Origin: Acidithiobacillus sp. AMEEHan
GTDB taxonomy: Bacteria > Pseudomonadota > Gammaproteobacteria > Acidithiobacillales > Acidithiobacillaceae
Length of the DNA stretch: 64,000 bases
Direction of reading: 5' to 3'
Assembly: GCF_030996345.1 (NCBI RefSeq)
Contig: NZ_CP118747.1
Location: 2,292,001 to 2,356,000 of the forward strand
Part shown: in pieces, positions 1-64,000 of the stretch
Numbering within the stretch: the first letter of the stretch is position 1
How the letters are laid out: the number at the start of each line of letters is the position of its first letter
Translations under genes and position numbers: made by a program
The notes under the pieces: generated by a model
The model's input: only the letters and a program-made list of their open reading frames with translations
Databases searched by the model: none
Told to the model about the DNA's origin: nothing

Positions 1-742
1 GTTGGTCATGACCCTGCTGGATCAGCAGCAGAGCCGCACGTTCAAAGTTTTCTGCGGCTTTCTCCCGTTGGCCATTCATGTAATACACATTGCCCAATTC
101 GCCGTAGGCGAAGGCTGCGTCTGGCACCTTTTTGATCAAATCTTCATATTGACTGATGGCTGCGGGAATGTCATGGTGCCAGTAAGCTGCCCGCGCCGAC
201 ATCAACTCTTGTTGTTGATCCGCACTCAATTTCGGCGCTGGCTCCGCGGTCGCCATCCCCGGGGCAGCGATGGGAGCGACTTGCAGGGTTTTCTGCGACG
301 GCCGCTCTACGGACTTCTTTTCTGGCATATTGGCCTGGTTGGCTGTAATTCCCCAGATAAACAGGATGATGATAATGATCACCAACAGAAAAACCAATGC
401 CGGCCAGGAAAAGACCAGCCTGGCGACGCTTTTCCTGGGTTGCCGCGGCGGTAGGGGCGGGTAGCTGCTTCCGCTGCCAGGCGGAGTTCCAGGCGGAGTC
501 GTTCCGGCCGCCCCGGCTCCGAGCTTGGGTGTGCTGGTACCCGAGCCTGTAATGTTGGGCGCCGTCGTCCCGGTATCTGTTTTCATCTGCGGCGGCGTCG
601 TGCCGGAAGCACTTTCGGTTTCCGCCTGGATCACCGACGCGGAGTCCTCTCCGCTAGCCGGAGCGGAAACCTCCGCATCTACTGCGTTGGAAGAGGGCTC
701 AGCAGGCGTTTCCGCAACGAGCTCATCATCTTTCTTCGTCAT
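1..742 (-). CDS. TPR-like single-pass membrane protein (C-terminus beyond window)
   Basis: The minus-strand frame is open from an ATG at 742, with GGAG seven bases upstream, to the window edge, giving 247 residues. Residues 1-105 are acidic, then Pro/Gly/Thr-rich. Residues 108-131 form one strongly hydrophobic segment. After a short linker, residues 175-245 read like tetratricopeptide helices with motifs SARAAYW, YGELGNVYY and ERAALLL. The same C-terminal module occurs at 8489-9094 and 9091-9669, so this is one of three paralogues in the locus. It lies 67 bp downstream of the Gly/Tyr-rich gene and is probably co-transcribed from the leftward sigma-54 promoter. A scaffold or assembly role is inferred; no enzymatic motif is visible. 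Confidence 0.75.
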   Translation of the reverse strand, partial: MTKKDDELVAETPAEPSSNAVDAEVSAPASGEDSASVIQAETESASGTTPPQMKTDTGTTAPNITGSGTSTPKLGAGAAGTTPPGTPPGSGSSYPPLPPRQPRKSVARLVFSWPALVFLLVIIIIILFIWGITANQANMPEKKSVERPSQKTLQVAPIAAPGMATAEPAPKLSADQQQELMSARAAYWHHDIPAAISQYEDLIKKVPDAAFAYGELGNVYYMNGQREKAAENFERAALLLIQQGHDQ

Positions 743-809
743 AGGTATCTCCACTATTCATTGCACCAAAAGTCCGCCATACCGTCCGCCGATATGGCGT
801 GCGATCGCT

Positions 810-1337
810 TTACCGATACCCGTAACCATAGCCATCGTAGGGGTTGTAAGCGGGTCCGTAGCCGTAGGGACCTGCAGGTGGCGCATAGTTCTGGGCCTGT
901 TGCGGGTACTGCGGCGCCGGGTACCCGCCGCCATAGGCTGGGTAGGGGGAACGCGGCTGGTACTGGGGATAGGCCGGTGGATAGTTGTTGTAGCCATAGC
1001 CTTCGTCGTATCCATTTCCATAGGCCCCGCCATAATAGCCATTGTAGCCTTGTCCGTAGCCGCCGTAGCGGCCACTGTCAAAGTTCATGGGTCCACCATG
1101 GGGCGCGTTGAAGCTCATCGAGCCCATGTCCCACGGGCCACTATTTCCGGTGAAGGGGCCACCATAGCCGCTGAATGGTCCGCTGTTTCCCCAGAACGGG
1201 TTGCTGTAGCCATCACCCCACGGAAATCCTCCCCACGGGCCCCACGCAAAGGCAGGCGCTGCGACTAACAATGCTGACACGCCAGCCGCTACTACTGATC
1301 CCACGATCCAAGTTTTCTTCTGAATCAACGTTTTCAT
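810..1337 (-). CDS. Secreted Gly/Tyr/Trp/Pro-rich protein, sulfur-globule-protein-like
   Basis: 175 residues. I start at ATG 1337 (MKTLIQKK) because AAGGAG sits seven bases upstream; a longer start at 1358 lacks this. A clear signal peptide ends near APAFA. The mature chain is almost entirely Gly, Tyr, Pro, Trp, Asn and Ser and lacks Cys. The early mature part contains GGPFTG, GPWDMGS and GGPMNF, shared with the proteins at 7486 and 8003. The rest is Tyr/Gly/Pro repeats. Sulfur globule envelope proteins of purple sulfur bacteria have a similar composition, so an extracellular structural or sulfur-contact role is possible, but composition is the only evidence. It is the first gene after the leftward sigma-54 promoter. 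Confidence 0.75.
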   Translation of the reverse strand: MKTLIQKKTWIVGSVVAAGVSALLVAAPAFAWGPWGGFPWGDGYSNPFWGNSGPFSGYGGPFTGNSGPWDMGSMSFNAPHGGPMNFDSGRYGGYGQGYNGYYGGAYGNGYDEGYGYNNYPPAYPQYQPRSPYPAYGGGYPAPQYPQQAQNYAPPAGPYGYGPAYNPYDGYGYGYR

Positions 1338-1447
1338 CGACGCACTCCTTACACACACTGTAATTTCACTCCGTGCGGATTACCTGTACGACGGGAGTCC
1401 TGACGGAACCTGGCAATCCATGTAGGAGATCGCCTAGCTGCTTTACA

Positions 1448-1462
1448 GCAGATTCCATGCCA
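1448..1462 (-). promoter_or_regulatory. Sigma-54 promoter, leftward
   Basis: Read on the minus strand, TGGCATGGAATCTGC has the invariant GG and GC separated by exactly ten bases, as in -24/-12 promoters. Transcription would start near 1436 and give a leader of about 100 bases before the gene at 1337. It is nearly identical to the rightward promoter at 1798-1813. Confidence 0.8.
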
Positions 1463-1501
1463 TCATGTAACTCATTGATATTTATACTAGTCTGACAACG
1501 C

Positions 1502-1524
1502 TGCTACACAACATATGTGCAACA
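1502..1524. promoter_or_regulatory. Candidate activator-binding dyad 1
   Basis: TGCTACACA and TGTGCAACA form an imperfect inverted repeat (7 of 9 pairs) around five bases. It lies between the two sigma-54 promoters, where an enhancer-binding protein would be expected to bind. It is a weak prediction, because spacing differs from the second dyad. Confidence 0.35.
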
Positions 1525-1571
1525 AGAAAAATAGTAATCTAATTTTTTCAATACGTTACGAATTTCTCGAT

Positions 1572-1590
1572 TGTTGCAAGCGTTGCAGCA
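1572..1590. promoter_or_regulatory. Candidate activator-binding dyad 2
   Basis: TGTTGCAA and TTGCAGCA form an inverted repeat (7 of 8 pairs) around GCG. It shares the TGYTRCA half-site with the dyad at 1502-1524. It could be an upstream activator site for the sigma-54 regulator encoded at 10196-11548. This is an inference from position and symmetry only. Confidence 0.35.
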
Positions 1591-1797
1591 CTTACGCTAA
1601 AAGCCACGAAAATGTGCCTCACAGTGATCATCAGGACACTAATCAGCGAGTTAAAGAGGTGATGCAGACGCCACCGCAACGCAACAGCGCCACTGCAACG
1701 GTCTAGTCCTTTGTTTTTGCTTTTTTGTCCGATCTGGGTCGCAACACTATCAGAGCTCCAGAAATAATACTTTATTATAAAACAATTTGTTACGAAG

Positions 1798-1813
1798 TGG
1801 CATGGAATATGCT
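1798..1813 (+). promoter_or_regulatory. Sigma-54 promoter, rightward
   Basis: TGGCATGGAATATGCT has GG at 1799-1800 and GC at 1811-1812 with the exact ten-base spacing of sigma-54 promoters. Transcription would start near 1824, about 30 bases before the ATG at 1854. That also argues against the upstream in-frame ATG at 1827 as the start. It probably drives the genes up to 11548, which are tightly spaced on the same strand. Confidence 0.82.
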
Positions 1814-1853
1814 TTTTCGGTGAAAAATGCCTATTTCGAGGAATGTCTCAACC

Positions 1854-2999
1854 ATGACTGCCCGAACTTCTTCTCTTTGGCGCCTACTCCCCTGTCTCGC
1901 GTTGAGCGTAGCCCCGGGGTTTGCCTTCGCTGAACCCAGCTTGGTCAAGGTGCATGCCGCTCCCTCTTTGGGGCCCTTACTCGGCGCCCGCGCGATTCCC
2001 GGTCAGGTGGTGGTGTTGCGTGCCCAGACGGGCGGGCGGATCGAATACGTGGCGGGGCCGGCCGGTACCCCAGTGCGCTCCGGCGAGGTGGTCGTTGGCC
2101 TGGGCACCCAAGCGTTGCGTGCGCAGCGGGCGCAGGCCGAAGCCGCCTATCAGGCAGCGCAGATCGCCCTGGGTAATGGCTATTCGCAGTACCAAGTACA
2201 ACTCTATAACTACGGTGGCGGAAGCAACCCTTGGAATCCCTTCGCGTGGTTCGGTCAGGGTATGGCGGCGATGATGGGGAACCAGCAAAACCCCTGGGCC
2301 AACTATCTCGCCACCCTGGACAACCGGCGCGCCGCAGCGATGCAGGCGCAGACCACCCTGCAGTCTGCCGCTTGGCACATTCGCGAGATCGATGCCGAAA
2401 TTCGGGATGCCTACGGGGTTTCCCCTTTCTACGGCGTGATCTTGCAAAAAGACGTGAATCCCGGCGATGTAGTGCAGCCAGGGCAATCCTTGTTGGTCCT
2501 GGGCGGAGCGGGTCCCGCACAGATCCTCGTCGAAGTACCTACCAGCATGAGTAACGGACTGCAGCTGGGAGATATCCTTCAGGTGCGTGCGCCCAATGAC
2601 GCCGGTGTTGTGCGCGCGCAAATCATCCAGATCGCCCCCGAAGCCAATGCACAGACCCACACCTTGGCAGTGAAGCTGGGGCTACCGGCCAACTCCGGCA
2701 TCCGCGCTGGCGACTATGTAACGGTTCGCCTGCCGGCTGCGCAGTCCACTAGCTTGGGGGTGGCAATCCCACGTACTGCCCTGCTTCCCGGACACAGTCT
2801 GCCGTCGGTGCTGGTCGATCAGGATGGGATGACACAATTGCGGGTGCTGCGTCTGGGGGAACCGCTCGCCAATGATCAGGTGCAGGTACTGTCAGGGTTG
2901 CGTCCAGGGGACGTGATCGTCAATGATCCCCCTGCCGGCGTCGGTTCCGGATACCACCTGCAGACGGCAGAGAACGGCACGCCGGGAGCCAATGCATGA
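1854..2999 (+). CDS. Periplasmic adaptor (HlyD/MFP family) of an RND pump
   Basis: 381 residues from ATG 1854 (GAGGA 11 bases upstream). A signal peptide ends near AFA. Next come the lipoyl-like half (QTGGRIEYV, PVRSGEVVVGL), a helical hairpin region, the second lipoyl half (YGVILQKDVNPGDVVQPGQSL), then beta-barrel and membrane-proximal parts. The adaptor would link the inner-membrane pump to an outer-membrane channel. Residues 107-150 of the hairpin are unusual: rich in Gly, Asn, Trp and Tyr (GGGSNPWNPF, NQQNPWANY) where relatives have plain coiled coil. The stop overlaps the start of the RND gene as ATGA. No outer-membrane partner gene is in this operon. Confidence 0.85.
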   Translation: MTARTSSLWRLLPCLALSVAPGFAFAEPSLVKVHAAPSLGPLLGARAIPGQVVVLRAQTGGRIEYVAGPAGTPVRSGEVVVGLGTQALRAQRAQAEAAYQAAQIALGNGYSQYQVQLYNYGGGSNPWNPFAWFGQGMAAMMGNQQNPWANYLATLDNRRAAAMQAQTTLQSAAWHIREIDAEIRDAYGVSPFYGVILQKDVNPGDVVQPGQSLLVLGGAGPAQILVEVPTSMSNGLQLGDILQVRAPNDAGVVRAQIIQIAPEANAQTHTLAVKLGLPANSGIRAGDYVTVRLPAAQSTSLGVAIPRTALLPGHSLPSVLVDQDGMTQLRVLRLGEPLANDQVQVLSGLRPGDVIVNDPPAGVGSGYHLQTAENGTPGANA

Positions 3000-5900
3000 G
3001 CAGCGCCAACTGTAATGGCAATGGCGCCCGTGAGGAGCCGAGCAAGCCTGAGGAAAAAAGCCTGGGTCTGGCGGGCAACATTGCGCGAATTTTTGTCAAC
3101 TCGCCGCTGGCCCCTCTTTTGCTTATCGTCCTCTTGGCCGCCGGTGTACTTGGTCTGATTTCGACCCCGCGGGCGGCTAATCCACAGATTTCCGTGCCCA
3201 TGGTGGACATCTTTGTGCCCTATCCCGGCCATTCGCCAGCGGAAGTTGCGCGCATGGTGACGGATCCCCTGCAACAGTTGATGAGCGAGCTGCCGGGAGT
3301 GCGTCACGTCTACTCGGTGTCCAACGAAGGCGAGGCGATGGTCACTGTGCGCTTTGTCGTCGGTGAGCACATGGCTCCGTCGTTGGTTGCGGTCTATAAC
3401 AAGCTCGCAGCCAACATGAATCGCATCCCTCCGGGGGCGGGCAGGCCGCTGGTTCGCGCCAAAGGCATCAACAGCGTGCCCTTCATGACCTTTACCGTCT
3501 GGTCGCAAAGCGTGGGTCCTGGCACTTTGAACGAGATTGCCGCAAGCGTTCTCAAGCGATTGAAAGAAGTCCCGAACACCGGCGAGAGTTTCATCATCCA
3601 CGGCGCAACCGATGCCCTGAATATCGACGTGCAGCCGACTCGTCTGGCCGCCTTTGGGCTAACCCCACAGGCCGTCGCCAAGGTCGTGGAATCTGCCAAC
3701 CAGGAATTACAGAGCGGGAGTGCGGAAGGCAACAACAGTCAGTTAGCGATTCTCAGTGGCGGCTTTTTGCGCAGCCCGCAGCAAGTCGAGAATTTGGTGG
3801 TCGGGGTCTTTCAGGGCGCGCCGGTGTATCTGGCGCAAGTGGCTTCCGTGCGCTACGGACCGTCCACTCCACATAGTCTGGTCTCCTACACGACAGGCGC
3901 CGGTAGCCATGGCCCGGCCGTGCAGAATGCGCCAGCGGTCACTATCGCTCTCGCAAAAACGGCGGGCAGCAATGCGGTTTCCGTAGCCCAGGCCTTGATC
4001 GCCAAGGCGCATTCTCTGGAAGGCACGGTCATTCCCACTGATGTCCACCTCAGCATCACCCGCGACGATGGCAAGGTGGCCAATGCCAAGGTCAACTCTC
4101 TGCTCTTCAAGCTCTTTGTTGCCACTGCCGCGGTAACGCTGCTAATTTTCCTCACTCTCGGCTGGCGGGCGGCGGCCGTTGTGGTCATCACCATCCCACT
4201 GATCCTGCTGATTACGGTCTTTGCCGCCTGGATCGTCGGCATCACTATCAATCGCGTCAGTCTGTTCGGACTCATTTTCTCCATTGGTATCCTGGTCGAT
4301 GACTCCATCGTCGTTGTCGAAAATGTCTACCGCCGCTGGTTGCTGGAGAACAGCACCGCAACCGACACCCTGATCGATGCCGTGCGCGAGGTGGGCAACC
4401 CGACCACGCTGGCTACCTTCACGGTGATTGCGGCCCTGCTGCCCATGGGCTTTGTGGGGGGCATGATGGGCCCATACATGGCTCCCATCCCGGTATTGGG
4501 GTCGGTGGCAATGTTGTCCTCCCTCTTCATTGCCTTTGCCCTGGGGCCATGGCTGATTCTGCGCTTCAAGCCGAGTTTGCGGGTGCTGGAGAAGATGCAT
4601 CACCGCGAGTCCAAGCAGGCAGCATGGTTACGCAGGTTCTTCGCCCAAACCTTAATTCCCTTGGTGCGCCGAAAGCTCTATGGACGCCTCTTTTTGGGCG
4701 GCATCATCCTGGCCTTCATTGGCAGTCTTGCGTTGTTTTTGCTGGAGTGGGTGCCGTTTACCATGCTCCCGCACGGCAATTCGGATGCCTTCAACGTGGT
4801 GGTCAACATGCCTGCCGGCACGGCCCTGGCGGAAACCGCCAATGCTACCTATGCCATTCAGGAGCGCTTGCAAGACATGAAGGATGTCCGCGCGCTGCAA
4901 AGCTACGTCGGCGCCCCAGAGCCCTATGATTTTAATGGGATGGTCCGCCATTACTATCTGCGCCATCAGCCTTGGCAAGCGATGATCCACGTGCAGTTGG
5001 TGAATAGCGACCAACGCTCTGCCTCCAGCGCTCACCTGGCTACCGTAGCACGCGAGCGGATCAAGGCAATCGCTGCGAGTTGGGGGGCACGCATTCAGGT
5101 CGTACAAACCCCGCCCGGACCGCCGGTGCTCGCCCCGGTGGTGGCAGAGGTCTACGGACCTTCCAGCGAGGTGCGGGATGCCGTTGCCCGGCATCTGGTT
5201 GCGGTCTTTGAACACAGCAAGAACCTGACCGACGTCAACAGCACCCTGATGGCGCCGCACGATCTGCTCGCCTTCCAGGTAGATAGCACCCGGGCTGGCA
5301 TGGCGGGAATCAGCAACGCGACCGTGAATCAGACCCTGGCGATGGTCATGGGTGGGTATTCCCTGGGGGATTTTCACCCGTTTGGCCAGGACCTCGCGGT
5401 ACCCATGCGCCTGCAAGCCCCCCTGGCCCTGCGCAGCAACGTGCAGAATCTGGCGAGCCTGCCTGTCCCTTCACCCTATTATGGCTCAGTGCCCCTCTAT
5501 AGTGTGGGGAACTTTGCGCGCGTCCCTGCACAAGCACCCATCTACCAGCAGGATCTGCGCCCCGTACAATATGTGATGGGGGATACGCAGGGCCGCCTGA
5601 ACGCACCACTGTATGGCATGTTGGAGGTGGAAGCCGCGCTCAGTCACTATCTGGCACCAACGGGCAAAGCCCTGGGTATCGATTGGATCAGCCAACCCAG
5701 TGGTGATACCGCGAGCATCAAGTGGGGCGGGGCATGGACCGTGACCTACGTGACCTTCCGCGACATGGGTGCTGCATTCATGGTCGCCCTGGTGTTGATC
5801 TACATGTTGGTGGTCTGGGAATTCGGGAATTTCGTCATTCCCGCGATCATCATGGTGCCCATTCCGCTGACTCTGATTGGGATTCTGCCTGGGCACTGGC

Positions 5901-6502
5901 TCTTCGGCGCCAGTTTTACCGCTACCTCGATGATTGGCTTCATTGCTCTGGCGGGCATCATCGTCCGCAACTCGATCCTGCTGGTGGACTACTCGCAGAG
6001 GAAAGTGGCTGACGGCTATCCCGTTCTCGATGCCCTAATCGAGGCCTGCGCAACGCGCACCCGGCCGATCGTCATCACCGCCTTGGCGCTGATGTTGGGT
6101 TCGGCAGAAATCATCACCTCGCCCATCTTCCGTGGTATGGGAATTTCTCTGCTCTTTGGTGTGATGGTATCCACCATCCTCACCCTGCTGGTCATTCCCA
6201 TGGGCTGCGTCAGCGGACGCCGTGCCTTCTGCCCCGCCAGCGTTGATTTGGGCGATGGCAGTCATGGTCACCAAGCACCCTTTCCCATGAGCCGAAGGAA
6301 CTGGATCGTGGTCAACGCCAGCGAGTTGCCACTGACACGCAGGGAGGATGTGCCACCCACCCCGCAGCAGCGCCTGCGAAAAACATCTTCGTTGACGTCC
6401 CTGATCACGTTCATCTCTCTACTGTTGCACAGCTTTTGGAACGATTTCATTTGGTTTTTGGCGTCCTGGCGTCATTTTTTCACGCGCCGATCTGGCAAGT
6501 AA
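2996..6502 (+). CDS. RND-family efflux/export permease
   Basis: 1168 residues, an inner-membrane proton-driven pump. It has the usual order: first transmembrane helix (about residues 36-55), first periplasmic loop (PGHSPAEVARMVTDP), the helix 2-6 block with the paired Asp in GILVDDSIVVVENVYRRW (TM4), a second loop, then the helix 8-12 block (IIVRNSILLVDYS; TRTRPIVITALALM). About 100 residues follow the last expected helix (from VIPMGCVSG), making it longer than the usual 1020-1060. That tail ends in a hydrophobic amphipathic stretch. The substrate is unknown. The operon suggests it moves something linked to the secreted Gly/Trp- and Pro-rich proteins or to sulfur chemistry. Confidence 0.9.
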   Translation: MSSANCNGNGAREEPSKPEEKSLGLAGNIARIFVNSPLAPLLLIVLLAAGVLGLISTPRAANPQISVPMVDIFVPYPGHSPAEVARMVTDPLQQLMSELPGVRHVYSVSNEGEAMVTVRFVVGEHMAPSLVAVYNKLAANMNRIPPGAGRPLVRAKGINSVPFMTFTVWSQSVGPGTLNEIAASVLKRLKEVPNTGESFIIHGATDALNIDVQPTRLAAFGLTPQAVAKVVESANQELQSGSAEGNNSQLAILSGGFLRSPQQVENLVVGVFQGAPVYLAQVASVRYGPSTPHSLVSYTTGAGSHGPAVQNAPAVTIALAKTAGSNAVSVAQALIAKAHSLEGTVIPTDVHLSITRDDGKVANAKVNSLLFKLFVATAAVTLLIFLTLGWRAAAVVVITIPLILLITVFAAWIVGITINRVSLFGLIFSIGILVDDSIVVVENVYRRWLLENSTATDTLIDAVREVGNPTTLATFTVIAALLPMGFVGGMMGPYMAPIPVLGSVAMLSSLFIAFALGPWLILRFKPSLRVLEKMHHRESKQAAWLRRFFAQTLIPLVRRKLYGRLFLGGIILAFIGSLALFLLEWVPFTMLPHGNSDAFNVVVNMPAGTALAETANATYAIQERLQDMKDVRALQSYVGAPEPYDFNGMVRHYYLRHQPWQAMIHVQLVNSDQRSASSAHLATVARERIKAIAASWGARIQVVQTPPGPPVLAPVVAEVYGPSSEVRDAVARHLVAVFEHSKNLTDVNSTLMAPHDLLAFQVDSTRAGMAGISNATVNQTLAMVMGGYSLGDFHPFGQDLAVPMRLQAPLALRSNVQNLASLPVPSPYYGSVPLYSVGNFARVPAQAPIYQQDLRPVQYVMGDTQGRLNAPLYGMLEVEAALSHYLAPTGKALGIDWISQPSGDTASIKWGGAWTVTYVTFRDMGAAFMVALVLIYMLVVWEFGNFVIPAIIMVPIPLTLIGILPGHWLFGASFTATSMIGFIALAGIIVRNSILLVDYSQRKVADGYPVLDALIEACATRTRPIVITALALMLGSAEIITSPIFRGMGISLLFGVMVSTILTLLVIPMGCVSGRRAFCPASVDLGDGSHGHQAPFPMSRRNWIVVNASELPLTRREDVPPTPQQRLRKTSSLTSLITFISLLLHSFWNDFIWFLASWRHFFTRRSGK

Positions 6503-6522
6503 TCATCCTGAGGAGAATAAGC

Positions 6523-7430
6523 ATGATCCACAAACATTCATCCTGCCGCTTGCGCGCCCTCTCGCTGGTCGCTGCCGTCACTTGTCTTGCCAGTGCCAGC
6601 GCGCTAGCCATGCCCGCCTTTACCCAAGGCTGGAGCGATTCTGGAAATGGGATTGCATCGAACGGTACGGGTTACCCGGGTATGATTCCCTGGTCCTCTA
6701 CACCGGCGACGCAACGGGAAGGCCCGTCGGTATGGAGAGAGGGGCCGAGTTCGGCAACCGGGATGGGCCAGCCTGACAATGGCTATGCGCCTGTGCAGAT
6801 GCCACTTCGAGCACAATCAGTAGCGTATGTCCCACCGCCCCCCGGCCCTTATCCCGTCTCACCCCGCGAGTTGAGTGAAGGCGCAAGTAGCAGCCCTTGG
6901 ATGGGGCAGGCACCTGCCTACCCGGCGGCTTCGGGATACAACCCCTATCCCCCGGGACGAGGCTCACTTATGGACGGCAAGGCGGACCCATGGGCCGTGG
7001 ATATGCATCGGCAGCGCCCTATCCCCCGCCGCCGCACTGGGGAGGCCCACAGCCTTACAGACCGCCGCCAGAGGCTTACGGACCTCCACCGCGTGGACCC
7101 TATCCGCCGATACCAGAAATGAACGGTCCCGTCCCCTACCCGGCGGGCATGCCTCCCGGTTATGGTCCCATCGCCCCATCACCCTATCCCCCGCCACCGC
7201 GCTGGGGAGGCCCACAGCCTTACGGACCGCCGCCAGAGGCTTACGGTCCTCCACCGCGTGGACCCTATCCGCCGATACCAGAAATGAACGGTCCCGCCCC
7301 CTACCCCGCGGACATGGCTCCTGGTTATGGTCCCATGGCTCCAGCACCTTATCCCCCGCCACCGCAGTGGGAAGGTCCGCGACCCTACGGCCCACCAGCC
7401 TGGGCGAGGGGCCCCTGGGGACCCAGATGA
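6523..7430 (+). pseudogene. Secreted Pro/Tyr/Gly-rich repeat protein, frame broken by one base
   Basis: ATG at 6523 follows GAGGAGAATAAGC and starts a signal peptide (RALSLVAAVTCLASASALA). The first frame is sensible to about 6950, then turns Arg-rich, while the -1 frame carries a clean PYPPPPxWGGPQPYGPPPEAY repeat to the stop at 7430. The switch fits loss of one C in the run at 6949-6953. Restored, the product is about 300 residues, dominated by Pro, Tyr and Gly with no enzyme motif. It sits 20 bp after the RND gene. I infer an extracellular or wall-associated structural protein, intact in the real genome if the lost base is an assembly error. Confidence 0.7.
7017..7400 (+). repeat. 165-bp in-frame tandem repeat, about 2.3 copies
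   Basis: Units start at 7017, 7182 and 7347, a period of exactly 165 bp (55 codons). Each encodes a Pro-rich block with WGGPQPY, YGPPPRGPYPP, PEMNGP and PGYGP. The first two copies are very similar at DNA level; the third is partial. This is coding expansion inside the secreted protein gene. Confidence 0.85.
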
Positions 7431-7485
7431 TCTTGCAGCGATGCAATGGGCAACAGCCATACCGAATTTCAAGAGGTGAATCGTC

Positions 7486-7985
7486 ATGAGAAAGACAAAG
7501 CTGGTCGTAGCAATCGCTAGTGCTGTGACTCTGGCCCTGCCATTGAGCGCTCTGGCATGGGGACCTTGGTGGGGGGTGGCATGCCCTGGTCGGGGGGCAA
7601 TTCCTGGTCGGGCTGGAACCCCTGGGGTGGAAGTGCTTACCGCTCGCCATGGAACAGTTACGCCGGTCCTTGGAGCGGATATGGCGGACCGGGCAGCGGA
7701 AGTTTCGGCCCCTGGAGTATGGGGAGTTTCAGCATGCGCTTTCCCCATGGCGGACCCATGAATTTCCGAGGCATGCCCTGGGGGAGCTATGGCAGCCCTT
7801 GGGCTGGATCGGGCGGAATACCCTGGGGTGGTGGTATGCCATGGTCTGACTGGGGTGGAGGTGGCACACCCTGGTCCAGTTGGGGTAGCCCGTGGGGTGG
7901 TTCTCCGTGGGGTGGGAGCCCCTGGTCGGCCTGGGGTAGCCCTATGTCGCCGTGGGGACCAATGTCACCCATGGGTTGGTGGTGA
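7486..7985 (+). pseudogene. Secreted Gly/Trp-rich protein, frame broken by one base
   Basis: ATG at 7486 has AGAGGTGA upstream and encodes a signal peptide ending ALSALAWGPWWG. The frame then degenerates, while the -1 frame continues GGMPWSGGNSWSG to a stop at 7985. One missing G in the run at 7571-7576 explains it. The restored protein is about 166 residues, extremely rich in Gly, Trp, Ser and Pro. It carries GPWSMGS and GGPMNF, the same core as the proteins at 810 and 8003, followed by repeats such as SPWGGSPWGG. It is likely secreted and structural. The break is probably a sequencing artefact, since the downstream frame keeps the family motif. Confidence 0.72.
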
Positions 7986-8002
7986 GCAGAGGAGCAATGC
8001 AA

Positions 8003-8461
8003 ATGGCCAATAAAAAAGCAAATCAGGCGATTGCTCGCCTCACCATCGCCGCGGCACTGTGCCTGGTCAGCAGTTCTGCATTTGCCTGGGGACCCTGGGA
8101 AGGCTGGGCTCCGTGGGACGATAGCGCCGGCCCCTTTGCCGGCTTTGGCGGCCCATTCACTGGAAGTATGGGCCCATGGAGTATGGGCAGCTTGCGAATC
8201 CAGCGACCATACGGCGGACCCATGCGTTTCAGTACTGGCGACTATGGGGCCTACAACGGCCCCTATCAGGGCTATTACGGTGGTGCGAGCTATCAGGGAG
8301 GAGTCTACCCGCCAGCTGCCTATGCGCAGCAGCCAGCCGCCTATCCACCCAGTGACGCCTACTACGGCTATCCAAACGAGCAAGCGTGGCAGAACTCCCC
8401 GGCGTCAGTCACGTCGTTTCCGAGCGAGGTGCCACCCCCTCCCGGGCCCTTTCAGCCATGA
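8003..8461 (+). CDS. Secreted Gly/Tyr/Pro-rich protein, sulfur-globule-protein-like
   Basis: 152 residues. I chose ATG 8003 because GAGGAG lies eight bases upstream; ATG 7997 would be too close to it. The signal peptide ends SSSAFA. The mature protein opens WGPWEGWAPW and has GGPFTG, GPWSMGS and GGPMRF in the same order as the protein at 810, then a Tyr/Gly/Gln/Pro-rich tail ending in PPPPGPF. It lacks Cys. It follows the 7486 gene by 17 bp, so it belongs to the sigma-54 operon. Its function is unknown; a shared surface or sulfur-associated matrix is inferred. Confidence 0.78.
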   Translation: MANKKANQAIARLTIAAALCLVSSSAFAWGPWEGWAPWDDSAGPFAGFGGPFTGSMGPWSMGSLRIQRPYGGPMRFSTGDYGAYNGPYQGYYGGASYQGGVYPPAAYAQQPAAYPPSDAYYGYPNEQAWQNSPASVTSFPSEVPPPPGPFQP

Positions 8462-8488
8462 AAACAGCCAGAGGGGAGGAGCGCTGAT

Positions 8489-9094
8489 ATGCGAGCTTTC
8501 ATTGCGCGTTTGATTTTTCTCGTGATCCTAGTGGTCATTGTCTTGTTCGGAATCGTTACCATCCAGCATCCGGACACCTGGCAGAAGGACTGGCGGACCG
8601 TGCGAACATTTTTCCTCAGACACTGGCAGGATTTCCAGGGTCAGAAACAGCCCCGTCCAAGTTCGCCGGCAACGGTGGCGCCGGCACAGCATCCCGTACC
8701 TATGACCCTGGCGATACCGCCGCCAACGCCGAGCCAATCGGCTGCCCCCGAGGCTGTCTCACCACCTACTCGCTCCCAGGCGCAGCTCAATGAGCGACAA
8801 CTGTCCCTGCTCATGGCCGCGCGACAAGCGTTTTGGTTGGGAGAGTACCCCGTTGCCATTGGCGACTACCGCGCGCTTATCAACGCCAATCCTGGGCATG
8901 CAGCACTGTATGGTGAGCTCGGCAACGTGCTCTGGCACTCCGGCCAGCGCATTGCCGCGGCTACGGCCTACGCCCATGCCGGGCGTCTGTTGCTCCTTCA
9001 GGGAAACTACCGAGAGGCAGCTGCACTCATTCCCATCCTCATGCGCCTTGATCCGGAGGCGGCCGCACATCTGCAGGAGGAGCTTGCCCGATGA
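8489..9094 (+). CDS. Membrane-anchored TPR-like protein
   Basis: 201 residues with a strong ribosome site (GAGGGGAGGAG). Residues 5-27 form an N-terminal membrane anchor, followed by a Pro/Ala-rich linker. Residues 100-195 are a helical repeat module (MAARQAFW, AIGDYRALI, YGELGNVLW, YAHAGRLLLLQG). That module is recognisably the same as in the gene at 1-742 and in the next gene. The next gene starts inside its stop codon (ATGA). It probably faces the periplasm and binds another protein; this is inferred from topology and fold type. Confidence 0.78.
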   Translation: MRAFIARLIFLVILVVIVLFGIVTIQHPDTWQKDWRTVRTFFLRHWQDFQGQKQPRPSSPATVAPAQHPVPMTLAIPPPTPSQSAAPEAVSPPTRSQAQLNERQLSLLMAARQAFWLGEYPVAIGDYRALINANPGHAALYGELGNVLWHSGQRIAAATAYAHAGRLLLLQGNYREAAALIPILMRLDPEAAAHLQEELAR

Positions 9095-9669
9095 CCTCTT
9101 CACGAATTCATCTAACCCGCGCGATGCCTACCAATCACCTGACTCGCCTTCCCTTGCTGCTGAGTGTCGCGATTACCCTCTTCGCTGGCACGGCAATGGC
9201 TGCGGAGCCGACAAAGCCGAACACGAGCAAAGCAGCCACAAAGACCTCTTCGACGGACCATCTAGCCCAGTCAGTAAAACAATCCGAGCCAGCGAAGAAA
9301 ACGGAGACATCGACGAAGATGGCTATGGCCAAGGCGTCTCCTCGAGCGCAGAGGGCTGCGGTGGAAAAGCTGGTGGAACAGGCTCGCGCCGCCTATTGGC
9401 ATGGAGACATTGCCGCTGCCATTGCAAGCTACCAGGAGCTGATCAAGGAACACCCGCAAGCACGCTGGTATGGCGAACTGGGGAATATCTACCTACAAAT
9501 TGGCTATCCGCGCGCGGCCGCGCAGAATTACTACCATGCTGCTCGCGCGTTGATGGCCGCTGGTCGCCCTCTGGAAGCAGGTGCATTGCTTCCCACGCTG
9601 CAGCGTCTTGATCCCCCGCTCGCGGCAAAGCTTTTAGCGAGTGCATCCCCACACAAGGAGACTCATTGA
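9091..9669 (+). CDS. Secreted TPR-like protein
   Basis: 192 residues. ATG 9091 overlaps the preceding stop; an alternative ATG at 9124 gives a more standard signal peptide (LLLSVAITLFAGTAMA). A Lys/Thr/Ala-rich linker precedes the helical module (EQARAAYWHGDIAAAIASY, YGELGNIYLQ, YYHAARALMAAGR). It is the third paralogue of the family, and unlike the other two it is cleavable rather than anchored. The tight overlap with its neighbours implies coordinated production. No catalytic motif is seen. Confidence 0.76.
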   Translation: MTSSRIHLTRAMPTNHLTRLPLLLSVAITLFAGTAMAAEPTKPNTSKAATKTSSTDHLAQSVKQSEPAKKTETSTKMAMAKASPRAQRAAVEKLVEQARAAYWHGDIAAAIASYQELIKEHPQARWYGELGNIYLQIGYPRAAAQNYYHAARALMAAGRPLEAGALLPTLQRLDPPLAAKLLASASPHKETH

Positions 9670-10193
9670 TGGCGCAGGAACCCCAAACACCCGCACCAGA
9701 GCACCACAACTTGGCTGGGCTGTCTGACCGTCAGTTACGCATGATCGTTTTTGCAGCGCTAACGGCTTTTCTGGTGTTGGCGGCATACGAGTTTTATCTG
9801 GCGGTGGCCATGAGTCGAGATCTGCGAGAGATGACCAAACAGGTGCAGGCCCTGAGCCCCAATGTGCAGCGCAATATGGATAGCATGGCACAAAACATGC
9901 GGCAGATGACGGCATCGACCGATTACATGGCGCAAGCTACCGGCCAAATGCAGGCGGATTTCTGGAGTCTGAACAAGAACGTCTCTCCTCCCTTCTCGTT
10001 TTTTGCTGGCTTGGTGCCTTGGGCAAATCAGCACAGCCCCTATTCCGGACCTGATCATCCTTTGCCATTGCCGCCGCAAGCGGACTATGCTGCCCCGTAT
10101 GGACCGCTGCAAGCTCCCTACCCAGACCCCTATGGTCAGGTCGGTTCCTACGGATATGGGATGAGCCGTCCCGGCCCGATACAGGAAAGGTGA
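9669..10193 (+). CDS. Small single-pass membrane protein with Pro/Tyr-rich tail
   Basis: 174 residues from ATG 9669, which overlaps the previous stop (TGATG) and has AAGGAG eight bases upstream. Residues 24-46 form one hydrophobic helix. A Met/Gln/Asn-rich amphipathic stretch (MTKQVQALSPNVQRNMDSM) follows and is probably coiled coil. The last 60 residues are rich in Pro, Tyr and Gly (QADYAAPYGPLQAPYP), echoing the secreted proteins of the operon. The family is not recognised. Topology suggests a periplasmic coiled coil that could contact the exported Pro/Tyr-rich proteins. Confidence 0.75.
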   Translation: MAQEPQTPAPEHHNLAGLSDRQLRMIVFAALTAFLVLAAYEFYLAVAMSRDLREMTKQVQALSPNVQRNMDSMAQNMRQMTASTDYMAQATGQMQADFWSLNKNVSPPFSFFAGLVPWANQHSPYSGPDHPLPLPPQADYAAPYGPLQAPYPDPYGQVGSYGYGMSRPGPIQER

Positions 10194-10195
10194 TC

Positions 10196-11548
10196 ATGGC
10201 CGACCTCGATGACAAAGCACTGGAAATTGTTTGTACCGTCATGCCGCAAATCCTGGAGGGCATGACCTTTGGCATGATGGTTGCCGACCCACAAGGTAAA
10301 CTCCTGTATCACAATCCCGTGGCTGACCGTTTTCTCGGCATCCAATCGGTCACGCAACTGCGCGACATCCCCAACTTGCAGTTGCAAAAGGAAATTGTGC
10401 GCGCGGCAATCTCCGCGGGTCATGACGATGCGGTGAGTCGGCCAACGGAAAACTGCATCAGTTGGGATCGCGTCGTTACCGTTGACAACGAAACCCGGAT
10501 CCTCGCCATCCGTACCCGCATGGTACGGCATCGCGACAAAAAATATCGGGTCTTTTTCATCGAAGATGTGACTACCCTGCGGCAGGCAGAACGCAACCTG
10601 TCCGGAGAGGCACGTGCCGGAATTCACAGTAAGGATCCGCAGATGCTGCGGGCGATCGAACTGATCGAGCAGGTAGCTCCCAGCGACGCGAGCGTCCTGA
10701 TTCAGGGCGAGTCCGGTACCGGCAAGGGCATGCTCGCGCGTCTGCTGCACGACACCAGCCAGCGTGCACACAAACCATTGGTAGAGGTGAACTGTGCTGC
10801 CATTCCGGAGAACCTCTGGGAGGCAGAATTCTTTGGTGCGGTAAAGGGTGCCTATACCGGCGCCGTTGGTGATCGTATCGGACGTTTTGCCGCCGCCGAT
10901 GGTGGAACCCTGTTCCTGGACGAAATCAGCGAATTATCTAAACCGCATCAGGCTAAGTTGCTAAAGGTGTTGGAGGAACAGGCCTTTGAGCCGATCGGCT
11001 CAATGAAGACGCGCAAGGTCGATGTGCGGGTAGTGGCGGCCACCAACCAGGGTCTGAAGGATGCGGTTGAGCGGGGCGACTTTCGCGCCGATCTGTTCTA
11101 CCGCCTCAATGTCATCCCTGTGAATGTACCTCCTTTGCGCGAGCGGCGTTCCGATATCGTCCATCTGGCGAATTACTTCTTGGCCAAGTTCGGCGGTCGG
11201 GAGGCGCGCAAGATTGGCTCGGAGGTCAAGCATCTACTGCTGGATTACCCCTGGCCCGGCAATGTGCGGGAACTACGCAACATTATGGAATACGCCAGCA
11301 TCTGTGCCAATGGAGAAGAGCTGGAGCTGGCGGATCTACCGCAGGATTTCGTCGAGCGGGTACAGAAACGCTCGCCCACGTCGGGAGATGGCGACCAAAG
11401 CGGCGAAGATGAACGGGATCTGCTCGCCAATCTTCTGCAAAAACACGGCAACAACCGCAGCGCGGTAGCCCGCGAACTCGGTATCGACCGGGTCACGCTG
11501 TGGCGGCGCATGACCCGACTGGGACTCAGCAACGTCAGCGAGGTCTAG
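10196..11548 (+). CDS. Sigma-54-dependent transcriptional activator (PAS-like, AAA+, Fis HTH)
   Basis: 450 residues. ATG 10196 is preferred over GTG 10190 because AGGAAAGG is well placed. Residues 1-125 resemble a PAS sensor (GMTFGMMVADPQGKLLYHNPVADRFLG). The AAA+ domain has Walker A GESGTGKG (171-178), the sigma-54 contact loop as GAYTGA rather than GAFTGA (218-223), and Walker B GGTLFLDEI. A Fis-type helix-turn-helix ends the chain (NRSAVARELGIDRVTLWRRM). There is no receiver domain, so sensing is probably by direct ligand or redox signal in the PAS part. As the last gene of a sigma-54 operon, it is the obvious activator of the two promoters at 1448 and 1798. Confidence 0.92.
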   Translation: MADLDDKALEIVCTVMPQILEGMTFGMMVADPQGKLLYHNPVADRFLGIQSVTQLRDIPNLQLQKEIVRAAISAGHDDAVSRPTENCISWDRVVTVDNETRILAIRTRMVRHRDKKYRVFFIEDVTTLRQAERNLSGEARAGIHSKDPQMLRAIELIEQVAPSDASVLIQGESGTGKGMLARLLHDTSQRAHKPLVEVNCAAIPENLWEAEFFGAVKGAYTGAVGDRIGRFAAADGGTLFLDEISELSKPHQAKLLKVLEEQAFEPIGSMKTRKVDVRVVAATNQGLKDAVERGDFRADLFYRLNVIPVNVPPLRERRSDIVHLANYFLAKFGGREARKIGSEVKHLLLDYPWPGNVRELRNIMEYASICANGEELELADLPQDFVERVQKRSPTSGDGDQSGEDERDLLANLLQKHGNNRSAVARELGIDRVTLWRRMTRLGLSNVSEV

Positions 11549-11670
11549 CGCCGCATGACTCGCTTGCTGAGAAACTGCGGATACCCCGCACCTGTATTAC
11601 GTCAATCCAGAGAAAGAATATCCATTTTCCAGGATGACATGCATGTTTGGACAAAGCACAAGCAGAACTG

Positions 11671-11679
11671 TGGTATACT
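11671..11679 (+). promoter_or_regulatory. Extended -10 promoter for the bufferin-like cluster
   Basis: TGG followed by TATACT makes an extended -10 element, with transcription expected near 11686 and a leader of about 50 bases. No good -35 exists at 17 bases. No sigma-54 element is present here, so this cluster is controlled separately from the upstream operon. Confidence 0.5.
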
Positions 11680-11734
11680 TATGACTTTGAGACTTCCTGT
11701 TACCGGAACTCCAAATCGATTCGGAGGAATCACC

Positions 11735-12028
11735 ATGAATACATCCGCAAAATTGGGCTTGGCCTCGCTCTTTGCCCTGAGTCTCGGCAGCCTGCCCCTA
11801 GTGGCTGACGCCAGTACGACCCCGCCCATGAATGGGCAAGCACAGATGTCGCAAAATGGCACGAAGATGGGCGAAGGTAACTGCTCCCGCATGATGGGGG
11901 AAGGTAACTGCTCACGGAGCATGGGTAAGATGGCGGAATCCCATTGCACCAGCAAGGCGCAAATTCGCGCCCATGACGGCAAGTGTGGCAAGACGTACAT
12001 GAAGAAGATGGCGGAGGCAGGCAAATAG
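11735..12028 (+). CDS. Bufferin-like Cys-rich secreted RiPP precursor (BufA-like)
   Basis: 97 residues from ATG 11735 with CGGAGGAATCACC just upstream; the frame stays open further 5' but without a ribosome site. A signal peptide ends near VADA. The mature part has four Cys, at 50, 59, 71 and 84, in EGNCS, EGNCS, ESHCTS and DGKCGK contexts, and many Met and Lys. Bufferin precursors are secreted peptides whose Cys lie in EGKCG-type motifs and are modified by an MNIO enzyme to bind copper. The next two genes are exactly that enzyme and its partner. The EGNCS variant is unusual. A metal-binding role, likely copper, is inferred. Confidence 0.8.
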   Translation: MNTSAKLGLASLFALSLGSLPLVADASTTPPMNGQAQMSQNGTKMGEGNCSRMMGEGNCSRSMGKMAESHCTSKAQIRAHDGKCGKTYMKKMAEAGK

Positions 12029-12039
12029 ACTTCTCGGCA

Positions 12040-12852
12040 ATGGCTTGGGGGCTCGGATTGAGACGGGAGTTCCTGTCGGAGTTCGCGCAGCGTTGCACGT
12101 CCCTACCCGTAGACTTCGTGGAGATTGCGCCGGAAAACTGGCTGGATTTTTCCGGTCCGGCAGCTAGGGATTTGCAGCAGGTACTCAAGCATAAGCCGCT
12201 CTTTTGTCACGGGCTTTCTTTGTCGATTGCCGGGCCCGAGCCCATCAACCGAGAATTCCTTTTGCGCCTGCGTGACTTTCTGCGTGCGCATGGCGCAGTC
12301 GTTTACAGCGAGCACTTGGCGTATTGTCAGGACGCCCAGGGCTACCTCCACGACCTGCTCCCCATTCCCTTCCACGAGCAGAGCCTGCGTTGGACCGTCG
12401 AAAGGATTCAGCGGGTGCAAGACTTTCTTGGGCAACCCCTGGTACTGGAAAATACCGCCTTCTATGGCGACTTTCCGGAATCAGACCGCAGTGAGCTCGA
12501 ATTTTTGCTGGCGGTGCTGCAAGAGAGCGGCTGTGAACTCCTACTCGACCTCAACAATCTTTTCGTCAACAGCCAGAACCACCACTACTCCGCCAGCGAT
12601 TTCCTGGCTGCTTTACCCGCAGAGCGCATCCGCTACTACCACGTCGCGGGCTTTTATATCCATCCGGCAGGATGGCTGATCGATACCCACGACAGCGGCG
12701 TAAGTCCCGAAGTCACCGCACTGCTGCGCGAGGCGTGGCAGCGTTTCGGTGCGCGCCCTACTCTCCTGGAATGGGACAATGACATCCCGCCCCTGGAAAC
12801 CCTTCTCGATGAACTACAACGACTACGCCATGGCATCGCCGACGCAGCCTAG
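12040..12852 (+). CDS. bufB: MNIO-family (DUF692) peptide-modifying iron enzyme, BufB-like
   Basis: 270 residues from ATG 12040, 11 bp after the precursor; the ribosome site is weak, so coupling to the precursor is likely. This family of multinuclear non-heme iron oxidases modifies Cys in ribosomal peptides. Conserved metal-ligand regions are visible in order: FVEIAPENWL, HGLSLSIAG, EHLAY, LENTAFYG, LLDLNNLFVN, YYHVAGF, DTHDSGVS and LLEWDNDIP. Length fits the family (about 270-290). Substrate recognition would depend on the protein encoded next. Confidence 0.88.
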   Translation: MAWGLGLRREFLSEFAQRCTSLPVDFVEIAPENWLDFSGPAARDLQQVLKHKPLFCHGLSLSIAGPEPINREFLLRLRDFLRAHGAVVYSEHLAYCQDAQGYLHDLLPIPFHEQSLRWTVERIQRVQDFLGQPLVLENTAFYGDFPESDRSELEFLLAVLQESGCELLLDLNNLFVNSQNHHYSASDFLAALPAERIRYYHVAGFYIHPAGWLIDTHDSGVSPEVTALLREAWQRFGARPTLLEWDNDIPPLETLLDELQRLRHGIADAA

Positions 12853-13597
12853 CTACGCGGAGCGCCTGCGCGACGTGGCTAGTTGCGTGCGCCGATCGCA
12901 TGGTCCTCTGCCAGCAGGATGGTCGCCGGAAATTTTTGCATTGTATCGCGAGATGGTTCGCGCGAGCTTTGCCGCCAATCTCGAAGATGCCTTTCCCCAG
13001 ACACGGCGCCATCTTACCAGCGAGGCGTGGGAAACGCTGCTCGACGATTTTCTAGCCCACGGCGACTGCCCCAGCCCCAGCTTTCATGCCGTACCCGGCG
13101 CCTTCTGCGAATTTGTGCTCGGGCACCTCGAAGACTACCTTGAACTACCGCAATATTTGCCCGCGTTGCTGCACTGGGAGTGGCTCACTCTGCACCTGGC
13201 CATCATCGAGAATTCGGCAGAATCCGGGGAGAGCAACCTTGCCGAAGGATGGATGCAACTCGCCCCCAGCGCCAGTCTGCAACATTACCCCTTCGCCGTG
13301 CACCAGAACACCGAGGTGGCTCAAGCGCCGGCCAGGCGCGACTGCTATCTGCTGATCTACCGGGATCGCCAAGACCGTGTTTTCAGCCGCGAACTGGAGC
13401 TGCAGGAGGCGCGTCTGGCAGCGGCGTTGCTGGAGTCCCCCCATACCCTGACCGAGGCCCATGCCCTGGCCTTTCCTACAGACGAATGTCCCTTGGGCTG
13501 GTCGCGAGAACTCTTGGGTACCTGGGCTGCCGCCGGGATCATCTACGTTACGAACCTGAACCCTTCGCTGGCTGAGATTTCGCCATCTCCGCCTTGA
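12809..13597 (+). CDS. bufC: DUF2063 protein, BufC-like partner of the MNIO enzyme
   Basis: 262 residues if ATG 12809 is used, or 255 from ATG 12830; both lie inside the 3' end of the enzyme gene and neither has a strong ribosome site. The N-terminal region (YAERLRDVASCVRRSHGPLP... FALYREMVRASFAANLEDAFPQTRRHL) is the DUF2063 signature. Such proteins provide precursor recognition for MNIO enzymes. The C-terminal half is helical with no enzyme motif. Its 3' end overlaps the convergent pspA gene by 50 bp. DoxX-type membrane partners often found in bufferin operons are absent here. Confidence 0.82.
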   Translation: MNYNDYAMASPTQPSYAERLRDVASCVRRSHGPLPAGWSPEIFALYREMVRASFAANLEDAFPQTRRHLTSEAWETLLDDFLAHGDCPSPSFHAVPGAFCEFVLGHLEDYLELPQYLPALLHWEWLTLHLAIIENSAESGESNLAEGWMQLAPSASLQHYPFAVHQNTEVAQAPARRDCYLLIYRDRQDRVFSRELELQEARLAAALLESPHTLTEAHALAFPTDECPLGWSRELLGTWAAAGIIYVTNLNPSLAEISPSPP

Positions 13598-14273
13598 GCC
13601 GCGCAAGATCGTCATCGACGCCACTTTGCTCGCGCAGTTGCGCCATCTCTTTGTCGGTCTTGCTGCGATGATCGAGGGGATCATCGATGGCGCCCGAATC
13701 CATCAGCGCTTCCATCGCCTCGGCCTTGCTCTGCGATTGCCCCAGACGATCCTGCACGCGCTGCATCGCCTCGCCGGCGTCGTTCATGCCCTTGCCCAGT
13801 CCAGACAGCGAATTCTCGGCTTGGATCTCGGCCTGGGAGGCCGCCAACTCGCCCTTCATCACTTCCTTCTGGGTACGAAAGGACTCGATCCGGTCCTGCA
13901 GCTTGGTCTCGAACTCCGTAAGTTTGTCGACTTGTGCCGCAATCTTGTCATGCGCCTCCTGCAGCGACTGCAGCTTGGCCAAGGCGGCCTGCTTTTGGGC
14001 GAGCTCCGCCTTGGCGAGGTCTTCCCGGTTGGCCTGCAGCGCCGTGCGGGCATCGGCCTCGGCCTGGTCCGCCGCTTTTTTGGCATCGGCCATCTGATGC
14101 TCCAAACTCAGTTTTTCGGTGGCGACATCGGCCAGATGGCGTTTGGTATCCTGCAGATTGCTCATCATCTTTTCGTAGGAAAGGTCCAAAGTCTCCGAAG
14201 GATCCTCGGCATTGTCCAGAAAATGATTGATGCGCGCCTGCACAATTTCCGATGCGTGCTTGAATAATGACAT
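13548..14273 (-). CDS. pspA: PspA/IM30-family membrane-stress protein
   Basis: 241 residues, almost wholly helical, starting MSLFKHASEIVQARINHFLDN as PspA proteins do. A long coiled coil rich in Ala, Glu, Lys and Gln fills residues 30-150. PspA is an ESCRT-III-like protein that binds stressed inner membrane. The usual pspF/pspBC genes are not adjacent; instead the upstream genes of the same strand encode YbjQ-domain proteins 18 bp away. The 3' end overlaps the bufC-like gene convergently. Confidence 0.88.
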   Translation of the reverse strand: MSLFKHASEIVQARINHFLDNAEDPSETLDLSYEKMMSNLQDTKRHLADVATEKLSLEHQMADAKKAADQAEADARTALQANREDLAKAELAQKQAALAKLQSLQEAHDKIAAQVDKLTEFETKLQDRIESFRTQKEVMKGELAASQAEIQAENSLSGLGKGMNDAGEAMQRVQDRLGQSQSKAEAMEALMDSGAIDDPLDHRSKTDKEMAQLREQSGVDDDLARLKAEMAKSQPAKGSGS

Positions 14274-14291
14274 GCTCGTTCTCCTGCAAAT

Positions 14292-15110
14292 TTAATCGTT
14301 GACGGGCAAGACCAGCTGCGGACGCAGGGCATCTACCCGGTGGTCTGCATCATCCATCGCCTTCACCGCCGTACCCACAGCAAAAAACTCGATCACGTGC
14401 GGCTTCCAGTTATGACTCCCCTCATGCAACTGGACGCCGGTGATGCCATCCGCCTGGGCATCGGCTGCCTCCTGCTGCATCCGCTCCATGGCCAATTCGC
14501 GGGCGTCGTACATGGCCTGGGTAAACTGCTCCAGCTCGGTATTGCGGCCGATATTCCCCATGCTGCGCAGCACACCCTGGTGGGCTACATGGTAGACACA
14601 GGAACCCATTACCATTTCCATGGGGCGATACCCTGCCTCCAGCAACATCCAAAAGTCCTGGCCGGAGAGATCACTGGTGAAAGGCTTGCCGCCGACTCCC
14701 TTGAATCCCGGTGCACCCGAACGGTGCGCAATGGCCGTACCGATGGCCATGAATTCCAGAATGTCCTGGTCCCAGTCCATGCGCTTTACTTCCAGGCGCA
14801 CACCAACCACGCCATCCGCCTGCAGGATGATGGCCTCCTGTTCCATGCGGCTCATGGCCAACTCACGGGCCTGATACATCGCCTGCGAAAGAACGTCCAT
14901 CTCCATGTTTTGATTCCAGCTGCCATACTGGATGCCCATGTGATAGATGCACGAGCCGACCACCAGCCCCAGGGGCTCGAATTCCGCTTTACGCACCATG
15001 ACAAATTCGTTCACGGAGAGGTCGGAGGTGAAAATGCCTTCGTGACTCCCTTGGGAGCGGAGGCCCTTGAGACGTTCTACGGCGTGGGGAGCAATCACTT
15101 CTTCAGTCAT
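14292..15110 (-). CDS. Tandem YbjQ-domain cytosolic protein
   Basis: 272 residues made of two repeats of the YbjQ (PF01906) type, about residues 20-130 and 140-260. Both repeats have the hallmark run of small residues and Met/Glu helices ([15 protein letters not shown]...[24 protein letters not shown]...ADGITGVQL). No signal peptide or membrane helix. The family is often called heavy-metal-binding, but its function is not established. Cys occurs only in GSCIYH and GSCVYH, once per repeat. The gene overlaps the next upstream gene by 4 bp and sits 18 bp before pspA. Confidence 0.72.
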
Positions 15111-16075
15111 AGGAGATCCTTGCGATGGGGGCGGAAAGAATGCAACGGCCCTCCCAGAGAAACCGTGGGGAGCAATTCGTGTTGCGGTGCGCGGGAAGGC
15201 TCGTAGCTGACGGCGGTGCCAATGGCGATGTGCCGGCAGAGGAAGCCCTCCCCTTGTTCGTTATTGACGCGGAACAACTGGGAATACTGAGTATGGGCGA
15301 GGACCCCCGCCCCCAGCTTGCGGCCGTCTTCGCGCAGGTTATAGAGCGCGCGACGGCGGACGTTTTCCTGAAAGCTCGAGAGATCCGGGATCTCCATATT
15401 CCAGTAGCGCGTGGCAAAGGGCGCCGCCTGGCTGGCTTGATCGAGCACCGTCCCACCCCAGGGCTGGTACCAGTCATACTCGGCACCAATGGCAATACCC
15501 ACTGGCACCACCCCCTCTTCCAGCAAACGCACGAACTCCAGCGACGACACCGTCGCCACGGCCGGCTCCCAGGCCGGAGGCAGATCCTGGATACGCACTG
15601 CGGTGCCCATCAGGGCGTAATCCATATCCTCGCCATCGCCGTGACGCACGCGCATATCGACGTTGAGGACAGCGTTGGCACCCATCGCCACCGCCTCCAG
15701 GCGCAGGCGATCGATAGCCTGGTGCCACCCTTCATAATGCCCTTGGGTCCAGGAAAAACCGAAGTGATACCAACAATTGCCTCCCACCATGCCGAGCGGA
15801 TGGATGCCGTGACTACGTTCCATCAGCAGCGCGGCAACCGGGCCACTTTGTATCCACGGACGTTGTCCGGCTGCGGTATTGCGCAAACGCTCCTGCACAA
15901 AACTGGGCAGACGTCGTTGCTGCAAGGCCATCTGCCATTCCGCCGCCCGCTGCTGCGCCGCCGCACTGGGGGCGACGTTGACCGCGCTCACCTGGCTCGC
16001 GACGTTGGCAACCGTCTTTTCCAGGTCCTCGGTAACTTCCTGGATTCCCTTCTGAATCTTGTCCCACAGCGACAT
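15107..16075 (-). CDS. Tandem YbjQ-like domain protein with amphipathic N-terminus
   Basis: 322 residues from ATG 16075 (GAGGTGACT upstream). Residues 1-60 start [20 protein letters not shown], an amphipathic helix resembling membrane-binding helices. Two YbjQ-like repeats follow, the first with [12 protein letters not shown] and [11 protein letters not shown], the second more diverged ([14 protein letters not shown]). It shares the overall plan of the gene at 14292 and overlaps it by 4 bp. Function unknown; linkage to pspA suggests envelope stress. Confidence 0.68.
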
Positions 16076-16085
16076 AGTCACCTCG

Positions 16086-16466
16086 CTACTGCAGTAAAAA
16101 GTCATGCAGGGTCTGGCTCGCCGCCTGCATTTCCGCGGAGATCGCTGCCGTGTCCTGCAGCAGCGACTTCAGCCAGTCTCCCAATGAGAGGATCTCGCGT
16201 TTCAGCACTACATTGCGCACCACCCGGGCGCGCAAGGTTTCCACATGAGTGCCGTTCACATTCAGGTGGTAGTCGAACTCGCCCGCATGCACCACCAAGT
16301 GTTCTAGATGCTGATGAGAAGAGAAAAGGCCGTCTTTTTTACGATCCACCTCGACAAAACCCGGCATGCCCTGCTCCAACCGTTCGGCCAGCGCCTCCAG
16401 AAATGCCTTCATATCCGTCTGGGAGCGGCGTATCCAAGCCGCGCTGTCGTCAAAACTGATATCCAC
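16086..16466 (-). CDS. Small hypothetical protein of the pspA cluster
   Basis: 126 residues. I start at GTG 16466 since GAGGAG lies six bases upstream; a start at 16505 has no ribosome site. It is soluble, acidic-basic mixed, with a helical C-terminus ([31 protein letters not shown]). No family recognised. It is the first gene of the minus-strand cluster, 10 bp before the YbjQ-like gene, and shares a 136 bp divergent region with gadB. Confidence 0.6.
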
Positions 16467-16602
16467 AGCATCTCCTCGCAAAACTGCGTCATCTATACAG
16501 ACCACACCAATAGATTGTAGTTCGTTTTATAGCTTTCTGCGCTCCTGCAATAGATACCTCTACTAGACTTATGGCGAGTCCAGCCAAAAGCAGGAGTAGC
16601 AA

Positions 16603-17975
16603 GTGACAAAAAGCAAAGCGAAAGATTCCTTTTTGACCCCTACCTATGGCGCGCGTCGCATGGACGCCCCCATCCCGAAGGAGTACCTGCCCGAGGGTGA
16701 TCTGGAACCACAGGTCGCCTATCAGCTCATTCACGACGAACTGCTGATGGACGGTAACGCCCGCCTGAATCTGGCGACCTTCGTCACTACCTGGATGGAT
16801 CCAGAGGCGCGCACCCTGATGGCGGAATCCTTCGATAAAAATATGATCGACAAGGACGAATACCCGCAAACTGCGGAAATCGAGCGCCGCTGCGTTCAGA
16901 TCATCGCCCATCTTTTCCACGCCAAAGACAAGGAGGAGCCCATCGGCGTTTCGGCGATCGGCTCCAGCGAGGCAGTGATGCTGGCGGGCATGGCGATGAA
17001 ATGGCGTTGGCGCGAGTGGCGCCACGAGCAGGGGAAGGACAGCTCCCGTCCCAATCTGATCCTGGGCAGCAACGTGCAGGTCGTGTGGGAAAAATTCTGC
17101 CGCTATTGGGAGGTAGAACCACGCTACATTCCCATCCACGAGGATCGCTACGTTATCAGCGCAGAGGAAGTCACCGCGCGCATGGACGAAAACACCATCG
17201 GCGCAGTCGCCATTCTCGGCACTACGTTTACGGGCGAATTTGAGCCCATACGCGCCATTCACGATGCCATGGTCAAGGCGAACCAAAAACGCGGACTACA
17301 GGTGCCTCTGCACGTCGACGCTGCCAGCGGCGGATTCGTTGCCCCGTTTCTGCATCCTGATCTGGAATGGGATTTTCGTTTGCCCAATGTCGCATCCATC
17401 AATGTCTCCGGGCATAAATACGGGCTGGTATATCCCGGCATCGGCTGGGCGCTTTGGCGCGGCAAGGCCTATTTGCCTGAGGATCTGATTTTTCATGTCA
17501 ATTACCTGGGCGGCGACATGCCTACCTTCACCCTGAATTTTTCCCGGCCTGGCAACCAGGTCGTCGGTCAATATTATAATTTTCTGCGTCTGGGGCGCGC
17601 GGGATACACCCGAATCATGAAGAACCTGCAGGACATTGCGCTATGGCTCAGTGGCGAAATCGCCAAAATCGGCCCTTTTTCTCTGTTGAGTACGGGCGAA
17701 AATATCCCGGTCTTTGCCTTTCGCTTGCGCGATGGCCAACGGTATTCGGTGTACGACGTTTCCGATCGCTTGAAAATGCGGGGCTGGCAAGTGCCCGCCT
17801 ACACCCTGCCCAAGGACGCTGAAAAGCTCGCGGTTTTGCGCGTCGTTTTGCGTGAGGGATTCTCTCGCGACATGGGTGAAATTCTCTTGCGCGATCTGCG
17901 CGGGGCCATCGAAGCGTTGGAAAAGGACCCCCCAGTCATCCCCAGGGACCCGGCAAGGAGTCCTTTCACCACTGA
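16603..17975 (+). CDS. gadB: Glutamate decarboxylase, C-terminus shifted by a missing base
   Basis: PLP enzyme converting glutamate to GABA while consuming a proton, an acid-resistance reaction. GTG start with CAGGAG upstream. The PLP lysine lies in SGHKYGLVYPG, with HVDAASGGF before it. As written, the frame runs to 18132 (509 residues) and reads the flippase gene antisense. Adding one C to the run at 17928-17933 gives a tail ending in SFHH and a stop at 17973-17975. That end resembles the SFKHT-type terminus of E. coli GadB and gives the usual length of about 457. I therefore give 17975 as the end. No glutamate/GABA antiporter gene is adjacent. Confidence 0.88.
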
Positions 17976-17981
17976 CCGTTA

Positions 17982-18986
17982 TCAAGGGAGCGGTTCCACC
18001 TTTGCCAGCGGGTGGCGACCAATGCCGAGCCACAGCCAGGCACCGGGCAGACTGGTCAGCAAGACCGTCGTACCGGCCAGCAGGGACAGAGCGAGGGCCT
18101 GGTCATGGCCCATCTGCAGTGCCCCCATGTAGAGCACCAACAGACCCTCCCGTAGCCCCCAACCGGCGAGGGATATTGGCAACGCCAAAAACAGGCTGAC
18201 CACCGGCCAGACGACCCAGAATGCCGCGGCGTCGGGGCGCTCCCCCAAGGAATGGGCCAGGGCCCAGAACATGAAAATGGAGCAAAGTTGTACGAAAACC
18301 GACAGCAAAAAGGTAGAAAGCAAGGCGCTGGGATTGCGCAACAGCATTCCCATTCCTTCTCGGATATCGTGCAGTTTGCGCCCCATTTTACCGACACGGT
18401 GTTCAAGAAAATCGAGCCCCGGACTCAGGATCAGGGTAATGATCCCGGCGTAGCCGGCGCTCAGGATCGCGACAGTCTCACCCATTCCGGGCAACAGACG
18501 CAGGACGTGACCGCCCAGCAGATAGCCCAACAGGGCAATGCCAACCAATGCCCCCATACCAATGAAGCGATCGGCAAATACCACGGCCAAGGCCAGGGTG
18601 GCAGAACCCGCCTGCGTGCGGGTATACCAGGCGCGCAATACGTCCCCGGATACCGAGCCGGGCAGCACCTGATTGAAATATGCCCCTACCCAGTTCAGGC
18701 GCAGCAACCAAAGCACCGGAGCGCGCTTTTTGGCCGCGCGCAGAATGACCGCCCAACGCAGGGAAGACACGGAAAGATTTACCGCATAGGCGAGCACGGC
18801 CAGCAAAAACCAGGGAAGGCGAATTTGCAAGAAGCGTTGCGTCAGAGCCGTCCAGTCGGTCTTGTGAAAGAGCCAGATAAAGATCGAGATGGTGACGACG
18901 ATCTGCAGCAGCAGACTCCAGGGGATCCTCTTGCGGTGTTTTTCTGCTCTCACCGGACGAGACTGCGGTTGAACGGGCATTGGCAA
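17982..18986 (-). CDS. Flippase-like/LPG synthase transmembrane-domain protein
   Basis: 334 residues with eight or so hydrophobic segments, matching the lysylphosphatidylglycerol-synthase TM family (PF03706). Typical motifs are NLSVSSLRWAVIL, NQVLPGSVSGDVLRAW, DRFIGM and LPISLAGWGLREG. Such proteins handle polyprenyl or lipid-linked substrates in the inner membrane. The N-terminus is basic. It lies 12 bp downstream of pabB on the same strand. The specific substrate cannot be told from sequence. Confidence 0.85.
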   Translation of the reverse strand: MPMPVQPQSRPVRAEKHRKRIPWSLLLQIVVTISIFIWLFHKTDWTALTQRFLQIRLPWFLLAVLAYAVNLSVSSLRWAVILRAAKKRAPVLWLLRLNWVGAYFNQVLPGSVSGDVLRAWYTRTQAGSATLALAVVFADRFIGMGALVGIALLGYLLGGHVLRLLPGMGETVAILSAGYAGIITLILSPGLDFLEHRVGKMGRKLHDIREGMGMLLRNPSALLSTFLLSVFVQLCSIFMFWALAHSLGERPDAAAFWVVWPVVSLFLALPISLAGWGLREGLLVLYMGALQMGHDQALALSLLAGTTVLLTSLPGAWLWLGIGRHPLAKVEPLP

Positions 18987-18998
18987 AGCGCTCCCAAA

Positions 18999-20381
18999 TC
19001 AGCGCGCCACTGTAGCGCAGGTGGCGCCCTGCGGCAAAAACGCCTCCAGCGTCTCGCGAATCATCGCCACCTTGTCGAGGCTTTCGGCATACTCCGCCGC
19101 GCAGTCGGAGTCGGCGACGATGGCGCCACCGCCGAAAAAACGTAATTCTCCCTCGCTATTCAGTTCGAGACTGCGAATGAGAATATTCCAGTCCATCTCT
19201 CCGCCCGCTGTCACATAGCCAAAACACCCGCAGTAGATGCCTCGCGGTCCGGCCTCCAGCTCGGCAATGATTTCCATCGCTCGGTGTTTGGGTGCTCCGG
19301 TAATCGAACCCCCAGGAAAGGCCGCCGCCAGAGCATCCCAGGCGTCGAGGCCTGGGGCCAAATCGGCTTCGATACTGCTGACCAGATGATGTACTTGATC
19401 ATAAGACTCCAAGGAGAATAGCTCGGGTACCTGCACCGAGCCCGACGCCGCCACCTTGCCCAGGTCATTACGCAACAGATCGACAATCATCAGATTCTCT
19501 GCGCGGTCTTTGCGGCTGGCCATGAGTTCCGCGGCGCTTTCCCGATCCCGGCGCGGGTCCGGATGGCGCCGACGCGTACCCTTGATGGGTCGCGCCTGCA
19601 AGCGCCCCCCCGCGAGGCGAAGCAGGCGCTCGGGCGAAACACTGAGCAACGTGCCCCACGGATGGCGAAAAAATGCCGAAAAAGGCGCGCGGCTTACTCT
19701 CCGCAAACGCTGGTACAGGGGCCAGGGATCACCTTGCCAGCCAGCGGAAAAGCCCTGCGCCAAATTGATTTGGTAACAGTCACCGGCGAGGATGTATTCC
19801 TGCGTGCGCGCGTAGGCCGCGGCATAGTCTGCGTAGCTCCAGTGCGGACGAATACCGGCGGGAGAGAGTTGAAATGGCGGAAAATCAGGAAGCGGACGCT
19901 GCAGTACGGTGGTCCAGGCATCATCGGCGGCTGAGCTGGCAATGATCCATGCGCGGCGCTGCTGATGATCCTGAAGCAAGATCTGGTCATAGAGTGCGAA
20001 CACCGCCACAGGCTGATCGTCTTCTTTGTTATCTCGACTCCCGTTCCCGCCGGCCGCCCAGTCGTAGGCCAAAAATCCACACAGCAGCGGCACGGTCAGC
20101 CTGCTCCAGCTCCCTGAACCAACTGGCTGCTTTTCCAACAATGGACGAAGGGTAGAGAAAAGCGTACCCGTCTGACGCCGTGCTTCACTGCCTCGATCTT
20201 GCCGCCAGACGCCGCCAGCATCCTCCCAAATCCAAGCCTGCGGCTGCCGCAGCAAGAGATCCTGCCGCCGTTGCGGTCCAGAAGCGGTACCGCTGTCCAG
20301 AAAAGCCGCGCCCACCTCCGTCGCGCAGCGAGCAAAAAGGTCTGCGCTATCCTCCCAATACTCGATTTCCCAAAGCCGCAT
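18999..20381 (-). CDS. pabB: Aminodeoxychorismate synthase component I
   Basis: 460 residues from ATG 20381; upstream in-frame codons cross the tolC promoter and are unlikely. It makes 4-amino-4-deoxychorismate from chorismate for folate. The chorismate-binding domain shows PIKGTRRR, the Lys-containing motif of PabB-type enzymes, then SRKDRAENLMIVDLLRNDLG and PGGSITGAPKHRAMEII. The N-terminal domain is diverged. Length fits PabB (about 450) rather than anthranilate synthase. Confidence 0.92.
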   Translation of the reverse strand: MRLWEIEYWEDSADLFARCATEVGAAFLDSGTASGPQRRQDLLLRQPQAWIWEDAGGVWRQDRGSEARRQTGTLFSTLRPLLEKQPVGSGSWSRLTVPLLCGFLAYDWAAGGNGSRDNKEDDQPVAVFALYDQILLQDHQQRRAWIIASSAADDAWTTVLQRPLPDFPPFQLSPAGIRPHWSYADYAAAYARTQEYILAGDCYQINLAQGFSAGWQGDPWPLYQRLRRVSRAPFSAFFRHPWGTLLSVSPERLLRLAGGRLQARPIKGTRRRHPDPRRDRESAAELMASRKDRAENLMIVDLLRNDLGKVAASGSVQVPELFSLESYDQVHHLVSSIEADLAPGLDAWDALAAAFPGGSITGAPKHRAMEIIAELEAGPRGIYCGCFGYVTAGGEMDWNILIRSLELNSEGELRFFGGGAIVADSDCAAEYAESLDKVAMIRETLEAFLPQGATCATVAR

Positions 20382-20483
20382 TCCAACCCCAGTCGCGTAC
20401 TTGCCGTAGCGGAAGTCTCCCTGCCTCAAGCTCTCCTGTCCACTGGCTCGTTGGCGGCACAGGCCGGTGGCTCTCGTTGGATC

Positions 20484-20512
20484 TTGTAAACTGACCGGAC
20501 GGTCAGTACACT
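20484..20512 (+). promoter_or_regulatory. tolC promoter with an 18-bp palindromic operator in the spacer
   Basis: A -35 (TTGTAA, 20484-20489) and -10 (TACACT, 20507-20512) are 17 bases apart. The perfect inverted repeat ACTGACCGGACGGTCAGT (20490-20507) fills that spacer exactly. This symmetry and wording are typical of TetR-family operators controlling efflux genes. A repressor bound here would block RNA polymerase. No TetR gene is in the window. Confidence 0.72.
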
Positions 20513-20542
20513 TATGGCAGACTTTGATGGAGCTACTTGTCC

Positions 20543-21856
20543 ATGTCCGCTTTGCGTCGCGCGGTACCTCTTGGTTTTGCCCTGTTGCTCGCAAGTCCCG
20601 CGATCTTCGCGGAGGATCTGCTTAGCGTTTATCAGCAGGCGGTGCAATCGGACCCGCGTCTGGCTGAGGCCCGCGCGAACCTGCAGGCGGCCGAGCAAAA
20701 CAAACCCCTTGCGCGCTCAGCTTACCTGCCCCACTTGGGGCTGGGTGCGAGTGTCGGCTTCAACTCTGGTAGTTTCTCTGGTTTTGCCGGCCTGAACATC
20801 AGCAAGGCCTATCTTTCCAACAGCTACAGCGTCAGCCTGACCCAAGCGGTATTCAATGGCGCGGCCCTTTCCGCCATGAAGGAGGCTGGAAGTCAAATCC
20901 AAGCAGCCGCTGCGGGCCTTGCCTACACCGAGCAGGATCTGGCGTTGCGGGTCGCCAAGGCGTACTTTGCGGTGCTCGAGGCGCAGGCGCAGCAGGCCAT
21001 CGCAGGTAAGCAAACCAAGTTGCTCGAGAGCATCTATAAACAAACGCAAGCGCAGCTGCAGATCGGCACTGGTGACATCATCTCGGTACGCGAAGCGCGG
21101 GCGCGACTGGACGCCGCCAAGGCCGACCTGATTCAGGCGGAAAATGCCACGCAGATCGCGCGCCAGCGGCTGGAGCGCTTGACGCATCAGCCGCTCGGCC
21201 CATTGGCGCCGCTCCATGAGTTCCAAGCGCTTGGACCGCAACCAGACAATATGCAGGACTGGGTGGCAACTGCCATGAAATCCTCGCCACAGATCCTGCA
21301 AGCCGAGGCGCAAACACAGAGCGCCCAGGATGCGGTAGAGGTACAACGGCGTGCGCGCTGGCCAAAGCTGGACTTGCAAGGTATCGCGCAGCATGTGCAT
21401 GGCAATCCCTTCCCTGGCTTTACCGAGAATCAGGCTGGAGTGAGCTTGAACCTATCCATGCCCCTCTTCGAGGGTGGGCAAATCTCCAGCCAGGTACAGA
21501 AGGCCGAGGCGCAGAGCATGGCATCGAGCGATCATCTGGGGAGCGTGCGTGATGCCGTAAAACTGGATGTCGAGAGTGCCTTTCTCGATCTCCAAAACAG
21601 CGTCGCGCAACTGCAGGCAGCGAAGGAATCGGCGCAGTCGGCCAAGGTATCGCTGGAAGGCACCCGCAAAGGCTACGAGGTTGGCACCCGTTCCATCATC
21701 GATCTCCTGCAAACCGCTACCGACTATATTCGTGCGGAACAACAGTATAACGTCGCTCTCTACCGTCAGGTCACCGCGCGCGTGGCCCTCAAGGCCGCCG
21801 CAGGGCAGTTGAACATCGGTGATCTCACCTCGATCAACGCTCTCCTGCAACCGTAA
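20543..21856 (+). CDS. tolC: TolC-family outer-membrane channel protein
   Basis: 437 residues from ATG 20543 with GGAG upstream; the TTG at 20537 is not needed. A signal peptide ends AIFA, followed by DLLSVYQQAVQSDPRLAEARANL, the usual TolC opening. Two copies of the outer-membrane efflux repeat are present, with long helical segments and strands (LNLSMPLFEGGQISSQV). No lipobox, so it is the TolC rather than the NodT type. It stands alone and could serve several pumps, including the RND system at 1854-6502, which lacks its own channel. Confidence 0.9.
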   Translation: MSALRRAVPLGFALLLASPAIFAEDLLSVYQQAVQSDPRLAEARANLQAAEQNKPLARSAYLPHLGLGASVGFNSGSFSGFAGLNISKAYLSNSYSVSLTQAVFNGAALSAMKEAGSQIQAAAAGLAYTEQDLALRVAKAYFAVLEAQAQQAIAGKQTKLLESIYKQTQAQLQIGTGDIISVREARARLDAAKADLIQAENATQIARQRLERLTHQPLGPLAPLHEFQALGPQPDNMQDWVATAMKSSPQILQAEAQTQSAQDAVEVQRRARWPKLDLQGIAQHVHGNPFPGFTENQAGVSLNLSMPLFEGGQISSQVQKAEAQSMASSDHLGSVRDAVKLDVESAFLDLQNSVAQLQAAKESAQSAKVSLEGTRKGYEVGTRSIIDLLQTATDYIRAEQQYNVALYRQVTARVALKAAAGQLNIGDLTSINALLQP

Positions 21857-21930
21857 TGGCGGGCTGCGCGACCTGCTCGTTCGGCGTATAGTGTTCGCCT
21901 GCAGTGCAGATGACGAATGAGGAGATGACG

Positions 21931-22656
21931 ATGGCGGAACTGAGCAACCTGTCGCTGGATCTGCGCGGGCTTCCCGATGCCAAGGCTGGTCCTTTGCTGT
22001 TCAGCGCGGCCCAGCGCCTGGGGCTCGGACAGAAAATATCGGTGCAGATCGATCGCGATCCCCATGCCCTGCTGCGCGCCACGGCCTTCCAGTTGCGTGA
22101 CGCGATTTCTTGGTCGGTCGCGAGTGCCGATCCCGAATGGAGCGCCGAAATACGGCCGCGCAAAGAAGCCGAGGCGAAGGATGTCGTCGACCTCCTCACC
22201 TGGGATCACTACCGTCTCGACCGGCAATTTGCCGATGTTCTCGCCGCTGCCAATGCGAACCGGGTAGACGAGGCAGAGAGCATTTTTCAGGATTATTGGA
22301 TTGGCCTGCGCCGTCACGTGCATATGGAGAACTACATTCTCGGGCCCGTACTCGGTGGTGGCGAGAAAAAGGGGCCATTGGCGGACATGCTGTTTGAGCA
22401 CGACAGCATCATTCAGCAGTCCCGGATCGTGGATGAAACCTTCCGGGAAATGGACTATGGCATGTTGCCGGCTATCTGCGCGGTGCTCTCCGGATCTCTC
22501 GCCAAGCATGAGAACCGCGAGGAGAATACCCTGTTCCCGATTTGGCAAGCAGCCAACAATCAGGACAAGCTGCGGGCAGAGGAATTCTTGCTGCAGACCA
22601 AGGCGCTGTTGGCCGGCGCCGACGACGCCGCGGTCAAGGAGCGTTTTCCCGACTGA
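21931..22656 (+). CDS. DUF2249-hemerythrin fusion protein
   Basis: 241 residues. ATG 21931 is favoured by GAGGAG nine bases upstream. The N-terminal 75 residues (LDLRGLPDAKAGPLLFSAAQRLG) are a DUF2249 domain, a TusA-like fold. Residues 95-220 are a hemerythrin HHE helical bundle with His/Glu ligands in TWDHYRL, HVHMENYI, FEHDSIIQ and KHENREENTLFPIW. The di-iron bundle would bind O2, NO or iron in the cytosol. The fusion suggests redox or sulfur-linked sensing or Fe-S protection. It is convergent with hslO, an oxidative-stress chaperone gene, with a 3 bp gap. Confidence 0.85.
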   Translation: MAELSNLSLDLRGLPDAKAGPLLFSAAQRLGLGQKISVQIDRDPHALLRATAFQLRDAISWSVASADPEWSAEIRPRKEAEAKDVVDLLTWDHYRLDRQFADVLAAANANRVDEAESIFQDYWIGLRRHVHMENYILGPVLGGGEKKGPLADMLFEHDSIIQQSRIVDETFREMDYGMLPAICAVLSGSLAKHENREENTLFPIWQAANNQDKLRAEEFLLQTKALLAGADDAAVKERFPD

Positions 22657-22659
22657 GAT

Positions 22660-23517
22660 TCAGTGCAGCGATTTGCCCCTCGCAAAGAGTGCCGCGACGT
22701 CGGTGGAATTGAGTAGGTAGACCTTTTGACAGTACTCGCAGGTGACCTGCACCCTGCCTTCTACCGCCAGAGTCTCTTCCACTTCTTTCTCGCCCAGGGC
22801 GACGAGCATGTGCTCTACCCGCTCCTGCGAGCAACTGCATTGAAAGCGCAGCGCTTGCGCTTTGCGCAGGCGCACGCCCACAGTGGGGAAGATTTCCGGG
22901 AGGAACTGCTCCGGACGGGCAAGCAACAGCGATTGATCCGAGCCTACCGCAAAAAAACCGGTGGCGACATCCCATTCCTCCGCCGTAAGAACGCCTGGCA
23001 GACGTTGCAGAAAATAGCCTCCGGCGATGCCACTGGCGGCGTCCACCAGCAGACGGAAATACGCTGGGGCCTGCACTGACTCGGCAAAATAGGCCTGCAG
23101 GGATTGTGTCAGCGTATCACGCAACTGGATCAGCCCTTGATAGCGATCGCGGTCCATACCCATATCCACGGTGAGGGCGAGCAAAGCCTCTGGCAGCGCC
23201 GCTAGGTCGAGATTTTCGTCTGTCCCACGCCAACGGGCATAGGCGCGCATGCCACCGCCGGAGATCATCTCCGCCACGAGGAGTTGCAGGTTGCCCTGGC
23301 TCTGGGCCTGGAGAATCAATCGCTCGAAATGTTTCTGGGTGCTGGAGATCAGAGCCAGACCAACGAGAATTTCGCCGAGCAACTGGCGGAGCTCTGCCGG
23401 TCCCTCCAGACCCTGAATTACGCGTGCAAAGATACCGTCCACGCGGCAGCGGGCGCCGCGCAGCGGCAGGCTCTCCCAGTAAAAACTCTGCAAAAAATCC
23501 CCGGAATCGCTGCTCAT
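22660..23517 (-). CDS. hslO: Hsp33 redox-regulated chaperonin
   Basis: 285 residues. The C-terminal zinc/redox switch is present as FQCSCSQERVE and TCEYCQKVYLL, the CxC plus CxxC pattern whose oxidation activates the chaperone. The N-terminal domain has SGGGMRAYARWRG and GIAGGYFLQRLPG. The start overlaps the ttcA stop as ATGA, so the two thiol-linked genes are translationally coupled. Confidence 0.95.
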   Translation of the reverse strand: MSSDSGDFLQSFYWESLPLRGARCRVDGIFARVIQGLEGPAELRQLLGEILVGLALISSTQKHFERLILQAQSQGNLQLLVAEMISGGGMRAYARWRGTDENLDLAALPEALLALTVDMGMDRDRYQGLIQLRDTLTQSLQAYFAESVQAPAYFRLLVDAASGIAGGYFLQRLPGVLTAEEWDVATGFFAVGSDQSLLLARPEQFLPEIFPTVGVRLRKAQALRFQCSCSQERVEHMLVALGEKEVEETLAVEGRVQVTCEYCQKVYLLNSTDVAALFARGKSLH

Positions 23518-24286
23518 GCCGGCATCTCTCGCGCCATCAATGGCGCCAAGGCGCGCAATAGCTGTTTGAACAGACGCGGATCCCGCTCCTCCTGAGCGGC
23601 CAGTAACTCCTTCATACGCTGACGCTCGGTGGGATGGCGAAAGCAGGCTGGGCAGTTCTCGATGATGATCGGCAAGCCCTCAGCTTCGGCATAGGCGCGA
23701 GTCTGTCGCTCGCGACAGTAGACCAGTGGACGGATGACGCGCAGGTCTCCTTCGCGTACCGCGTAATGGGCCTTCATGGTACGGAGTTCCCCATTATAAA
23801 ACATCGACATGAAAAAACTTTCCGCAAAATCGTCGAGGTGCTGCCCAAGGGCGATGACGTTGTAGCCTTCGCGGCGTGCACAGGCATAGAGGACCCCCCG
23901 CCGCATTCGCGCACAGAAGCTGCAATACGATGGCCGCCCCAGGTGTTTCTGGGCACGAGCAAAGATATCCTGCCGCTCCCAGAACCACGGTAGTCCAAGT
24001 GCATGGACATGGGCGCCGAGTGGTTCGGGATCAAAGTCCGGACTCTGGGGATCGACGGTTGCCACTCCCAGTGCGAAGGATAGTGGGCTGTACCGTTGCA
24101 TTTCGGCGAGCAGCGCCAGCAGGCTGAGGGAGTCCTTGCCCCCGAGAGCGCAAGCAGTACGCGATCTCCCGGTCGGATCATACGGAAATCCTGGATGGCC
24201 TTGCCCATGCGCCGCGCCAAGAGGCGGGGCACCGGCAAGCGGTGCTCCTGCGTCTCTTCGCCAGCTACGCTTGCCAATTCAGCCAT
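23514..24286 (-). pseudogene. ttcA: tRNA 2-thiocytidine synthetase TtcA, frame broken by one base
   Basis: TtcA thiolates C32 of certain tRNAs using ATP and a Cys-ligated Fe-S cluster. The start ATG 24286 opens [11 protein letters not shown] and reaches GDRVLLALSG, then goes out of frame exactly in the PP-loop. The -1 frame resumes at once with the rest of the protein, including the CSFC pair and the HLDDFAESFFMSMFYNG motif. One extra C in the run at 24139-24143 restores SGGKDSLSL. The remainder has no decay, so an assembly error is likely. The start overlaps hldA by 8 bp. Confidence 0.88.
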
Positions 24287-25241
24287 GCACCGACTCCAGA
24301 CTGGAGGCGAGCTCCGCCGCGGATACGGTTGCCGCCCCAAGTTTGCCGACCACAATGCCGGCAGCCCGATTGCCCAGCTCCACTGCCCGGTCCAGAGGCC
24401 AGCCGGCCGCCACCGCCGTGGCAATGGTGGCAATCACCGTATCTCCGGCGCCGGTCACGTCGAACACCTCGCGCGCCTGGGCCGGGTGATGATGTATCCC
24501 ATCGGCAAGAAAAAGGGTCATTCCCTCCTCTCCACGGGTCACCAACAAGGCCGTCAGTTGCCACGCCTCGCGCCAGTGCCGACCCAGTGCGCGAAATTCC
24601 TCTTCCGTCTTCCAGCTGCCTGCGACAGTCTGGAATTCACTTTTATTGGGCGTCAAGAGCGTCGCCCCGGCATAGCGGGCAAAATCGCGCCCCTTGGGAT
24701 CGACGAGAACGGGAATCTGGCGTTCGCGCGCCAGCCGAATCCAGGCCTGCGGGTTCTGCACCGCGCCTTTGCCATAATCCGACAACAGCAAGGCTGCCAT
24801 CCCGGAAAAAAAATCTTCGTCGCCGAGCAACAGGCCCTGTAAACGCTGCTCATCAGGGCGCTCCTCAAAATCGAGACGGAGCAACTGCTGCTGGTGTCCA
24901 ATCACCCGCAACTTGACCGTGGTGGGAAGGCCTTCGAGCGCCACAAAATGGGTATCTACCCCCGCCCGACGCAGCAAAGTGGCGAGACTGTCCGCTGCGG
25001 CGTCCCGGCCAACCGCCGCCCGCAGACGACAGCGCGCACCCAGGGCAGCGATATTCAGGGCTACATTGGCAGCGCCTCCGGGTCTTTCTTCTTCGCGCCC
25101 AACCTGCACGACGGGCACCGGCGCCTCGGGCGAGATACGCTCGACCCGGCCAAACCAGTAGCGGTCGAGCATCACGTCGCCGAGCACGGCAACGTGGGCC
25201 CGGCGCAATTGGTCCAAGGAATCAGGGTCGGCCGATGGCAC
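24279..25241 (-). CDS. hldA: D-glycero-beta-D-manno-heptose-7-phosphate kinase (RfaE domain I)
   Basis: 320 residues from GTG 25241 (AGGA upstream), which matches the family's N-terminal length; ATG 25295 would overlap ugd by 74 bp. It phosphorylates heptose-7-phosphate for LPS inner core synthesis. PfkB motifs are clear: [29 protein letters not shown] and the catalytic [11 protein letters not shown]. The adenylyltransferase half found in fused E. coli HldE is missing, so this is the monofunctional kinase. It follows ugd, another sugar-nucleotide gene. Confidence 0.9.
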
Positions 25242-26543
25242 GGTATTGCAGTCCTGCAGCTTTGGGTAAACGGGGATCGTAGAGGTTACGACCATCGATG
25301 ATCAAGGGATGGCGCAGGCGGCGCTTCAACTCCGCAAAATCCGGGCTGCGGAAGATCTGCCATTCGGTACAAATCATCAGGGCATCGGCGCCATCGCAGG
25401 CCGCGTAGGGTTCGTCGCAAAAGGAGATCTCCGGCATCTGGGCATAGATCCGCTTTGCTTCTACCATGGCTACCGGGTCGTATGCACGAATGCTCGCCCC
25501 CCGTCGCCGGAGCGCGTCGATCAGGGTGCGACTTGGCGCCTCGCGCATGTCGTCGGTATTCGGCTTGAAGGCGAGGCCCCAAATGGCGATGCGTCTACCC
25601 TGCAGATCCGCGCCAAACTCGGCCATGAGCTTGCGCTCCAACACCTGCTTTTGCGCGTTGTTGACGCTTTCCACGGCGCGGATCAGGGGGGCGTCATAGC
25701 CCAGCTCCCGGGCGGTATGCTCCAGCGCCCGCACATCCTTGGGAAAACAGGAACCGCCATAGCCACAACCAGGATAGATGAAATCGAAGCCAATGCGGGG
25801 GTCCGAGCCAATGCCGATACGTACGTGCTCGATATCTGCACCCAGGCGCTCCGCCAAGCCGGCCAACTCGTTCATGAAGGAAATCTTGGTCGCCAAGAGG
25901 ACGTTGGCGGCGTATTTGGTCAGCTCGGCCGAGGGAATGTCCATGACCAGAACCCGGTCGTGATTGCGGTTGAAGGGCGCGTACAGATCACGCATGCGCT
26001 GCGCCACGGTTTCGTCGTCAGTACCGACGATGATGCGATCCGGCTTCATGAAATCGCTGACCGCCGCACCCTCCTTGAGAAATTCCGGATTGGAGACCAC
26101 GGAAAAGGCGACATGCACCCCGCGGGCAGCCAGTTCTGCCTGGATCGTGGCCCGCACCTTTTGCGCCGTTCCCACCGGGACCGTCGATTTGTTGATGATG
26201 ATACGCGGCTCGTCGAGATGTCTGCCGATATCGGATGCCACCTGCAGCACGTAGCGTAAATCCGCAGAACCGTCCTCGTCCGGGGGGTACCCACGGCAAT
26301 GAAGAGAAATTCGCCGTGGGCCACACCCTCGGCAATGTCGGTACTGAAATGCAATCGTCCACCATCGATACCGCTGCGGACGATCTCCGGCAGGTCCGGC
26401 TCATGGATGGGGATTTCACCAGCCTGTAAACGCGCCACCTTTTCGGCATCGATATCGATGCAGAGCACCTGATTCCCCACCTGCGCCAGGCAGGCGCCGG
26501 TGACCAGCCCCACATACCCCGTCCCCACTACCGTTATCCGCAT
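25222..26543 (-). pseudogene. ugd: UDP-glucose 6-dehydrogenase, frame broken by one base
   Basis: Oxidises UDP-glucose to UDP-glucuronate for polysaccharide or lipid A decoration. The start ([16 protein letters not shown], an NAD Rossmann fold) runs to [11 protein letters not shown], then leaves frame. The other frame continues [17 protein letters not shown] through the catalytic Cys region ([14 protein letters not shown]) to the stop at 25222. A seventh G in the run at 26282-26287 restores the conserved [13 protein letters not shown] joint. All catalytic parts are present, so the gene is probably intact in the organism. Its start overlaps acpS by 10 bp. Confidence 0.9.
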
Positions 26544-26947
26544 CCTTCCGACCCCATCCCTTCCTGCGCCAGTTCTTCGATCACGACGGTGGCCATGGCA
26601 TATCGATGTTCATCCGTCAGACTCAACCACAGCCGCGGCTGCCGCGCACAGCGCGCCAGCTGTCGCTGCGCCGCGCCACACAAGATCAGCTGCGGGCGTC
26701 CGAGCGGATCGTGACCCACCTGGATCTCTCCCCAAGAGATGCCATAGCGCAGGCCAGTGCCCAACGCCTTCAGGGTCGCCTCTTTGGCGGCAAAACGGCG
26801 GGCGAGGAAGGCGGCACCCTGAGCCAGGGGAAATTCCCCGTATTCCTGCGCACCCAAGACCCGCTGCAGCAGCTTGTCGCCCCAGCGCTGCAAAAGCCCA
26901 CTCATGCGCTGGACGGAAACCAGGTCGGTACCCAGACCCACGATCAA
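26534..26947 (-). CDS. acpS: Holo-[acyl-carrier-protein] synthase
   Basis: 137 residues. TTG start ([15 protein letters not shown]) overlaps the pdxJ stop. It transfers phosphopantetheine from CoA to acyl carrier protein. The metal-binding Asp is in GTDLV and the second motif is [15 protein letters not shown], as in AcpS. Position after pdxJ matches the common era-recO-pdxJ-acpS order. Confidence 0.93.
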
Positions 26948-27669
26948 GAACGCGCCTGCCGCATCAAGCGTTTCATTTCCCGTACGGCGCTATCGAGACC
27001 ATGAAAAATCGCATGCGCGACGATGGCATGGCCGATATTGAGTTCGGCAATTTCAGGAATCGCCGCGACCGCTTGGACATTCGTGTAATCGAGCCCATGT
27101 CCGGCATTGACCTGCAAGCCGCAACTCTGGGCCAAACGCCCTGCCTCGCGGAGAAGATCCAATTGTTGCCGAACCTCAGTGCGCTCTTTGGCGTTGGCAT
27201 AGCTTCCCGTGTGCAGCTCGATAACCGGCGCACCGGTGGCCGCCGCCGCCTCGATCTGTCGCGGATCAGGGTCGATGAACAGCGACACCCGTACTCCCGC
27301 CCCTGCCAGACGCTCGCAGGCTGCTTGCACCCGCGCCCGTTGGCCAGCGACATCGAGCCCCCCTTCCGTAGTCAGCTCGGCGCGCCGCTCGGGCACCAGA
27401 CAGCAATCACTGGGTCGCAGGCGCTCAGCAATCGCAAGCACATCCTCATTGACCGCCATTTCGAGATTCAGACGCGTGCGTAGGGTTTGTTGCAAGAGCT
27501 CGACATCACGTTCCTGGATATGGCGGCGATCCTCCCGCAAATGCGCGGTAATGGCATCGGCACCGGCGCGTTCCGCAACAAAAGCCGCTTCCAGGGGGTC
27601 GGGATAGCGGGTTCCACGTGCCTGCCGCAGTGTCGCGACATGATCGATATTCACACCCAAAGCTATCAT
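26944..27669 (-). CDS. pdxJ: Pyridoxine 5'-phosphate synthase
   Basis: 241 residues, the TIM-barrel enzyme that closes the pyridoxine ring in the DXP-dependent vitamin B6 route. Motifs: [43 protein letters not shown] and [12 protein letters not shown]. Overlaps recO by 4 bp. Confidence 0.96.
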
Positions 27670-28400
27670 CTGCTTTCTGCGCCTCCCCTGCTGCTGCGCC
27701 TGCGCCGCAAGTATGCCGCAAGAAGGCGCCGACTCTCCAGTGTTCGCCCACCGAGGAGCTGATCGAGTTCCATGGCCAAATAGCTGCGTAATTCACCCCA
27801 CGCGCTGCGCTCCGGTGGCAACTGCAGATCCCCCCCTAGCCAGGTCAACGCCGCCGCGGAAACGGGCTGCGCCAAGGCAGGGGCATGCCGGGCACAGAAC
27901 ACCCCCTCTCCGGCCCGAGCGTAGGCGTTTGCTTCTTTTAGGAGAGCGCCGCATTGGGCGCAATGTATGACGTCTGCGGCCCAGCCAAGGGTTACCAGCA
28001 AACGCCGTTCAAAACGTCGCAGCAGCCAAAAATCCTCCGGCCTGGCGGCGAGCGCTTCTAAGATCTGGGAATATTCGACAAATAGTTCGTCCTGCGGATC
28101 CGCTCGCCCGGTCAGGCGCAGGAGAAGCTCGTTGAGATAGAACAGCAGCAGCGCCGGCACCGGGTGCTGCACGAGCCGGCCCGGGAGCTCTTCTGCGCTC
28201 TGGAGAACCGGAAGTTCACCTTGGCCAGCCCAACGCACCCAATAGGGGCGCCCGGCTTCCAGGCGGCCACGGCGCCGCTTACCCCGCGCCAAAACCCCCA
28301 GGCGTCCATGGTGTTCCGTAAACAGTTCGAGTACCAGACTGCCATCGCCAAACGGGTGAGAATGCAGTACCCAGGCCCGCTCTCCCTGGTTACGCTCCAT
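27666..28400 (-). CDS. recO: DNA repair protein RecO
   Basis: 244 residues. N-terminal OB fold ([32 protein letters not shown]) and a helical C-terminal domain with a Cys cluster (CAQCGALL ... GVFCARH). RecO anneals DNA and loads RecA together with RecR, encoded at 41905. The start overlaps era by 11 bp. Confidence 0.94.
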
Positions 28401-29310
28401 ATCCCATTTCGCGCAGGATACCCGGCTGCCGGTCCCAGTCTTCGCGTTCCTTCACCCATAGCCCCAGCCGCACCCGCGCCCCGGTCTGCTGCTCGATGCT
28501 TTCCCGCGCCCGCGTGCCAATGTGTTTGAGGCGCTGTCCCTTTTCCCCCAGCAGAATCGCCTTTTGCCCTGGCCGCCGACAGTAGATGGTCGCCTCGATT
28601 TCGTGCTTACCCTGCGGGCTGACCGCATATTTTTCGATGGCGACCGCAGTCTCGTAAGGGAGTTCAGCACTGAGCTGGCGAAAAATCTGTTCGCGTACCG
28701 CCTCGGCGGCCAGGAAACGCATCTGCCGATCCGTCACCTCATCTTCGTCATATTGGGCTGGCCCCTCCGGCAGGAGAGGAAGAATGACCCCTGCCAAACG
28801 TTCGACGTCATCCGGCCGGCGCGCACTCATCGGCAGGATCTGGGCAAAGCGCGCATGCCGGCTGAGCTCCTGTAGATAAGGCAGCAGACGTTCCTTCTGC
28901 GGCACCCGGTCGACCTTGTTGGCAACCAAAACCAGCGGCAGATCCCGTTGCTGCAGCCAGCGCAAGGCCTCGGCGTCGCCCGCCGTCCACAGCGGCGCCT
29001 CGACCACCAGAACTCCGAGGTTCGCAGCATCCAGAGCCGAGCGGGTGGCGCGCAGAATATGCCGATTGAGACTGCGGTATCCTTGATGCACACCGGGGGT
29101 GTCGAGGAACAGAATCTGCCCGTTGGGCCGGGTGTAGATGCCCAAGATCTGATCCCGGGTAGTCTGCGGGCGCGGGGCGGTGATACTGATTTTCTGGCCG
29201 ACCAAATGATTGAGTAAGGTGGACTTGCCGACGTTCGGCCGGCCAATCAGCGCGACGCTGCCACAGCGATGCGCTATGGAGAGGTCCTCAGACGGCATGA
29301 CGCTGCTCAT
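28390..29310 (-). CDS. era: GTPase Era
   Basis: 306 residues. GTPase with G1 GRPNVGKSTL, G3 DTPGVHQG and G4 NKVD, followed by a KH RNA-binding domain (EIEATIYCRRPGQKAILLGEKGQRLKHIG). Era assists 16S rRNA maturation. An internal ATG at 29298 could also serve as start. It overlaps the rnc end by 23 bp. Confidence 0.96.
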   Translation of the reverse strand: MSSVMPSEDLSIAHRCGSVALIGRPNVGKSTLLNHLVGQKISITAPRPQTTRDQILGIYTRPNGQILFLDTPGVHQGYRSLNRHILRATRSALDAANLGVLVVEAPLWTAGDAEALRWLQQRDLPLVLVANKVDRVPQKERLLPYLQELSRHARFAQILPMSARRPDDVERLAGVILPLLPEGPAQYDEDEVTDRQMRFLAAEAVREQIFRQLSAELPYETAVAIEKYAVSPQGKHEIEATIYCRRPGQKAILLGEKGQRLKHIGTRARESIEQQTGARVRLGLWVKEREDWDRQPGILREMGYGA

Positions 29311-29983
29311 GAAACCGGCTCTGCAGCTGTTCTAGCATCAGCTGCGCCGCCTGCTGTTCGGCCTTGCGCCGACTGCTGTCCTCGGCTTCCGTGGAAGGCA
29401 TCCCTTCGACAGTGCAGCGGGCGACGAAACGACGCTCGTGCGCCTGCCCTTTTTCTTCCACCAGTTCATAGAAGGGTAAGGCCCGCCCCTTGCCCTGCAA
29501 CAGTTCCTGCAGGCGCGTCTTGGGATCACGCAATTCCTCTGCTCCCAGCGCATCGGTAATCAGGGGCACGATGAGATGATCGACAATGGCTTCCGCGGCG
29601 CCAAAACCGCCATCCAGATAGGCAGCACCAATGATGGCCTCTACCGCGTCGGCACGAATGGAGGCGCGACGCGCACCACCACTACGCATCTCTCCTGCCC
29701 CGAGAATCAGGACATCAGCGACACTGATGGTTTCCGCTATCTGCGCCAGGGTTTCCTCCCGCACCAGACGCGCCCGCATGCGCGAGAGATCGCCCTCACT
29801 CACCTTGGCAAAACGCTCGTAGAGCCGCGCTGCAACGATAAAATTGAGCGCGGCATCGCCCAAAAACTCCAGCCGCTCGTTGTGTGTGGCGGCGGCACTA
29901 CGATGCGTTAGCGCCTGACGCAATAGAGCGAGGTTCTGGAAGCGATAGGCAATATGGTCTTGCAGTCGGTCTAGCGTATTCAT
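29288..29983 (-). CDS. rnc: Ribonuclease III
   Basis: 231 residues. The signature ERLEFLGDAALNFIV carries the catalytic acidic residues, and a double-stranded RNA-binding domain follows (DPKTRLQELLQGKGRALPFYELVEEKG). It processes rRNA precursors. The lepB gene usually upstream is absent; the HlyD-like efflux gene lies 53 bp upstream instead. Confidence 0.96.
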   Translation of the reverse strand: MNTLDRLQDHIAYRFQNLALLRQALTHRSAAATHNERLEFLGDAALNFIVAARLYERFAKVSEGDLSRMRARLVREETLAQIAETISVADVLILGAGEMRSGGARRASIRADAVEAIIGAAYLDGGFGAAEAIVDHLIVPLITDALGAEELRDPKTRLQELLQGKGRALPFYELVEEKGQAHERRFVARCTVEGMPSTEAEDSSRRKAEQQAAQLMLEQLQSRFHEQRHAV

Positions 29984-30036
29984 GTGCCAAGTATACCTGC
30001 AGCTTCAGAAAAGCGGGAGATGGGAATCCAATATCG

Positions 30037-30906
30037 TCATGTGGACTGCCTTTTCTCCACCACGACCGAACAGATCATCCCTGCCGTCAGCGGCAAATCC
30101 CGCGGCTTTTGGAGCAAGCGGATCCGTACTGGGATACGCGCCGGCAGCCGCACCCAATTGAAACTCGCCCGCACATCTGCCTCTAGACGCTCGCCGGTGT
30201 GACTTTCGCGATCGGTGATGGCGGGCGCGATACCCTCCACTACCCCTGGCAGACTATGTCGCGCCCCCAATAGGGTGACCCTTGCCTTGTCGCCGACATG
30301 GACCCCAGTCAGACGGGTCTGCTCCATATAGGCATCCACCCAGTAATCGTCAGACTCCACCAGCGCGAGCAACGGCTTGCCGGTCTGTGCATAGTCTCCA
30401 ACCCGCAAACGGAGATGGGTAATGGTTCCCGCTACCGGCGCCCGCACCGTCGTCCGCGACAGGTCATATTCGGCCAAGTGCAGACGCGCACGGGCGGCCG
30501 CCAATTGTGCCTGCGCGGTACGCACCGCAAGCAGGGCATCGGCGCGCGCCTCTGCGGATACGACATCCGCCGGCAGGTCGGCACGTCGCGCCGCCTGTTC
30601 CTTGCGCAGAGCGAGTTGGGCGCTGGCTTCCGCCAATGCTGCGCGCGCGTTGGCCAAGGCAAGCTGGTAGCGCCGCGGATCGATGCGAAACAGAACTTGT
30701 CCGGCCCGAACCGGCGCATTATCTGCAACTGCAAGATCCACCACGCGGCCGCTGACATCGGCATTGACTTCCACGATCTGCGCCTGCACGACGGCATCTC
30801 GGGTCCACGGACCGTCCATGTAGGCGTGCCAGAGGCGCCAACCCAGCCATCCCGCTAGAAGCAGCACCACCACGGTCACCAAGACACGCAACAGGCGACG
30901 CATCAT
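30037..30906 (-). CDS. HlyD/AaeA-type efflux adaptor
   Basis: 289 residues from ATG 30906, overlapping the DUF1656 stop by 4 bp. One N-terminal membrane helix (LLRVLVTVVVLLLAGWLGW) is followed by lipoyl halves (EVNADVSGRVVDLAVADNAPVRAGQVL; TVRAPVAGTITHLRLRVGDYAQ) around a short Ala/Arg-rich coiled coil. It would connect the FUSC pump to the NodT-type channel of the same cluster. The AaeAB system of E. coli, which exports aromatic carboxylic acids, is the closest known plan. Confidence 0.88.
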   Translation of the reverse strand: MMRRLLRVLVTVVVLLLAGWLGWRLWHAYMDGPWTRDAVVQAQIVEVNADVSGRVVDLAVADNAPVRAGQVLFRIDPRRYQLALANARAALAEASAQLALRKEQAARRADLPADVVSAEARADALLAVRTAQAQLAAARARLHLAEYDLSRTTVRAPVAGTITHLRLRVGDYAQTGKPLLALVESDDYWVDAYMEQTRLTGVHVGDKARVTLLGARHSLPGVVEGIAPAITDRESHTGERLEADVRASFNWVRLPARIPVRIRLLQKPRDLPLTAGMICSVVVEKRQST

Positions 30907-31103
30907 CCATATACTCCCAGGCCCAAAAGAGAAAAGACACAAACAAATAGCGCAAGGCGGAACAGTGCCGGGTGCCAAACCCAGCGATCGAGATTCCAAC
31001 GACTCGTCAGTTTATCGGCGATCAGATAGAAAACGACCGAAACGGCAAAAATTGGCAGAAGGGTGGGAACAACCGCGCCAAAAACAGTGATCTCAACCGG
31101 CAT
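30903..31103 (-). CDS. DUF1656 (AaeX-like) small membrane protein
   Basis: 66 residues with two membrane helices (VPTLLPIFAVSVVFYLIADKL and the C-terminal ALFRLALFVCVFSLLGLGV). Small proteins of this type routinely sit between the FUSC pump and adaptor genes of Aae-like systems. It overlaps both neighbours by 4-11 bp. Its role in the pump is not known. Confidence 0.85.
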   Translation of the reverse strand: MPVEITVFGAVVPTLLPIFAVSVVFYLIADKLTSRWNLDRWVWHPALFRLALFVCVFSLLGLGVYG

Positions 31104-33276
31104 CTTGCAGCTCTAGCGCCTGGGAAAGGCGTCGGGAGACGCTGGCGATCACGTGCACATAGACGCGAAACAGCGCGTCCGGAGGCAAGATCGGATGCAG
31201 TGCAGGGTCAAGCCTCTCCTCGGGAAGATGCTGTACCGCATCCAGTGTGGCGCGCAGTCGCCGTCGATCTTCCCCGCTCATGGCCCCAGAGCGCCGCTCC
31301 TGAATGCTTTGCAGAAGAAGTTCCACATAGTCCCGCGCATAAATTTGCAAGGGATTCCCCTCTGTATCTTCATTACGCGCATGCAACAAAATCCGTAGCT
31401 GCAAGATACCTTCTGCCAGTTCGTCCAGGCGCATGGCCTCGCGCAGCACCTGGGCGTCGCCCTGTTCTTGGGGTGTCAAGGCAGCAGCGAGCAGACGCAG
31501 ATATTCCCGACTTTCCGCGGCATAGCGATTCCGCAGATTGCCCAGAGGTGCCTTCGCCACGGCACGTACCAGAGCCCGAAAGCGCTCGAGCAGACGGCGA
31601 CGTTCCCAGTGATTTCCCGGCGGGAAGATCAGAAAGAAGGCGATGCCCACTAGGAACACCGCTATCAGCTCGGCAAAGCCCGAATTGAGCATGTTGAGGT
31701 AGGAAAATGAATGAGGATTATCTGGGACCGCCAATTGTGGGAAGAAAATGCCAAAACCGGCGGCGGTACCCGCCCAGCGACCATACGTCAGCAGCCACGG
31801 TGAAAGCAGAAAAAATGGGAATAGCGCCAGCGCAAGCATGAGAAATCCCTGGAGACGAGGCAGAAATTCCAGAGAAAACAGCAGAGCCGCCAGAAAGGCA
31901 AGAACAATCCCGAACCCCATTTGCCGCGCTGAGGCTACCGGATTGGGAAAGGTGGAAAAAAGTGCGACCAGCACCACCGCGATGATCAACGCCGATGGCC
32001 CCGACGGCCACGCCGTCCACAGCCAAAAACAGGAAACGATGGCGACCACCAAGATACTGCGCAGCGCTCCACTGAGAGGTTGTATGATCTCGGTCGGCGG
32101 ACGACTAAAGGAGGCCCGCCATCGCCTATCGCGCACCTCATCGATGGTCATTGGCAACGGCAGCGGCGCCATCTGCTCCTGTGGATGCAGCAACCGATGA
32201 TAACTGTCGAGATAACGCCGAAACTCCGCCAAATAGCGGGTCAGCAGTAGAATGAGACTATCCAGTGCCAAGGCCTGCGCGGCATCGAGGCGCGGGTGCA
32301 GCCTCTCGCGCAGTGCCGTTAGCTGTTCTATGACTTTGTCCTGCACGCTTTGCAGGTGAATGCGGGCCTGGGCACTGTTGCCAGCCTGAATGGTCTGTCG
32401 CAGCTCTTCCAGTTTACTGCGCAATTGCTCCAACAGCTCTTGGCTGGCCTCCTGCACCGGGGTTAAAGCGGGGCGGCGTAGACGCCGGATATGACTGTTG
32501 AGTAGATGGAGGGTACCTGAAGCGAACATCATGTCGGCAATCATCTCGCCGACCCGCTCATTGTGACGGCGTCCTGCCGCGCTCTCGAAGAAGGAACCCG
32601 AGCGGTAATTGTCGAGTTGCAGAGTTTCCTGAATGGCAGCGAGGTGGAGGACAATCCAGTCTGCGCGCGGGACGCCCCCATTGAGTACCCGCAAGGAATT
32701 ACCGAGAAAATGTTCCAATCTGCTTTGGGCAGTGCTTTGCAAAAGCTCACCCAAAGATTGGGGAAAGACTACTGCACTCACCGACGATGCCACCAGGATA
32801 CCCAACATGACATCGCTGAGACGGGCAATGCCAATCTCCACCGCGTGCCCCGGGTCGAGGGCGGCAGGTATCCCGACCAAGGCCGCGGTGTAGCCGGCGA
32901 GTACAAAGGCATAGGCCTGAAAATTGCGGAAATAGCGCGCGCCCGCCGTACAAAAGCCGATCCACAGGGCCATGCCGGCGAGGAAACCGATACCCGCATC
33001 CGGGAACAGCGCCACTAGAAGCAGTGCAACGATACTGCCGATGATGGTCCCGATAGCGCGATAGAAACTCTTGGCAAGCACCATCCCATTGCGGGATTGC
33101 ATGACGATAAAAACGGTGATGACCACCGTACTCGGTGAATCGAGCTGAAAGCGATAGGCTAGCCACAGAGCTAGCAGAGCCGCCAGTGCCGTCTTGCCCA
33201 AAAACAGCCAATTTTGCAGGTCTTGGCGGTAAAAATCTCGCCAGAACCGGTACTGGGCAGCAAGAGAACTAGCCAT
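31093..33276 (-). CDS. FUSC-family (AaeB-like) efflux transporter
   Basis: 727 residues with two bundles of membrane helices (about residues 25-180 and 400-560), each followed by a soluble domain. This is the duplicated plan of FUSC proteins. Typical stretches are TVVITVFIVMQSRNGMVLAKSFYRAIGTIIGS and the second copy SALIIAVVLVALFSTFPNPVASARQMGFG. It probably exports aromatic or other organic acids across the inner membrane, useful at acidic pH where organic acids are toxic. The substrate is inferred only from the family. Confidence 0.88.
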   Translation of the reverse strand: MASSLAAQYRFWRDFYRQDLQNWLFLGKTALAALLALWLAYRFQLDSPSTVVITVFIVMQSRNGMVLAKSFYRAIGTIIGSIVALLLVALFPDAGIGFLAGMALWIGFCTAGARYFRNFQAYAFVLAGYTAALVGIPAALDPGHAVEIGIARLSDVMLGILVASSVSAVVFPQSLGELLQSTAQSRLEHFLGNSLRVLNGGVPRADWIVLHLAAIQETLQLDNYRSGSFFESAAGRRHNERVGEMIADMMFASGTLHLLNSHIRRLRRPALTPVQEASQELLEQLRSKLEELRQTIQAGNSAQARIHLQSVQDKVIEQLTALRERLHPRLDAAQALALDSLILLLTRYLAEFRRYLDSYHRLLHPQEQMAPLPLPMTIDEVRDRRWRASFSRPPTEIIQPLSGALRSILVVAIVSCFWLWTAWPSGPSALIIAVVLVALFSTFPNPVASARQMGFGIVLAFLAALLFSLEFLPRLQGFLMLALALFPFFLLSPWLLTYGRWAGTAAGFGIFFPQLAVPDNPHSFSYLNMLNSGFAELIAVFLVGIAFFLIFPPGNHWERRRLLERFRALVRAVAKAPLGNLRNRYAAESREYLRLLAAALTPQEQGDAQVLREAMRLDELAEGILQLRILLHARNEDTEGNPLQIYARDYVELLLQSIQERRSGAMSGEDRRRLRATLDAVQHLPEERLDPALHPILPPDALFRVYVHVIASVSRRLSQALELQDAG

Positions 33277-34720
33277 GGCCAGCCGACGTCCCAGGCCAAG
33301 TCTGCATTACCACCCGCCCTCCCAAAGCAGCGTAGAGACCGACGAGAGTCTGTTCGGCATGGGTATCCAAGCGCAAACGCTCCAGTCGGTTTTCAATCAG
33401 GGGGATCTGTGCCTCCAGCGCTGGCAGTGCATTGCTCAGCCCCGCCTGGTAGCGCTGCTGTTGCAATCGTGCGCTATGTTCCAGAATGGCTTCCCGGTGT
33501 TGCAGGCTGGCACGTTCCTGCGCCGCGGCCTGCAGAGTCGTCAAATCACCGGCCACCTGTTGCAAGGCCTGTAGTAGGGTCTTGCGATACTGCGCCAGAG
33601 TAAGATCGTAGTTTGCCTTGCTGGCGTCAAAATTGCCGCGCAGGCGTCCGCCCGAAAAAATCGGCAGGCTGATTGCTGGCCCGATTCCGGCCTGCAAGGA
33701 ACCAGGGTGCAAAAAGGTGAACAAGCCACCAGCGGCGGCCAGCCCCCCGGCAAAGGCGACGAGATTGATGTTGGGGTAGTAGGCATCGCGCGCCACTTGA
33801 ATGGCCGCTGCAGCGGCCTCGATCGCATTCCGTTGTGCCACAACATCCGGCCGCGCTCCCACCCACGCTGCCGGCACCTGCGTCGGACTTCGCCAATGCG
33901 GCTGGATCAATGACTGTGGGTCAGGATCCCGCAGCGCTGTCGGCAGACGAGTTCCCTGCCCACAGAGTATGGCGAGGGCCTCGCGGTTCTGCTCGCGCTG
34001 TGCCCCTTCGGCTTCAATCTCTCGTTGTAGACGCGAAAGCCGAGCAGCATTTTCCAGCGCTAACAGGGAATTACTCAGACCATGTTGCTCCCGCTGCTCT
34101 TCGATGCTTTCGATCTGTTGCAATATCCTCTGTTCCGCATGCAGTTGCGCAAGGGCTGCAGCGTTACCGGCAATCGCCAGCAGCTGCTGCAGCACCGCAG
34201 CCTCCAGCACCAGGGTCGCCGCCTTTTGCTTCTGCTGCATCATCAGAAGCTGTAATTGCGCCTCATGTACCCGCTCCTGCTCTTTGCCCCAGAGATCGAA
34301 GTGGTAGGAGAAATCCAGTTTCAAGGCATTATTCCAGGAGCTTTCTCCGGCATAAGGGGGCAGATAGAACTGATTTTGCGTCCAGCGACTCACCCCGATA
34401 TGACCGGCCAGATCGGCCTGCGGCGAGAGCTTCGCGCCAGCGCTACGCAGGCTCGCAGCTGCCAACCGGACCCGCGCCTCGGCCTCTTCCAGATCTGGAT
34501 TGTTGCGTAAAGCAAGACGCAGAATCTCCTGCTGGCGTTCATTGAGCAAGGCTTGCCACCAATCCGCTTTGGCTGGCTGAGTCGCACCAGTCAGCACCAG
34601 CCCCTTGCTGAGCTGCAAGTCCTGCAATTTGGTGGGCGCCGCAAGCTGAGGCATCTTTGGAGCACAGCCGGTGAAGGCAGCCAGTACCACGAAGCAAGCG
34701 ATAATCCGCCAGGACCTCAC
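33269..34720 (-). CDS. NodT-type outer-membrane efflux lipoprotein
   Basis: 483 residues. GTG 34720 is chosen because GGAGG lies five bases upstream; GTG 34732 would place that site inside the gene. The signal ends in a lipobox (LAAFTGCAP). Two outer-membrane efflux repeats follow, with WWQALLNERQQEILRLALRNNPDLEEAEARV and the matching second half. It supplies the outer-membrane exit duct for the AaeAB-like system and overlaps the FUSC gene by 8 bp. Confidence 0.9.
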   Translation of the reverse strand: MRSWRIIACFVVLAAFTGCAPKMPQLAAPTKLQDLQLSKGLVLTGATQPAKADWWQALLNERQQEILRLALRNNPDLEEAEARVRLAAASLRSAGAKLSPQADLAGHIGVSRWTQNQFYLPPYAGESSWNNALKLDFSYHFDLWGKEQERVHEAQLQLLMMQQKQKAATLVLEAAVLQQLLAIAGNAAALAQLHAEQRILQQIESIEEQREQHGLSNSLLALENAARLSRLQREIEAEGAQREQNREALAILCGQGTRLPTALRDPDPQSLIQPHWRSPTQVPAAWVGARPDVVAQRNAIEAAAAAIQVARDAYYPNINLVAFAGGLAAAGGLFTFLHPGSLQAGIGPAISLPIFSGGRLRGNFDASKANYDLTLAQYRKTLLQALQQVAGDLTTLQAAAQERASLQHREAILEHSARLQQQRYQAGLSNALPALEAQIPLIENRLERLRLDTHAEQTLVGLYAALGGRVVMQTWPGTSAGHG

Positions 34721-34759
34721 GTATCCCTCCACTGCCTCAGTCAGAGCGTTATCATGACG

Positions 34760-35701
34760 TCACCCTGTCATGCCCTGCAGACGCTCCCGGAGCTCGGCTA
34801 CCACCTGCGCCACTTGCACACCGTCTGCGGAGGACAGACGCCAGTCGGTTTCCTCAGCGCGAAACCAGGTTTCCTGCCGCTTGGCCAGCTGCCGGGTGGC
34901 ATAGAGAGCGGCCTGTTCCGCCTCGGGCAGGGAGTACTCGCCACGCAACCAAGCGAATAGTTGGCGGTAGCCCACCGAGCGACAGGCCGGATAATCTTCC
35001 AACCCGTAGCGCCCGAAGAGAGCCTCGGCCTCCTCGCGGAAACCCGCAGCATACATCGCTTGCAGGCGTGCAGCGATACGCGCATGCAGTTCTGCCCGCG
35101 GGGGCTGCAGGACGATCTTCCAAAGCGGTCCGGGCAGTCCCCCTTGCCAGGGTTCGCTCGTCTTACCCTGGGCCAGCAGTTCGAGGGCGCGCTGTATCCG
35201 TTGAGCGTCGTGGGGATGGATCGCGGCTGCCCGATCCGGCGCCTTCTCTGCCAGTTGCCGATGCAGGGCCGGCCAGCCATCCCGCGCGGCCTTTTCCTGC
35301 AACTGCTGGCGCAAGCGCGGGTCGGCGGCTGGCAGCTCGGCTATGCCACGTTCCAGCGCGCGAAAATATAGACCAGTACCGCCAACCAATAGAGGGATCT
35401 GTCTGGCGGCACGGGCCGCAGTGATTTCCGCCCGGGCGTCCCGAGCAAAATCGCCGGCCGAGTAGATCTCTTCCGGTTCGCGGATATCGATCAGGGCGTG
35501 GGGATAGCGGGCCTGGAGCGCAACATCGGGCTTGGCGCTGCCCAGATCAAAATGACGATAGATGGCCAGCGAATCGACACTGATGAGGCGGATGGGAAAG
35601 CAATCTGCCAGACGCAGGGCGAGAGCCGTCTTGCCACTCGCCGTCGGCCCCTGCAGGAAGAGGGTTGGCAGGGGGGATGTCTCGGTATCCGGAAAATCCA
35701 T
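34760..35701 (-). CDS. miaA: tRNA dimethylallyltransferase
   Basis: 313 residues from ATG 35701. Adds dimethylallyl to A37 of tRNAs reading U-first codons. P-loop GPTASGKTALAL, then DSLAIYRHFDLGSAKP and LVGGTGLYFRALERG. The active-site wording DSLAIYR differs from the more usual DSxQVYR, including loss of the Gln. It follows mutL closely, a common pairing. Confidence 0.94.
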   Translation of the reverse strand: MDFPDTETSPLPTLFLQGPTASGKTALALRLADCFPIRLISVDSLAIYRHFDLGSAKPDVALQARYPHALIDIREPEEIYSAGDFARDARAEITAARAARQIPLLVGGTGLYFRALERGIAELPAADPRLRQQLQEKAARDGWPALHRQLAEKAPDRAAAIHPHDAQRIQRALELLAQGKTSEPWQGGLPGPLWKIVLQPPRAELHARIAARLQAMYAAGFREEAEALFGRYGLEDYPACRSVGYRQLFAWLRGEYSLPEAEQAALYATRQLAKRQETWFRAEETDWRLSSADGVQVAQVVAELRERLQGMTG

Positions 35702-35718
35702 ATTCCCAAGAGCGACGT

Positions 35719-37521
35719 TCAGCGTCCACGCAGAAACAGGCGATCGAGCTCGGCCAGGTTCCACTGGACGATGGTGGGCCGACCATGATTGCATTGCGTG
35801 AAGCGTGGCGTTGCCTCGAGCTGCCGCAAGAGGGCATTCATCTCCGCCAGGCTCAAGGAATGATGGTCCTTGATGGCGGCGTGGCAGGCCATCTCCGCCA
35901 GACGTTCGTCGCCTTGTCCGGCCTGCCAGGCGGGCTCCTCCGCGAGGCAGTCCGCCACCAGATCGGCAATGGCAGCTTGGGGAAACCCCAGTGCGCAGGC
36001 GTGAATGCGCAGACTTCCTGGTCCGCTGCGCGACCAGTCGAGGCCGGCCTCGCGCAACAACTCGGCGCGCTCCGCCAGACGATCGGCTTGGCTGGGGCTG
36101 ATTTCGACCTGCACAGGCAAAAGTAGCGCTTGCCGTTGCCCCGCCACCCGCTGCGCCTTGAAGCGCTCATACAGGATACGCTCATGGGCCGCATGCTGAT
36201 CAACGAGCAGCATCCCTTCGCGGTTCTCCGCGACGATGAAACGCTGATGAATCTGTCCCAAAGCCCGTCCCAGAGGGTACTCCTTCCACAGCGCATCCGG
36301 CTCCGCCGACGACAGCGGTGGGAGTTCGGAAGCAGAGCGAGGCGCATCGCGAAAGCTGGGAGCGACCAACTTCTGCCAGTAGCTCTCGCTGCTGCCCTCC
36401 TGCACCTGGCCCGCGGCAAAACCCGAAAGAGGCGCCTGGGCGCCATAATATCCCTTGCCAATCGGCTGCTCGACCCTTTCTGCAGAGAAAACGGACGCTG
36501 CGCGTGGGCGCGCCTGATCGGCGATGACGTCTGCCAGGCTATGCCGGACGAAGTCGTGGATCAGTCGTGCCTCGCGAAAGCGCACCTCGGTTTTGGCGGG
36601 ATGTACATTGACATCCACCAGCGCAGTCGGTAGCTCCAGATAGCAGATGGCGACGGGTTGGCGGTCCTGGTAGAGCACATCGGCGTAGGCGGAGCGCAAG
36701 GCATGACGCAGGCTGGCGTCCTGCACCGCACGGCCATTGACGAAGAAATACTGCTCGTCGGCGCGGGGTCGGTTAAAGCTGGGTAAAGCGAGCCAGCCCC
36801 AGAGTCGCCAGCCGTTACCTTCCTGTTCGAAACGCAGGGCATTACGGAGAAATTCATCGCCGAGAATGGCCGCCACGCGCGCATCCTGATCCGCCTCGCT
36901 CAGGGCTGCCGGATACTGCGCCAACAGGCGTTTTCCTTGTTGCAGACGCAGATCTACGGGAAAGGCGCTGAGGGCCAGCTGACGCCAGAGCTTCTGGATA
37001 CGAGCAAGTTCGGTGGCAGGGGCTTTCAGGAATTTGCGCCGCGCCGGAACATTGTAGAACAGATCCTCCACCCGAACCGTGGTACCGAAAGCCCGCGCCG
37101 CCGGAGTATCTTCTTGCAGGATGCCAGCTGCCAGGCACAGGCGTCGCGCCGCACTCGTCCCGACGGCCCGGCTGATGATTTCCAGGCGCGCGACGGAGGC
37201 AATGGCCGGCAGGGCCTCTCCGCGAAAGCCGAAGCTCTGAATCTGCTCGAGCTCCACATCATCGTAGAGTTTGCTGGTGGCGTGTCGCGACAGGGCCAGA
37301 GGCAGATCCTCCGCCTCGATACCGATGCCATCGTCCTGCACCTCGAGCAGCTCGATCCCTGCCCCTTCGAGGAGCACATCGATGCGCCGAGCACCGGCAT
37401 CGAGGCTGTTTTCGATGAGCTCTTTCAACACAGAAGCGGGGCGTTCCACCACCTCACCCGCAGCGATCCGGTCCGCCAGCTGCGGACTCATCACCTGCAC
37501 CCGACGCCGCGTTTCAGGCAT
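35719..37521 (-). CDS. mutL: DNA mismatch repair protein MutL
   Basis: 600 residues. GHKL ATPase motifs are ELIENSLDAGA, DDGIGIEAEDL and SFGFRGEALPAIASV. The C-terminal domain holds DQHAAHERILYE, fitting the DQHA(X2)E(X4)E metal-binding motif of endonuclease-type MutL, plus ACHAAIK and CNHGRPT. So this MutL probably nicks DNA itself, unlike E. coli MutL, which relies on MutH. Its start overlaps tsaE by 8 bp. Confidence 0.95.
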   Translation of the reverse strand: MPETRRRVQVMSPQLADRIAAGEVVERPASVLKELIENSLDAGARRIDVLLEGAGIELLEVQDDGIGIEAEDLPLALSRHATSKLYDDVELEQIQSFGFRGEALPAIASVARLEIISRAVGTSAARRLCLAAGILQEDTPAARAFGTTVRVEDLFYNVPARRKFLKAPATELARIQKLWRQLALSAFPVDLRLQQGKRLLAQYPAALSEADQDARVAAILGDEFLRNALRFEQEGNGWRLWGWLALPSFNRPRADEQYFFVNGRAVQDASLRHALRSAYADVLYQDRQPVAICYLELPTALVDVNVHPAKTEVRFREARLIHDFVRHSLADVIADQARPRAASVFSAERVEQPIGKGYYGAQAPLSGFAAGQVQEGSSESYWQKLVAPSFRDAPRSASELPPLSSAEPDALWKEYPLGRALGQIHQRFIVAENREGMLLVDQHAAHERILYERFKAQRVAGQRQALLLPVQVEISPSQADRLAERAELLREAGLDWSRSGPGSLRIHACALGFPQAAIADLVADCLAEEPAWQAGQGDERLAEMACHAAIKDHHSLSLAEMNALLRQLEATPRFTQCNHGRPTIVQWNLAELDRLFLRGR

Positions 37522-37996
37522 GCGCGGACAAGCCCGCCGACGCCACTGTCAGGGCCTCCAGCCAGTCCGTACCGCGTGGACTCGCGGCATGGACGACGAG
37601 GCGGTGCGCACCAGCCTCTGCAAGAGACATGTCTATCCGTAGGTCGGCTGGTGGCAAATACGCAAGGGCGCGCTGCGGCCACTCCACCAGCCACAATGCA
37701 TTTTTCTGCAAATAATCGCGCAGGCCGATGTATTCCAGTTCCTCTGCCTCTACCAACCGATACAGATCCAGGTGCAGTACCATCCCCGCTGCCGTGTCAT
37801 ACTCCTCTACCAGGGTATAGGTGGGGCTGCGGACAACGTCGCTGTAGCCCAGGGCATGGATCAGGGCGCGCGCCAAGGCGGTCTTTCCCGCCCCTAGATC
37901 TCCCTGCAGATAAATGACTCCGGGGATCGGCGTCAGCCGGGCAAAGTCCCGTGCCCAGGCCTCGGTAGCCGCCAGGTCGGGCAATTCCCGGATCAT
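37514..37996 (-). CDS. tsaE: tRNA t6A37 biosynthesis ATPase TsaE
   Basis: 160 residues with P-loop GDLGAGKTALARALI, the family block SPTYTLVEEY and LHLDLYRL, and LVEWPQR. It supports N6-threonylcarbamoyl-adenosine formation with TsaB/TsaD. Overlaps the CBS gene by 4 bp. Confidence 0.93.
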   Translation of the reverse strand: MIRELPDLAATEAWARDFARLTPIPGVIYLQGDLGAGKTALARALIHALGYSDVVRSPTYTLVEEYDTAAGMVLHLDLYRLVEAEELEYIGLRDYLQKNALWLVEWPQRALAYLPPADLRIDMSLAEAGAHRLVVHAASPRGTDWLEALTVASAGLSAHA

Positions 37997-38454
37997 GATT
38001 GGGACAGGAGCCCCCGGAGGATATCGGAACGGCTGACCATGCCCAAGAGCTTCCCCTCACCATCGACCACGGGTAAGGCGTGGAGCCGATGTTCGAACAT
38101 CCGGTCGGCCACGGTATCGATGCTTTCCTCCGGGCGCGCCAGTTGTAGATGCCTTTTGGTGGCGAGGCCCTGCGCATCGACCGCAGTGACCTTACGCAAT
38201 TCTTCTGCATACTCGTGCATGCCGGAGATGGGAATCACACTGTCCAGGATGGAAATCACCGTGGGTAGATGCACCTGCCGGTGGGCATCGATCAGATCGC
38301 GTTCGGTGATAATCCCCGTCACCCGGCCGCGGTCGTCCACGACTGGCAGGCTGTGGTGCCCAGAGCTCAGCATCTTCTTGCTGACCTCCTCCACACCATC
38401 GCCCTCGCGCACCGAAATCACCTCGGTCGTCATCAGCGCACTGATATTTTTCAT
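37993..38454 (-). CDS. Two-CBS-domain protein
   Basis: 153 residues, essentially a pair of CBS domains. The first starts SALMTTEVISVREGDGVEEV, with GRVTGIITERDL closing it; the second has SIDTVADRMFEHRLHALPVVDGEGKLLGMVSRSDIL. CBS pairs bind adenine nucleotides. With no attached catalytic domain, it may act as a free regulatory module. It overlaps bioA and tsaE by 4 bp each. Confidence 0.85.
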   Translation of the reverse strand: MKNISALMTTEVISVREGDGVEEVSKKMLSSGHHSLPVVDDRGRVTGIITERDLIDAHRQVHLPTVISILDSVIPISGMHEYAEELRKVTAVDAQGLATKRHLQLARPEESIDTVADRMFEHRLHALPVVDGEGKLLGMVSRSDILRGLLSQS

Positions 38455-39800
38455 GTCTTGGATTCCTCAGCCATGCTGTCTTGCAATACTTGCAGAATAA
38501 GGTCTATTTCTGCGGCTGTCACCGAAAGCGGGGGCACCAGAACGATGCTGTCGCCCAGAGGTCGCAGGTAGACCCCTGCGTCGCGGGCCCGGCGGCAGAC
38601 GGCGTACTCACGCCGCTCCCCATAGGTATAGGCATTGCCATTGCGCGGATCACGCAGGGGGACGGCTGCCATCAGACCAAACTGCCGGGGCGCTGACGAA
38701 AAAGGTAAGCCGGCAAAGCGCTGCAATCCCTGCTGCAGTTGCGCGATGCGTGCGCGCACCTGGGTCAGCAGATCGCTCTCCGCAAAGAGCGCCAGATTTT
38801 CCAGCGCCACTGCACAGGCCAGCGGATTCGCCGTGTAGGTGTGGCCATAGTAGAACTGCTTGGCCTCACCAAAGGGGGCCAGGAAGGCTGCATAGATCGG
38901 TTCCTGTGCCAAAGTAGCTGCCAAGGGCAGATAGCCGCCACTGATCCCCTTGCCCAGGGCCAGAAGGTCGGGAGATACCCCTTCTTGTTCACAGTAGAAC
39001 AGCGTGCCGCTACGACCAAAGCCGCTGGCGACCTCATCGACGATCAGCAATACCTCATAGCGGCGACAAAGCGCCGCCGCCCCCGCCAGGATACCCCGCG
39101 GGTAGGGCAAGATACCAGCCGCACCCTGCACCCCCCCCTCCAGAACCAGGGCGATGATCTCATCCGCGCGCTCCCGCAGGATATCCTCCAGCGACTGCAG
39201 CCAGCTTGCGCAGGCAGACTCGGCATCGCCCTGCAGGCGTTGCTGCAGCAACCAAGGGCTGGGCAGCCGGTCTACGGGAAAATGCAGGTGGCCGTACACC
39301 CCATGGAAGAGAGGGAAGCCACCCAGCGAGCTGGCGCCAATGGTATCGCCATGATAGGCGTCGTCCACCGAGAGAAAGCGGCGCTTTTCCTTCCTCCCCA
39401 GATTCTGCCAATACTGTGCGGCAATTTTCACCGCCACTTCCACCGCCTCGGCACCGTCCTCCGAGAAAAACACCCGTTCGAGTCCCGCGGGAGCGATCTC
39501 CGTCAGGGCCTTCGCCAGGCGGATGCCCGCGGGATGGCTGGCGCCCAGGACCGTGGTGTGCGCCACTTTGTCCAGCTGCGCGCGCAGCGCGGCATCCAGG
39601 CGCGGGTGACGGTGTCCATGGACGTTGCACCACAGACTGGCAATGGCATCCAAGGCCTTACGCCCGCGGATATCATAGACATAATTGCCTTCGCCGCGCT
39701 CGATGATCCAGGGATCATCATCCCCCCAGCAGGACATCTGCGTGAAAGGGTGCCAGAAATGCTGTCGATCCCAGTCACGCAACTCCTGTTCTTCGCTCAA
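38451..39800 (-). CDS. bioA: Adenosylmethionine-8-amino-7-oxononanoate aminotransferase
   Basis: 449 residues, a PLP enzyme of biotin synthesis making diaminopelargonate. BioA-specific features are HFWHPFTQMS near the start and DDAYHGDTIGASSLGG. PLP binding is through DEVASGFGRSG and LALGKGISGGYLPLA, with the Lys in the last motif. Other biotin genes are not in the window. Confidence 0.93.
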   Translation of the reverse strand: MSEEQELRDWDRQHFWHPFTQMSCWGDDDPWIIERGEGNYVYDIRGRKALDAIASLWCNVHGHRHPRLDAALRAQLDKVAHTTVLGASHPAGIRLAKALTEIAPAGLERVFFSEDGAEAVEVAVKIAAQYWQNLGRKEKRRFLSVDDAYHGDTIGASSLGGFPLFHGVYGHLHFPVDRLPSPWLLQQRLQGDAESACASWLQSLEDILRERADEIIALVLEGGVQGAAGILPYPRGILAGAAALCRRYEVLLIVDEVASGFGRSGTLFYCEQEGVSPDLLALGKGISGGYLPLAATLAQEPIYAAFLAPFGEAKQFYYGHTYTANPLACAVALENLALFAESDLLTQVRARIAQLQQGLQRFAGLPFSSAPRQFGLMAAVPLRDPRNGNAYTYGERREYAVCRRARDAGVYLRPLGDSIVLVPPLSVTAAEIDLILQVLQDSMAEESKT

Positions 39801-40636
39801 GAAATCCTCCAGTTTTGCAGTACGCGCGGGATCTGCGCGAGGATATCGCGGGCCAACAGACTCGCTTCACCGAGTTCGTCTGCGGCCAGATCACCAGCCC
39901 GGGCATGGATACAGACCGCGAGGCTCGCTGCTTCCAAGGCGCGCAATCCCTGTGCCCAAAGACCGGCAATGAGGCCAGTGAGAACATCACCGCTGCCTCC
40001 CGTGGCCATACCAGGGTTACCCCAAGGGCAGCGCCCGAGCAGGCTGCCGTCACTGACCAGAGTGCCTTCCCCTTTGAGGACCCAGACACCCCCATAGCGC
40101 CGTACCAGCGCGGCAATCGCCGCCTCCCGGTCGGCCTGCACCGTTGCGGCAGTGCTGTGCAACAGGCGTGCGGCCTCCCCCGGATGCGGCGTACAGATAC
40201 GTTCGCCCCCACCCTGCAGGATGCCCGGGCCGAAGCGGGCCAGGATATTCAGGGCATCGGCATCCCAGACCCGGCGTTGCGGTAAGGCTGCCGCCTCGCG
40301 CACCAAGTCATGGGCCGCCAGCCCCTGGCCCAGCCCCGGCCCGAGGGCAAGAACTCCATCATCGGGGAGACTGCTGGCCAGGCGCGGCGGCCAATCCATC
40401 CAGGTCGCTTCCGGCAGATGCGCCGCAAAATAGGCCTGCGACTGGGGATGCCCGATGCCGGTGACCAGCCCAGCGCCGGCCCGATAGGCCGCCAAGGCCG
40501 CAAGGCTCAGAGCGCCGCCCATCTCCATGCTCCCGCCCAGGACATAGACATGGCCAAAGTTGCCCTTGTGAGCGGCAAGGGGCCGCTTGGGCAGGGCAGG
40601 GAGATTTTCCGGCAGCAGCTCACGATGCATGGGCAT
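39797..40636 (-). CDS. nnrD: ADP-dependent NAD(P)H-hydrate dehydratase
   Basis: 279 residues. Ribokinase-like enzyme that repairs hydrated NADH/NADPH. Motifs: GHVYVLGGSMEMGGALSLAALAAYRAGAGLV, LGPGLGQG, TPHPGEAARLL and the catalytic GMATGGSGDVLTGLIAGL. The NnrE epimerase domain that is fused in E. coli YjeF is absent, so the epimerase must be elsewhere. Overlaps bioA by 4 bp. Confidence 0.9.
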   Translation of the reverse strand: MPMHRELLPENLPALPKRPLAAHKGNFGHVYVLGGSMEMGGALSLAALAAYRAGAGLVTGIGHPQSQAYFAAHLPEATWMDWPPRLASSLPDDGVLALGPGLGQGLAAHDLVREAAALPQRRVWDADALNILARFGPGILQGGGERICTPHPGEAARLLHSTAATVQADREAAIAALVRRYGGVWVLKGEGTLVSDGSLLGRCPWGNPGMATGGSGDVLTGLIAGLWAQGLRALEAASLAVCIHARAGDLAADELGEASLLARDILAQIPRVLQNWRIS

Positions 40637-40641
40637 GGTCC

Positions 40642-41859
40642 TCAGGCCTTTTGAATGTCCTCCTCAGGATAGGCACTGACATGATGGATGGCCAGATCCG
40701 GTCCCAGATATTCGTCTTCTGCGTCCAGGCGAATGCCGACCAATTTGCGCAGCAGACCGTAAACGAGGAGACTGCCGAGCATGGCAATGGCAAGGCCGAG
40801 CGCCGTACCAAGGATCTGCGAGACAATGCTGACCCCGCCGGCACCACCCAGGGCGCGCAGACCAAAGATGCCGACGGCAATGCCCCCCCAGGCACCGCAA
40901 ACACCATGCAGAGGCCAGACGCCCAACACATCATCGAGACGCAGCCGGTGTTGCACAAAGGTGAAAAGGTAGACGAAGATGGCGCCGGCGATGGCACCAA
41001 TCGCGAGCGCGCCGATGGGTTGCACCACATCCGAACCGGCACAGATGGCCACCAGGCCCGCCAGCGCACCATTGTGCACAAAACCGGGATCCCCCTTGCC
41101 CAAGGCCAGGGCAGCCAGCATCCCGCCCACCAGGGCCATCAAGGAATTCAGTGCCACCAAGCCCTGCACTGCCTGCAGCTGCTGCGCGCTCATGACATTG
41201 AAGCCAAACCAGCCAATGATCAGAATCCAGGAGCCCAGCGCCAAGAAGGGAATATTGGAAGGCGGCATGGGATGGATGCTACCGTCACGGCCATAGCGGC
41301 CACGGCGCGGGCCCAGGAGCCAGACCGCGATCAACGCCATCCAGCCACCCACTGCATGCACCACCACCGAGCCGGCAAAGTCATGAAAGGGCGCGCCAAA
41401 CTGCTGGGTAAACCACGCCTGAATGCCATAATTCCCGTTCCAGACGATGCCCTCGTAGAAGGGATACACCAGCCCCACCAGAAAGGCAGTCGCCATCAGT
41501 TGCGGCACAAAGCGCGCCCGCTCGGCAATGCCGCCAGAGATGATCGCCGGCACCGCCGCAGCAAAGGTGAGCAGAAAAAAGAAGCGCACCATGGCGAAAC
41601 CCTGGTCGCTGGCGGTGAGCTGCTGCACGTCGCCAAAGAAGCTGATGCCGTACGCAATGTGATAGCCGATGAAAAAGTAAACGATGGTGGAGATACCGAA
41701 ATCGCTGAGGATCTTGACCAGCGCGTTCACCTGACTGCGCCGGCGCACGGTGCCAAGCTCTAAAAAGGCGAAGCCGCCATGCATGGCAAAAACCAGTATG
41801 GCCCCCATCAACAGAAAAAAGACATTATCCCCAGGCAAGGGCGCAGATGCCGTAATCAT
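40642..41859 (-). CDS. amt: Ammonium transporter
   Basis: 405 residues with about eleven hydrophobic helices. Amt/Rh signatures are GIAERARF, DFAGSVVVHAVGGWMAL with the first pore His, and HNGALAGLVAICAG with the second. It lacks the long N-terminal signal of enteric AmtB. No glnK gene is adjacent, which is less usual. It follows recR by 45 bp; ACCTTATACAAT in that gap could be its -10 region. Confidence 0.93.
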   Translation of the reverse strand: MITASAPLPGDNVFFLLMGAILVFAMHGGFAFLELGTVRRRSQVNALVKILSDFGISTIVYFFIGYHIAYGISFFGDVQQLTASDQGFAMVRFFFLLTFAAAVPAIISGGIAERARFVPQLMATAFLVGLVYPFYEGIVWNGNYGIQAWFTQQFGAPFHDFAGSVVVHAVGGWMALIAVWLLGPRRGRYGRDGSIHPMPPSNIPFLALGSWILIIGWFGFNVMSAQQLQAVQGLVALNSLMALVGGMLAALALGKGDPGFVHNGALAGLVAICAGSDVVQPIGALAIGAIAGAIFVYLFTFVQHRLRLDDVLGVWPLHGVCGAWGGIAVGIFGLRALGGAGGVSIVSQILGTALGLAIAMLGSLLVYGLLRKLVGIRLDAEDEYLGPDLAIHHVSAYPEEDIQKA

Positions 41860-41904
41860 CGATCTCTTCCTCGTCGTCGTTTCTACGGTATTGTATAAGG
41901 TTTC

Positions 41905-42507
41905 TTATGGTTCCAGGGCAGCGCGTCCCTGCACCGCGCGCCCCAAGGTACTACGATCCAGATATTCCAGTTCTCCCCCCATGGGAATGCCACGGGCAAT
42001 GCGCGTCACGCGCAGCCCCTCAGGCACCAGCGCCGCCACGAATTGTGCCGTTGCTTCCCCTTCGAGGGTCGAATTGGTCGCCAAGATCACCTCCTGCAGT
42101 CCCTCCTCCGCCAATCGTTTCTCCAGCAGATCGAGATGCAGGGCATCCGGACCGATGCCATCCAGCGGCGAAAGATGCCCCATGAGCACAAAATACTCCC
42201 CCTGATAGGCACCAGAGTCTTCGATGGCCAAGAGATCTGCGGGTGATTCAACGATACAGAGGATGCTGTGGTCGCGTCGCCCATTACTGCACAAGCCACA
42301 CAGCGCATCTTCACAGAGATTGTTGCAGCGGCCGCAGTGGCGGATGGCCTGATGGGCCTGTTGCAGGGCGAGCGCTAGTTGCGGCATCAGCTCGCGTTTG
42401 CGCAGTAGCAGATCGAGGGCGATCCGCTGCGCCGAGCGCGGGCCGATACCCGGCAGACGTCGTAACAGACCGACGATCTTGTCCAGGGAAGGAGTGCTAC
42501 CCGCCAT
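41905..42507 (-). CDS. recR: Recombination mediator RecR
   Basis: 200 residues. Helix-hairpin-helix at the N-terminus (LLRRLPGIGPRSAQRIAL), a four-Cys zinc motif (CGRCNNLCEDALCGLC) and a Toprim domain (ILCIVESPADLLAIE). It acts with RecO in gap repair. The ybaB gene ends 3 bp upstream. Confidence 0.96.
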   Translation of the reverse strand: MAGSTPSLDKIVGLLRRLPGIGPRSAQRIALDLLLRKRELMPQLALALQQAHQAIRHCGRCNNLCEDALCGLCSNGRRDHSILCIVESPADLLAIEDSGAYQGEYFVLMGHLSPLDGIGPDALHLDLLEKRLAEEGLQEVILATNSTLEGEATAQFVAALVPEGLRVTRIARGIPMGGELEYLDRSTLGRAVQGRAALEP

Positions 42508-42510
42508 CGC

Positions 42511-42837
42511 TCAGAAGGGCAGGTTCAAACCTGGGATATTCATACCACCGGTGACGGTGGAAAGGCGTTCCGCACTCGTCTTTTCGGCATTGCGTAGGGC
42601 ATCATTGACTGCGGCTGCCACCAAGTCTTCCAGCATCTCCTTATCGCCATCCTCGAGCAGGGAAGCGTCGATCCGCACCCGCCGCACATCGTTGCGGCAG
42701 GTCATGGTCACTTCTACCAGATTGCCGCCCGCGTGCCCCTGCACTTCCACATGCGCTAGTTCTTCCTGCACTTGCTGCAAACGCTCCTGCATCTGCTGCG
42801 CCTGCTTCATGATATTGCCCAAGCCACCTTTCATCAT
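42511..42837 (-). CDS. ybaB: YbaB/EbfC nucleoid-associated protein
   Basis: 108 residues from ATG 42837, with GGAGG seven bases upstream; an earlier in-frame start lies inside dnaX. The opening [28 protein letters not shown] and the G-G-N-L-V-E-V-T block are typical. It binds DNA as a tweezer-like dimer. Its place between dnaX and recR is the classical order. Confidence 0.93.
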
Positions 42838-42850
42838 CGCTAGTCCTCCA

Positions 42851-44416
42851 TTAAGAATTGCTCGCCCGATCAATGATCTCTACCCGCAGCACCCGCGCCT
42901 GCAAAGCATCCTGAAACTCTCGCAACCGTGGGTCGGCCAAGGCCCGCAGCTCGATATCCGACCGTCGTGCCTGTTCCCGCGCTGCCGCCTCCTGTGCCAG
43001 AGTTCCCGTCGCCGCGTTGGGGTCCAGGAGCGTCAAGCGAAGATCCGTGGCAGTCTGCCAGTGATTCTGCAATGCCGTGCGCAGGGTAGCCTCCTCTTTG
43101 CGCAACAAAGACTCGTAGGCGGGGTCGAGGGCAAGCTCCAGCACTACCCGATCACAGCGCGATGCCCGGCTGTGCCGTAAAAATTCCCTCAGCGAAGGGC
43201 TCAACGAGAGCTTGGGCAAAAGTTCTTCCCAGTCCCTTTGTGGGTTGGAAGGCGCTACCATACGATCTGCCGACTCAGGCGTGGGCAATGGATCAGCCTG
43301 GGAACGGATCACGTTCTTCCCCTGTGATGGCCCTTCCGGAAGCAGGAAGGCGAGAAGGCGCAACAGGGCCATCTCAATCGCCATGCGTGGATTGGGATAA
43401 AGGGAAAAATCCCGCCGCGCCGCGAGCAGAATGTGATACCAGGATTGCAGCAGCAAAGGAGATTCTTGGTGCACGAGATCGCGCAACTGCGATGCCAGCG
43501 CACCGCTCTGCTCCGGCAGCCATTGCGCCAGGCTGCAGCGATGCAACTCTTCGATCAGGGCATCCAATAGCGCGGCGGCATCCTGCCCCAGCGCCTGCTG
43601 CTCGCGCAACAACGCAAAGACCTGGCTACTGTCACGCTGCAGCAAGGCCAGCAGAAAACTCGTCGCGACATCGCGCGGGCAAAGGCCGAGCATGGCGCTG
43701 ACCGTGTCGCCATCCACTCGTCCGCCGCCTTGGGCGATCGCTTGATCGGTCAGACTCAGGGCGTCGCGCAGGCTGCCATCTGCGGCTTGCGCCAGCGCCG
43801 CCAGGGCATCGTCTGTGGCCTCTACGCCCTCGGCTGCCAAAATCTGGTGCAAGCGCTGCACGATCAGAGGGGGGTCGAGGCGCCGCAGATGGAACTGGAT
43901 ACAACGCGACAAAATCGTCGCCGGGATTTTTTGCGGATCGGTGGTAGCCAGTATAAATTTTACATGCTCGGGGGGCTCTTCCAGGGTTTTCAACAAGGCA
44001 TTGAAGCTGTGGGTGGAGAGCATATGCACTTCGTCGATGAGGTAGACCTTGTAGCGACCGCTGGTCGCCGCATACTGCACGTTATCGAGCAGCTCGCGGG
44101 TCTCATCCACCCGCGTACGACTGGCGGCGTCCACTTCCAGGAGATCGACAAAGCTCCCGCCAGCAATGCTCTTACAGGCACTGCACTCGCCGCACGGCTC
44201 GCTGCTGACTCCCCGCTCGCAATTCAAGCATTTGGCCAGCAGGCGCGCCAGAGTGGTCTTGCCTACGCCGCGGGTGCCGGTAAACAGAAAGGCGTGATGC
44301 AGACGCCCGCTATCCAGGGCATGGCGCAGCGATTTGACCACCGTTTCCTGGCCGACGAAGTCGGAAAAGGACTGCGGTCGCCAGCGTCGCGCCAGGGCCT
44401 GATAGACGCCGGCCAT
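42851..44416 (-). CDS. dnaX: DNA polymerase III subunits gamma/tau
   Basis: 521 residues from ATG 44416 ([14 protein letters not shown]). Clamp-loader ATPase with P-loop [15 protein letters not shown], a Cys4 zinc module (CLNCERG ... [10 protein letters not shown]), [22 protein letters not shown] and the SRC arginine finger motif. The C-terminal third is the tau-specific part, shorter than in E. coli. I did not see a clear slippery heptamer for gamma production. It lies directly behind the 4.5S RNA gene. Confidence 0.94.
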
Positions 44417-44433
44417 CACTCGATCAATAGGGA

Positions 44434-44545
44434 GGCGACGCCAACCAGCCACACCCCGGCACCTGGATCAGTGACTGCCGCTGCTCCCTTCCGGGCCTGA
44501 CGGGGTTCATCACCTACCACTGCGAGGGGACCGATCTTTGTCGCC
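44434..44545 (-). ncRNA. ffs: Signal recognition particle (4.5S) RNA
   Basis: On the minus strand the conserved SRP apical domain is plain: GTCAGGCCCGGAAGGGAGCA with the GGAA tetraloop, flanked by pairing arms, and GTGCCGGGGTGTGGCTGG near the 3' end. The ends pair as GGCGAC with GTCGCC, giving about 112 nt, close to the 114 nt of E. coli. It sits 17 bp upstream of dnaX, as in many proteobacteria. A TATAAT hexamer on the minus strand (44626-44631) may be its -10, although that implies a leader to be trimmed. Confidence 0.92.
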
Positions 44546-44924
44546 ATAGAGAAAACCATGCTGCGGAATCTGGAGGAGGGACTGGGATTCGCCCATAAAT
44601 TTCGATATCCAATGTTAATCAATGAATTATAGGAGCCCACTAATCGCTTGCTTACCCTTGCCAGGGACAAAATCATCTCCTCTTCGATTGCGGACACTAT
44701 CAGATTTCCCCGCACCCGCCAACAGGGCTGGCCGACTGTCCTTTGCCACCCCGCTGGTTGGAGGCTTATGGGTATGGGCGGCACACTCCGCCGCGCATCG
44801 CTCTCGCCTCCAGGACGGCCGCGAACTGCTTCCTTCGCCAGCACATGCACCAACGATGTCTTGGCCTAGGGAACGATTCCCCTCCCTCACAGTCCCAACT
44901 GTAGAATTTCTCTAGGAGCGAGCA
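44546..44924. other. Intergenic region upstream of ffs and of a small membrane protein
   Basis: No credible gene in 379 bases. The short frames here lack ribosome sites and protein-like composition. The minus-strand TATAAT at 44626-44631 is a candidate ffs-dnaX promoter element without an obvious -35. Nothing else recognisable was seen. Confidence 0.55.
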
Positions 44925-45206
44925 ATGCAGGTACGTATCGTCAGTACAAAACACCTGACCTGGTGGCAAAAGCTCGGCATCACTGTCGGCGTTGCCGTTC
45001 TACTCGTTGTCGCTCTCTTCTTCTTTGCCATCTTTGCCGCATTTTTCGCGTTGACTCTACTTGTTGCCAGCGTTTGGCTGGCTTGGCGACGCTGGCGCCT
45101 GCGTGGCCGGCGAGGACTGAATGAAGATGGCACCATCCGCGCCGAATATCGTGAAATCCGACGACGTCAAGAGTACCTGCCCAGGGAGCAGGACAGCGAC
45201 GAATAA
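44925..45206 (+). CDS. Small single- or two-pass membrane protein
   Basis: 93 residues with TAGGAGCGAGCA before the ATG. Residues 13-52 are continuously hydrophobic and could cross the membrane once or twice, followed by a very basic stretch (WRRWRLRGRRG) that would stay in the cytosol. The acidic tail ends REQDSDE. No family is recognised. It precedes the prkA operon, but the sigma-54 promoter lies between them, so it is probably transcribed separately. Confidence 0.65.
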   Translation: MQVRIVSTKHLTWWQKLGITVGVAVLLVVALFFFAIFAAFFALTLLVASVWLAWRRWRLRGRRGLNEDGTIRAEYREIRRRQEYLPREQDSDE

Positions 45207-45239
45207 CACCGTTCCGGAAGAAGCTTTCGCGCGCCATAC

Positions 45240-45254
45240 GCACCAACTTGGTGC
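45240..45254. promoter_or_regulatory. NtrC-type activator site upstream of prkA
   Basis: GCACCAACTTGGTGC fits the NtrC pattern GCACC-N5-GGTGC, and with flanking bases the palindrome extends to 17 (CGCACCAACTTGGTGCG). It lies about 140 bp upstream of the -24 element at 45391, a normal enhancer distance. Only one such site was found; enhancers often have two. Confidence 0.68.
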
Positions 45255-45390
45255 GGTCATTGTTCTGGAGCGCACGGTTTTGGCACAGACAATGTCGCAA
45301 ACTGTCCATCAACGGACAGCGCCAGTTCCTTTCGGGCTTCACGAAGATAACAATGCCCAATCATGGGGTCCAATCACGGTGCAATCTGCC

Positions 45391-45406
45391 TGGCACAAGA
45401 TATGCT
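45391..45406 (+). promoter_or_regulatory. Sigma-54 promoter of the prkA-yeaH-spoVR operon
   Basis: TGGCACAAGATATGCT matches the -24/-12 consensus, with GG at 45392-45393 and GC at 45404-45405 exactly ten bases apart. Transcription would begin near 45417, about 90 bases before the prkA start. E. coli yeaGH is likewise a sigma-54/NtrC operon used in nitrogen starvation. Confidence 0.8.
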
Positions 45407-45506
45407 GAACAGCTGAGGAAGGGGAGAGAGGGGGAAACGTTGCTCCGATCCCGGCGTCTAACCAGTGTTGGAGTTGCCATGAGCCCACGGGCAAGGAGAG
45501 TGGCAG

Positions 45507-47441
45507 ATGAGTCTGTTCGATAAGTATCAAGAACGCTTCTTGCAGCAGCAAGAGAGCATCCTCTCGCTGGATGAGTACCTCGCCCTTTGCGCGAAAGACC
45601 CGCTGACCTATGCCAGTGCGGCCGAGCGCATGCTGGCAGCGATTGGTGAACCCAAGGTGCTGGATACCCAGGCAGATCCCCGCCTAGCCAGGATTTTCCT
45701 GAATCGTAAACTCCTCACCTACCCCGCCTTCGAAGATTTTTACGGCATCGAGGATGCCATCGAAAATCTAGTGGCCTATTTCCGTCATGCCGCCCAAGGT
45801 CTCGAAGAACGCAAGCAGATCCTCTATCTGCTTGGTCCTGTCGGAGCCGCCAAATCATCCTTGGCGGAACGCCTGAAGAGCCTGATGGAGAAGCATCCAA
45901 TCTACTGTTTGGCCGCCAACGGCAAGGTTTCGCCGCTCTTCGAGTCCCCCCTCGGCCTTTTCGATCCACAGGAGGATGGAGAAATCCTAGAAGACCGTTT
46001 CGGCATCCCGCGGCGCGCCCTGCAGGGAGTGATGTCCCCCTGGGCGGCCAAACGCCTGCGCGAATTTGGCGGCGACATACGCAAATTTACGGTACACCGC
46101 CTCATGCCCTCGCAGCTGCACCAGATTGGCATCACCAAGGTCGAGCCTGGGGATGAGAACAATCAGGATATCGCCAGCCTGGTCGGCAAGGTAGATATCC
46201 GCAAGCTGGAAGACTTCTCGCAAGACGACCCCGACGCCTACGCCTATTCCGGCGGGCTCAACGTCGCCAACCAAGGGGTTCTCGAATTTGTCGAAATGTT
46301 CAAAGCACCAATCAAAATGTTACATCCTCTGCTCACCGCCACCCAGGAAGGAACTTACAACGGTACGGAGGGTTTCGGTGCCATGCCCTTCCAGGGCATC
46401 GTCCTCGCCCATAGCAACGAATCCGAGTGGTCGGCATTTCGTAATAACCGCCGCAATGAGGCCTTCCTCGATCGTGTGTACATCGTCAAGGTGCCATACT
46501 GCCTGCGCGTCACCGAAGAAACGCGGATCTATCACAAACTGCTGGAGAACAGCGCCTTGGGCAGCGCGCCCTGCGCCCCTGACACCTTGGAAATGCTCGC
46601 GCGCTTTTCCGTGCTGAGTCGGCTGAAAGAGCCCGGCAACAGCAGCCTGTGGTCCAAGATGGAAATCTATGACGGCAAAAGCCTGAAAGATAAAGATCCG
46701 AAAGCCAAAAGCCTGCAGGAATATCGCGATGCGGCGGGGGTGGACGAGGGAATGGATGGAATCTCCACCCGCTTTGCCTACAAAATTCTTTCCCGCACCT
46801 TCAATTACGATGCCGATGAAGTTGCCGCAAACCCGGTGCATCTACTCCATATTCTGGAAACCCAGATCCGCCTGGAGCAATTTCCGGAGGATGTCGAAAG
46901 CCGCTATGTCGGATTTTTGAAGACTGAACTGGCGCCCCGCTATGCCGAATTTCTGGGTCTGGAAATCCAAAAGGCCTACTTGGAGAGCTATGGCGAATAT
47001 GGCCAGAATCTTTTCGACCGCTACATCCAGTATGCCGATTTCTGGTTGCAGGACACAGAATACCGCGATCCCGACACCGGCCAGTTGATGGATCGCTCCT
47101 TGCTCAATGAGGAGCTCGAAAAAATCGAGAAGCCGGCAGGGATCGTCAATCCCAAGGACTTTCGCAATGAGGTAGTGAATTTTGTCCTGCGCGCCAAAGC
47201 GGCCAATGATGGTATTGGTCCGGCGTGGACCAGTTATGAAAAATTGCGCTCGGTGATCGAGAAAAAGATGTTTGCCAATACGGAAGATCTCTTACCGGTC
47301 ATCTCCTTCGGCAAGAAGAGTTCATCCGAGGACGAGCGTAAACATCAGGACTTCGTCAGCCGGATGACCGCCAAAGGCTACACCGAAAAGCAGGTAAGGC
47401 TCTTGGTCGATTGGTATATGCGCTACCGTAAACATCACTGA
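45507..47441 (+). CDS. prkA: PrkA/YeaG serine protein kinase
   Basis: 644 residues, the same length as E. coli YeaG. AAGGAG precedes the start. The N-terminal AAA-like part has LLGPVGAAKSSLAERLK, a Walker A variant with two Ala, and downstream NRRNEAFLDRVYIVKVPYCLRV. The C-terminal part carries the PrkA kinase-like region. The protein acts in adaptation to starvation, and its partner genes yeaH and spoVR follow, as in many bacteria. The upstream sigma-54 promoter and NtrC-like site indicate nitrogen control. Confidence 0.94.
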   Translation: MSLFDKYQERFLQQQESILSLDEYLALCAKDPLTYASAAERMLAAIGEPKVLDTQADPRLARIFLNRKLLTYPAFEDFYGIEDAIENLVAYFRHAAQGLEERKQILYLLGPVGAAKSSLAERLKSLMEKHPIYCLAANGKVSPLFESPLGLFDPQEDGEILEDRFGIPRRALQGVMSPWAAKRLREFGGDIRKFTVHRLMPSQLHQIGITKVEPGDENNQDIASLVGKVDIRKLEDFSQDDPDAYAYSGGLNVANQGVLEFVEMFKAPIKMLHPLLTATQEGTYNGTEGFGAMPFQGIVLAHSNESEWSAFRNNRRNEAFLDRVYIVKVPYCLRVTEETRIYHKLLENSALGSAPCAPDTLEMLARFSVLSRLKEPGNSSLWSKMEIYDGKSLKDKDPKAKSLQEYRDAAGVDEGMDGISTRFAYKILSRTFNYDADEVAANPVHLLHILETQIRLEQFPEDVESRYVGFLKTELAPRYAEFLGLEIQKAYLESYGEYGQNLFDRYIQYADFWLQDTEYRDPDTGQLMDRSLLNEELEKIEKPAGIVNPKDFRNEVVNFVLRAKAANDGIGPAWTSYEKLRSVIEKKMFANTEDLLPVISFGKKSSSEDERKHQDFVSRMTAKGYTEKQVRLLVDWYMRYRKHH

Positions 47442-47470
47442 GCCAATGAGTTGGCTCGGAGGGATTCTGC

Positions 47471-48771
47471 ATGAGCAGCATCATTGATCGTCGTCTCTCG
47501 GGATCACGCTCCAACGCCAATCGTGAACGACTGCAACGACGGGTGCGTGCGCGGCTGCAAGAGGCCGTCGAGAAAATGGGCAGGACGGGGCCATTGAGTC
47601 GCTCAGCAAGGGCGACAAAGCGGTAGTCATTCCCGCCAACGATTTGCACGAACCGAGCTTTCGCCATGACCCGGCGAATGGTAGCTGGGATCGAGTCTTA
47701 CCCGGCAACAAGAGTTTCCAGCGGGGCGACGAGATTCCCAAGGGAGGGGGCGGCGGTCAATCGGGTCGCGAAGGAGCGCCGGACGGTGAGGGAGAGGATG
47801 CTCTAGGCGTCCTGCTCTCGCCAGACGAATTTCTCGACCTCCTCTTCGACGGCCTCTCCCTGCCCAACCTGCGCCAGGGTACTGGTGGTGAGATCGAGGC
47901 AGAACAGTGGCGTCGCAGCGGCTTTGTGCGCGACGGGAGCCCGTCGCGTATGCATGTTGCGCGCACCATGCGTGCCGCCCGCGCACGACGACTGGCCCTC
48001 CGTGCCGGTAAACGCCGGGCCCTGGAGGCATTGCAGGAAGAACGGGAAAAACTGCTGGCAGATATTTCCGCACGCAAGAAGCAACAGGATGATGTGAGTA
48101 TCGAGGAAGAACGCTTGCGCGACATCGATGCGCAAATCGCGGTATTACAGCGCAAGATGCGGGCGGTGCCGTTCATCGACGATTCCGATTTGCGCTTTGC
48201 CCATATCGACCGCCACACCCAGCCGCGTAGCCAGGCCAGCATGATCTGTATCATGGATGTTTCCGGCAGCATGGGGGAAACCGAAAAGGATTTATCCAAG
48301 CGCTTCTTTCTGCTTCTCTACTTGTTTTTGCAGCGGCAGTATCAGAACGTACAGATTGTTTTTATCAAACATCACAGCGTCGCCCAGGAATGCACGGAAA
48401 GGGAATTCTTTGCTGCCCGCGAGGGCGGCGGCACCCTGGTATCGCCGGCCTTGGCCCTTGCCGAAGAAATCATTTCCGCACGATTCCCCGCCGACGAGTG
48501 GAATGTCTATCTGGCGCAGGCATCAGATGGCGACAATTATTTTGCCGATAACGCGGTAGTAGAGGAAGTCGCCAGCCGTCTCTTACAGCGGCTTCGGGCA
48601 TTTTATTATCTAGAAGTGAACCGCGATGACGAAAGTCATTTGCTCCAGGTATATCAGGAACTCGCAGAATTTTTTCCGCATATGGTCTGCACCCGGGCAC
48701 AGCAACGGGAAGACGTATATCCGATGTTCCGCGAGCTTTTCTCTAAACCGCAGGTACTCGAACATGGTTGA
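47471..48771 (+). pseudogene. yeaH: YeaH/UPF0229 (DUF444) protein, frame broken by one base
   Basis: ATG 47471 with CGGAGGG upstream opens MSSIIDRRLSGSRSNANRERL, the conserved YeaH start. It hits a stop about 150 bases on, while the -1 frame carries DGAIESLSKGDKAVVIPANDLHEPSF and the rest of the protein. One missing base near 47573-47580, probably a G of the run at 47578-47580, restores a chain of about 433 residues. A von Willebrand-like fold with MDVSGSMGETEKD is present. Function is unknown but tied to PrkA. The remainder is well conserved, so the break is likely an assembly error. It overlaps spoVR by 8 bp. Confidence 0.88.
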
Positions 48772-50248
48772 TCGTCTCCTGTTCAGTGACAATGACTGGT
48801 CCTTCTCCCGCCTGGATGCCGTGGATCGCGCCTGCGCACAGATCGCGCAGGAGGAGCTCGGCCTGGATACCTATCCCAATCAGCTGGAATTGATCAGCGC
48901 CGAGCAGATGCTCGACGCCTACGCCTCCATTGGCCTGCCGGTGTATTACGCCCATTGGTCCTTTGGCAAACAGCACGCCATCGAGTCGGGTCAGTACAAG
49001 CGCGGGGAGATGGGCCTGGCCTATGAGCTGGTCATCAACAGTAATCCCTGCATCAGCTATCTCATGGAAGAAAATACCATGACCATGCAGACCCTGGTCA
49101 TAGCGCATGCCGCTTATGGACACAATGCCTTCTTCAAAAACAATGTATTTTTTCAGCAATGGACCGATGCGGAAGGAATTCTCGATTATCTCAGTTTTGC
49201 CCAGGCGTATATTGCTGCCTGTGAGGAACGCTACGGTATACAGGAGGTCAGCGCGGTACTGGACGCGGCCCACGCCATCGCCAGAAATGGCATCGATCGC
49301 GCACGCCGGCCGCGCAAGCTATCCGCGCGAGAGGAAGAAATGCGCCGGCAGGAACGGGAACGCTATCTGGAGCAGCAGCTCTCAGAGATCTGGCGCACCC
49401 TGCCCCCGACCAGCAGCCCCGAGCGACCCGCGCAGGAATCGAGATTTCCGCCGGAACCCACCGAAAATTTGTTATATTTCATCGAAAAAAATGCGCCACA
49501 GATGCCCAGCTGGCAGCGTGAAATCTTGCGGATCGTACGCAAGATCAATCAGTACCTCTATCCGCAAGGGCAAACCAAGATCATGAATGAAGGCTTCGCC
49601 TGCTTTGTGCATTATTACATCATGCACCGCTTACACGAGACGGGACAAATTACGGATGGCAGCCTGCTGGAGTTTTATGCCAGCCATACGGCTGTGGTTT
49701 TCCAACCCGATTACGATGATCCGCGTTACAGCGGAATCAATCCTTACGCCTTGGGCTTTGCTATTTTTCGGGACATCCAGAGAATCTGCAGCGCCCCCAC
49801 GGAAGAAGACCGCCGTTTTTTTGCCTTCGCCGGCGATCCAGACTGGAAAAAACAGGTTCTGTTTGCTATGCGAGAATTTCGCGATGACAGCTTTATCTTG
49901 CAATACCTCTCGCCCAAGGTAATTCGCGACCTGCACCTCTTTGCCTTGCACAATGACCCGGAAAATGCGGCCTACCGGGTTACCGCCATTCATGACGACG
50001 CGGGCTACCGGGAAATTCGGGAACGCCTGGCGCAACAGGTGGCGCAGAGCAGTCGCCCACCCAACATCGTGATCGACAAGGTCGACCGCTGGGGGGATCG
50101 ACACTTGGAGCTGCGTCAATTGGACGCAATGCCACTTTCCGAAAAAGACGCGCAGTCAACCCTGGAAATGATTCAAAGACTCTGGGGCTATGACGTCTTT
50201 CTGTCTGGTAACCACCCAGAATTCAGCCTCTCGGCGCGCAGGGACTGA
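48764..50248 (+). CDS. SpoVR/YcgB family protein
   Basis: 494 residues from ATG 48764. Typical SpoVR blocks: YPNQLELISAEQMLDAYASIGLPVYYAHWSFGK, ELVINSNPCISYLMEENTM and MNEGFACFVHYYIMHRL. The function is not known in non-sporulating bacteria; it nearly always travels with prkA and yeaH. An upstream in-frame ATG at 48626 lies inside yeaH and is not credible. Confidence 0.93.
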   Translation: MVDRLLFSDNDWSFSRLDAVDRACAQIAQEELGLDTYPNQLELISAEQMLDAYASIGLPVYYAHWSFGKQHAIESGQYKRGEMGLAYELVINSNPCISYLMEENTMTMQTLVIAHAAYGHNAFFKNNVFFQQWTDAEGILDYLSFAQAYIAACEERYGIQEVSAVLDAAHAIARNGIDRARRPRKLSAREEEMRRQERERYLEQQLSEIWRTLPPTSSPERPAQESRFPPEPTENLLYFIEKNAPQMPSWQREILRIVRKINQYLYPQGQTKIMNEGFACFVHYYIMHRLHETGQITDGSLLEFYASHTAVVFQPDYDDPRYSGINPYALGFAIFRDIQRICSAPTEEDRRFFAFAGDPDWKKQVLFAMREFRDDSFILQYLSPKVIRDLHLFALHNDPENAAYRVTAIHDDAGYREIRERLAQQVAQSSRPPNIVIDKVDRWGDRHLELRQLDAMPLSEKDAQSTLEMIQRLWGYDVFLSGNHPEFSLSARRD

Positions 50249-50305
50249 GCGCAATCGCGATTCTTTGCTATTCTTCGCCACTCTGTGACACAGTGGCGAG
50301 GCAGC

Positions 50306-50512
50306 ATGAAGAGAAAATCGGCAAGACTGGGGTTTTGGGGAGTACTGTATTTATCGATACCGTGCATTGCGGTATTGGCGGTGCCGCTCTATAACCGCGC
50401 CACCCCGGTGCTGTTCGGAATCCCATTTTTTTACTGGTGGCAGATCGGCTGGGTACCGCTTTCCGGTTTCTTCATCTACCTCGCCTGGCGACGTGTGGAA
50501 CGGCAGGGCTGA
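50306..50512 (+). CDS. DUF3311 small membrane protein
   Basis: 68 residues from ATG 50306 (GAGG upstream), with two membrane helices (GVLYLSIPCIAVLAVPLY; PFFYWWQIGWVPLSGFFIYLAWR). DUF3311 proteins are found directly before SSS-type symporters and are presumed accessory subunits. The symporter gene starts four bases after this stop. Confidence 0.86.
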   Translation: MKRKSARLGFWGVLYLSIPCIAVLAVPLYNRATPVLFGIPFFYWWQIGWVPLSGFFIYLAWRRVERQG

Positions 50513-50516
50513 GTCG

Positions 50517-52055
50517 ATGCATATCACTGCCACCATCGTTTTTGTCGCCCTTTTCGTGCTGATTGCCGTTCTGGGCTTCCTCTCCGCACGCTGGCAACGC
50601 GGCGACTTGGGGCACTTGCATGAATGGGGACTGGGCGGGCGCCGTTTTGGCAGCTGGATCACCTGGTTCCTCATCGGTGGCGATCTTTACACCGCCTATA
50701 CCTTCGTTGCCGTGCCAGCCTTGGTATTCGGCGCCGGGGCCCTGGGGTTCTTCGCCCTTCCCTACACCGTATTGGTCTATCCTGTGGTTTTTTCCGTTCT
50801 CCCCCGGCTTTGGCTCATCGCCAAACGTCACAATTTCATCACCGCCGCGGACTTTGTCGCAGCTCGTTATGATAGTCCAGCGCTGGCCTTGGTCATCACC
50901 GTCACGGGTATCGTCGCCACCATGCCCTACATCGCCTTGCAATTGGTGGGGGTGGAGGTTGTGATTGGCGGCCTTGGTTTTCCCACCCACGGCATAGTCG
51001 GGGAGCTTCCTCTGATCATCGCTTTTGTGGTTCTGGCGGCCTTCACCTACACCAGCGGTCTGCGCGCGCCGGCCTCCATCGCCGTGGTCAAGGATCTGCT
51101 GGTCTACGTCACCGTGCTGGCCTTGATCATTGTCGTGCCATGGAAGCTCGGCGGTTTCGGGAAGATCTTTGCCGCCATTCCCGCCGAACATCTCTATCTG
51201 CCCCCCATTCATTCCGGGAATTTGGGCACGCAGTCCTTTTATTTGACCTTGGCACTGGGTTCTGCCTTGGCATTGATGCTCTATCCGCATGCCACCACCG
51301 CCGTGCTCTCTTCCCAAGGCCCGAAGACTTTGCGCCGCAACTGGATCTTTCTCCCGGCCTATTCGTTTGTGCTGGGGCTGATCGCTTTGCTCGGTTACAT
51401 GGCCTATGCAGCAAATTTGTCCAGCATTCCGGCGCTGGCACCCTACTTTCATCAATACGGACCGCAATTCGCCATGCCTGGTCTACTGTTACGCTATTTC
51501 CCGGATTATTTTGTTGGGATCGGCTTTGCCGCAGTGGCCATTGGCGCCTTGGTTCCCGCAGCGATCATGTCCATTGCCGCCGCCAATCTGTTTACCCGAA
51601 ATATCTATCGCGCCTATATCCGTCCCGACTGCGATGCAAAGCGGGAAACGCAAATGGCGAAGCTCGTATCGCTGGTAGTGAAATTTGGGGCTTTGCTGTT
51701 CATCCTCTTGCTACCCACAGAGTTTGCCATCCAGCTGCAGCTCCTCGGTGGGATTTTGATTTTGCAGACCTTGCCGGCGATCGTCAGCGGTATCTACACC
51801 CGCTGGTTTGACCCCCGCGCCCTACTCATCGCCTGGGCTGTTGCTTTGGGCTGGGCCATCTGGGCAGCTTCATTGACGGATTTCCAGAAATCCGGGTATG
51901 CGCTCCATTGCTTTGGCTGGATCATCCCCGGCTACATCGGTTTGTATGCCCTGGCACTCAACTTTCTGTTTGCCATCTTCATCACTTTGCTGCTGCGTGC
52001 TACTGGGCGCCATTCCTCCGCAGATCTTACCGACGCGGCGGCGTATCAAGAGTAA
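50517..52055 (+). CDS. SSS-family sodium/solute symporter (MctP-like)
   Basis: 512 residues from ATG 50517, about thirteen hydrophobic helices. SSS features include EWGLGGRRFGSWITWFLIGGDLYTAYTFVAVPALVFG, FITAADFVAARYDSPAL and FGLVPAAIMS-like AIGALVPAAIMSIAAANLFTRNIYR. With its DUF3311 partner it resembles monocarboxylate uptake systems such as MctP. The solute, perhaps acetate, pyruvate or lactate, is inferred. Confidence 0.88.
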   Translation: MHITATIVFVALFVLIAVLGFLSARWQRGDLGHLHEWGLGGRRFGSWITWFLIGGDLYTAYTFVAVPALVFGAGALGFFALPYTVLVYPVVFSVLPRLWLIAKRHNFITAADFVAARYDSPALALVITVTGIVATMPYIALQLVGVEVVIGGLGFPTHGIVGELPLIIAFVVLAAFTYTSGLRAPASIAVVKDLLVYVTVLALIIVVPWKLGGFGKIFAAIPAEHLYLPPIHSGNLGTQSFYLTLALGSALALMLYPHATTAVLSSQGPKTLRRNWIFLPAYSFVLGLIALLGYMAYAANLSSIPALAPYFHQYGPQFAMPGLLLRYFPDYFVGIGFAAVAIGALVPAAIMSIAAANLFTRNIYRAYIRPDCDAKRETQMAKLVSLVVKFGALLFILLLPTEFAIQLQLLGGILILQTLPAIVSGIYTRWFDPRALLIAWAVALGWAIWAASLTDFQKSGYALHCFGWIIPGYIGLYALALNFLFAIFITLLLRATGRHSSADLTDAAAYQE

Positions 52056-52066
52056 GTCGCAAGCGC

Positions 52067-52095
52067 TTGACAACGTGCAGTCGGCCCCGAACAAT
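52067..52095 (+). promoter_or_regulatory. Sigma-70-type promoter of folD
   Basis: A perfect TTGACA (52067-52072) is followed after 17 bases by AACAAT (52090-52095). Transcription would start near 52102, leaving a leader of about 90 bases. It probably drives folD-ppk-parA-like-CYTH/CHAD, since these genes overlap. Confidence 0.6.
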
Positions 52096-52193
52096 CTCCA
52101 TCAATATTGTAGCCCTTACCCATAGAAGGACCTCATGGACTCCCCAACCCGTCTCTTTGCTCCGACCCGATCTGCGATTGCGGAGGGTGGCAA

Positions 52194-53063
52194 ATGACGG
52201 CGGTGCGGATCGATGGCAAAGCGGTTGCGGGACGTCTGCGTGAGCAACTACGCGGGACTGTGGAGACGTTTCAGAACCAGCATGGCAGGGTTCCTGGACT
52301 CGCGGTCATACTCGTGGGGGAGGATCCCGCCTCGCAGATTTACGTCCAGCACAAGAAAAACGCCTGCGCGCAGGTAGGCATCCAGTCATTCTCCCATACC
52401 CTGGCGGCCACCAGCAGCCCAGCGGAGCTGCTGCAGGAAATTGCCCGCTGCAATGCGGATGATCAGATCGACGGCATTCTCGTACAGCTCCCACTCCCTG
52501 CCCAATTCGACGCCGAAAGCATGATCGAAGCCATCGCCGTAGAGAAAGATGTGGATGGCTTTCATCCCTACAATGTCGGGCGCCTGGCCCTGCGTGCGCC
52601 CACTCTACGCTCATGCACACCGGCCGGGATCATGACGTTGCTGCAGGAATATGAAATACCGATCAAAGGGAAGGAGGCGGTGATCGTCGGTGCCTCCAAC
52701 ATCGTTGGTCGGCCCATGGCACTGGAATTGCTGCTTGCCGGCGCGACCGTGACGGTTTGTCATCGCTTCACCCGGGATCTGCAGGCGCACGTGGCACGCG
52801 CCGACATCCTGGTCGCCGCTGCGGGCAAACCTGGCCTGGTGCGCGGCAGATGGATCAAACCAGGTGCCGCAGTGGTCGATGTCGGCATCAATCGCCTGAA
52901 GGATGGCAGCATTGCTGGCGATGTAGAGTTTGGCCCGGCGGCGGCACGTGCCGCGTGGATCACCCCGGTCCCCGGCGGTGTCGGTCCGATGACGGTGGCC
53001 ACACTGCTCCAGAATACCTTACGCGCTGCACTGCTGCGTATGGAGGATCGCCAGCTTGGCTGA
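52194..53063 (+). CDS. folD: Methylenetetrahydrofolate dehydrogenase/cyclohydrolase
   Basis: 289 residues. GGAGGGTGGCAA precedes the ATG. Motifs: [14 protein letters not shown] with the catalytic Lys, [30 protein letters not shown], the NADP fold [15 protein letters not shown] and [19 protein letters not shown]. Provides one-carbon units for purine and formyl-Met-tRNA synthesis. The ppk gene starts inside its end. Confidence 0.96.
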
Positions 53064-55140
53064 TCTCGATATTCCTCCAGCGCTCGACGACTCTGGCCTG
53101 TATTTCAATCGAGATCTGAGCATCCTCGAATTCAACCGACGGGTGCTGGCCTTGGCCGACGACGAGCGCGTGCCACTCCTGGAGCGGTTGCGCTTCCTCA
53201 CCATCGTTTCCAGTAATTTGGATGAATTTTTCGAGGTTCGCTTCGCTGGCGTCATGCAGCGGCGCAAATATGGGGCCGGCCCGCTAGGTCTCGATGGTCT
53301 CGGCCCCGATGAAGAGATGCGGGCGGTATCGCGGGTAGCGCACGAGATCATTGCCGCACAATACTCTTGTCTCAATGACCGCCTGATTCCTGCCTTGGCC
53401 ACAGAGGGAATCCATCTGCTGCGGCGACGAGAATGGAAGGCGGCGCAAAGACGCTGGGTGGCAGAATACTTCCGCAATGAAGTCCTACCGCTACTGACTC
53501 CCCTCAGCCTCGATCCCGCCCACCCCTTTCCCAAGGTACAAAACAAGGGCCTGAATTTTGCGATCGTTCTCGAAGGAGATGATGCATACGGGCGTCACAG
53601 TCCCATCGCCATCGTCCAAGCGCCGCGCATTCTCCCACGCATCATCCAGTTACCCAACGAGCTTGCCGGCCCTACGGACTTCGTGTTCCTCTCTTCGGTG
53701 ATTCACGAAAATATCGATCAGCTCTTCCCTGGTCTGGAAGTAAAAGGGTTCTATCAGTTCCGCGTGACCCGCAACAGCGAACTCTTTGTTGATGAGGAAG
53801 AAGTCGACAATCTGCTGGATGCGATTGCCGACGAGCTTACCACGCGACCGTTTGGCGAGGCGGTACGTCTGGAGGTGGCGAACAATTGCCCGGCGCATGT
53901 CTATGAATACCTGTTGCGCCACTTCGATCTGCCGGCAGAAAACCTCTATACCCTGAGTGGACCGGTCAATCTGTCCCGCATGGCGGCAATCATCGACATG
54001 GTCCCGCGTCCGGACCTGCTCTACTCCCCCTTCGTGCCGGGCCTACCCGACCGCTGCCTGCGCAGTGAGGAGATCTTTGCCCAACTACGGCGGGGTCCGC
54101 TGCTCCTGCATCATCCGTATCAAAGCTTTACCCCGGTCATCGATTTCGTCCGCCAGGCCGCCGCTGATCCGCAGGTCCTGGGAATCAAACAGACCCTGTA
54201 TCGCACCACCAGCGACTCCGCGATCGTCCAAGCCCTGATGGATGCCGCGGTGGCTGGCAAGCAGGTGACTGCAGTCATCGAGCTCAAGGCGCGCTTCGAC
54301 GAAGCCAACAACATCCGTCTGGCGGAAGAACTGGAAAGCGTTGGCGTGCAGGTGGTCTACGGCGTCGTCAAGCACAAAGTACACGCCAAGATGATCCTCG
54401 TCCTGCGCCGCGAGGAGGATGGGATACGCCTCTATGGCCATCTCGGTACCGGCAACTACCACCCGCGCAACGCGCGCATCTATACTGACTTCAGCCTGCT
54501 CACTGCCGATCCCGGCATCACCGCCGACATGAACGCCTTGTTCATGCACATCACCGGCATCGGCCAGGCGCCCCGCCTCAAACACCTCCTGCAAAGCCCC
54601 TTCAATCTGTTCAGCGCGATGCGCGAGCGCATCGCCGCGGAAACCGCCCTCGGCCCGCGTGGACGCATCATCATTCGCGTCAACGCGCTCATCGACCCCG
54701 ACCTGATCCGCGATCTCTATCATGCCTCGCAGGCCGGGGTGCAGGTCAGCCTTATCGTTCGCGGGGCCTGCGCCTTACGCCCGGGGATCCCTGGGGTTTC
54801 GGAAAACATCCGGGTAATTTCCATTGTCGGGCGTTTCCTCGAACACAGCCGCGTCTTTTTCTTCGGTGGAAATGGCAACCCAGAGGTCTGGATTTCCAGT
54901 GCCGATTGGATGGGACGTAACCTGTTCCGACGTCTGGAAGTCGCTGTTCCCATTCGCGACCCAGATCTCAAGAAGCGCATCCGCCGCGAGGCACTGGACT
55001 ATTACCTGCAAGATCACTGCAATGCCTGGGAAATGCAGGCAGACGGCAGCTACCGCTCTCTGCGTCAGGTAGATGGCGATTGCTTCAGTGCCCAGCTGAC
55101 TCTCCTCGATCAATATGCCCGGGGCAGCAACAGTGGCTAA
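53056..55140 (+). CDS. ppk: Polyphosphate kinase 1
   Basis: 694 residues from a TTG start with ATGGAGG upstream, overlapping folD by 8 bp. It polymerises the gamma phosphate of ATP into polyphosphate. PPK1 motifs are [33 protein letters not shown], the phosphorylated His region [30 protein letters not shown] and [13 protein letters not shown]. Two polyphosphate-related genes follow with overlaps of 26 and 11 bp. Polyphosphate may buffer metals and phosphate. Confidence 0.96.
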
Positions 55141-55780
55141 GTCGCAATGTCGCGTGCTGGTACTGAACAGTAAGGGGGGATCGGGAAAGACCACGATCTC
55201 GACCAATCTTACCAGCCTCCTCGCCCTACGCGGTTCCGTGCTGCTGGCCGATCTGGATCCCCAGGGCTCGAGCCTGAGCTGGGGAAAGCGACGACCGCAA
55301 CACTTGCCGCGTATCGACCTCATCGATGACCCCGAGCGCGACTTTCGCGGCTACCCGCCGAGCGATTATGTGGTGTTTGACGCACCTGCAGGACTCAAGC
55401 GCGGGCGTCTGGAAGACATGCTGGGCGAAGTCGAGGTTTTGCTGGTGCCCATCGCGCCCTCCCCTTTCGATATGGATGCCAGCCAGCAATATTTGCAACG
55501 CCTGGAAGAGATCAAACGCTTTCGCAAGGGCAAAGTACGTCTTGGGGTCATTGCCAATCGTGTCAAGCTGGGCAGCCAGGCCGAACGGATCTTGTCGGAG
55601 TTTCTGCGAGAACTGGAACTGCCTTTGGTGGCCACTCTGCACGATAGTCAGGTTTATGTTCGTGCCGCCATGCACGGGCTGGGCCTAGCGGATCTACGTG
55701 CAGCTGAGGCACGCAAGGAACTGCCGCAATGGGCTAGGATATTGCGCTTTGTGGAAACCGGGGAGCGCTATGGAGCGTGA
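55115..55780 (+). CDS. Orphan ParA/McdA-like partitioning ATPase
   Basis: 221 residues. The deviant Walker A is NSKGGSGKTTISTNL with the signature Lys; DLDPQGSSLSWGKRRP follows, and DAPAGL replaces the usual DxPP-type motif. No ParB gene is near and the length suits an orphan ParA of the kind that spaces cargos over the nucleoid. ATG 55115 lies inside ppk; GTG 55133 is an alternative start. The gene is sandwiched between ppk and a CHAD gene, which suggests that polyphosphate granules are its cargo. That role is inferred. Confidence 0.83.
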   Translation: MPGAATVAKSQCRVLVLNSKGGSGKTTISTNLTSLLALRGSVLLADLDPQGSSLSWGKRRPQHLPRIDLIDDPERDFRGYPPSDYVVFDAPAGLKRGRLEDMLGEVEVLLVPIAPSPFDMDASQQYLQRLEEIKRFRKGKVRLGVIANRVKLGSQAERILSEFLRELELPLVATLHDSQVYVRAAMHGLGLADLRAAEARKELPQWARILRFVETGERYGA

Positions 55781-57323
55781 GATCAAGCTCGAGGTCTTGC
55801 ACCCCGAACTGTGGGAGGAAATCCTGCACCACCCTCTGGTGGACAGTGCCGCTATAGCCCCGAAAGAGATGCACGCCATCTACTACGATAGTGCGGATGG
55901 CGCCCTACGGGCAGCGGGGATCGCTTACCGTGTACGCAAGGAAGGCCGCGACTGGGTGGCGACGGTCAAACTCGCGGGGAGCGTAGACGGGGGTCTGCAT
56001 CAGCGCCCGGAATGGAATCAACCGGTACGCAGCAAAAAGCCGGATCTCGGCGTCTTTGCCGTTGATGAGGCCCTGATGACAGTGCTTGCGCCTCATTTAC
56101 ATCGTGCACTCGTCCCGGTCATGGAAACTGTCTTTCAGCGGCGTGAGCACGAAGTGCGCCATCAAGATGCCCGTATCCTGCTCGCTGCAGACTGGGGAGA
56201 GATCCGTGCCGCTGGTCAGCAGCGACCAATTCACGAGATCGAATTGGAACTGGTGGACGGTGAACTTGCCGATCTCCTACAGCTGGCCAGTACCCTTTGC
56301 GCTAGTTTGCCGCTCTGCCCAGATGATGCCAGTAAGCTGGCACGCGGCAGTGCGCTACTCGGAAAGGAGATTCCCGTAGCGAGAAGCAAAGCACCCACCA
56401 TTCGCGGGCGGGACAATGCCGGTGACGCCCTTGGCCGTCTCCTCCTCTACTCGGCGCAGAGCATTCTTGGAGGCTTGGCTTGGTTGCAGCTGGACGAGTG
56501 TGACGCCTTGCACCAGTTGCGGAAAGAGGTGCGCGCCCTGCGTGCGTTATTGCGCTTCAGCAAGGGCGCAGATCCCGAAGATCGCTTGCGTGGGGTACGC
56601 AACGGTCTGGCAGTGTGGTTTCATGAGCAGAGCCTGCAACGGGATCTGGACGCTCTCGCCGAGCATTGGCAGAGCATCGCCCCGCGTTTCTCTCTGCCCG
56701 CGACGCCGTTGCGGGAGGCCCTGCACGATGCACGCAAAACGACGCGCGATCCACGAGTAGATTCTCGGGCGCGGCTTGCTGCGGAACTTCTCGCCTTGTG
56801 GTCCCAAGTACTGCGTAACCCGCCGCAAAACAAACAGAGTTTGCGCAGCTACGTGGAAGAACGGCTGCAACGCATGGATGAGCATCTGCTTTTTGTGGAA
56901 CCGGAGCAAACTGCGCAATTTCACCGACTGCGCATTGCGCTCAAAAACCTGCGGGATACCCTGCGTCATGTTTCCGAGCTCTGGCCGAACAAAGATACCA
57001 AGGCTTTCGGCAGACAGCTGCATGCATTATTGGACGCGGCCGGAATCATTCGCGATGCTCAGGTAGCACATCAGGACTTGCCGCAGCTCTTTCATGCGGA
57101 AAGCCGCCATAGTGCGCTTGGTTTCAGCGCAGGGATCCTGCTGGGCTATCTGGAAGCCCGGAGGGAGCGGGAGAGCAAGCGCTTTGGCAAACACTGGGAG
57201 CGTTTTCGTCAGGCCCCCGCCCTTGGGATTGAAGCAAAACGTCCTACGGCAATTTCAGCAGTTGCCGAGGCCTTCGCGTGCTCTCTCCACCCGCCGTGCC
57301 AGCAGGGCAATTTTCTGGGCTAG
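55770..57323 (+). CDS. CYTH-CHAD domain protein
   Basis: 517 residues from ATG 55770, overlapping the ParA-like gene by 11 bp. Residues 1-200 are a CYTH domain with the EREIKLEV signature and the tunnel strand motifs (AYRVRKEGRDWVATVKL; IHEIELELVDG) that bind phosphorylated chains. Residues 225-500 are a CHAD helical domain (DALHQLRKEVRALRALLRFSK; HRLRIALKNLRDTLRHVSELW) whose conserved His/Lys/Arg bind polyphosphate. The enzyme may hydrolyse triphosphate or act on polyphosphate granules. Its neighbours support a granule role. Confidence 0.9.
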   Translation: MEREIKLEVLHPELWEEILHHPLVDSAAIAPKEMHAIYYDSADGALRAAGIAYRVRKEGRDWVATVKLAGSVDGGLHQRPEWNQPVRSKKPDLGVFAVDEALMTVLAPHLHRALVPVMETVFQRREHEVRHQDARILLAADWGEIRAAGQQRPIHEIELELVDGELADLLQLASTLCASLPLCPDDASKLARGSALLGKEIPVARSKAPTIRGRDNAGDALGRLLLYSAQSILGGLAWLQLDECDALHQLRKEVRALRALLRFSKGADPEDRLRGVRNGLAVWFHEQSLQRDLDALAEHWQSIAPRFSLPATPLREALHDARKTTRDPRVDSRARLAAELLALWSQVLRNPPQNKQSLRSYVEERLQRMDEHLLFVEPEQTAQFHRLRIALKNLRDTLRHVSELWPNKDTKAFGRQLHALLDAAGIIRDAQVAHQDLPQLFHAESRHSALGFSAGILLGYLEARRERESKRFGKHWERFRQAPALGIEAKRPTAISAVAEAFACSLHPPCQQGNFLG

Positions 57324-57557
57324 GCAATACTCCGCATCGCTGACTTCCCATTCGCGTGCTTGTTCTGCATCGACCTGCTGATTGGCGCAAATTTTACGTA
57401 GCGCTTCACAGTTATTGCTATCAAAGAAAAAGCCTGCTAGTTGCGCTACTTGATCGTTTTTGTTGTCTCCGCCCAAGACCGCATAGGCAGCATCCAGATA
57501 ATTTTCCTCTTTCGATGCCAAGGCTTTTTGTAACAGCTCGTCCCCTTCGATACTCAT
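57255..57557 (-). CDS. Small hypothetical protein downstream of pepN
   Basis: 100 residues with AAGGAGCTGAAG before the ATG. Acidic, soluble and helical (EGDELLQKALASKEENYLDAAYAVLGG), with three Cys including a C-terminal one. No family recognised. It starts 2 bp after the pepN stop, so it is probably translated with pepN. Its 3' end overlaps the convergent CYTH-CHAD gene by 69 bp. Confidence 0.6.
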   Translation of the reverse strand: MSIEGDELLQKALASKEENYLDAAYAVLGGDNKNDQVAQLAGFFFDSNNCEALRKICANQQVDAEQAREWEVSDAEYCLAQKIALLARRVERAREGLGNC

Positions 57558-57559
57558 CT

Positions 57560-60181
57560 TCAGCTCCTTTCTTCCGATACCCCAAGCGAGCGCTCGAGAA
57601 TTTCTCCCAAATCCCGAGACAACCCGTCCTTGCCCAGTAGCTCTTCCATGACGGTTCGCATTTGCCGCTGACGCTCTTCGTCATAGCGTGACCAGCGACT
57701 GAAGACCGTCGCCAGCCGCGCAGCGGTCTGCGGATTGAGATCATCCAGGTGGCGGATCTGCTGCGCGTAAAAACGATAACCGGAGCCGTCGCTGGCATGG
57801 AAGACCGGCAAATTTGCTGCAAAGGCGGCAAGCACGGCGCGCACGCGATTGGGAACCCGCCAGGAAAATGCCGGATGTTGCAGCAGCTCCTGCGCCCGCC
57901 GCAAGGTTTCCGGTGCAGCACGTCCGAGCTGTAAGGAAAACCAGCGATCGATGATGAGAGGATGAGATTGCCAACGCTGGTAGAAATCGGAGAGCAGGGG
58001 ATCGGCGTCGTAGTGCGGAGCGAAGGCGAGGACCTGCAAGGCGGCGAGGCGATCGGTCATATTGTCGGCACTGCGATATTGCCGCTCGGCCCAGCTTTGT
58101 GCCTCCTCCGCTTGCGCTGATCCCATGGCATAGTACAGAGCAAGATTACGCAGGCGACGGGTACCCATGGCCCGGCCATCCCGACGATAGGGAGCCGCCA
58201 GATCATGGTAGAGGTGGCGCCAATCCTCGGCAAAAATGTCCCCCAGTGCGTGACGCAGGGCCTCGCGCTGCACGTGGATGCCATCGACATCGATCGGATC
58301 CATCAGCTGGCCGATAGATTCTTCCGTGGGGAGGCTCAGGAGTTCGGCGGAAAATGCCGGGTCGTCGAGGGGCTGCGAGAGCGCCGCAGCGAAGGCGGCC
58401 TGGAGTTCTGTGCTGAGCACGCTTCGCTCGGGATTGGCAATGCTCGCCAGCAAGGCCTTCTGCGCCAGACGCTGCAGGCTGTCCCAGCGGTTGAAGGGAT
58501 CACTGTCATGCTGGGCAAGAAACGCATCTGCGGCTTCGGCATCCGCGCGTTCGAGCAGTACCGGAGCGGAGAATCCGCGCAGGAGCGACGGAATCACCGC
58601 TCTGGGAAAAGGCCCAAAGTCCCAATCCTGAGTGGCATCCTGCAAAAGGATGACGAGTTCTTCGTCCCCGGACGGCAAGCGCGCTGCACGGCCGTCCTCG
58701 TAAAAAAAGGCCAGACGCACGGGAATGGGTACCGGCAGCTTTTGTTCCTGGCCCGGCGTTGCCGGCGTGTGCTGCTGCAGGCGCAGATGGTAGCGACCAT
58801 TCTCCGCATCGAAATGTCCCTCGGCTTTGAGGCGTGGTGTGCCAGCCTGGGAATACCAGCGCAGAAACCCGGAGAGGTCGCGGCCGCTTCCGGTCGCCAG
58901 GGCGTCCAGCAGTTCTTCGATACGCACCGCCTGCCCATCGTGGCGCTGAAAATAGAGATCGGTCCCGGCGCGAAACCCTTCCACGCCGAGCAGGGTATGC
59001 ATCATGCGGATCACTTCCGCGCCCTTCTCGTAGACCGTCGCCGTATAAAAGTTGTTGATCTCCTTGTAGGATTCCGGGCGCACGGGATGCGCGAGGGCAC
59101 TCGCATCCTCGGCAAACTGGGCCGCGCGCAGGCGACGAACATCGGCTATGCGCTGCACACCGCGGGAGTTCATGTCGGCAGAAAACTCCTGGTCACGGAA
59201 TACCGTCAGACCTTCTTTGAGGCTGAGCTGAAACCAGTCACGCAGGGTAACGCGGTTGCCGGTCCAGTTATGAAAATATTCATGCGCGATAACCGACTCA
59301 ATTCCTTGATAATCGGCATCGGTAGCCGTTTCCGGACTGGCCAGCACATACTTGGAATTAAAGATATTCAATCCCTTGTTTTCCATCGCTCCCATATTGA
59401 AGCTGTCGGTAGCGACGATCAGATAGCGATCGAGGTCATACTCCCGCCCATAGACCTCCTCATCCCAGGCCATTGCCTTTTTCAGGCTTTGCAAGGCCTG
59501 CTCACAGGCATCGCGATCGCGCTCTGCCACGTGCAATTCCAGGCTGATTTTCTTGCCAGAGCCGGTGACATACTGGTCCTTGGCAACATGAAAAGCACCA
59601 CCGACGGCGGCAAAGAGATAGCACGGCTTGGGAAACGGATCTTCCCACCGCGCCCAGTGCCAGCCGTTATCCGCTTCGCTCGTTGCGACGCAATTGCCAT
59701 TGGACAGAAGGATGGGACAGGTGGCCTTGGGGGCATGCAAGGTGACCGTAAAGCGGGCCAGAACGTCTGGGCGATCCGGATACCAGGTGATGCGCCGAAA
59801 GCCCTCCGCCTCGCACTGGGTGAGAAAGACCGCATCGGCATAGTAGAGGCCCGACAAGGCAGTGTTGGCTTCCGGCTGGATACGCACGCGGGAATCCACG
59901 ATGAAGTGTTCAGGAACGTCGCTGATTCGCAGCTTCCCCGACTCGAAGGAATAGCGATCGCTGGCGAGGACCTCGCCGTCCAGGGAGAGAGACAGGAGCT
60001 CCAGTCCCTCGCCATCGAGTAGCAAGTCCTTGGCACCGGAGTTCCGGCGCCGTATTGCAAGCCGGGATCGCACTTCGGTGTCTTGTGGTCGAAGAAATAG
60101 TTCAAGATCCACCGAGTCGATCGCAAAATCAGGGCTGCGATAGTCCTGGCGCTGCACGAGTACCGTGCTATCTGTGCTCAT
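57560..60181 (-). CDS. pepN: Aminopeptidase N (M1 family, PepN)
   Basis: 873 residues from ATG 60181, which overlaps the stop of the preceding gene as ATGA. Zinc metallopeptidase removing N-terminal residues. GAMENKGLNIFN is the substrate motif, and VIAHEYFHNWTGNRVTLRDWFQLSLKEGLT holds the HEXXH-x18-E zinc site. The length matches the PepN group. Cytosolic, no signal peptide. Confidence 0.95.
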   Translation of the reverse strand: MSTDSTVLVQRQDYRSPDFAIDSVDLELFLRPQDTEVRSRLAIRRRNSGAKDLLLDGEGLELLSLSLDGEVLASDRYSFESGKLRISDVPEHFIVDSRVRIQPEANTALSGLYYADAVFLTQCEAEGFRRITWYPDRPDVLARFTVTLHAPKATCPILLSNGNCVATSEADNGWHWARWEDPFPKPCYLFAAVGGAFHVAKDQYVTGSGKKISLELHVAERDRDACEQALQSLKKAMAWDEEVYGREYDLDRYLIVATDSFNMGAMENKGLNIFNSKYVLASPETATDADYQGIESVIAHEYFHNWTGNRVTLRDWFQLSLKEGLTVFRDQEFSADMNSRGVQRIADVRRLRAAQFAEDASALAHPVRPESYKEINNFYTATVYEKGAEVIRMMHTLLGVEGFRAGTDLYFQRHDGQAVRIEELLDALATGSGRDLSGFLRWYSQAGTPRLKAEGHFDAENGRYHLRLQQHTPATPGQEQKLPVPIPVRLAFFYEDGRAARLPSGDEELVILLQDATQDWDFGPFPRAVIPSLLRGFSAPVLLERADAEAADAFLAQHDSDPFNRWDSLQRLAQKALLASIANPERSVLSTELQAAFAAALSQPLDDPAFSAELLSLPTEESIGQLMDPIDVDGIHVQREALRHALGDIFAEDWRHLYHDLAAPYRRDGRAMGTRRLRNLALYYAMGSAQAEEAQSWAERQYRSADNMTDRLAALQVLAFAPHYDADPLLSDFYQRWQSHPLIIDRWFSLQLGRAAPETLRRAQELLQHPAFSWRVPNRVRAVLAAFAANLPVFHASDGSGYRFYAQQIRHLDDLNPQTAARLATVFSRWSRYDEERQRQMRTVMEELLGKDGLSRDLGEILERSLGVSEERS

Positions 60182-61020
60182 TCGCATTTGCCCTCGGCAT
60201 TCATCGACGTGATTCCAGAAACGAATTTGTCGAGCTCTTCAGGCATACCGTGGCTGATTTGCGCCTTACCATCCTTGTCGCAGTAGACGATGGTGGGGGT
60301 TGCCACTTCACCACTATCTTGCAGGAGCTCCGTGTTTTTCCGTACCTCTGCCATGACTTTGGGACTGGGGTTGGCATCCGGGGAAATCCCTCCCTCCTCG
60401 CTTGCCTCATTGAAACCCTTTTCATTCTTCGCCATCGCCGCAGCCGGATCCCGGGCAGAAAGAATGGCGGCTGCCTTCCCTAGACTCGACGGCTTCAGAA
60501 ATGCCGCGACTACATAGCGGACACGCAGTTTTCCCTCGGCGATCAGGGGCTTGGCGTCCTCATAAAACTTATGACAGAAAATGCAATTGGGATCGACAAA
60601 GGCGATCAGCTCGGGGCCCTTGGTACCCAAGACAAACGACTTGGCCTGACTGGCGCGCTCGGCGAGTTGTGCCGCACCCAGGGGTTTCGGCAGTAGACCT
60701 GCCTCCTCGGCGTCGTGCCGGATGACGTTCTCGCCTTTGCTGTTGACGATGGCCTGCGCCAGGATCAGGTACTTCCCATCCGGGCTGGCATAGGCAAGGG
60801 TTTTATGTCCATCATCCGCGATGACCAGTGCGGTCAGCCCGCCCGGCCCGGGCAAAACCTTCGTCACCTGCGCCTGGTCGTGGGTAACGCCGCTGACCAA
60901 CTCTTGCGCCCGATCTTTGGACAACACCTTGCCATGCCCCCCATTTTCGGAAACAGGACTACTGCCTGCACAACCGGCAAGCGACAGGGCAGCGGCAAGA
61001 ACCAGCAATCGAAGACGCAT
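60178..61020 (-). CDS. DsbC/DsbG-like thioredoxin-fold lipoprotein
   Basis: 280 residues. A lipobox (SLAGCAG) ends the signal, so the protein is lipid-anchored in the periplasm. Residues 40-130 look like a dimerisation domain, and the thioredoxin domain has the active site CIFC in FVDPNCIFCHKFY and a cis-Pro loop (VATPTIVYCDKDG). It would shuffle or reduce disulfides. The lipoprotein anchor and the CIFC sequence differ from classical DsbC (CGYC) and DsbG (CPYC). Operonic with pepN. Confidence 0.83.
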   Translation of the reverse strand: MRLRLLVLAAALSLAGCAGSSPVSENGGHGKVLSKDRAQELVSGVTHDQAQVTKVLPGPGGLTALVIADDGHKTLAYASPDGKYLILAQAIVNSKGENVIRHDAEEAGLLPKPLGAAQLAERASQAKSFVLGTKGPELIAFVDPNCIFCHKFYEDAKPLIAEGKLRVRYVVAAFLKPSSLGKAAAILSARDPAAAMAKNEKGFNEASEEGGISPDANPSPKVMAEVRKNTELLQDSGEVATPTIVYCDKDGKAQISHGMPEELDKFVSGITSMNAEGKCE

Positions 61021-61072
61021 GAAAACTCTCCTGGGCAGCTAACAAGCAAAATCAGCCTGCCATGGTAAACAA

Positions 61073-61103
61073 TTCGCCCGGACTGACGCCAGTCTCGGGC
61101 GAA
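61073..61103 (-). terminator. Hairpin terminator after clpB
   Basis: TTCGCCCG-GACTG and CAGTC-T-CGGGCGAA form a 13-bp stem with one bulged T and a four-base loop. On the minus strand it is followed by a T-rich TTGTTTACC. It lies 20 bp beyond the clpB stop. Confidence 0.75.
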
Positions 61104-61122
61104 GCATCAACAGTTCGACACG

Positions 61123-63726
61123 TTACCCGGGGAGAGGTTCGCCGCGGAAAACCAATTCGTCATCCTCCAGATCGACGTGTAAGAGCGTGCCGCCCGGAAA
61201 CTCGCCACGCAGAAGCTTTTGCGCCAGGGGATTCTCGATCTCGGCCTGGATGGCCCGCTTGAGGGGCCGGGCGCCATAGACGGGGTCGAAACCGATCTCC
61301 GCCAGACGATCAATGGCCGCATCGCTGAGCACGATATCCATATCCCGTTCGCGCAAGCGCGCCCGCAGGCCCTGCATCTGGATTTCGCAGATCATCCGTA
61401 CCTGCCGCGCATTCAGCGGATGGAAGATCACGGTTTCGTCGATACGGTTCAGGAACTCCGGACGGAAGTGCGCCTGTACCACCGCCATCACGGCGCTGCG
61501 CATGGCGTCTTCATCGCCCGTGCGACTGTACTCCTGAATCCGGTCGGACCCGAGGTTCGAAGTCATGATGATGACGGTGTTGCGGAAGTCCACGGTACGC
61601 CCCTGGCCATCGGTCAGGCGCCCGTCATCCAAAACCTGTAGAAGGATATTGAAGACCTCGGGGTGTGCCTTCTCCACCTCGTCCAAAAGCACGACAGAAT
61701 AGGGCTTACGGCGTACTGCTTCGGTGAGGTAGCCACCCTCTTCATAGCCCACATATCCGGGAGGAGCACCGATCAGTCGTGCCACCGAGTGTTTCTCCAT
61801 GAACTCGCTCATGTCGATGCGCACCATCTGTTCCTCGCTATCGAAGAGGAACTCGGCCAAGGCCTTGCTGAGTTCGGTCTTGCCAACGCCGGTAGGTCCG
61901 AGAAAGAGGAAAGAACCATTGGGCCGCCGCGGATCGGAGAGACCCGCCCGCGAGCGGCGGATGGCATTACTCACCGCCTGTACCGCCTCGCTCTGGCCAA
62001 CGACCCGAGCCTGTAGGCGTTCCTCCATCTTCAAGAGCTTTTCTTTCTCCCCTTCCAGCATCTTCGCTACCGGAATGCCGGTCCAGCGGGCAATGACCTC
62101 GGCAATCTCCTCCTCTCGCACTTCCGTGCGTAGCAAGGTCGGAGCCTTGCGTGCGGCCCCCTCCTCCTGCTGCTCCGCCTGTCGCAAACGCGCCTCAAGC
62201 TCCGGGATCAGGCCATACTGGATTTGTGCCATGCGGTCGTAATCGGCTGCACGCCGGGCATTTTCGAGTTCCACACGCAGGCGATCAATCTCCTTCTGGA
62301 TTTGCGAGGTACCTTCGATGGCGAGCTTCTCGGCCTTCCAGACCTCCTCCAATTCCTGAAATTTACGCTCCAACTCGCTGATTTGCTCTTCCAACACTTC
62401 CAGACGCTTGCGGCTGGCCTCATCCTTCTCCTTGGCCAAGGCAACCTTTTCGATGTTGAGCTGGATCAAGCGACGCTCGAGTTCATCTAGAGCTTCCGGT
62501 TTGGAGTCAATCTCCATCTTGATCCGCGACGCCGCTTCATCGACCAGGTCGATGGCTTTGTCGGGCAGGTTGCGGTCGCTGATGTAGCGGTGCGAGAGTT
62601 GCGCTGCCGCGACCAGGGCGGGATCGGTGATACGGACCCCATGATGCGCCTCGTAGCGCTCCTTCAAGCCGCGCAGGATGGCAATGGTGTCCTCCACCGA
62701 GGGTTCGTCCACCAACACACGCTGAAAACGACGCTCCAGGGCCGCGTCTTTTTCGATATACTGGCGGTACTCGTCCAGGGTCGTGGCGCCGATACAGTGC
62801 AGCTCGCCACGCGCCAGGGCGGGTTTGAGCATGTTGCCGGCGTCCATAGCACCCTCGGCCTTCCCCGCCCCGACCAGGGTATGGATTTCATCAATAAAAA
62901 GAAGGATCTGCCCTTGGCTTTTGGCAAGATCGTTGAGCAAAGCCTTCAAGCGTTCTTCGAACTCACCGCGGAATTTCGCACCGGCAATCAGCGCGCCCAG
63001 ATCCAAACCCAGCAGGCGTTTATTGCGCAAGGATTCCGGCACTTCACCGTTGATGATCCGTTGCGCAAGGCCTTCGACGATAGCGGTCTTGCCGACACCC
63101 GGCTCACCGATCAGTACTGGATTGTTCTTGCTGCGCCGCAACAGAACCTGGATGGTACGGCGAATCTCGTCATCGCGACCGATCACCGGGTCCAGCTTGC
63201 CCTGCGCCGCCCGCTCGGTGTAGTCGATGGTGTATTTCTCCAGGGCTTGGCGTTGTTCCTCGGCATTGGCATCGTTGATCTTTTCGCCGCCATGCAGTGC
63301 CGTGATCGCGGCTTCGAGGTCCTTGCTGGTAGCACCGCTCTCCTTGAGCAGACGACCCGCCTCGCCCTTGTCCTCCATCAGGGCCAGGAGATAATGCTCG
63401 GTAGAGATATACCCATCCCCACGCTTTTGCGCGGTCTTGTCAGCGAGATTGAGGAGGTTGACAAGATCCCGGCCAAACTGCACTTCGCCCGGCTGCCCGC
63501 CTTGCACCTTCGGCAAATTGTTGAGGGCGCGGCCGAGTTCGTTGCGCAGGGCATCGACGCGCACGCCTGCCTTGCTCAGCAGAGGACGGGCAATGCCGCC
63601 ATCCTGGTCGAGGAAGGCAATGAGAAGATGAATAGGTTCTATCTGCTGTTGATCACTGCCCAAAGCGAGGCTTTGTGCCTCCTGCAGGGCCTGTTGAAAC
63701 TTGGTGGTGAGCTTGTCACTGCGCAT
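61123..63726 (-). CDS. clpB: Disaggregase ClpB
   Basis: 867 residues with two AAA+ modules. Order: Clp_N repeats (residues 1-145), NBD1 with [15 protein letters not shown] and [12 protein letters not shown], the long coiled-coil middle domain (about 410-525), NBD2 with [15 protein letters not shown] and [13 protein letters not shown], and the D2 small domain. It lacks the ClpP-binding loop of ClpA. It rescues aggregated proteins with DnaK. A hairpin terminator follows. Confidence 0.97.
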
Positions 63727-63768
63727 CTGGCGACTCCCATGTCGGATGATGCTTGGGAGATGGGCGCT

Positions 63769-64000
63769 TCAGACCCACTTTTCAAGAGCGGAATGCGGAC
63801 GAAACATGCCCAGTAACAAGAGGGTCGCCACGGCGGCAAGGACGCCGGCAACGAAAAAGGTGAAGCTACCTCCCCAGTGGGACCAGGCCCAACCCGCTGC
63901 CAATGCGCCCAGCCCCCCGCCCAGGCCGTAGACCAAGCTTGCATACAGGGCCATGCCACGGGGCCGCAGGGCTTGCGGGAAGCGTGCAAAGACCCAGTGG
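63769..64000 (-). CDS. MFS transporter, C-terminal part (starts beyond window)
   Basis: The minus-strand frame is open from the window edge to a stop at 63769, giving 76 residues. It reads HWVFARFPQALRPRGMALYASLVYGLGGGLGALAAG, then two membrane helices and a short basic tail. The loop and Gly-rich helix match the last third of major facilitator transporters of the HcaT (phenylpropionate permease-like) group. The substrate cannot be judged. It ends 42 bp upstream of clpB. Confidence 0.7.
   Translation of the reverse strand, partial: HWVFARFPQALRPRGMALYASLVYGLGGGLGALAAGWAWSHWGGSFTFFVAGVLAAVATLLLLGMFRPHSALEKWV

Follow-up and report, generated by a model that had tools for sequence, protein, structure and literature searches.

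What is made by three tightly packed genes at positions 11735–13597 of the window (the whole 64,000-nt stretch of Acidithiobacillus sp. AMEEHan DNA analysed here), and what does the unusual Cys pattern of the small peptide encoded by the first of them mean for its modification? ORFs and Pfam matches identify the three, all on the forward strand, as a precursor gene, an MNIO gene and a gene for a DUF2063 partner, in the order originally predicted. The precursor ORF (11735–12028, 97 aa, with a GGAGG ribosome site at 11723–11727) starts with a putative Sec signal peptide, judged by eye (MNTSAKLGLASLFALSLGSLPLVADA, 11735–11812), and has four Cys, in the contexts EGNCS (11873–11887), EGNCS (11900–11914), ESHCTS and DGKCGK, exactly as first described. 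All four fit a relaxed [ED][GS]xC pattern, and only DGKCG is canonical-like. Towards its C-terminus the peptide has a conserved 22-residue module with two Cys (ESHCTSKAQIRAHDGKCGKTYM, 11936–12001). The MNIO gene (12040–12852, ATG at 12040) belongs to the MbnB/TglH/ChrH family (PF05114) and is nearest to HvfB. The third gene (about 12830–13597) encodes a PME-type 1 partner, with DUF2063 and an NGO1945_C/RRE-type domain; its ATG at 12830 overlaps the MNIO stop at 12852, and an ATG at 12809 is an alternative start.

A PAS/sigma-54 activator gene (10190–11548, forward; Pfam) precedes these genes and a convergent PspA/IM30 gene (13548–14273, reverse; Pfam) adjoins them downstream, so the operon most likely consists of just the three. 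No receiver domain was detected in the activator, which also lies just upstream of the operon in loci L003 and L114, and does not do so in L002. The PspA/IM30 gene is followed by two YbjQ-family (“putative heavy-metal-binding”) genes, the set (13548–16105, reverse) being convergent to the operon. Farther away, 1827–6502 (forward) encodes an HlyD/CusB-type adaptor and an RND pump whose nearest solved relatives are multidrug-type; the pump (2996–6502) was considered as a copper exporter and rejected, both for those relatives and because CusA was not among the matches listed (60 of 83). Pfam scans of 20 neighbouring ORFs gave nothing pointing particularly to copper, no regulator or further metal gene could be linked to the operon, and PADLOC gave no match.

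The 69 bp immediately before the precursor (11666–11734, forward) align with those of L002, although the operon there has a different setting and different genes farther upstream; this suggests that it carries its own promoter along with it. This block is common to the window and L002 only, being absent from the eight other upstream regions compared. It contains a candidate extended -10-like element (TGGTATACT, 11671–11679, forward) and a candidate imperfect inverted repeat (GACTTCC-N7-GGAACTC, 11691–11711, forward). The repeat was considered as a CueR-like site, but it lies 3′ of the sole -10-like element and is common to L002 only; that candidate was dropped and no regulator is claimed. A consensus promoter scan returned no sites (0.8 expected), inspection of the upstream region by eye found no known metal-regulator site and no nameable copper operator, and an Rfam search over 9000–18500 gave no match.

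The family assignments of the enzyme and its partner are firm at the Pfam level. The MNIO matches PF05114 with 310.6 bits (cut-off 25, E = 1e-92), and no other PF05114 match occurs in the 2.63-Mb host genome. The partner matches PF09836 (DUF2063; 53.3 bits, cut-off 27.2, E = 3.5e-14), PF22106 (NGO1945_C; 42.2 bits, cut-off 27, E = 1.1e-10) and the structure 3DEE (E = 1.6e-6). In 17/17 acidophile loci checked (16 genomes) it lies directly downstream of the MNIO. The MNIO structure predicted by AlphaFold2 (pLDDT 91.8) has 3BWW as its best structural match (TM 0.82), then TglH and MbnB. Residues of the kind that binds iron in this family (His, Glu and Asp) recur at invariant positions in an alignment of 35 MNIOs.

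The more specific models give a different picture, since all three proteins fall below the NCBIfam cut-offs of the HvfABC equivalogs: the MNIO scores 318.8 bits against HvfB (cut-off 360), the partner 133.9 against HvfC (cut-off 142), and the precursor only weakly against HvfA (NF050188; 21.4 bits, cut-off 95, E = 3e-4). The MNIO is also below the cut-off for BufB (268.1 of 310 bits), and methanobactin was rejected on a MbnB score of 49.3 of 325 bits. No Pfam family, and so not DUF2282 either, matches the precursor up to E = 1, and the EGKCG repeats that mark the EGKCG/oxazolin branch are missing from it. In an MNIO tree (a quick tree with the specificity-site columns removed, and with a long-branch warning for its Acidithiobacillaceae/EG part), the Acidithiobacillaceae enzymes form one group (SH-aLRT 94) inside a 92-row EGKCG-type clade (support 100, starred), apart from the bufferin 1 and 2 enzymes. 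The original prediction of a bufferin-type cluster therefore holds in the wide sense, that of a RiPP-type cluster with an MNIO, a DUF2063 partner (both by Pfam) and an atypical core, and fails in the strict sense, on the MNIO tree and the lack of DUF2282. It had also taken EGKCG as a bufferin motif, while in the available portions of PMC12452194 and PMC13097082 that motif belongs to the oxazolin/captophorin branch and not to bufferins 1 and 2. From sequence comparison, the cluster most likely represents the MNIO-PME1 (“captophorin”) metallophores in a variant special to one family, the Acidithiobacillaceae.

The EGKCG-type captophorins named in the part of PMC13097082 available are fontiphorin (fonABC), oxazolin (hvfABC) and gonophorin (ngoABC); 5-thiooxazoles are published for all three, and copper binding for fontiphorin and gonophorin. 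The window operon shares with them the order precursor-MNIO-PME1, a Cys peptide with [ED]GxC repeats and a conserved Arg pair in the MNIO. Unlike them, it has EGNCS for EGKCG, no leader motif, a conserved two-Cys C-terminal module, Asn for Phe at the MNIO site equivalent to Phe250 of FonB, and scores under the HvfA, HvfB and HvfC cut-offs. The bulbicupramide cluster mmrABC of Microbulbifer (PMC12538549, seen in part) is likewise minimal, with three genes and a repeat core in which the number of Cys varies, but there the leader is conserved and the core varies, whereas in the present family the stretch after the signal is the least and the C-terminal module the most conserved. Some Methylophilaceae EGKCG-type clusters (mixed KCG and SCS/NCS; L005–L052 in part) resemble it in having Cys-Ser repeats, some of them EGNCS, and often a non-Phe MNIO site; unlike the window they keep an NPF..GY leader and lack the C-terminal module, and their MNIOs are about 43–49% identical to its own. 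The buf operons of bufferin 1 and 2 also combine an MNIO and a PME-type 1 partner with a Cys precursor that bears a signal peptide, a putative one in the window, and differ in precursor family, MNIO clade and the residue at the Arg16 site (PMC12452194, in the part available).

Judged by the MNIO, the nearest named relatives are Acidithiobacillus sp. YTS05 (90% identity) and Candidatus Igneacidithiobacillus taiwanensis (76%). A profile search found the precursor family in 19/29 Acidithiobacillaceae genomes, and the same 19 have an MNIO at least 53% identical to that of the window (G011 a partial one, 65% over 139 residues). Of the ten genomes without the precursor family, nine have no MNIO match and the tenth (G002) only a 36% match. 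Family precursors carry from 0 to 4 EG(N/G)CS repeats plus the module; among 15 aligned operon precursors, 14 have two to four and one (L113) has a single repeat, the form being EGGCS in L113 and both precursors of genus g4, and EGNCS in the others. The odd core is thus a family trait, as the sequences have it, and not a quirk of the window genome. Nor is EGNCS a unique form: it is conserved in related acidophiles, and some precursors of Methylophilaceae (L013, L022) contain repeats of the EGNCSAE type. Over 96 codons the window and L002 precursors differ at 34 third and 13 first or second positions (dN 0.06, dS 0.97), a pattern of purifying selection at the codon level, which together with the occurrence of the family in 19/29 genomes argues that the precursor is not a chance ORF. 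Mobility was considered and rejected: the precursor has no plasmid match, and none of the MNIO relatives found on 352 plasmid records reaches 60% identity.

Conservation along the precursor is uneven. Mean between-genus identity (94 pairs from 19 sequences) is 68% for the module, 40% for the first 26 residues and 21% for the stretch from there to the first repeat, so that the least conserved part follows the signal peptide and the most conserved is at the C-terminus. The module, which comes after the repeats, has the pattern E.xC[TV]S...I[RK][AT]H[DG]G[KN]CGK..M, with 9/22 positions invariant among 12 distinct versions. A model of it matches 19/29 Acidithiobacillaceae genomes. Among 398 genomes sampled across the phylum its sole confident match was the host genome of the window, and two of the 397 others gave short partial matches (E = 0.006). 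The full precursor model, run against 369 genomes of the class, matched two family members and eight others, all eight being EGKCG-type precursors without the module.

Four genomes (G011, G014, G024 and G026) have an extra or detached gene of the family. In G011 and G026 this gene has a signal-like start and the module, without EGNCS, while in G014 and G024 it has one EGNCS and the module. The G026 precursor beside the enzyme is the reverse, with two EGNCS and no module; at 880 contigs and 7% contamination, however, the G026 assembly may combine two strains. The G014 enzyme has no visible precursor next to it, the matches to the precursor model being on other contigs. These separate module-only and repeat-only arrangements indicate that the module behaves as an independent unit. 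G024 (C130) and G027 (C295) also have decayed precursor copies, and L147 (1537–1653) and L148 (220–336) contain 38-aa module remnants from which the first Cys is gone. Two module-only genes from two genomes, L145:1304–1549 (reverse) and L146:1188–1499 (forward), are divergent from genes at 1855–2589 (forward) and 279–899 (reverse), respectively, named DsbG-like by eye. In L110/L151 (G014) and L143 the MNIO and partner have no adjacent precursor and a gene for a one-EGNCS-plus-module precursor lies on a different contig; the substrate of the enzyme may therefore be produced elsewhere.

The second peculiarity of the precursor is its N-terminal side. A leader motif after the signal peptide, [NS]PF..L..GY, defined here from the loci gathered in this analysis, is present in 67/76 canonical EG-type precursors and missing in that of the window, and no acidophile row was flagged even for a looser form ([NM][PS]F or GY). 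The mmr system has a conserved N-terminal leader, which is modelled to bind the RRE of the partner (PMC12538549, in the part available). The C-terminal module could either dock the partner in place of the lost leader, whose role it would then take over, or itself be a metal site. A strong reading of the leader loss is weakened by the FonBC system, where, as far as the accessible text of PMC13097082 reports, no single Ala change before the core stopped modification. A still more far-reaching version, in which the leader logic is reversed, a module capable of standing alone recruits the enzymes to the EGNCS array, and Asn or His in place of Phe beside the catalytic Asp of the enzyme permits 5-thiooxazoles followed by Ser, Thr or Val as an acid-suited copper ligand, is put forward tentatively and is rather doubtful.

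Given the genes, order, homology, conservation, co-occurrence and residue changes observed, and by analogy with characterised relatives for the chemistry, export and copper role, the locus is probably a three-gene operon of the captophorin kind, in its Acidithiobacillaceae form, making an exported copper-buffer peptide with 5-thiooxazoles. In the cytoplasm the DUF2063 partner would present the precursor to the multi-iron MNIO, which would oxidise Cys in [ED][GSA]xC contexts to 5-thiooxazoles, each Cys losing 4 H and the peptide at most about 16 Da if all four react. The putative Sec signal peptide would then export the modified peptide, whose soft donors would complex Cu(I) and keep it buffered in the periplasm. 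In hosts that inhabit metal-rich acid, a thiol-based copper buffer would have to work at low pH.

The same chemistry with a ligand or trigger other than copper, either another soft metal or oxidative or thiol stress, is on balance unlikely, though the hosts are inhabitants of metal-rich acid, and DsbG-like genes (by eye) stand beside some of the module-only genes. Inducers of such clusters include gold and oxidative stress; against this, the characterised captophorin relatives generally bind Cu (both from the available part of PMC13097082).

Which of the Cys are modified may depend on the enzyme, and here the window MNIO differs at one position of interest. In the model of Gadgil et al. (PMC13097082, in part), Arg15 and Arg16 of FonB lie around the Glu three residues before the Cys, and Phe250 is near the Lys and Gly that flank it. 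The window MNIO has Arg8-Arg9 at the first two sites and Asn247 at the third. The Arg pair would suit an acidic residue three before the Cys, a preference that the four [ED][GS]xC contexts of the window peptide fit, and Asn in place of Phe would make room for Ser, Thr or Val after it. The altered modification pattern raised in the original prediction is plausible as a shift in specificity, with Asn where EGKCG-type MNIOs usually have Phe. The published substrate tests cut both ways. Among double variants after the Cys, FonBC processed only Ala and was blocked by the others, so EGNCS may be no substrate at all; on the other hand, modification of an LVHCY substrate was seen once, and the F250A and F250D forms of FonB were mostly wild-type-like, so the Phe250 model is not proved (PMC13097082, available part).

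The link between this site and the core was therefore followed across loci. Of 242 gathered, 233 had an MNIO match and ten were left out as duplicates, leaving 223 aligned; by precursor pattern 91 are EG-type, 38 bufferin 1, 55 bufferin 2 and 39 unclassified, the last including the acidophile L113, with a single EGGCS, and L110/L151, two entries for one gene that lacks an adjacent precursor, while L005 was counted as bufferin 2 though it looks EG-type with mixed Cys-Gly and Cys-Ser. Among the EG-type loci the Phe250 site is Phe in 33, none of which (0/33) has Cys-Ser in the core, a count of core Cys only, the apparent exceptions L238 and L090 being pre-core Cys from an early start or signal peptide. 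The site is non-Phe in the other 58, of which 44 have Cys-Ser: Asn 25/25, Thr 9/10 (L008 being the one without), Ile 4/4, His 2/2, Leu 1/1 and Ser 3/16. In the acidophiles it is Asn in the window and in genera g1 and g2, and His in g4. Non-Phe sites fall in two separate groups of the tree, Acidithiobacillaceae and Methylophilaceae, both with Cys-Ser cores. After correction for the tree, however, there are three supported independent pairs (mostly three in the expected direction and none or rarely one against; six pairs with all branches), with a median p of 0.25, which is not significant, and Phe-versus-rest coding gives only two independent pairs. With so few pairs and the long-branch warning, the link between the site and Cys-Ser is suggestive, not established.

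These counts bear on a narrower possibility, that only the DGKCG Cys, perhaps with that of HC[TV]S, is modified and the EGNCS repeats stay as plain thiols or disulfides. DGKCG is fully accepted by FonBC, whereas residues other than Ala after the Cys block it (PMC13097082, in part), and the detached genes of G011 and G026 carry the module but none of the EGNCS repeats. The association of EGNCS cores with Asn or His at the Phe250 site, the non-Phe sites and Cys-Ser repeats of the Methylophilaceae, and the retention of Glu and Gly before the Cys in the repeats all argue against it, and this restricted modification is distinctly unlikely. It is highly improbable that the cluster is a genuine bufferin 1 or 2 whose precursor has degenerated. 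An EWDNDIP stretch in the MNIO does resemble bufferin 1 enzymes (W in 36/38, N in 20/38, the next D in 27/38), but model scores, a precursor without Pfam match and an MNIO inside the EGKCG-type clade led to rejection of strict bufferin 1/2. The Arg16 site is Arg as in 87/91 EG-type loci; most of the 38 bufferin 1 loci have Ala (13) or Ser (11) there, and most of the 55 bufferin 2 loci Thr (20) or Pro (14). For bufferin 2 in particular, the four Cys show no Buf_6/12Cys pattern by eye, and the MNIO has Asn at the Phe250 site, versus Asp in 45/55 loci.

The probable thiooxazole-bearing copper-buffer operon thus offers a natural, testable case of how thiooxazole-forming MNIOs choose their Cys, with acceptance of Cys-Ser predicted to hinge on a single residue next to the catalytic Asp, and raises the possibility of a C-terminal element in place of the usual leader. 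A literature search found no paper describing these peptides in Acidithiobacillaceae, although supplementary lists, which lay outside the search, may hold these loci. Acidithiobacillus with DUF692 and Acidithiobacill- with MNIO returned nothing, Acidithiobacill- with “bufferin” apparently just the word “buffering” among the matches listed, and the strings EGNCS, HDGKCGK and AHDGKCG only papers unrelated by title. Within the main text available, PMC12452194 contains neither “EGNC” nor “Acidithiobacill”, and PMC13097082 does not contain “Cys-Ser”.

Other MNIO clusters occur in the same family. Four Acidithiobacillaceae loci (L116, L117, L118 and L123) have one with an MNIO 33–34% identical to that of the window and a precursor with two GGMMRHGCSGK- or MMGHGCSSK-like motifs, preceded by two ORFs for DsbG-like thiol proteins (by eye, DPNCPYCH motifs). 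One genome, G023 (L092, L123, L124, L127), has six MNIO matches, including two identically scored pairs, in at least three cluster types.
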